Below, piece by piece: positions 1-24,238 of a stretch of DNA of 24,238 nt. The translations under genes were made by a program, and so were the position numbers. The notes under the pieces are model-generated. The model did no database searches. It was not told where the DNA came from and worked only from the letters and a program-made list of their open reading frames with translations. The DNA comes from a virus. Each line of letters starts with the position of its first letter. Position 1 is the first letter of the stretch. Location of the stretch: the IMG/VR virus record IMGVR_UViG_3300008266_000450, positions 1 to 24,238 of that record. One strand, written 5' to 3'.

Positions 1-1
1 T

Positions 2-439
2 TCTCCCGATAAGGATGTACTGCATCAGTGCATAGGCAAGCATTTTAATTATCAGAAAGTAGAGTTTGTGACAACTAGTGAAACAGATGCCGAGAAATTT
101 TTATGGAAACAAGTCTTAATGGGGGATAGCACAGATAATATCCAAGGTATCCCAGGTGTAGGAATCAAGACAGCAGAGAATTGGCTGAAGGATCGTGAGA
201 AAGAAATCGAAGGGTTTGTGTTAAAGAAGTATGTAGAAAAGTTTGGAGTAGTTGAAGGCTTAGAACAGTTCTTCATTAACTTTCGACTGGTATATCTACT
301 TAAAACTAAGGAAGATGTACTACGAGAAGTTAAACTGGAACTACCTGAATTACAGTCTTTAATATGTATTAACTCTAAACCTGAAGAGAATGAGCCAACA
401 GAATCTCAATCTGAATCTCCCTCCTGGGAAACCTGGTAA
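2..439 (+). CDS. 5'-3' exonuclease / flap endonuclease (PIN-H3TH), 3' part
   Basis: This is a structure-specific nuclease of the DNA polymerase I 5'-3' exonuclease / T5 flap endonuclease type, acting on replication and repair intermediates. The frame is open to the left edge, so the N-terminus lies outside the window; the GTG at 68 is internal. The visible part starts with SPDKD, a metal-binding motif of the PIN fold. It continues with GDSTDNIQGIPGVGIKTA, which combines the second Asp cluster with the helix-hairpin-helix of the H3TH DNA-binding region, as in bacterial Pol I (GDSSDN...GVGPKTA). The C-terminal tail is rich in Glu, Ser and Pro and looks disordered. The last 50 bases also encode the start of the next gene, which indicates co-expression. 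Stop is TAA. The family call is firm; whether it removes primers or degrades host DNA cannot be told. Confidence 0.9.
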   Translation, partial: SPDKDVLHQCIGKHFNYQKVEFVTTSETDAEKFLWKQVLMGDSTDNIQGIPGVGIKTAENWLKDREKEIEGFVLKKYVEKFGVVEGLEQFFINFRLVYLLKTKEDVLREVKLELPELQSLICINSKPEENEPTESQSESPSWETW

Positions 440-1226
440 GTGCTTTCTAACCATTATCAATGCTAGGACAGTAAGACTGTCTGGGGATATAAAACAATTC
501 AAACCAATCTATAATGAATCTGATGATATCATTAAGTTAGAAGGTGTAGAGTTCGATTATTCTATCGGGCAGGTAATTAGACCTAAGTTAAAAACTCCTT
601 ACAAGATTAATGTAATTCAGAAGCTAACTGCAGGGGGAGATCCAAAGAACCCTGCACAAGGCTATGACTTATCTATTGCCAGGACAAACCTGTCCTCAAT
701 CTTTGCTGCTCCTTTATTAGGGGGTAACAGAGAATTATTCTTGTGGGATAAGTATTTCATTAATGCTTTTGTAGAAACTCAAGATGATAAGAATGTCATT
801 GCACTACTGTACAGATTCTCAGGGGATATTCTATTCTTAAAGTTCGAAGCTGCACTATGTGCATTCAGAACATTTAAGTATAAGATTGACACTGATTCTA
901 GTCATGTACTATTTGTATTTGAAGTTCCAGAGACATCACAGAGTGCCTACAATCATTTGATGAATAGTGAGTATTCTAAGATTGATGACTTCTTGAAGTT
1001 AAAGATTCTAGATTACCACGGGTTTAATATGGATGGACAGACTGCTAGAGTTCTATTCAAGTCTCAGATTCTAAAAGCTGAACTTGAGGAGAAGCTAGAC
1101 TGTACTATTCCACCAGAGAATGAGCTGCACTCAGCACTTGATATGTCCCAAGAAAGATTTGATCCAGAGTATTATTACACACCTAAATCTATTGTAGAAA
1201 GAAAGTCTAATGTCAAAAGTACTTGA
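390..1226 (+). CDS. Conserved phage hypothetical protein, 278 aa
   Basis: Function not recognised. ATG at 390 is the only good start in this frame, and it forces a 50-base overlap with the exonuclease gene in another frame. The upstream sequence (GAAGAGA) is only a weak ribosome site. The protein is soluble-looking with no signal peptide, membrane segment or cysteine cluster. The central part (about residues 125-205) has the pattern FLWDKYFINAFV, a hydrophobic FSGDILFLKFE stretch, then HVLFVFEVP and a SEYSKIDDFLKLKIL helix. From memory this resembles a family of phage proteins of unknown role with a VP...GKYS-like motif, but this is a recollection and not a search result. It lies between an exonuclease and a uracil-DNA glycosylase, so a role in DNA replication or repair is the simplest guess. 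It overlaps the glycosylase start by 17 bases. Confidence 0.8.
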   Translation: MSQQNLNLNLPPGKPGKCFLTIINARTVRLSGDIKQFKPIYNESDDIIKLEGVEFDYSIGQVIRPKLKTPYKINVIQKLTAGGDPKNPAQGYDLSIARTNLSSIFAAPLLGGNRELFLWDKYFINAFVETQDDKNVIALLYRFSGDILFLKFEAALCAFRTFKYKIDTDSSHVLFVFEVPETSQSAYNHLMNSEYSKIDDFLKLKILDYHGFNMDGQTARVLFKSQILKAELEEKLDCTIPPENELHSALDMSQERFDPEYYYTPKSIVERKSNVKST

Positions 1227-1905
1227 ACAATTAGGGGATTGGGCTCCAGTTTATCAGCAAGCAACTGAAGAGCTCGGTCTTGAATACGAAGTGCTCAAGT
1301 CAACTTTAAAAGCAGAGAGAGCCTCTAGGACTGTTTACCCAAGCAGTCCAGAGGTTCTTCGAGCTTTTGAGTTGACACAACTCAAAGATTTAAAAGCAGT
1401 CATCATTGGCCAAGATCCGTATCACAATGGAGCTGCAACAGGTCTAGCCTTCGGGGTTAGACAAGGGTTTAAGATTAACCCAAGTCTTAGAGTTATTTAT
1501 AAAGAGCTATGTTTGGAACACGGAGAGGAAGAACTACCTAACTTTGACTTCAGCTTAGAGAGCTGGGCAAAACAAGGAGTGCTACTTCTCAATACAACAT
1601 TAACTGTGGTAAAGGGTCATCCTAACTCTCATGAAAACCTGTGGAGAGGTTTTGTAGATAAGATGGTAGCTAAGATGATCCAAGAAAAAGACAATGTTGT
1701 ATTTCTCTTATGGGGTAAATATGCACAGAACAGATTCCAAGATTTAATTAAGTCTACGAATATGAATCAAGGCAAATCCCATGTTGTGATTACTGCTCCA
1801 CATCCTGCAGCTGAAGTATACGGAAGTATGAAGGCTGGATTTGTTGGGAGTAATTGTTTTATGAAAGCTAATGATTACCTTGCACAACCAATAAATTGGA
1901 TATGA
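1210..1905 (+). CDS. ung: Uracil-DNA glycosylase, family 1 (UDG/Ung)
   Basis: The enzyme excises uracil from DNA by cleaving the N-glycosidic bond, leaving an abasic site for base-excision repair. At 231 residues it has the usual family 1 length. The water-activating motif GQDPYH is at residues 67-72 (catalytic Asp69). GLAF at 78-81 supplies the uracil-stacking Phe, LLLNTTLTV at 125-133 supplies the uracil-binding Asn128, and VVFLLWGKYAQ matches the conserved core strand. The minor-groove loop, HPSPLS in E. coli Ung, is here HPAAEVYG (198-205): the catalytic His198 is kept, but the intercalating Leu is replaced and the loop is about three residues longer. The gene overlaps its neighbours on both sides (17 bases upstream; ATGA overlap downstream), so it is translated from a shared message. 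A phage with its own UDG presumably keeps uracil out of an AT-rich genome; this is inference. Confidence 0.96.
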   Translation: MSKVLEQLGDWAPVYQQATEELGLEYEVLKSTLKAERASRTVYPSSPEVLRAFELTQLKDLKAVIIGQDPYHNGAATGLAFGVRQGFKINPSLRVIYKELCLEHGEEELPNFDFSLESWAKQGVLLLNTTLTVVKGHPNSHENLWRGFVDKMVAKMIQEKDNVVFLLWGKYAQNRFQDLIKSTNMNQGKSHVVITAPHPAAEVYGSMKAGFVGSNCFMKANDYLAQPINWI

Positions 1906-1924
1906 AAAATCAAACAGCAATAGA
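1902..1924 (+). repeat. Gene-start direct repeat, copy 1
   Basis: The first 23 bases of the 73-residue gene match the first 23 bases of the next gene (2120-2142) except at positions 9 and 19. Both encode MK(N/K)QTA(I/V)D. The two copies lie 218 bases apart and flank exactly one gene. Confidence 0.75.
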
Positions 1925-2123
1925 CTGGGTATTACAGTATTTAAATAATGTAAGACCTGATGAATTTTGTTCAATAGAAAAAATAAAAGAACTTCTTACT
2001 CAAGCTAAAGCAATGCAAAGAGAGCAAATTAATAAGGCTTTCTCTGATGGATTTCATTGTGGGTATGAAGGTATTGAAGATACAGAAGATTACTATTCTG
2101 AAAACTACGGAGCTGACAAATGA
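1902..2123 (+). CDS. Small hypothetical protein, 73 aa (MKNQTAIDW family)
   Basis: Unknown function. I place the start at ATG 1902, which forms an ATGA overlap with the glycosylase stop, and not at the TTG six bases upstream. The N-terminus MKNQTAIDWVLQYLNN followed by a helical QAKAMQREQINKAFSDG segment and an acidic, tyrosine-rich tail (TEDYYSENYG) resembles a type of short protein I recall as common in Bacteroidetes phages, with no assigned role. It is predicted to be mostly helical and cytosolic. The first 23 bases are repeated almost exactly at the start of the next gene (21 of 23 identical), although the two proteins diverge after residue 8. Translation is probably coupled to the glycosylase, since no Shine-Dalgarno sequence precedes the ATG. 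Confidence 0.8.
   Translation: MKNQTAIDWVLQYLNNVRPDEFCSIEKIKELLTQAKAMQREQINKAFSDGFHCGYEGIEDTEDYYSENYGADK
2106..2123 (+). repeat. Gene-junction direct repeat, copy 1
   Basis: TACGGAGCTGACAAATGA spans the last codons, ribosome site and ATGA stop/start junction between the 73- and 69-residue genes. Copy 2 at 2312-2329 (TACGGAGGTGACGAATGA) differs at two positions and sits at the next junction. The two copies therefore flank the 69-residue gene precisely. Confidence 0.8.
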
Positions 2124-2142
2124 AAAAGCAAACAGCAGTAGA
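2120..2142 (+). repeat. Gene-start direct repeat, copy 2
   Basis: Second copy of the gene-start repeat, covering the first codons of the 69-residue gene; 21 of 23 bases match 1902-1924. Similarity stops abruptly after this point. Confidence 0.75.
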
Positions 2143-2329
2143 TCAGAATCATTCTAAATGTGTTTGGAAACATAAAATCATCATTCCAAAAGAAGAAGCT
2201 AAAACAGGTTATGTTAAATCAAAAACAGAGTTTTTAGGTGTTGAATTTACACTTAAAGATGGGTCTAAACAATTTGTACCTAAACAAGAAACACTTGAAG
2301 AAAACGAAACATACGGAGGTGACGAATGA
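2120..2329 (+). CDS. Small hypothetical protein, 69 aa
   Basis: Unknown function. It starts with ATG overlapping the previous stop (ATGA at 2120-2123) and has a GGAG ribosome site at 2109-2112, well spaced. The protein is basic and Lys-rich in its first two thirds (KHKIIIPKEEAKTGYVKSK), then has a strand-like FLGVEFTLKDGSKQFVP segment and an acidic tail ending YGGDE. It may be a small beta-rich binding protein; nothing specific is recognised. Its first residues, MKKQTAVD, copy those of the preceding gene (MKNQTAID), and its last residues copy the previous gene's YGADK end, so both gene borders are repeated sequence. It may be an interchangeable cassette. Confidence 0.75.
   Translation: MKKQTAVDQNHSKCVWKHKIIIPKEEAKTGYVKSKTEFLGVEFTLKDGSKQFVPKQETLEENETYGGDE
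2312..2329 (+). repeat. Gene-junction direct repeat, copy 2
   Basis: TACGGAGGTGACGAATGA at the junction between the 69- and 75-residue genes, matching copy 1 at 16 of 18 positions and holding the same ribosome site and ATGA overlap. Both copies encode similar protein ends (YGADK and YGGDE). Confidence 0.8.
2315..2319 (+). promoter_or_regulatory. Ribosome binding site (GGAGG) for the MazG-like gene
   Basis: A full GGAGG lies six bases before the ATG at 2326. It is part of an 18-base direct repeat (2312-2329) that matches 2106-2123 at 16 of 18 positions. It decides the start and shows that the small plus-strand genes use Shine-Dalgarno initiation, unlike the giant minus-strand genes. Confidence 0.7.
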
Positions 2330-2553
2330 ATCAACCAAGTAGATTATTAGCATCAGTAATCATGGATCTAAAGATCCGTGAAGAAAGAGGATTAGCAACA
2401 TACGGTACAACTATGGATAGGAAGGACCTATCTAAACAAGAGTGGCTGCAACATGCCTATGAAGAAGCTCTTGATCTAGCTCTGTATCTTAAGAAGCTGA
2501 TGGAAGAAAATGATAAGCTCAAAATTGTAGAGCAAAAGGAAGGGGGCAAGTAG
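2326..2553 (+). CDS. MazG-like small phage protein, 75 aa
   Basis: Short helical protein with the pattern REERGLATYGTTM (residues 18-30), then WLQHAYEEALDLALYLKKL (40-58). This YG...(D)AYEEALDLAxYL layout is familiar from small phage proteins often annotated as MazG-like or nucleotide pyrophosphohydrolase-like, where the acidic helix would bind metal. A canonical MazG EExxE set is not clearly complete, so enzymatic activity is uncertain. Such proteins may adjust nucleotide or alarmone pools, which would fit the neighbouring DNA metabolism genes. The start is ATG in an ATGA overlap with the preceding gene, preceded by a strong GGAGG at 2315-2319. The stop codon TAG at 2551-2553 lies within the terminator hairpin, in the loop and the first base of the 3' arm. 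Confidence 0.75.
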   Translation: MNQPSRLLASVIMDLKIREERGLATYGTTMDRKDLSKQEWLQHAYEEALDLALYLKKLMEENDKLKIVEQKEGGK

Positions 2554-2564
2554 CCCCCTTTTTT
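2540..2564 (+). terminator. Rho-independent terminator between convergent blocks
   Basis: GGGGGC (2542-2547), loop AAGTA, GCCCCC (2553-2558), followed by six T (2559-2564). Two flanking A-T pairs extend the stem to eight base pairs. The loop contains the first two bases of the TAG stop of the MazG-like gene. On the minus strand the same hairpin is followed by TTCCTTTTGC, a poorer T-tract, so it may also end the late minus-strand transcript coming from the 1549-residue gene, which stops at 2575. Confidence 0.9.
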
Positions 2565-2574
2565 ATGCCCTGTC

Positions 2575-5500
2575 TTATTTACCTGAGCCAGCCCCTAAGT
2601 TAAACCACTTAGCTGCCTCTTCTGGATTCTGTGATCTGCTTATACCATTTAAGATTGGGATAAGATCTTCTAGCCTAGCTAAGAATTTATTATCTCCCTT
2701 TAAATGAGATCCTGATTTTCTCTCATAGTACATTCCTTCTGTATCTCCAGTTATCATTCCTCCTGTCTGTATCATAAATTGATTCAGTAATTCTGTTGTC
2801 TTACCAACAGTTCTGATAGTAGCACTTGGGGACTCAGCCATCTTTACAAATTCATTGGGCTTTAAGAACTGAGTTAATTCTGATTGCATTCTAAGAGCCT
2901 GATAGATTGCAAAGTGTTCTGCAAATGATTCATCATCATCGTCATCATCTTGCAATGCACTTAGGATAGCTAGACAAGTTATAACAAAACCAATCTGTAC
3001 CCCGAATCTCTTTACATTCTGTTTTTCAAAATCCTCCATCTGTTTGTAGACGGCAGCAAAGTTTCCTCTTTTAGCAAAACTTTCTTTGAATAATCTAAAT
3101 GTAGAATGTATCAAACCTTCTGATACTGTACCCAATTCTATGTCTCTATGTAATCCACCTCCAAGTCTAGAGATGTTACCATGTCCATAGTATCTTCTAA
3201 GTGATGGGACAAAGTATCTTCTGAACAGCATGATTAGTTTACCATACCATCTTCTTTGAAGCATTGCATCATCAAACTTATTCTTAACCTGGTTTGTCTT
3301 CTTAGTCAATCCAGAGATTCTATTTCTAAGTTGTATCCTTAGTTTGTTGGCATCCTTAACTCTAGAATCAATACTGTATCTACCAGTCTTCTCATCTAAG
3401 ATGAATACATCCCATAGGTTAGCAGGCTTACCTTCTTCATTGAGAATTACCTGTCCATTGGTATCTACAATCTTACCTTCGTAAGACTTCATCAAAGCTA
3501 GCATTCTAGTAAGAGCTGTCTCGTTTTCTGCTATTGATTGTAGCATCATAGGAGTATCTCTTACAGCTCTTAAAGCTTTAGGACCACTCTTATCTTTATA
3601 GATAGAACTGGTTACATTTGATAGAGCATCGAAGTATAAAATAGCTTGTCCAAGTTTAGTCTTAGGGGCAAATGCTTCGAAGTCTTTTAACTGACCTAAT
3701 CCTTGTAGAGACAAGTGGAACTGTGACTTAGCCCATGCAAGATCAGCTTTCCCAAAGAATTGTCCAGATACTCCTTCCTCAATCAGCCTTACGTTATCTA
3801 TCAGAAGCTGGTTAGTAGCTTGAAGAGCATTGAATGCAAGGTTGTTCAGTGCTGTATACCCTGCTAGTTTTCCAGCTAGTTTGTTTACAGATATCTCTTG
3901 TCCCAATCTATTGAGACTTTCCTTTAGTTCTGTCTCCCCAAAGAATACAGTATCAATCCATTCATCAAGATGTTTAAAATTAGCAGAATCAGTATCTGTA
4001 GTTTTATATCTTGTTTTACCTACCATATTAGATAGTCTATGGATGATAGGATTGCTATCAGCAGTAGTAGCTATAGTCTCTCTATTAGATACTATATCCC
4101 TCATAAGCATTACAGCTCCTTGAATCTCTGACTTTGCTTTGTACATGTCAGACATTCCTGCAAACTGAATGATAGAGCTAACCATATCCCTAGTTATCAT
4201 CTTTTCATCAGTAGGATTGGTATAGAAGATAGGGACTAGTTTATTTCCTGATTCTTTATTAGCATTAATGGCATCTCCGTAGCTAGTATCAGTAGAGAGG
4301 AAGTTGAATCCTTCTCTAGCTTTTAGCTTTATAGTATCTATAGCTCCATCTCTTTGTACTTTCTCTAGTCCATCAGATAAAATAAATGGGGCTACATAAC
4401 TAAAGTTCTCCCAAGAGTTACCAGGCATTTTGCCTTTTCCAATCTTAGTCTGGCTTTCTTTATACTGATCTAGGAGAGCAGTGTAATATTTAAATGCAGC
4501 TGGATTGTTCTGAAGAGCAGTAAACTTTGGATTTATATACTTAGCATTAGGCTGTACTGCTCTACCTTTAAATTGTTTTGTAGTAGGATCATATATCTTA
4601 CTAATTATAGAGTTAATCTCACTTAACTCATTCATGTAGTAAGCCATCTTATCCCCATCATTTTCTGCTGTAGCAAGGTTTAAGTTAGATTGGATATTAG
4701 TTTTCTCACCAAGTAATCTAACTAATGTAGCTTTAGAATCTGCACTGGGCTCTGAGTTCTGAGCATACCATTCTGATACTCCTCTATAAAAAGATCTAAT
4801 AGTTGCTGCATTACTTTTATCCTTGAACCACATGTTTCTCTGACTCTTATCTTCTGGGATGTTATACTTCTTCCCAAGATCTTCATACATCTTAGATTCT
4901 GCATTTCTATATGCAGTTACATCGTAAGGCTGAACAAATGATAATACTTTAATTGTTTTATATTTCCCACTCTCATTATCAAAGTATGAGTGATCTACTA
5001 ATTCAGTAATATCTTCGTTAAATTTATTAGCATCAAATCCAGTTCCCTTTACCTGGCTATACTCATCGTATGCTCCAGCAAGTTTGAAGATTACGTCTTG
5101 AGTATTTTGATTAGCCTCAAGCATTTTGTTCTTAACTGTAAGAGCAAACATCTGAAGACTAGCCTGAGAAGAATATACTAGTGGGTCTAATAGATAGCTG
5201 AAATAAGATTTATCTGTCTGAGCTTTTCTGAGCTCTGCTTCAATAGTATCCTTACCAATTCTCTTCTTCTCCATCTGCCTTATATTCAATTCTACTAAAG
5301 CTTGCTGGTAAGCATCATCTGTCAAAGTACCTTCTTTGTTAGCCCTTTTAAGTGCATTATACTCTGCATCTTTATCTATGGCTATAAGTCTTTTGTTCTT
5401 ATCAATGTTATCTATAATGCTATTAATCTGATCATTAATCTCAGGAGTATGATACTCCATGAGCATGTCTGCTATCATAGGGATACCTGTATTAAGATAG

Positions 5501-7224
5501 TCCTCATGTACAACATCCATTCTATCAATAGCATCTACTAGTGTCTTCTCCACACTGCTAAGCTTTGCATACTCTGGGTCAGTAGCTCTCTGCTCTTCAG
5601 TAAGTCTTCTATTCATTCTCTTAAGCTTAACAGCTACAAGAGATCTTACTCTCCCCATGATACTCTTACTCTTATCTACCCCTCCATAAAAGTCATTCAA
5701 ATACATGTTGACTTTATGTAGCTCTGACAATAGTCTAAGTCTATCTTCTTCCCCCATGTTCTCATTGTACTCCTCCTCAATTTTATTGAAGACTTCTTCT
5801 GCCCTTTTAGATAAAGAAGAAGTATAGGTAACAAACTCCATGAGGTCTTCTACTTGCTTTACCTTATCTAGTTTCTTCTCTAGTATCTCAAGTTTAGCAA
5901 CTGCTTTCTCATTAGCCTCTTCATCTCTTCTCTTAAGTCTGGCAATGTTTTCTTTAATACCTATCTTAACATCTGTAAGCAGATTATCAAACTTCTCAGC
6001 CAGGTCAGCTGTCCCTCTACTATCAGCTGATAAATATGTAATACTTTGAGTAAATCTAGTTTTATCAAATCTACCATCAAGCATAGTTCTAGCTAGGTCT
6101 TCTACTGCAGATTCATTAGTAAAGCCTAAAGCTTTTGCTATCTTCCTAAAGATTCTATTTACAATCTTCTGGAATTTATTAGGGTTCTGTCTATTAATTT
6201 TAGCACCAGCAAGACCAATAGCTGTAACAAGTACCTCTTTATCTAGAGCCTCTTTACTCAACTCTGGATATCTCTCTTTTACTTTAGCATATAACTCAGT
6301 CCCTTCTAGTTCCTTCATAGCCTGTTTTACTACAGGGTCGTTCTCCCCTAACAGCTCTACCAAGATGTGACTGAATTCATGGATGTGAGTATCTTCTGTA
6401 ATCTTTAGTGGGTTAAGTTTTACCACTGGATTCTTTCCAGATTCAGCAATAACTCTTCCTTTTACTTCTAGAGTAGGATCGATCTCAACATCTATATTAA
6501 CTCCAGATCTTTTAAAAGAATCCTGCATAGCCTTTATTTGATCGGCTACATTTCTGTAGGCTACGGGATCTACCTCTGCTCCAATATCTCTACTATCAGA
6601 TTTGAGATCATAGTTAGTCATCTCTACATCTGTAGCTGACTTAACAATGCTTGTCTCAGTAATTATAGCTTGAGTAAGTACTGGGGATAATGGGTTTCTT
6701 ACAAGTTGAAAGTTCTTACTTTCCTGTGACCCTCTTACGTGATTGCTAGTATACTGCTTGAGTTGTTCTCTATCGTATGGGCTAAGCTGCAATGGCTCTC
6801 TAAGTCTACGTAACTGATTCAACTGATCCTGGTCGATAGTTAGGTAGTAGTTGTAGTTCCTAAGTGGTGGTTGATTAAACGATGGGGAGAAGTTATCAGG
6901 TCTACCTTGAGCTTTAAATCCTTGAATTCTGAATACTCTTCCAGTAGCCCCATAGTTTACAGCCATGTGCATATTCAATCTTACAAGAGATTGTAAAGAA
7001 GAGCTATCTAAACTCTGTTTGCCACTCTTATCTGTAAGTATTGGCATAACAAGTTTACCTCCAGGGTTTACATACTGATGGTTAATTAAATCTTTATATA
7101 AGTCCTGGGCTGATACTTCTGCTCCAGACCTAAGTAGATCATCTATTTTATTGACTACCAGTGTCTCAGTTGGATTGGCTTTAACAACCCCGTCTGCTGT
7201 AATGTTTGATATCTGACAACTCAT
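2575..7224 (-). CDS. Giant virion-associated protein with HExxH metallopeptidase domain, 1549 aa
   Basis: Probably a packaged cargo protein, judged from its place directly after the virion RNA polymerase gene in the same operon (14-base gap). The clearest motif is THIHEFSHILVE with HEFSH at residues 282-286, the HExxH zinc site of zincins. Glu330 in KEVLVTAIG is a likely third ligand, 44 residues after the second His, and is followed by an amphipathic IVNRIFRKIAKAL helix. Residues about 405-530 are charged coiled coil. The C-terminal third includes a basic GKLIMLFRRYF segment, a hydrophobic stretch at about 1409-1424 that could cross a membrane once, and six consecutive Asp at 1426-1431. The start ATG at 7222-7224 lacks a Shine-Dalgarno sequence. 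Stop is TAA. Substrate and role are unknown: it could be a protease for virion maturation, a host-directed effector, or a mainly structural ejection protein. Confidence 0.8.
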   Translation of the reverse strand: MSCQISNITADGVVKANPTETLVVNKIDDLLRSGAEVSAQDLYKDLINHQYVNPGGKLVMPILTDKSGKQSLDSSSLQSLVRLNMHMAVNYGATGRVFRIQGFKAQGRPDNFSPSFNQPPLRNYNYYLTIDQDQLNQLRRLREPLQLSPYDREQLKQYTSNHVRGSQESKNFQLVRNPLSPVLTQAIITETSIVKSATDVEMTNYDLKSDSRDIGAEVDPVAYRNVADQIKAMQDSFKRSGVNIDVEIDPTLEVKGRVIAESGKNPVVKLNPLKITEDTHIHEFSHILVELLGENDPVVKQAMKELEGTELYAKVKERYPELSKEALDKEVLVTAIGLAGAKINRQNPNKFQKIVNRIFRKIAKALGFTNESAVEDLARTMLDGRFDKTRFTQSITYLSADSRGTADLAEKFDNLLTDVKIGIKENIARLKRRDEEANEKAVAKLEILEKKLDKVKQVEDLMEFVTYTSSLSKRAEEVFNKIEEEYNENMGEEDRLRLLSELHKVNMYLNDFYGGVDKSKSIMGRVRSLVAVKLKRMNRRLTEEQRATDPEYAKLSSVEKTLVDAIDRMDVVHEDYLNTGIPMIADMLMEYHTPEINDQINSIIDNIDKNKRLIAIDKDAEYNALKRANKEGTLTDDAYQQALVELNIRQMEKKRIGKDTIEAELRKAQTDKSYFSYLLDPLVYSSQASLQMFALTVKNKMLEANQNTQDVIFKLAGAYDEYSQVKGTGFDANKFNEDITELVDHSYFDNESGKYKTIKVLSFVQPYDVTAYRNAESKMYEDLGKKYNIPEDKSQRNMWFKDKSNAATIRSFYRGVSEWYAQNSEPSADSKATLVRLLGEKTNIQSNLNLATAENDGDKMAYYMNELSEINSIISKIYDPTTKQFKGRAVQPNAKYINPKFTALQNNPAAFKYYTALLDQYKESQTKIGKGKMPGNSWENFSYVAPFILSDGLEKVQRDGAIDTIKLKAREGFNFLSTDTSYGDAINANKESGNKLVPIFYTNPTDEKMITRDMVSSIIQFAGMSDMYKAKSEIQGAVMLMRDIVSNRETIATTADSNPIIHRLSNMVGKTRYKTTDTDSANFKHLDEWIDTVFFGETELKESLNRLGQEISVNKLAGKLAGYTALNNLAFNALQATNQLLIDNVRLIEEGVSGQFFGKADLAWAKSQFHLSLQGLGQLKDFEAFAPKTKLGQAILYFDALSNVTSSIYKDKSGPKALRAVRDTPMMLQSIAENETALTRMLALMKSYEGKIVDTNGQVILNEEGKPANLWDVFILDEKTGRYSIDSRVKDANKLRIQLRNRISGLTKKTNQVKNKFDDAMLQRRWYGKLIMLFRRYFVPSLRRYYGHGNISRLGGGLHRDIELGTVSEGLIHSTFRLFKESFAKRGNFAAVYKQMEDFEKQNVKRFGVQIGFVITCLAILSALQDDDDDDESFAEHFAIYQALRMQSELTQFLKPNEFVKMAESPSATIRTVGKTTELLNQFMIQTGGMITGDTEGMYYERKSGSHLKGDNKFLARLEDLIPILNGISRSQNPEEAAKWFNLGAGSGK

Positions 7225-7238
7225 CTTACAAAGTTAAT

Positions 7239-10200
7239 TTATCTACCACAAACTATAATACTATTATTCTCAGAAGGCTGGATTTTTATATCATTAGTAT
7301 ACGTTAATGATTGTACTATCTCTTGTATTCTTCCTGTAGCTTCTGATGAAGTTTTACCTGCTGGAAGAGAGTATACATTTTTATTTCTAAATCCAGTTTC
7401 TAGTCTAGCAAATAAGTTCTTCCCATTACCGTACTCCCCAACATTTATAAAGGTTCCTGTCTCCCCGTTATTAATATTTCTAAAGAAAACTACTTTATTA
7501 GGATTAGAACTAGTTAGAGTTTTAGTCTTACTGGTAAGATTATTATTACCCTCTCTAGGTATAATAGGTCTTCCTTCTGCTTTCATAGGACCAAACAACT
7601 GCAGGTATGTAACCAAGTCAGGAACTGTAAAGTAGTTAGTATCTTGTAAGAATGCTTTCTGATTATGGATATACTCCATAATACTCATTGGACTTCCACC
7701 TTCAACCTCTTGTTTAATTGTAAGAAACTCAGATGGAATTATGTCAGCATATGAACTAGCTCCTTGTCTAAATGCATTACTTAAGAATGTATGCATAGAT
7801 AGTTGTATACCTAAGTTCTTTATTTGTTTAGCCTGTGCAGCTAGTGCAGGATCTTGAATTACCCCGTTAACAATTTTGATAGAGTCAGCTGTAGCATTTA
7901 AGAAAATCTGAGGACTAAACATCATTGCTTTTAATGTATTAGTAAATCCTTGCTTCTCTGTTCTACTAAATCTAAATGAACCATCGAACTTAACTCCGTA
8001 GTATTTATTAGCTACGTCAATATCATCTTGGAAGTTAGATATAAACTTAGTAGCAGCTAATCTAGGGAACTGAGTTTTTAATTTAGATAACCTGGTACCT
8101 ATGTTATTAACAGGATCAGAATATAAACCACTAGAATACTTTTCTGATAAAAAGAAATTAAATGGAGAATCTTTCTTAAGCATCATGAGGAACATTATGT
8201 TCGAATCAGTTAACTCATGCATAGCTGAGGTAAATACATTTTTACCAGAAACCTCTTTAATCCTTTCCTTGAATGATAGAAAAGCTGGACTTGTTCTATT
8301 CTCAAACAATATAGATGCTACACCAAGACCGTTATCTATCAAGTTCTCATATCCTCTTTGGTATCCATAGATAGAGTTTGGACCTAAGAACTGGTCAATA
8401 ACACTTTCGTTATTATTAGGTCCAGTAAAGATTGTAGAGTTGTTTATTTCTCCAGTCTCTTCGTTAATTTCTGTATCAAAAGGTTTCCCCTTATCCTTAT
8501 AAGCTTGCATATTACTAAGCTTATTCATACCCTCCATAGCATCTGGGGTTACTCTCTTATATAAATCCAAGAGTTTTTTACCAGCTCTATTGAATGCTAC
8601 AAAGTTGTTTACGAACAGAAGTTGCTCTTGCAAGTTAACATTCTCTCTAGACAAGTTCTCAAGACTTGCTGCTTTCATTGGGTATGCTACTTCCCCATCA
8701 AAAGTCTCAGCTGATGTTTCAGGGAGAGTAATATTAGCCTTAGCCATCTCTACACGAATCTGTTTTTTAACAGTTGCAAAAGCAGCTTGTATCTTACTCA
8801 TGTCCCCGTTATACTTCTCGTTGATAATGTCTGTCATTACCCTTACATACTTCTGATTTAAGAAGTTAGTAGCTGTACGAGAATTATAGTCTGGATGAAA
8901 TCCTAAGAACAATGCTCTTACATTAGCAGTAACTAAAGAGTCATTGAGTTCATATTGTATAGGGGCCTTACCACTATCCACTGCAGCTGATAAGAATAGA
9001 GATCCTGATCTATCAGTAGTCATTCCATTAGAAGCTACTTTTAAGTATTCCATGTACTCAGTAACTTGTCCTGCTGCATCTTCTATCTTGATAGAGTAAT
9101 CCTTAGAGATTTTAACTATACCATGCTGAACTACATTTCGTCCAGATATGATATTAGCATAGATACCTCTAAGCTTATTACCAATCTGATTACGTATAAG
9201 TGCATCAGTCTCTGTAGTAATATCATTCCAGTTCTGCTCTAGTCCTAACTCAGGGATAGCTTCTTTTATTCTAGCTACTTCATCTTTTAAAGTAACATCA
9301 TCAAGTGGGGCTAGAGTTTCTTTAAAGTGAGCTGGGTTAGATAGTACAGCTTCCATTGTATCCAAGATAATGTTATCTAGTTCCTTGTATGATACATCTT
9401 GAATACTTTGCTTTTGTTCTGTAAGAGCTTTATAGTTAGGATTAATTTTGCTAACTCCGTACTTGCTTGTTGGATCCTGCTTTAGATGCGGGAACATCAA
9501 GAAGAGTTTATCTACGTCAAAGTCAGAACCCATCAACTTAATAAGTTGCCCAGGAACTACAATTGCTTTAGCATAGTTACTAGGAAGTACTGCTTTAATC
9601 TTTAGAATAATAGAGGCACTCTTATCAGCATTAGGGATACGATATCCTAGGATTCTTCTCAGTTCCTCTGGAACTTCATCCAAAGATTGACCAGGTTTTA
9701 CACCAAACTTTCTGAGTACATCTTCTCTTACCATGATCTCAGCATGCACAAGTCTCTGATTCTTACCTTGACCTTCAATAGTCAAGAACTTAAGATCATC
9801 ATCAGTTGCATGTCCACCAAGCTGAGCTACCTGAACTGCCTCATATCCACTAACCTTTTGCTTGAATACTCTGTTATTAAGCAGAGACATTATTATAGCT
9901 TCAAACTTCTTATTGTAGATTGGAAAGTCAAGTGGAGATGTAAATCTCGGGGCTCCAGTCTCATCAAACTCTATATTCAAAGCATTGAAGTAATTAGAGT
10001 GTAAGTCCCCATCTATAATCTGCTTATAAATGATATCTCTAATGTTCTTCATAACTTCAAGCTTAGCTGCATTAATAGCTTTAGGATCTTTAGTTCCAAT
10101 AGCTTCTTGAAGATCTGAAATCTTAAGTTCTTCTAGAGCAGTAAGTGTATCTCTTCTAAGCTTCTCCTCAATAGCACTATGGTATAGACTTTTAAGTCTA

Positions 10201-13200
10201 TCTCCTGTTGCTCTAAATTCCTTTCCAGATATACCATGATTATAAGTATACTCTGTATCATCTGCTACATTGGCAATTGTATTCTTTTTAACCTGACGGT
10301 TAGCAGTAACAGTTGGATTGTCTTTAACCTCAGGCATGGACTGTGGTTTTCTAAGACCCTTAGAGTCATTAGTCTTAACCATAGTAGTTTTATATTCCCC
10401 AGCTATCCCTGTTACCTTATGAATACCTTGCTTAACAAGTTTCTTACCTGTAACAAAGTTAGCAACGTGCACAGGTTGTAATCCTTGGTACTCTCCTACT
10501 GCCTCCATTCTCTGTCTCAAGTCTTCCAGCTGAGGGAAGTTCTTTGTATATGAGGTAAGCAGAACAGAGTATGAGTTCTTCTCAGATATAGGGGCAATAG
10601 ATTTACCTATAGGAGATAACTTCTCATAGTAGTTCTTTATAGGATAAATGGGGACATGATCTCCAGCCTTATATCCTTTTGGGGTAAGCCCTGGTTGGTA
10701 TACAAGTTCCCCAGTAACTTTATATGCTTTGTATGCAGCCTCTTCTTCTTCTCCCCACAGTCCTTCTCCCTGTGCTAACCCTCTATACATCTCAATACTA
10801 ATGTATGCCTGAGCATCAGTAGAGTCAAAGGTTCCAGGAGAGTATTGACTTGATATGGCAATGGCATCTGCTTCTGAAAAGCCAGCTGCAATCATCCCAT
10901 CTTTTAAGTTCTTTACTAAAATTTCTGCATACTTTGTCTGCCTTTCATTTATATTCAACTTCAAGTCTGCAAGAGTTATCTCGTTGTACTGGTCCATCAT
11001 ACCGTACATCTCTCCATTCATCCATGTAGGACTTCCTAAGTTGTCAGACTTTAAAGCATACTTACCACCTGGGGTAGTTAGATGCCCCATACGTTTGTAG
11101 AAGTCAGTTAAGTCTTTAGAATAAACTCTTGATCCACGGAATAGCTTAACCATCTCGTTTCTCATAATAGTTTCTTCGTATACAAAAGATTGTAGAACCT
11201 CATCTACACTTAAACCTTGAGCATTACCTAGACCTAATCTATTTACTTCTGTCCCTAATATTTCTTTGAGTTTAACAGCTTGACCATCCATGTAAGTAAT
11301 AACCTTCTCTACCATCATGTTTAGCTCTCTGTCTAGTATCTCAGAGTCTTGCTTAGATTTCTCACCAAGCTTACCAGTAACATAATCATCTATAAGATCA
11401 CTAATATACTTCTTAGCTGTTGGTTTCTCTACATTCTTAGTAAGCTCTTTGTCTAATACTATCTGAGCTCCATTCTCATCTGTAGCAGTAAACTGGAAGA
11501 ACCTAGAATCAAAGTGTCTTCCTAAGTGCTTACCATTCTCATCGTAAAACTGTCCTGTTATAGGATCATTGTGTACCCCTTCTATAATGAAAGACATGTC
11601 CTTAGTCTTAAGGGCCTGTTCTACTACTCTTTTAGCTTCAGCAATTCTTAAGAAGTCTTGTATAATTTGAGCTTTAACTACACTCTTCTTATCTGACTTA
11701 GGAAGTTTACTTTTTGAAATTCTTGGGGTTGTAAGTGATGAATATTTATTTCTATCAGCTTGTACAGATATAAATGTCTTAGCTGTATCCTTTCTTCCCC
11801 CATTAAGATATGCATTTATTCTTACAAGGTATGAGTCTATCTTAGAGATATCTTCGTATGTAAGTACATCGTCAGTCTCATCTTCTTTCCATGCATCTAG
11901 ATCTTGAACATTGAAGTCTGCTAGATACTCTGGAGATTCAAGCAAGTATCTGAATAGAATAGATTGGTATTCTTTAACTCCATGAGCCCCGATAAACGGA
12001 TCATTCATGTAATCCTGTAGAGTTTGCAGAGGTCTTTCTCTAATGCTATTTACAATCTCAACCATGTGTGATTGAGTGTTTGTAGCATACCTAGCCTTAC
12101 CATCAGCTCCTACGTGACTCTCCCCAGCTATGCTTAGTACTGGAGCAAACATATCAGCTAGAGTAAGAGCTACAGATGTATTATTAACTATAAAGTTAGA
12201 GTTATCCTTTATCCCAGTACTTAGGTTCTTAAGTAATCCTGTTATAATGTTTGCTACAGCCTCCCCTTTATAGAAGACAGTCTTTCCATTTGGATCAGTG
12301 TAATATGTACCATTAGCTACTAGCTTATAGATATTATCATAAGTATCACTGATATTAGAATTACTCCCAATATTCAATCCCATCTCCCACATAGCATCCC
12401 CTACAGCTTTTACTAGCTCAGGGATATTATTTCTATCGTAAGGAACTACAGGATTAGGAATTCTAGGAATTTTAATATTATCTAGAGCTTTTTTAATGCT
12501 GTCTACTTTATCCTTCTTAGCTGTAAGAATCATTACAGGTTCTTCCCCTTCTTCTACTGTAGTAGGTACTTCTTCATACACACCTCTAGAGTTAGTTGCT
12601 CCAGTAGCAATTACTTGCTTTCTCCACTTATCAACTACGTTTTCAGATTTACCCTTTCTATTAGGGTTGATCATATCTACATATAACTTTGATCCTACTT
12701 GTCTATTCTTCATAAGAACAAACTCAGTAGTTGCCAGTGCAAATGCATTGTACATCATAGCCATGTCCTGTACTCTTCCCTCAGTCTTCAACTTATCAAA
12801 GAATTGTACAATAGGGTTTAGTATCTCAGGCTTAAATACAGCTGCATTCTTTAGAGCAGTATACATGCTATTAAAGCTTCCCTTACCTGCAAAGATGTCT
12901 AGTAGTTCTTTGTAGACTACCTCTCTATCTAGGTATGTCTCTACCCCTAAACTATTTTTAGTACCAGACTTAATAGTAGATATAAGTTCTTTTACTTTAC
13001 CTGTAAGTCTCCTAGCTGGTGAGTCTTCCAAATTACTTTTACCGTATATTTTCTCTAGCTGTCCATCAATAACTGCTAGTTCATTTTCAATAAAGTCTGC
13101 CTCTTCTTCTGGGAGAGTTTCATTTTGCAACTCATAGTATTTATATTCATCTTTACCTATCAGCTTCAATCCATTCTCCTGTAGTTTATAAGCCAAAATA

Positions 13201-14330
13201 TCTCTCCAGCCATATTTAATTATATTACCTGTAACTGGTTGAAAGGTTGTATACCATGTATTGTAGATATCGTAGAAGGTATCTCTAACTTTTCTATTAT
13301 TTTCATAGCTTGCTTTAGCATTAAGACTAGCACCTAGTTCTTTTAAAGCATTAGCATTCTCTGGAGTTTTATTGTCCATAAATGCTTTTTCAGCATTGAA
13401 TAAAGCAATAGAGTTTTGTATGCTAAGTGGTTCCCCAGTTTCTCTATTTACATAAAGTCTCATAGCCATTGCATTAGCTAGTAAACCTTTATTAGTCTCA
13501 TCCCCTACTAAAGCAGTTACATCAAAGTTTTTCCCAAGCTTAGCTTTAGTATCTAAGAACACAGTATACAGTGTGTCCTTAACTTCATTGAATGCTTCCT
13601 CTGTATATTCATTTCTATACATGTAAGCAGTATCATGGCCTTGGAATTTCTGTGGATTTCTAAATACTCCTCTAGATGCAAAAGCATCTGACATCTTATT
13701 ACTTTCTACTAAAGAGTACAATTGCTTAATGGATAGATCGTCACTTATAAGTGACTTAATCCAATTCATTAAATCCTTAAACCACTTACCTAATTTACTT
13801 AGCAAGCCTTTACCACTTTCTCCTTCAGTCTTTACATACTCCATGAATTCATCAGCCATCTTCTCTTCTAATACTAGAAGTCTAGCCTCTGCATCCCCAA
13901 TAGGAAACAGTTCTTTTAGAACAGCAATCTCTTCTGTTGTTGGCTCACCAAACTGTTTAGCTGCCTCAGAGTATAACTGATCTCTTTGTGCTTGGCTAAG
14001 CATGGTTCTAAATACCATATGGTATCCTTCGTGGTATTCAGTTCCTGAATCAGCTGCAGTCCACAAATACATGCTAGCATTCTGTACATACCCATGTAAA
14101 AACTTATCTCCTATGTTCTTAGCATAGTCATAGAATGTTACATCCAGTCCTCTTTCATTAAGCCATTGCTTAGCAGCTGTGGCATTAATCTGTTCTGGAT
14201 TTTTAAGAGCTTGCTTTATCTCTTCTTTTCTATTCCAGATATAGTTAGCAGACTTCTCTCCGTACTTAGATACGAGAGTGTCAAACTCTTCTTTGATTTT
14301 TGGGTTGGATAGGTTTGGACAAAATGCCAT
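7239..14330 (-). CDS. Virion RNA polymerase of crAss-like type, with N-terminal HExxH domain, 2363 aa
   Basis: Likely a single-chain DNA-dependent RNA polymerase carried in the virion and ejected with the genome to transcribe early phage genes, as shown for phi14:2 gp66. The decisive motif is GSDFDVDKLFLMFP: Asp1603, Asp1605 and Asp1607 form the DxDxD Mg-binding loop of the beta'-type double-psi barrel. It is preceded by GYRIPNADKSAS and LPSNYAKAIVVPGQLIKL, the usual upstream strands in these proteins. A segment near residue 1490 (NNRVFKQKVSGYEAVQVAQ) also fits the family. The N-terminus (MAFCPNLSNP) leads into HEGYH at 100-104 with an EEKMADEF helix at 155-162, a zincin-like site, then an amphipathic KWFKDLMNWIKSLI helix. 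It is larger than phi14:2 gp66, which I recall as about 2,200 residues. ATG at 14328-14330, no clear Shine-Dalgarno, TAA stop. It is 11 bases downstream of the 1991-residue gene. Confidence 0.87.
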   Translation of the reverse strand: MAFCPNLSNPKIKEEFDTLVSKYGEKSANYIWNRKEEIKQALKNPEQINATAAKQWLNERGLDVTFYDYAKNIGDKFLHGYVQNASMYLWTAADSGTEYHEGYHMVFRTMLSQAQRDQLYSEAAKQFGEPTTEEIAVLKELFPIGDAEARLLVLEEKMADEFMEYVKTEGESGKGLLSKLGKWFKDLMNWIKSLISDDLSIKQLYSLVESNKMSDAFASRGVFRNPQKFQGHDTAYMYRNEYTEEAFNEVKDTLYTVFLDTKAKLGKNFDVTALVGDETNKGLLANAMAMRLYVNRETGEPLSIQNSIALFNAEKAFMDNKTPENANALKELGASLNAKASYENNRKVRDTFYDIYNTWYTTFQPVTGNIIKYGWRDILAYKLQENGLKLIGKDEYKYYELQNETLPEEEADFIENELAVIDGQLEKIYGKSNLEDSPARRLTGKVKELISTIKSGTKNSLGVETYLDREVVYKELLDIFAGKGSFNSMYTALKNAAVFKPEILNPIVQFFDKLKTEGRVQDMAMMYNAFALATTEFVLMKNRQVGSKLYVDMINPNRKGKSENVVDKWRKQVIATGATNSRGVYEEVPTTVEEGEEPVMILTAKKDKVDSIKKALDNIKIPRIPNPVVPYDRNNIPELVKAVGDAMWEMGLNIGSNSNISDTYDNIYKLVANGTYYTDPNGKTVFYKGEAVANIITGLLKNLSTGIKDNSNFIVNNTSVALTLADMFAPVLSIAGESHVGADGKARYATNTQSHMVEIVNSIRERPLQTLQDYMNDPFIGAHGVKEYQSILFRYLLESPEYLADFNVQDLDAWKEDETDDVLTYEDISKIDSYLVRINAYLNGGRKDTAKTFISVQADRNKYSSLTTPRISKSKLPKSDKKSVVKAQIIQDFLRIAEAKRVVEQALKTKDMSFIIEGVHNDPITGQFYDENGKHLGRHFDSRFFQFTATDENGAQIVLDKELTKNVEKPTAKKYISDLIDDYVTGKLGEKSKQDSEILDRELNMMVEKVITYMDGQAVKLKEILGTEVNRLGLGNAQGLSVDEVLQSFVYEETIMRNEMVKLFRGSRVYSKDLTDFYKRMGHLTTPGGKYALKSDNLGSPTWMNGEMYGMMDQYNEITLADLKLNINERQTKYAEILVKNLKDGMIAAGFSEADAIAISSQYSPGTFDSTDAQAYISIEMYRGLAQGEGLWGEEEEAAYKAYKVTGELVYQPGLTPKGYKAGDHVPIYPIKNYYEKLSPIGKSIAPISEKNSYSVLLTSYTKNFPQLEDLRQRMEAVGEYQGLQPVHVANFVTGKKLVKQGIHKVTGIAGEYKTTMVKTNDSKGLRKPQSMPEVKDNPTVTANRQVKKNTIANVADDTEYTYNHGISGKEFRATGDRLKSLYHSAIEEKLRRDTLTALEELKISDLQEAIGTKDPKAINAAKLEVMKNIRDIIYKQIIDGDLHSNYFNALNIEFDETGAPRFTSPLDFPIYNKKFEAIIMSLLNNRVFKQKVSGYEAVQVAQLGGHATDDDLKFLTIEGQGKNQRLVHAEIMVREDVLRKFGVKPGQSLDEVPEELRRILGYRIPNADKSASIILKIKAVLPSNYAKAIVVPGQLIKLMGSDFDVDKLFLMFPHLKQDPTSKYGVSKINPNYKALTEQKQSIQDVSYKELDNIILDTMEAVLSNPAHFKETLAPLDDVTLKDEVARIKEAIPELGLEQNWNDITTETDALIRNQIGNKLRGIYANIISGRNVVQHGIVKISKDYSIKIEDAAGQVTEYMEYLKVASNGMTTDRSGSLFLSAAVDSGKAPIQYELNDSLVTANVRALFLGFHPDYNSRTATNFLNQKYVRVMTDIINEKYNGDMSKIQAAFATVKKQIRVEMAKANITLPETSAETFDGEVAYPMKAASLENLSRENVNLQEQLLFVNNFVAFNRAGKKLLDLYKRVTPDAMEGMNKLSNMQAYKDKGKPFDTEINEETGEINNSTIFTGPNNNESVIDQFLGPNSIYGYQRGYENLIDNGLGVASILFENRTSPAFLSFKERIKEVSGKNVFTSAMHELTDSNIMFLMMLKKDSPFNFFLSEKYSSGLYSDPVNNIGTRLSKLKTQFPRLAATKFISNFQDDIDVANKYYGVKFDGSFRFSRTEKQGFTNTLKAMMFSPQIFLNATADSIKIVNGVIQDPALAAQAKQIKNLGIQLSMHTFLSNAFRQGASSYADIIPSEFLTIKQEVEGGSPMSIMEYIHNQKAFLQDTNYFTVPDLVTYLQLFGPMKAEGRPIIPREGNNNLTSKTKTLTSSNPNKVVFFRNINNGETGTFINVGEYGNGKNLFARLETGFRNKNVYSLPAGKTSSEATGRIQEIVQSLTYTNDIKIQPSENNSIIVCGR

Positions 14331-14341
14331 CTTTAATTTTA

Positions 14342-17300
14342 TTATGAGTTACATTCTCTTCTTACCATTTCTGCTAGATCTGGATTTCTTAAAGCTTCTT
14401 CAGCAGCTCTTTGTTCTGCCTCTGCTTCTGCATCTACACTGCTTTGTGGTCTTGATAGCACATATGAAAGTAGATCATTTGTAGTAGCAGCAGCTGCTTG
14501 AGTAGGTTTAGCAGTAGGTGCAGGTGCCTGACCTAATATGTCATATGTATCAGTAGTACTTTGAGGACCTGTTATCTCCATAACTGTTTCTTCAGGAGCA
14601 ACTTGAGTAGCTGCTTCTTCCTCTAGAGCATCGTATATGGCATTAATCTGATCTATCATTTCATTCTCAGTGGAAACTTGCTCAAACACTATCCCATCTT
14701 TTGCTCCACGAGTATTAAACGTAATACTAGACTCACCTGTTCGTCTATTAATTTTATTTATACCCCATATATTCTTTAGAGCTAATTGTCTTCTTCTCTC
14801 TATATCAGAAACAGGGGCTTCTGGTTCTATAGTAGCTAAAGCAGATTTGTAGTCCTCATCAAAAGATATGGCTACTTGTTTAGCCTGCAAGTCTTCTTCT
14901 ACTTGTGTTGGCTTTTCTACTGTGCTCAAGTTACTTACCTTCAAACCTACATCATAGAATACAGAACCATGATTGTTAGTTATTACATCTGCAGTTAGGA
15001 TAGCATTAGATCCTACTCCTTCCTCTCTTGCGGTAGATAAACTTGTATCACTAGTCAAAAAGTCGTAGTAGCTTGGATAAGTCTTATTGTCAATAGGAGA
15101 TGTAAATGCCTCATTAGCAGTAAGTAAAGCTTGTGACACTTGCATCTTTTTATTGAGCATAGCTTGTTTGAAATCCTCCCCTAATCTACTGCTAATATCA
15201 TCTCTATTTACAGAATCATTAGGAATTGGGAGAATAGCAGGATACCCTTTTTCATTAAGTCCAATCTCTATAAATGAGAATCTTGGGTTACCTCCAGACA
15301 ATCCAGCTTTTAACTCAGTCATGTTAAGTCTAACAAAAGCATTAGCTGTCTGAGAGAAGAAGGTTACTAGTTGAGTACCATTTAATAGAGTCTCTACAAG
15401 CATAAAGTTATTACCTTCTGCTTGCTTTAGATCTATGACATCCTCATTAGCTTGAGAAGGCATATCATATTGCCCACTCTCTTGCTCACTAATAAGTTGG
15501 TTAACACCTACTAAAGTCTCTAAAGTAGAGGCTGTTGGTATCTCTGCTTTTACAATAGAGTCAACTACAGTTGTAACAACCTCTGGGGTTACGTTCCTAG
15601 TATTACCAACTACCATAGTAGGGTTGCCATTAGGATCTCTAACGGGGAATACTACCTGTCCAGGAGTCAGTTTACTTAAATCAAAATTTACAGATTCTAT
15701 TCCAGGAATTAGTGTATCTCCAGGTGTAGCTAATCTCAACACCTTACCTGTTCCTTTCTGAATACCTACATACATTACAGTAGGTACTCCTCCATCTGGT
15801 CGGAATGGGGAAAATACTGGTTGTCCTCCTGTAGTTCTAGCATTAGAGAAATTACTAGAGTTATATCTCTTAGTAATTACAGTAGCAGTAGGGGTTAATC
15901 CTTGCTTATATAAGTTGTAGATATCCCTTCTATCTAGACCTTGTTCTCCTGGTGCCAATGCTGGATTAGCACTTTGTAGAAGAGCAATGTATACCTTCTC
16001 CCCAGTTGTTGGATTAATAGCTGTTGCATAAATAGGAACAGTCTCCCAATGTTTATCCTCTGGGAGAGTAGGAGATTGGCCTGTCCACCACTTAGTATCT
16101 TCTCTAACTTCAAATGTAATAGTGGTCCCAGCTGCTGCAAACTCAGGCAATCCTAGAATTCCTGGATCTACAATAATTGGTAATCCATCTACTGTCTGAG
16201 TTAAGTCGTTAGGCATAGGCATGAAGTCCTCATTGAGTACAACATGATGCTCTTCATTAGTTAGGAACTCTCCCTTAGCTAATCTAACATCTGACTCTCC
16301 AGCTGTTCTTACTACTGGGATAGTAGTCTCTACTGTTGGAACAACACTAGTAGCTTGAGGTGCTATTTCAGTAACAGGGATATTATTCTGTATATTTTTC
16401 TGCTCTTGTTCTCTGACAACTTCTGCTGCCATCCCAAGTTGCTGATTTATTAACTCAAGTGCATCAACACTTATTGGTGCCAGCCCTTGTTCTTGAGTTG
16501 CTGTTCCAGGATTGATATCCTTTGTTTCAGGGTCTTGCCCTTCAGTAGGTTGACCAGCTCTTTCGGCAGCGTCACGGTTTTGACGTAGTTCCTCAAGTTG
16601 TCTCTTTTCATTTACTTCGTTTATTTTGTTTCTACGTTTAGTAATCTTTGCTTTAACAACTCCAATTTTTTTATTGGTATCTTTTAAAGCTACTACAGCA
16701 CCTGCTACATCTTGATTTTCCCCATACTTGCCGTCTATAATATCCTTATATGCTTTAGCTACCTCTGTAAGTGGAGCTAATTCATTCTCTAGATTTTTAA
16801 TCTCTTCTTCTAATCCTGCTAAAATAAGATCTTCCTCACTCTCACTAAGAGTCTCGTCTACTACATTCTCAGTATTAACATCTGTATCAGGTAGAACATT
16901 TCTTTTCTTAGCTTCTTTTCTACTACGAAGAGTTTTAATCTTAGTATTTAAAAGTTGAGAAATTCTTTTCTTTATCTCTCTAAGCTCCTTAATCTGTGGA
17001 TCAGCATCAAATTCTTTTTTAGTGAATCCAGCCTCCATAGCAATCTGTCTCTCTAACTCTAGAAGCTCATTCATTTCTTCTAGATCAGCCTTCAAAGTTT
17101 CTACTTGTACTCTAAGCTGATCATCAGTTAGTCCTGCAGTTTTACTAAGATTATTTTTAGCAAGCTCCTCTTCAGTCTGAGTAGCTTCTGTATTCTCTTC
17201 AAACTTTTCTCTTACTGCAGCATCTTCTAAAGCAGCTTGAACTCTAGGTTCTAACTCCTCTCTAGCTTCTGCTGGTGACATAGTCTGGTCAGCTCTAATA

Positions 17301-20300
17301 GAGCTTGCTTGTAGCAGAATTACATATGAAAGAGAGTCTATAATTGCATTCTCTTTTTCTACTACTTCTGGATTAGATGATTCAGATACGTTTTCAAATC
17401 TCCAAGTAATTACATTACCTGTAGACATATCTGTTAATCTAACACCTTGAATATTTCCATCACTATCTCTAACAATAGCATCTAGTAGGTTGTCTTCTAG
17501 ATTGTAATAAGACTTACCATTAATTATAAATGCTGAACCATCAGGACTAATCATTATCTCCCCAAATGTTCTAGCTTCTATATCAGATAGAACTTCGTCA
17601 TAGCTTATATCTGTGCTAACAGGGGAGGGAGATTCTATTTGAATATTCTTACTATTAGCAGCATCTCTAATATCTTTCTGCCTCTTTACTCTTCTATATG
17701 CTACTTCTTCTGCAGGAGATAACTTATCTTCATCAATTGCATTGAACTCATCGTCAGTTAACTTCTCATACCCTCTAGCAAGAATATCCTCTTGTTCTTC
17801 TAGTTCTCTTCTTCTAATCTTAGCCAGGGCTAAATCCTCTGCAGAAATTCCTGTAGGAAGAGCTAAATCTAGTTCTTCTGTAGATTGTGCATTTTCTATA
17901 GTTGACTTAGCTTGCTGTGCTTTTTTATAAGTATCATTTAGTTTTCTTTTCTCTACCTCAGCTTCTACGAGCAAAGCAAGATCCTCAGGATTATTACGTA
18001 ATCCGTTATAACTCTGAATGGCAGCTTGCCTTTCCATAATCAAACGTCCTAAGCCATCGATAGTTTTTTCAAAATCCTTAGAATCTTCTGGATTAAGAGC
18101 AAACTTATTTGCTAAAATATCCTTTAGCTTTTCATTTAATTTATCTGTCTTCTTTCCTGTAACAGTTGACTTTACAGTTACGTTTCCATCTTTTGATATT
18201 TCTATCTGCCCAGTCTTAACCATGTAGTCAAAGTCCTCTTCAGGAACCTGAGCTAGAGCTGGAGCTTTCTCAAGTAGCTCTTGGTACTTATCTTTAATAA
18301 GATCATCAATACTATCTACATTCTCAAGTCTATACAAGAGTTGATTAGCATACATGTTTCTCAAACTAGACTCTAATGCTTTAGATTCTCTAATTTCTTT
18401 AGTCTCAAATGAATCAAGTATTCTAGAGAAGATTGCTTTAGATGGTTGTTGAGCTCTTATAATAGATTCTACTTGCTCTTGTCTCTTAATGCTTCTATTC
18501 ATCTTAGACTTGACATCATCTATAAGCTCAGCTTGTTCCATGCCAGTCTGTTCTTTCAAAGTCTTATTAACATCGTAACCCCATCTTTTCTTAAATTCAG
18601 TCTCATCAAGTTGTTTAAGATCGTCTATTTGCTCCATTGCATAGTCAAGAGCTCCTGACTTTCTATAGTGATTAGCTGTATTAGAGATGATTCTTCTTCT
18701 AATCTTTTCTGCTTCAGTAAACTCTCCCTTTTGTACAGCCTCATTCATATCCTTAACCAGAGATAAGTTATTTTCTGTATTCTCCATATTTTCTAGAACT
18801 TTTGCAAAAGATCCAGAGTTTAGAATATCGAGAGCTTTCTTAGTATTTGCAGTTTTCTCTTGGGCAAACTTCTTATCAGCTCCAGCAAGTCTTCCAAGCA
18901 TTCCTGTTCCTCCTCCTACAAGAGCACCAATAAGCATGCTCTCCAATCCCTCTTTAGTTCCTACTGTATTGGCTAAGGCTTTACTAAAAGATTCAGCCAT
19001 ATCCCCAACACCATCAGCAAACTTATCTGAGTAATAGTCCCTAGATAATTCAGAAGCTGTAAACTGTGCTCCTTCTTGGAAAGCTTCAGTTGCAGAATTC
19101 TTTATTGGGGCTCCAAAGAGTCTATTAGCTTTAGCAAATGCTCTTGCCATTCCCTTCTCTGGAATGGCTTCTATCCATTTACCATCAACTTTTTTAATAC
19201 CATATGTTAAAGATTCAGAAGCTGGCTTACCTGTTTGGAGCATTTTTCCAAACATGATCATATTAGTAGTTGCAAGAATAGGAAGGTTTATACTAAAGGT
19301 TAAGTTACCTGCAGCGGCACCTGATGCTACAATTCCTTCTTCTACATCTGCTGGCATTTCTTGACCTGGATTCTCTTCCTCCCATTTAGCCTTCTGCTCT
19401 TCAATAAATCTATTCTTAGTCTCTCTAGCTTCTACAGATGCTTCAGCTAATGACATATGTAAGCCTACACTTAAGTGTTTAGCAGCTGTTTTGATATTGG
19501 CTCTTCTAGCCATAGCTGTTAAGCCATCATCTATTCCAGCTGCAAAGTTTGGGGCATATGGGGCATTTACAACCTTAGCTGCATTGTATGCTTGGAACTG
19601 TTTACTTCCGAACTTTGCAGCATCTTGAGTAACATCTAAAGCTTTATCAGTTGCTTGAGCTATCTTCCCCATCCTTCCTGCATTAGCCATCTTTGCAAGC
19701 ATAGCTCCCTCACCAACACCTAACCACATAGTAGCCATAGAACCTACTGTGTATCCAACACCGTTGGCAAATTTATCAGCCCAGAAGTTCATAGTTCCCA
19801 GACCCTCTACTAATCCTGCTTTCTCTTCTTGTTTAGTGTAGTAGTTGGGCATGTTTACTCTTGCCCAATTGTTCACATCATCTATAGTTCTTCCTACAGG
19901 GTTATCATAGTAGCTATGATTTTCTCCAAATGCTAAGTTTAATAATCCCCCAACTACACCAACAGTATTTTCTGCAAGAGCTCCTACAGCAGTAATACCT
20001 GCTTTAGTTAATCCATATCCTAATTGCTCTCCCCATGTTTGGTTCTGAGCTCTAGTATCATTCCAATCAATAAATGCATTTCTTGCTACCCCGTAACTTG
20101 TATAGCTTTCTAAAGGATCAGTATACGTATTAGTTAACCTGACTGTTCCAGCAGCAATATCTAATCCATCAAATCCATACTGTCTTCCTTTTCCAGGATT
20201 TAGATATGTACCAGACTCACGTTGTACAGCTGATATTAATGGATTACCAGGCTTTAACTGTTCTTGGGTTAAGCCTGTTTCTGCAGATACAGCATTTAAT

Positions 20301-20317
20301 AATGGGTTATTCGACAT
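14342..20317 (-). CDS. Giant putative ejection/cargo protein with membrane-like segments and coiled coils, 1991 aa
   Basis: No enzyme motif recognised. The N-terminal quarter holds several Gly/Ala-rich hydrophobic segments: about 103-131 (ITAVGALAENTVGVVGGLL), 186-203, 328-358 (ASGAAAGN...LPILATTNMIMF) and 459-478 (SMLIGALVGGGTGMLGRLAG). The phrase EAFQEGAQFTASELSRDYY at 411-429 precedes the last one. This resembles internal virion proteins that insert into the host envelope during DNA ejection. Residues about 490-580 are helical, and 1055-1140 and 1155-1245 form long charged coiled coils. Residues about 1370-1650 are richer in Pro, Gly and strands, and the tail is Ala/Glu-rich. It lies just upstream of the polymerase gene and three bases after the 758-residue gene. 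Start ATG at 20315-20317, TAA stop. A role as envelope channel or polymerase carrier is inference. Confidence 0.75.
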   Translation of the reverse strand: MSNNPLLNAVSAETGLTQEQLKPGNPLISAVQRESGTYLNPGKGRQYGFDGLDIAAGTVRLTNTYTDPLESYTSYGVARNAFIDWNDTRAQNQTWGEQLGYGLTKAGITAVGALAENTVGVVGGLLNLAFGENHSYYDNPVGRTIDDVNNWARVNMPNYYTKQEEKAGLVEGLGTMNFWADKFANGVGYTVGSMATMWLGVGEGAMLAKMANAGRMGKIAQATDKALDVTQDAAKFGSKQFQAYNAAKVVNAPYAPNFAAGIDDGLTAMARRANIKTAAKHLSVGLHMSLAEASVEARETKNRFIEEQKAKWEEENPGQEMPADVEEGIVASGAAAGNLTFSINLPILATTNMIMFGKMLQTGKPASESLTYGIKKVDGKWIEAIPEKGMARAFAKANRLFGAPIKNSATEAFQEGAQFTASELSRDYYSDKFADGVGDMAESFSKALANTVGTKEGLESMLIGALVGGGTGMLGRLAGADKKFAQEKTANTKKALDILNSGSFAKVLENMENTENNLSLVKDMNEAVQKGEFTEAEKIRRRIISNTANHYRKSGALDYAMEQIDDLKQLDETEFKKRWGYDVNKTLKEQTGMEQAELIDDVKSKMNRSIKRQEQVESIIRAQQPSKAIFSRILDSFETKEIRESKALESSLRNMYANQLLYRLENVDSIDDLIKDKYQELLEKAPALAQVPEEDFDYMVKTGQIEISKDGNVTVKSTVTGKKTDKLNEKLKDILANKFALNPEDSKDFEKTIDGLGRLIMERQAAIQSYNGLRNNPEDLALLVEAEVEKRKLNDTYKKAQQAKSTIENAQSTEELDLALPTGISAEDLALAKIRRRELEEQEDILARGYEKLTDDEFNAIDEDKLSPAEEVAYRRVKRQKDIRDAANSKNIQIESPSPVSTDISYDEVLSDIEARTFGEIMISPDGSAFIINGKSYYNLEDNLLDAIVRDSDGNIQGVRLTDMSTGNVITWRFENVSESSNPEVVEKENAIIDSLSYVILLQASSIRADQTMSPAEAREELEPRVQAALEDAAVREKFEENTEATQTEEELAKNNLSKTAGLTDDQLRVQVETLKADLEEMNELLELERQIAMEAGFTKKEFDADPQIKELREIKKRISQLLNTKIKTLRSRKEAKKRNVLPDTDVNTENVVDETLSESEEDLILAGLEEEIKNLENELAPLTEVAKAYKDIIDGKYGENQDVAGAVVALKDTNKKIGVVKAKITKRRNKINEVNEKRQLEELRQNRDAAERAGQPTEGQDPETKDINPGTATQEQGLAPISVDALELINQQLGMAAEVVREQEQKNIQNNIPVTEIAPQATSVVPTVETTIPVVRTAGESDVRLAKGEFLTNEEHHVVLNEDFMPMPNDLTQTVDGLPIIVDPGILGLPEFAAAGTTITFEVREDTKWWTGQSPTLPEDKHWETVPIYATAINPTTGEKVYIALLQSANPALAPGEQGLDRRDIYNLYKQGLTPTATVITKRYNSSNFSNARTTGGQPVFSPFRPDGGVPTVMYVGIQKGTGKVLRLATPGDTLIPGIESVNFDLSKLTPGQVVFPVRDPNGNPTMVVGNTRNVTPEVVTTVVDSIVKAEIPTASTLETLVGVNQLISEQESGQYDMPSQANEDVIDLKQAEGNNFMLVETLLNGTQLVTFFSQTANAFVRLNMTELKAGLSGGNPRFSFIEIGLNEKGYPAILPIPNDSVNRDDISSRLGEDFKQAMLNKKMQVSQALLTANEAFTSPIDNKTYPSYYDFLTSDTSLSTAREEGVGSNAILTADVITNNHGSVFYDVGLKVSNLSTVEKPTQVEEDLQAKQVAISFDEDYKSALATIEPEAPVSDIERRRQLALKNIWGINKINRRTGESSITFNTRGAKDGIVFEQVSTENEMIDQINAIYDALEEEAATQVAPEETVMEITGPQSTTDTYDILGQAPAPTAKPTQAAAATTNDLLSYVLSRPQSSVDAEAEAEQRAAEEALRNPDLAEMVRRECNS

Positions 20318-20320
20318 ACT

Positions 20321-22597
20321 TTAAATACCTTTAATTACAACATCTGATTCCAACAACTCTTTTACTTCTGGATCATCTAGTTTATACTTTCTATCCAGTG
20401 GCTGTCCTTTCTCATCCTTTAAGAATGGTCTACCATCAGGATGCTCAAAGGATATGTAAGGATTAGCATCTCCTCTAGAGGTAATCTTAATTTGAACTGG
20501 AGCTCCATTGAATGTAATATCTCTAAGATATCTTGGGGCAGAACTAGCATCATGAGAATTCTGAGCCATAACTGCTGCCCCTAATCTAACAGCAGGTCTA
20601 TTCATAGCTTCAGATAATCCAGTTCCCTGTAATCTTCTTCCATCCATAGTAGCTGTCTTAACACTTCCATCTTTACCAACAAGGTCTAGTTCATAAGTGT
20701 TACTTCCAGCATGCCAGAATACTTTATTGATTTTATAGTCTTGACCTAACTCAGCTACTTTTTCACCACTCATTTCTTTACCATCAATCTTTACTACTTC
20801 ATTTTGTGTAATAGGTCTTCCAACAAAGAACTCTTTAACTTGCTTAGTTACTTCTAAGTCTAGATCATCATTACCAGTTTGAATTCTCTCACCATATAGT
20901 CTAGATTCTTTAATCTCTGCATACTTTTCGTTTACCTTATCTCCAAAAGTATTGCTAAAATAATTTCCAGGATTTGTAATAAAGGTTGGAGACATTCCAG
21001 TAGAAACCCCCATATAAGCTGGTGCAGATGCGGATGATGTCCCTCCTACAGTACTTTTATATTTGCTCTGATTTATGTGGGCATTAAAAGATCCTGCTCC
21101 ATACCTACCATCAAACTCAGCTTGAAAATCTTTGTAATCCTGATCATTAGGATTATCAAATGTATTTAGTATCTGCTGATATATCTCTCCAGCACTAGCT
21201 CCTTTCATCCTATCTTTAAATATACTCACCAATGTAGGATCTTGCTTTTCAAGATCAGCCATAGTAATAGCTCTATTAGCTGCATCTCGTATTTGATTCT
21301 GAGCTCTTTCTTTATCTCGTTTAGCACTTATGATACCAGCTTGTAGATCATCTTTAGCAGCTTGTGATAGAGAAGTATCTTGAAGTTGTCTTTCAAGATC
21401 AGCTATTTGAGCATCTGCATTTTTAATAAAGTCTTGTTTCTCTTGAGTAGTAGATCCAGTAATGTCCTTATCTGCAGTTACATCTCCTTGTCTAAATAGA
21501 CTCTCTCCTAGAGCATCAAGTTTATCCTGTCTTCTTCTATGAGCATCTAGATACAGAGCATAGTTATTTTCATATCCTCTTTCTGTCTCAACACTTTTAT
21601 ATGATTTAGCAAGTGCATATCCTTTTACTGGCTCTAAAAGATCATCTCTAAATATGTTCTTTAATACAGCTTGAGATAAGTTAGGATCTGTCTTAGCTTT
21701 TTTAACAGTCTCATTCTCTTTAGCAAGAGCATCTATTTGACTAGCAATAATTTTCTTTTGTGCAGGACTATACTTATTCTCTGCTACTTGTTTATTTAAT
21801 TGATCGATAGCAGCTTGGTTAGTTTGCATTCTTGCATCTAGATAGGCAGTAGAGTTACCACTATCTTCTACCATTGCTAATTGCATATCTGCTCTTTGAT
21901 CTAGATACATCTGTACATCAGGTTCTTGAATAACAGAGTTATAAACCTCCATTACTTTTTCTGGACTTATCGTGCTAACTTTATTAGCTGAAGATGACTT
22001 CCAGACTCCATTAGCATCTAACCCAGATGATACTACTTTCTCCCCATATGTTTCTTCGTGTAGAATATCTAGTCTTGATTTTATCTTATCCATAAGTTTA
22101 GGATCCTTATAGATTGTTGGAGCACTGTACATTGAACTTTCTAGTACTTCTCCAGTTGTTGGGTCTACTTCAAACCCTTTATATCCTCTTATAATATACT
22201 TAGTAGCCATATTATAATCTGAGGCATTAATATCTCCACTTTCAAGTTGCTTACTTAGAGTTTGAAGAGCTCCTTGGTACCTCTCGTAGTTCTCTTTAAT
22301 TGGCTTATACTTCTTACTAAATTCTGAAGCAGTCAGTCTTATCTCATTTCCTAAATTTTCGTAGTCTCCCCCTCTATCTACAAACGATTGTAGTTTATCC
22401 TCTATTTTTTTCTGCAGTTCAGCTTTCTTAGCCATATCATTTTCAAATGGCAAAGCAGCTTTCATTTGTTCAAGAGCCATAGCTACTTGATCATTAGCTT
22501 GAAGATTTTCTACATATCTATTACGTAAGGTCTCTGCAATCTTAACTGATTGAGGATCTCTGTACGTACTTACAAATTCACCAAACTGATAAGGCAT
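20321..22597 (-). CDS. Putative virion cargo/structural protein, 758 aa
   Basis: Function unknown. The N-terminus MPYQFGEFVSTYRDPQSVKIAETL looks like the start of a helical virion protein family I associate with crAss-like phages, but I cannot name a characterised member. Most of the chain is helical and charged; coiled-coil-like stretches lie at about residues 250-300 (QAAIDQLNKQVAENKYS) and 385-445 (ADAQIADLERQLQDTSLS). Residues about 590-650 look beta-rich (VVKIDGKEMSGEKVAEL...YELDLVGKDGSVKTATM). No signal peptide or membrane segment is seen. It begins five bases after the upstream structural gene and ends three bases before the 1991-residue gene, with a weak AGG just before the ATG at 22595-22597. 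The tight spacing supports co-expression with the other packaged proteins; a scaffold, tail-lumen or ejected cargo role is possible. Confidence 0.72.
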   Translation of the reverse strand: MPYQFGEFVSTYRDPQSVKIAETLRNRYVENLQANDQVAMALEQMKAALPFENDMAKKAELQKKIEDKLQSFVDRGGDYENLGNEIRLTASEFSKKYKPIKENYERYQGALQTLSKQLESGDINASDYNMATKYIIRGYKGFEVDPTTGEVLESSMYSAPTIYKDPKLMDKIKSRLDILHEETYGEKVVSSGLDANGVWKSSSANKVSTISPEKVMEVYNSVIQEPDVQMYLDQRADMQLAMVEDSGNSTAYLDARMQTNQAAIDQLNKQVAENKYSPAQKKIIASQIDALAKENETVKKAKTDPNLSQAVLKNIFRDDLLEPVKGYALAKSYKSVETERGYENNYALYLDAHRRRQDKLDALGESLFRQGDVTADKDITGSTTQEKQDFIKNADAQIADLERQLQDTSLSQAAKDDLQAGIISAKRDKERAQNQIRDAANRAITMADLEKQDPTLVSIFKDRMKGASAGEIYQQILNTFDNPNDQDYKDFQAEFDGRYGAGSFNAHINQSKYKSTVGGTSSASAPAYMGVSTGMSPTFITNPGNYFSNTFGDKVNEKYAEIKESRLYGERIQTGNDDLDLEVTKQVKEFFVGRPITQNEVVKIDGKEMSGEKVAELGQDYKINKVFWHAGSNTYELDLVGKDGSVKTATMDGRRLQGTGLSEAMNRPAVRLGAAVMAQNSHDASSAPRYLRDITFNGAPVQIKITSRGDANPYISFEHPDGRPFLKDEKGQPLDRKYKLDDPEVKELLESDVVIKGI

Positions 22598-22602
22598 ACC
22601 TA

Positions 22603-24238
22603 TTAGATATTAAAGTTTCTTTTATTCTTTCCTCTGTTTAAATCTCCTAGACGGCTAGTATATCTTCTAGCTCCACCTAATTGTGCTTTATTGGCAGCAC
22701 TCATACTAGCTACAATTTCATTTTTTTGATCCTGAGTAAGATTGGCAAAGGCTGGATCCGTATTCATTAGCTCTTTAAGTTTGAATCTATCATACTCACC
22801 ACCCTCTTGTATAACTTTAGCTAATCTTTCCTGAGCTCTATATGATAATGCATCTCCTACTGTTCCAGCAATACCTCTAACAGCTAAATTTAAAGCTGCT
22901 ACTTTTCTCTCATCTGCAAATTGTTTTTCACTCATTTCCATTTGAGCATTAAACATCTTTGCTTTTTGCAAGTTTTCAGAAGCTCTTTGTCTGTTCTCAG
23001 CAGTGGCAGCAGCAGCTTCTACAGCTTGTTGAGCATTAAATTCTGATGCTCTTTGGCCAAGTTCAGCTTCTTTAGAAGCAAGTGCTAAATTAGCTCTATC
23101 ATCTTGCTCTTGTATCTTCATTAACTGCTCATTTAGTTTAGCACTAACTGCTAACTTACCTATTATAGCACCAGGACCAGCATTACTTCCTTCAATATAT
23201 TTATTTATAGCAGCAGCATTTGCTATTGCAGCAGCTTTCTCAGCACCTGAAGATTGTCTTCCAAGTGTAGCCCCTCTAACTACGGCACCAGGAGCTACTG
23301 ATTGTGCTTGGAATTCAGCACCGCTGGTATCAATTGGAGCAGTCTTTTTGTATGGAGTAGCTAATATATATCCAGCAGGAATTAATTGAGCAAGACCTGC
23401 CATTACAGATGGAGTAGTAAAGTTATCCTTTACACTATCTTCTTTCTTATTTGTTCCTTTTGGTTTCTCTTTAACTTTTTTCTTTCGTTCTTTTTGTAAC
23501 TCAGCTAATTTTTGTTCATTTTCTTTAGTTCCTACACCACGGTCTATAAAGAATGTACCATCTCCAGCTTGTGGAAGTGCTGTGGGGTCTACAGCAGAAG
23601 ACATGATTGCTTCTCTAGCCTTTATATCAGCTTCTATTGCTTCAAGACCTACGGGATCTTCAATTTTTCCTGTTTCGTTATCAGTTAACTTAATTGTAGA
23701 AGCAGGTTCTGCTTTCTTTTTAGAACTTTTACTTTTTGATTTACTGCTTGTAGATGCTTTTTTAGCAGCTTCTTCCTCCTGAGCCTTTTTATTTCTATCT
23801 TCAAACCCTGGAACAGCTGAGTATGTAACCATTAGTCCAGTAGCAGGAGCTGGGGTACTAGACTTTTTATGCCCAGACCAATTATAGGAACTAATATTTT
23901 TAGTTAAAGGATCTTCACTAACTTGATATTCTTCTTCTGAAGCAGATGGAACATCATATCGAAAACCAGCAATCTGATACTGACGAGGGCCTCCGTATTC
24001 TTTTACAGTTCTAGGACTTCTGTCTTTTTCTCCTTTCTTATTAGCTACAGCCTCTTGCATCTTAGCAAGTTTCTGAATCTCTTTTTGACTAGCTCCTTGT
24101 TTAATAAGATCTTTATGTCTTTGAGCAAATGACTTACCACCAAGTTTAAGATAAGCTGAGAAGAAGTAGTCATTCATTTTACCCTTACCTCCTGACTTAG
24201 CCATCATTACCTGATCCATAGTCTCTCCACCTTCTACC
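22603..24238 (-). CDS. Virion structural protein, N-terminus beyond window edge
   Basis: The frame has no stop between the ATG at 24219 and the right edge, and the upstream codons read VEGGET. EGGE followed by DYFFSAYLKLGGKSFAQ matches a pattern I know from Bacteroidetes phage structural proteins (EGGE..., then a Y-x-FS-x-x-L-x-x-GGK-[ST]-FA segment), so the gene probably continues outside the window. The alternative is initiation at ATG 24219, which has GGAGAG five bases upstream and would give 538 residues. Numbered from that Met, 150-175 is a Lys/Ser-rich low-complexity linker, 238-265 is very basic (KERKKKVKEKPKGTNKK), and 320-470 is Ala-rich and helical (AAAIANAAAINKYI, NAQQAVEAAAATAENRQR). 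The C-terminus is basic (RRYTSRLGDLNRGKNKR). TAA stop. Tail, portal-proximal or internal virion location cannot be decided. Confidence 0.7.
   Translation of the reverse strand, partial: VEGGETMDQVMMAKSGGKGKMNDYFFSAYLKLGGKSFAQRHKDLIKQGASQKEIQKLAKMQEAVANKKGEKDRSPRTVKEYGGPRQYQIAGFRYDVPSASEEEYQVSEDPLTKNISSYNWSGHKKSSTPAPATGLMVTYSAVPGFEDRNKKAQEEEAAKKASTSSKSKSKSSKKKAEPASTIKLTDNETGKIEDPVGLEAIEADIKAREAIMSSAVDPTALPQAGDGTFFIDRGVGTKENEQKLAELQKERKKKVKEKPKGTNKKEDSVKDNFTTPSVMAGLAQLIPAGYILATPYKKTAPIDTSGAEFQAQSVAPGAVVRGATLGRQSSGAEKAAAIANAAAINKYIEGSNAGPGAIIGKLAVSAKLNEQLMKIQEQDDRANLALASKEAELGQRASEFNAQQAVEAAAATAENRQRASENLQKAKMFNAQMEMSEKQFADERKVAALNLAVRGIAGTVGDALSYRAQERLAKVIQEGGEYDRFKLKELMNTDPAFANLTQDQKNEIVASMSAANKAQLGGARRYTSRLGDLNRGKNKRNFNI

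Follow-up and report, generated by a model that had tools for sequence, protein, structure and literature searches.

The crAss-like phages of the gut and the sea carry a giant RNA polymerase inside the virion, with which they initiate transcription after entering the host. The locus analyzed here, a stretch of viral DNA of 24,238 nucleotides (hereafter, the window), encodes a protein of 2363 residues, P0001, and raises the question of whether this protein is such a polymerase, as the original prediction proposed from a DFDVDK motif. The reading frame and the motif lie at the following positions.

7239–14330, minus strand: P0001, 2363-residue virion-type RNA polymerase, counterpart of phi14:2 gp66 and crAss001 gp50 by tblastn, profile, and structure matches
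9507–9524, minus strand: DFDVDK catalytic loop, residues 1603–1608, invariant in alignments and aligned to DFDID of 6VR4

Sequence relatives and the DFDVDK motif

The frame of P0001 is unbroken across 2363 codons. The segment GSDFDVDKLFLMFP corresponds to residues 1601–1614, and its predicted location and the coordinates of DFDVDK matched the open reading frame on the minus strand exactly. By chance alone, a protein of the length and composition of P0001 would contain about 0.48 DxDxD motifs, and the motif by itself is therefore not significant and proves little. This expectation of roughly one chance motif per two such proteins would suit a large structural protein that carries DxDxD by coincidence and has no polymerase activity, as would the fact that Pfam and PHROGs did not recognize P0001 and gave nothing useful on it. 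PADLOC found nothing, a phmmer search of the PDB with the single sequence of P0001 gave no match, and a scan for close relatives with P0001 alone likewise gave none; relatives emerged when the scan was performed with an alignment.

A tblastn search of phage records with P0001 returned 79 relatives, mostly from crAss-like phages and many of them annotated as RNA polymerase, with a best E-value of 1e-20. Among them were crAss001 gp50 (5e-20) and phi14:2 gp66 (4e-10), the latter being identical in sequence to the solved chain 6VR4. The identity of the P0001 core to known members was 20–24%. A profile of the window's own clade, which was made from the window and its nearest kin and contained no phi14:2 sequence, matched 6VR4 at 5.8e-55 with DFDVD aligned to DFDID; the comparison with the phi14:2 gp66 structure that had been suggested as a check was thus positive.

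The DxDxD of P0001 is placed correctly within the region that aligns to known crassvirus RNA polymerases. In 10 diverse polymerase sequences, the Gly and the three Asp residues of the motif were invariant, and about 20 other residues, including several Lys and Arg, were invariant in the same sequences. GSDFD-D was invariant in 56 sequences, most of which had been fetched using a GSDFD-D-type motif as the search pattern, and motif frequencies among the IMG/VR loci are biased for the same reason. The residues conserved in P0001 are K1079/R1080, D1172, K1232, K1251, K1297, Q1346, R1564, D1603/1605/1607, and D1785, of which Asp1603, Asp1605, and Asp1607 are predicted to be the Mg2+ ligands.

The original prediction had also singled out the Val of DFDVD, assigning it to a third variable position, as a special feature of this protein. 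This part did not hold: DxDxD has two variable positions, and Val occupies the second. None of the 12 reference polymerases with a readable motif had Gly at this site, while seven had Val and five had Ile. DFDVD is therefore normal for crassvirus polymerases, and Val was ruled out as a distinguishing mark of P0001.

Predicted structure of P0001

P0001 was modeled in two parts, residues 960–2159 and residues 1–980, and the following two regions were delimited by comparison with known structures.

8289–11165, minus strand: two-barrel catalytic core, residues ~1056–2014; residues 97–1055 of the model align with QDE-1 646–1188 (Z ~11), inside the 6VR4 match (Z 25.6)
7854–13622, minus strand: part collinear with phi14:2 gp66, residues 237–2159; residues 237–947 correspond to 6VR4 96–757 and residues 960–2159 to 6VR4 750–1944

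The AlphaFold2 model of residues 960–2159, based on the alignment of 56 sequences, had a pLDDT of 88.7 and a pTM of 0.86. In this model, strands 614–623 and 630–633 precede the catalytic loop and strand 649–653 follows it (model numbering; adding 959 gives the protein numbering). In a Foldseek search of the PDB, the best match of the model was 6VR4 (2.7e-31), and the next was QDE-1 (2.8e-3). VIA-align superposed the model on 6VR4 with a Z-score of 25.6 over 1016 residues at 3.5 Å, covering residues 750–1944 of the chain. RDR2 and QDE-1 (Z ~10–11), the phage polymerases 8F5M and 8F72 (Z ~8–9), and the largest subunits of cellular multisubunit polymerases (Z ~7.5) came after 6VR4. QDE-1, RDR2, and the P23-45-type phage polymerases share a single-chain two-barrel core with P0001 (Z ~8–11) but match it much more weakly than 6VR4 does. 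The alignment with QDE-1 (646–1189) spans both barrels, and P0001 is accordingly predicted to be a single chain with two double-psi barrels, the architecture that the original prediction had expected structure prediction to reveal.

The model of residues 1–980 was weaker, with a pLDDT of 76. Residues 237–947 in this part matched residues 96–757 of 6VR4 with a Z-score of 13.4 over 547 residues, and region 46–220 matched mainly zincins, as described below. Since both modeled parts match 6VR4 and region 46–220 matches mainly zincins, P0001 is collinear with gp66 and carries, in addition, a zincin-like module at its N-terminus.

The tblastn relatives, the 6VR4 profile and structure matches, and the invariant residues beyond the motif bear out the assignment of P0001 as a crassvirus-type two-barrel polymerase. 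They also refute, as far as sequence and predicted fold go, the reading of DxDxD as a chance motif: given the strength of the profile match, the high-confidence model, and invariant residues throughout the region, its probability is practically negligible.

Gene cassette and zincin domains

P0001 is encoded in a cassette of minus-strand genes, which contains the following other features.

2575–7224, minus strand: P0002, 1549 residues, counterpart of phi14:2 gp65 ("RNA polymerase associated"; blastp 2e-32) and, by position, of crAss001 gp49
14342–20317, minus strand: P0003, 1991 residues, counterpart of crAss001 gp47 (blastp 4e-23; PHROG 32390, 2e-21) and, by position, of phi14:2 gp67
20321–22597, minus strand: P0004, 758 residues, in the position of phi14:2 gp68 by gene order only; homologues in the related loci L016, L020, and L021
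22603–24219, minus strand: P0005, 538 residues, frame open to the window end, in the position of phi14:2 gp69 by gene order only; homologues in L020 and L021
13671–14198, minus strand: N-terminal zincin-like metallopeptidase domain of P0001, residues ~45–220, with HExxH and downstream EE-x-x-A conserved in relatives; the modeled region 46–220 matches several zincin folds at Z ~5

The minus-strand order is P0005, P0004, P0003, P0001, and P0002, with 3–14 bases between the frames. This order is that of gp69-gp68-gp67-gp66-gp65 in phi14:2, where the proteins were annotated from virion MS/MS, and the gp67/gp47-like and gp65-like partners are present beside P0001. In crAss001, gp45, 46, 47, 49, and 50 were detected in virions (PMC10172136). 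P0004 matched no named phage protein, and the candidate identification of P0004 and P0005 with crAss001 gp45 and gp46 was dropped since sequence comparison gave no tie. Plus-strand replication and repair genes, namely an exonuclease fragment and a uracil-DNA glycosylase identified by Pfam, converge on the cassette.

The gene order also bears on whether P0001 is packed in the virion or is instead a two-barrel RNA polymerase that the infected cell produces to transcribe later genes. Phage P23-45 possesses two-barrel enzymes of both kinds, virion and non-virion (PMC10770324), and 8F72 and 8F5M, which are of the non-virion kind, occur further down the list of structures matched by P0001. However, P0001 lies in the middle of the cassette and adjoins homologues of gp65 and gp47, both of them virion proteins; the virion enzyme 6VR4 matches it far better than any other structure; and the giant size and attached peptidase of P0001 suit injected proteins. 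Synthesis after infection for later genes is therefore improbable.

The attached peptidase is the zincin-like domain at the N-terminus. HEGYH occupies residues 100–104 (14019–14033) of P0001, and both this motif and EEKMA (155–159) are conserved in relatives, with Glu156 being a candidate third ligand. The model of region 46–220, which is of moderate confidence, matched mainly zincins, such as PPEP, ArdC, and PprI, with Z-scores of about 5. HExxH begins at residue 100, 1503 residues ahead of the active site, and the corresponding spacing is about 1360–1560 in many relatives, both where the gene is fused to the neighbor upstream of it and where it is separate. The same zincin motif was found near the C-terminus of crAss001 gp47 and, in Dulem virus 41, near that of the protein encoded upstream of the polymerase; p-crAss gp45 also has HExxH near its end, which is possibly the same zincin. 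Since this first zincin is N-terminal in P0001 but C-terminal in the neighbors of the crAss001 and Dulem virus 41 polymerases, the gene boundary seems to shift around it. A second zincin motif, HEFSH, was found at residues 282–286 of P0002 (6367–6381), and phi14:2 gp65 has its own at residue 245.

Of the known systems compared with P0001, phi14:2 gp66 is collinear with residues 237–2159 and has the same fold, active-site loop, and gp67-gp65 flanking order. The two proteins differ in that core identity is about 24%, the loop of gp66 reads DFDID in place of DFDVD, and gp66 has no HExxH, whereas P0001 carries an extra zincin domain of ~220 residues at its N-terminus. In crAss001, gp50 has a GSDFDVDK identical to that of P0001 and gp47 is homologous to P0003, but the first zincin lies toward the C-terminal end of gp47 and not at the front of the polymerase, and gp47 is encoded on the strand opposite to gp49 and gp50, while all cassette genes in the window are collinear. 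In cr50_1 (Suoliviridae), the zincin is 1489 residues before DxDxD in one chain, similar to the 1503 residues in P0001, but the polymerase is fused to the upstream region to form a 4775-residue protein and falls on a separate branch of the tree. The N4 virion RNA polymerase resembles P0001 in its working, being a giant polymerase that is injected and that carries a fused metallopeptidase domain (PMC5512222), although it is of the T7 type, not two-barrel, and is only analogous.

These results suggest that P0001 very probably serves a crassvirus-type phage as its catalytic RNA polymerase, with two double-psi barrels in one chain and a DFDVD loop that binds the catalytic Mg2+, and that this cassette-encoded enzyme is most likely packed in the virion, enters the host, and transcribes early genes. 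By analogy with the gene order of phi14:2 and crAss001, in which the homologues are virion proteins, P0001 would be packed into the virion beside its partner proteins P0003 and P0002 and passed into the host along with the phage DNA. By homology with the same two phages, it would then refold in the host cell and transcribe early phage genes independently of the host polymerase. For phi14:2, packaging, injection, refolding, and host-independent early transcription have been reported (PMC10136315; PMC7886860), as have DNA-dependent RNA synthesis and rifampicin-resistant early transcription (PMC10136315). As for the N-terminal zincin domain, its targets are probably the giant injected proteins or proteins of the host. 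In the case of polyvalent proteins, zincins have been proposed to process giant injected chains, and the polymerases of N4 carry fused domains of this kind (PMC5512222).

Lineage of P0001 and cassettes with no detected polymerase core

In a tree of 88 polymerases, the window grouped with four related loci, L015–L018 (support 100), inside a clade of 13 rows (support 99). None of the Steigviridae, Intestiviridae, or Suoliviridae rows in the tree falls within this larger clade; the deep forks of the tree are weak, Suoliviridae are represented in it by a single reference, and Crevaviridae are not represented. L015, which belongs to the five-row clade of the window and has about 50% core identity to P0001, is on a contig bearing a crassvirus portal (1.4e-55) and capsid (1.7e-24); the 24-kb window itself holds no capsid, portal, or early promoters. 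P0001 is a new, distant, deep-branching member of the known crassvirus virion polymerase family, and its own lineage, which is well supported, contains none of the named families sampled.

Three matches were found in bins assigned to Rickettsiales, Aenigmatarchaeota, and Neisseriaceae. All of these may be phage contigs misplaced into bins, and no host is therefore claimed. One, L109 (CP070801.1), is a crassvirus-type polymerase in a deposited Aenigmatarchaeota "chromosome", in which gaps of 100 N every few kilobases show a scaffolded bin, so that contamination is probable. Another, L108 (RXKF01000051.1), is a fused polymerase of 4526 residues on a 72-kb contig with 22.6% G+C that was binned as Rickettsiales. 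L068 and L070 are extremely long-branched polymerases with GSDFDVDS, and the profile made from 10 sequences misses L068.

Two phages carry parts of the cassette in which the profile detected no polymerase core. Leptolyngbya phage Lbo-JY46 (PP438436.1, 5218–18124) encodes a 2748-residue protein whose C-terminus is homologous to P0002 and which also bears two HExxH motifs and a GNAT domain; its upstream protein resembles the N-terminus of P0003, and it has a distant crassvirus-type portal. No suitably placed DxDxD was found in its P0002-like and P0003-like proteins. Because the profile also misses the real but very divergent polymerase L068, absence of the core from Lbo-JY46 is likely, not proven. 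In Cellulophaga phage phi17:2 (NC_021798.1, 13713–19586), the N-terminal part of P0003 has a match (5e-26) in gp39, a structural protein of 1957 residues.

The retention of the flanking proteins by Lbo-JY46 suggests that the cassette can be useful without catalysis, and P0001 might by extension be a degenerate, inactive polymerase kept as an injected structural protein. P0001 retains all three Asp residues, the neighboring glycine, and the conserved Lys and Arg in an uninterrupted frame, which makes such degeneration very improbable. A tentative reading of the cassette, which we consider possible but rather less likely than not to be correct, is that the polymerase is an exchangeable module in an injected array of polyvalent proteins, bracketed by two zincin peptidases that process the giant chains. 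The gene boundary would shift about the first of these zincins, and certain phages, a cyanophage among them, would retain the peptidases and the injection proteins at the flanks but no polymerase.

With P0001, the crassvirus virion polymerase family gains a well-supported lineage that lies outside the named families sampled, and the relatives L015–L027 allow the active site and the partner proteins to be compared. The shifting first zincin and the cyanophage cassette with no detectable polymerase core suggest that the gp65-like and gp67/gp47-like proteins deserve a broader description than "RNA polymerase associated", and they give grounds for testing whether peptidases process the giant proteins that are injected.

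What the first reader, a model, noticed from the sequence alone, without database searches (positions are those of the whole stretch)
14019..14033. Zincin-like HExxH site fused to the N-terminus of the virion RNA polymerase
HEGYH at residues 100-104 with EEKMADEF about 50 residues later looks like a gluzincin site (two His plus Glu). A peptidase fused to an ejected polymerase could cut the giant chain itself, its neighbours in the virion, or a host protein on entry. This would be a multi-function entry protein with transcription and proteolysis in one chain.
Basis: partly seen in the sequence, partly recalled or inferred. Interest (0 to 1): 0.7.

Follow-up and report, generated by a model that had tools for sequence, protein, structure and literature searches.

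The report
Zincin in Cys-ended phage polymerase cargo
A crAss-like phage carries a probable zinc protease at the head of the giant RNA polymerase it injects, and the three giant polymerase-set proteins carry single cysteines exactly at the ends where relatives have them fused, which suggests that the phage delivers them as one disulfide-linked string.

Summary
The HExxH site is real. HEGYH (residues 100-104) and EEKMADEF (155-162) lie at the N-terminus of a 2363-aa crAss-like virion RNA polymerase (RNAP). In 63 aligned relatives His100, Glu101, His104, Glu155 and Glu156 are invariant. The predicted fold matches zincins (IrrE, Pro-Pro endopeptidases, ArdC). A zincin linked to virion RNAP is not new: p-crAss gp45 is annotated as 'fused to zincin protease', and N4-type virion RNAPs carry a zincin. 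New here is its place at the N-terminus of the RNAP gene, and that the domain marks a movable junction. The RNAP set is an ordered string, A-(zincin)-B-C, cut into genes differently in different phages. A second zincin sits near the start of C. One clade of fully fused giants keeps the fold but has lost the metal site (WEAFRR).

Following the junction gave a stronger result. These giants are almost cysteine-free, yet at nearly every gene break the upstream chain ends, and the downstream chain starts, with a lone cysteine (A end 46/46, B start 60/62, B end 73/75, C start 72/72). Outer and fused ends have none (0/49, 0/34, 0/37). I infer disulfide staples replacing peptide bonds. Neither proteolysis nor the disulfides are experimentally shown.

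The parts
7239..14330 (-). Unit B: 2363-aa crAss-like virion RNA polymerase with an N-terminal zincin domain
13683..14195 (-). Z1: zincin-fold domain, residues about 46-216
   Evidence: A2 alignment and AlphaFold model, pLDDT 83.5; VIA-align best matches are zincins
14019..14033 (-). HEGYH, residues 100-104: predicted zinc ligands His100 and His104, general base Glu101
   Evidence: invariant in 63 sequences
13845..13868 (-). EEKMADEF, residues 155-162: predicted third ligand Glu156 in the following helix
   Evidence: Glu155 and Glu156 invariant
14229..14330 (-). N-terminal cap of B, MAFCPNLSNPKIKEEFDTLVSKYGEKSANYIWNR; recurs at the N-terminus of unit C in Suoliviridae
14319..14321 (-). Cys4 of B: lone N-terminal cysteine at the A|B break
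9510..9524 (-). DFDVD: RNAP catalytic D-x-D-x-D motif, residues 1603-1607
7248..7250 (-). Cys2361 of B: lone C-terminal cysteine at the B|C break (sequence ...IIVCGR)
14342..20317 (-). Unit A: 1991-aa upstream RNAP-associated cargo protein, homologue of crAss001 gp47 and p-crAss gp45
   Evidence: phrog_32390, E 2e-21; blastp to crAss001 gp47, E 2e-24
14351..14353 (-). Only cysteine of A, third from the C-terminus (sequence ...RRECNS)
2575..7224 (-). Unit C: 1549-aa downstream RNAP-associated cargo protein, homologue of phi14:2 gp65 and crAss001 gp49
   Evidence: blastp E 2e-33
7216..7218 (-). Cys3 of C: N-terminal cysteine at the B|C break
6103..6516 (-). Z2: second zincin-fold domain, residues 237-374 of C
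   Evidence: 27-sequence alignment, model pLDDT 81, ArdC Z 7.8
6367..6381 (-). HEFSH of Z2, residues 282-286
   Evidence: both His and the Glu invariant in 27 sequences

Best explanation
The site is the metal-binding centre of a zincin-fold domain (Z1), probably an active zinc metallopeptidase in this phage. It sits at the head of unit B of a three-unit virion cargo string: A (crAss001 gp47-like), B (RNAP) and C (crAss001 gp49-like). In different crAss-like phages the same ordered string is one gene, two genes or three. Where units are separate, a lone cysteine near the end of one chain faces a lone cysteine near the start of the next. The most likely mechanism: A, B and C travel as one continuous string, joined by peptide bonds when fused and by head-to-tail disulfides when split. 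The string leaves the capsid through the tail in order A-B-C. It is taken apart inside the host, by reduction of the disulfides in the cytoplasm and, in lineages with a live site, by zincins lying near each junction (in the window about 100 residues past A|B and 280 past B|C). SHOWN by sequence: the conserved site, the predicted fold, the junction position, the cysteine rule. TAKEN FROM PAPERS: packaging of the three proteins in crAss001 virions, disulfides elsewhere in that virion, and a tail too narrow for fully folded cargo. INFERRED: zinc binding, peptidase activity, its target, the disulfide between units, and stepwise ejection.
For: Z1 invariants in 63 sequences. AlphaFold model, pLDDT about 80-97 around the site: strands 63-90, helix 97-110 with HExxH, helix 146-172 with Glu156. 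VIA-align rows at the top are zincins of several families: PprI/IrrE Z 5.9/5.7, PPEP-3 5.4, lethal factor 5.3, ArdC 5.0. Z1 and Z2 profiles align on HExxH, hhalign probability 90. Position: N-terminal in B in the window clade, interior in fused chains, C-terminal in A in crAss001, cr128 and Dulem 41. Cysteine rule in 123 nonredundant RNAP chains (five loci reclassified by hand): A end 46/46, B start 60/62, B end 73/75, C start 72/72; A-B-fused N-terminus 0/49, B-C-fused C-terminus 0/34, C end 0/37. Expected by chance for B starts: 1.4 of 62. At least 11 A|B and 7 B|C fission or fusion changes on the RNAP tree. The rule also holds where A is on the opposite strand (crAss001, L131, L140, L149, L157). 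crAss001 gp47, gp49 and gp50 are in the virion, its tail proteins carry disulfides, and the cargo must partly unfold to pass the tail (PMC10172136).
Against: Z1 is catalytically dead (WEAFRR, EE pair changed) in a clade of fully fused giants and undetected in phi14:2, cr111 and others, so proteolysis is not universally required. Z1 persists in split phages, where cutting that junction would seem unnecessary if it is held by a disulfide. VIA-align Z is only 5-6 and Foldseek E is above 0.1, so the fold match is supportive rather than proof; ligand geometry could not be measured. No disulfide between units has been observed. Exceptions: L177 lacks both B cysteines, the L149 B end has its nearest cysteine 27 residues in, and the L055 gene is interrupted.
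Confidence: 0.55

Rival explanations
1. Z1 is a host-directed effector: after ejection it cuts a host protein, and is fused to the RNAP only to be delivered with it.
For: Iyer et al. raise this for polyvalent-protein MPTases (PMC5512222). Z1 persists in split phages where junction cleavage looks unnecessary.
Against: Z1 stays at the A|B junction across very diverged phages, and Z2 also lies just past a junction. Diversification driven by a host target was not examined.
Confidence: 0.2
2. Z1 is mainly a structural module for folding, packaging or subunit docking, and the catalytic site is dispensable.
For: A clade keeps the fold (33-103 bits) with WEAFRR in place of HExxH and the EE pair changed. 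Z2 is degenerate (PEExAH) in several lineages.
Against: Five metal-site residues are invariant in 63 diverse sequences, which a purely structural role would not require.
Confidence: 0.2
3. The terminal cysteines do not pair across the break; each end is anchored elsewhere (metal, portal, another copy) or is modified.
For: No bond has been observed. A cysteine near the C-terminus also occurs in some other cargo proteins, e.g. p-crAss gp47 and crAss002 gp30.
Against: Cysteines occur on both sides of a break and vanish from both when the units are fused, while outer ends lack them.
Confidence: 0.25
4. The HExxH is a chance motif.
For: HExxH is short.
Against: 0.02 expected per chain; invariant in 63 relatives; zincin fold predicted.
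Confidence: 0.01

Closest known systems
p-crAss (Carjivirus communis) gp45, 'putative RNAP associated protein fused to zincin protease' (BK010471), and other crAss-like RNAP blocks
   Same: Same cargo block; a zincin about 200 residues from the end of A, next to RNAP
   Different: There the zincin is on A and diverged (HESLH, LEEFLVESIT; profile match 66%). In the window it starts B. The terminal-cysteine rule was not found in any paper read here.
N4-like (Schitoviridae) virion RNAP with MPTase / C1 domain
   Same: Virion RNAP and an HExxH zincin-like domain in one giant ejected chain (PMC5512222, PMC12633501)
   Different: N4 RNAP is a single-subunit T7-like enzyme with the zincin C-terminal to it; crAss-like RNAP is a two-barrel enzyme with D-x-D-x-D, and the zincin is N-terminal to it
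Zincin-like MPTases of phage and plasmid polyvalent proteins (e.g. P1 DdrB, ArdC)
   Same: Predicted fold, HExxH plus Glu in a later helix, modular fusion in early-acting proteins; ArdC is the best match for Z2, Z 7.8
   Different: No sequence match in Pfam or PDB; the clade is not established
IrrE/PprI (M78-like) and Pro-Pro endopeptidases
   Same: Best structural matches for Z1; HExxH...ExxA arrangement as in IrrE (motif comparison from general knowledge)
   Different: Stand-alone cellular enzymes; sequence identity under 20%

Membership tests
Zincin-fold metallopeptidase (gluzincin-like) | HExxH with two His and catalytic Glu, conserved | tested here: met
   H100, E101 and H104 invariant in 63 sequences
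Zincin-fold metallopeptidase (gluzincin-like) | third ligand Glu in a following helix | tested here: met
   E156 invariant, in predicted helix 146-172
Zincin-fold metallopeptidase (gluzincin-like) | fold: beta sheet, HExxH helix, Glu helix | tested here: met
   AlphaFold model has this order; the leading VIA-align rows are zincins, Z 5.0-5.9; Foldseek E alone is not significant
Zincin-fold metallopeptidase (gluzincin-like) | binds zinc and cuts peptides | not testable with these tools
   needs purified protein
Polyvalent-protein MPTase (Iyer 2017 clades) | sequence membership in one of the published clades | not tested
   clade alignments not at hand; only fold similarity to ArdC
crAss-like virion RNAP | D-x-D-x-D core related to phi14:2 gp66 and crAss001 gp50, with A and C neighbours | tested here: met
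crAss-like virion RNAP | packaged in the virion | not testable with these tools
   shown for crAss001 homologues (PMC10172136), not for this phage
Head-to-tail disulfide-linked cargo (proposed here) | one cysteine on each side of every break, none at fused or outer ends | tested here: met
   window: A Cys -3, B Cys4 and Cys -3, C Cys3; wider set
Head-to-tail disulfide-linked cargo (proposed here) | disulfide bond present in the virion | not testable with these tools
   needs non-reducing gel or mass spectrometry

The most novel reading that the evidence does not exclude
crAss-like phages deliver their giant virion RNAP set as a single covalent string. Peptide bonds and terminal-cysteine disulfides are interchangeable links between units: the disulfides hold the string together during ejection and release the units in the reducing cytoplasm, while zincins near the links do or once did the same job proteolytically.
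Probability: 0.5. Interest if true: 0.88.

Novelty: new variant of a known kind. Interest (0 to 1): 0.72.

Why it matters
How podophages push proteins of 150-600 kDa through a narrow tail in the right order is open. The cysteine rule gives a concrete, cheap test: whether unreduced crAss001 virions contain one linked species of about 690 kDa (gp47 + gp50 + gp49, summed from the masses in PMC10172136). If they do, these abundant gut phages use redox-cleavable staples to make a polyprotein from separate genes. The zincins then become candidates for the release step in fused forms, and the dead-zincin clade is a natural control.

Tried and rejected
Pfam on the window protein and on nine Z1 members, and PHROGs on the window protein: no meaningful hit. 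PDB sequence searches with the Z1 profile and with the full chain: no convincing zincin hit. Full-length P0001 against IMG/VR by peptide patterns: nothing. Idea that Z1 must cut every fused A-B junction: dropped, because fused giants with a dead or undetected Z1 exist. Idea of a cysteine-switch latch (Cys4 on the zinc): dropped, because the same N-terminal cysteine is on chains without a zincin, and C-terminal cysteines follow the same rule. Ascertainment bias, because the first 80 loci were chosen by having Z1: addressed by a second scan on the RNAP core, where the cysteine rule held but Z1 did not always. Apparent exceptions: L007, L070, L126, L131 and L178 were misclassified by my length cut-offs; L094, L096, L084, L140 and L162 have an upstream ATG and a M-x-C type start within 40 codons; L055 is an interrupted gene. 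L149 and L177 remain. The Nature 2021 paper on phi14:2 gp66 and the 2018 crAssphage genomics paper are not held, so prior mention of the cysteines there cannot be excluded.

Full report
What was checked. The ORF on the minus strand at 7239-14330 encodes 2363 aa, with HEGYH at residues 100-104 and EEKMADEF at 155-162. It carries the crAss-like RNAP motif GSDFDVDK at 1601-1608 and matches annotated RNAP proteins of crAss001, cr85, cr128, phi14:2 and others at 22-34% identity. The window is a 24-kb fragment held as a virus record. Neighbours on the same strand are A (14342-20317, related to crAss001 gp47 and p-crAss gp45) and C (2575-7224, related to phi14:2 gp65 and crAss001 gp49).

The zincin. 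Starting from nine diverged copies, a profile scan of IMG/VR gave 336 confirmed relatives, of which 80 loci were kept. In 63 nonredundant sequences H100, E101, H104, E155, E156 and F162 are invariant. One further locus, L019, has the same HExxH and EE with A159 changed to G. The AlphaFold model (pLDDT 83.5) has short strands at 63-90, the HExxH helix 97-110 and a long helix 146-172 that carries E156. This is the layout described for zincin-like MPTases (PMC5512222). Foldseek against PDB is not significant (best E 0.4), but the VIA-align second look puts several distinct zincin families on top: PprI/IrrE, Pro-Pro endopeptidases, lethal factor, ArdC. Foldseek against predicted viral structures finds the same domain in crAss-like giants (E down to 3e-7) and weaker matches in polyvalent proteins.

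Where the zincin sits. Its place is fixed relative to the RNAP core (in most loci about 1250-1570 residues upstream) and to the A|B junction, but not to gene ends. It starts gene B in the window clade (L012, L014-L025, L030, L031). It lies inside A-B fused chains in Suoliviridae and many environmental contigs. It ends gene A in crAss001, cr128 and Dulem 41. p-crAss and relatives have a diverged zincin at the end of A, which the p-crAss record already annotates as zincin. So a zincin beside virion RNAP is known, also from N4-like phages; the N-terminal placement is a variant. A second zincin, Z2, lies at residues 237-374 of C (HEFSH; invariant HExxH and Glu in 27 sequences; model pLDDT 81; ArdC Z 7.8) and is related to Z1 (hhalign probability 90).

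Loss of the site. In fully fused giants L133, L139, L142, L143 and L151 the Z1 domain is clearly present (59-103 bits) but reads WEAFRR instead of HEAFH, with the EE pair changed. L153 and L176 also read WEAFRR or WEAMRR. Z1 is not detected in phi14:2, cr111 and several RNAP-selected loci. So the peptidase is common but not indispensable, and a strict junction-cutting role is not supported for all.

The cysteine rule. While comparing N-termini I saw that B and C chains start M-x(1-5)-C and that A chains end in a lone cysteine. In the Z1-selected set: A|B breaks 22, cysteine on both sides 22/22; B|C breaks 39, both sides 39/39 after one corrected start. In a combined set with an independent RNAP-selected scan (123 chains), after reclassifying five loci whose architecture my length cut-off had misjudged: A end 46/46, B start 60/62, B end 73/75, C start 72/72; N-terminus of A-B-fused chains 0/49, C-terminus of B-C-fused chains 0/34, C-terminus of C 0/37. 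The raw script output before reclassification was 46/46, 56/58 (52/58 at the first ATG), 72/74, 71/71, 4/53, 1/35 and 0/37. Of the chains fused throughout, most have no cysteine in 5000-5600 residues (L034-L040, L114, L132, L133, L142, L143, L151, L153, L174); L074 has two, neither terminal. Some of these run off the stored stretch. In A-B-fused chains the junction region holds a cysteine in 1 of 50 loci. B-C-fused chains of the p-crAss type are less depleted; 12 of 41 entries have some cysteine in a 500-residue stretch where the junction should lie. Other genes of these phages have 1.1-2.3% cysteine, against 0.026% inside the Z1-selected chains. On an RNAP tree the A|B state changed at least 11 times and the B|C state at least 7 times (many branches are weak), so this is not one inherited accident. 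It holds in named phages of three families: crAss001, phi14:2, cr128, cr111, p-crAss, crAss002, cr110, cr118, cr53, cr4, cr50, cr10, and in the unclassified Dulem 41. Where RNAP is interrupted by an endonuclease insertion instead (bajarodcaudo virus 1), no cysteines appear at the break, as expected if that break is removed at the RNA level.

Interpretation. A cysteine on each side of a break, present only when there is a break and absent at outer ends, is best read as a bond across the break. Disulfides are known elsewhere in the crAss001 virion, and the three RNAP proteins are among its cargo, which must partly unfold to pass the tail (PMC10172136). I propose a head-to-tail string A-B-C with redox-cleavable links, with zincins as proteolytic helpers or relics of a proteolytic release. 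The sequence rule is shown; the bond and the proteolysis are inferred. I found no mention of the rule in the papers read, but two key subscription papers could not be read.

Verdict. The wider finding, interchangeable peptide and cysteine links in a giant ejected RNAP string, is what deserves the follow-up.

Noticed in passing
window 14351-14353, 14319-14321, 7248-7250, 7216-7218; loci L012-L178: Terminal-cysteine rule at nearly every break between the A, B and C cargo units, with fully fused giants mostly free of cysteine.
   Followed up: yes
window 6103-6516: Second zincin domain (HEFSH) near the start of unit C, homologous to Z1; degenerate to PEExAH in several other lineages.
   Followed up: yes
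L133, L139, L142, L143, L151, L153, L176: Z1 domain retained with WEAFRR or WEAMRR in place of the HExxH site in a clade of fully fused giants.
   Followed up: yes
window 14229-14330; cr118 QOR58374 and cr4 gp27 N-termini: A portable N-terminal cap (CPNxSxPxxKxxFxxLVxxxGExxAxxIW) starts B in the window clade and C in Suoliviridae, each time carrying the cysteine.
   Followed up: partly
L095 (PQ006092) 11957-20140: RNAP of bajarodcaudo virus 1 is interrupted inside the catalytic DFD|VDK motif, next to an endonuclease gene; likely an intron.
   Followed up: no
p-crAss gp47 (L011 30141-32714) and crAss002 gp30 (L094 1340-3013): Cargo proteins upstream of A also have a cysteine near the C-terminus with no matching N-terminal cysteine next door.
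   Followed up: no
L001 4326-16343: A 4006+ aa chain carries A-like sequence, zincin, RNAP and a P-loop helicase-like segment with no cysteine; cr118 and cr50 homologues are annotated 'DNA helicase'.
   Followed up: no
L055 about 13600-13900: RNAP chain interrupted between zincin and catalytic core by a frameshift, intron or assembly error.
   Followed up: partly
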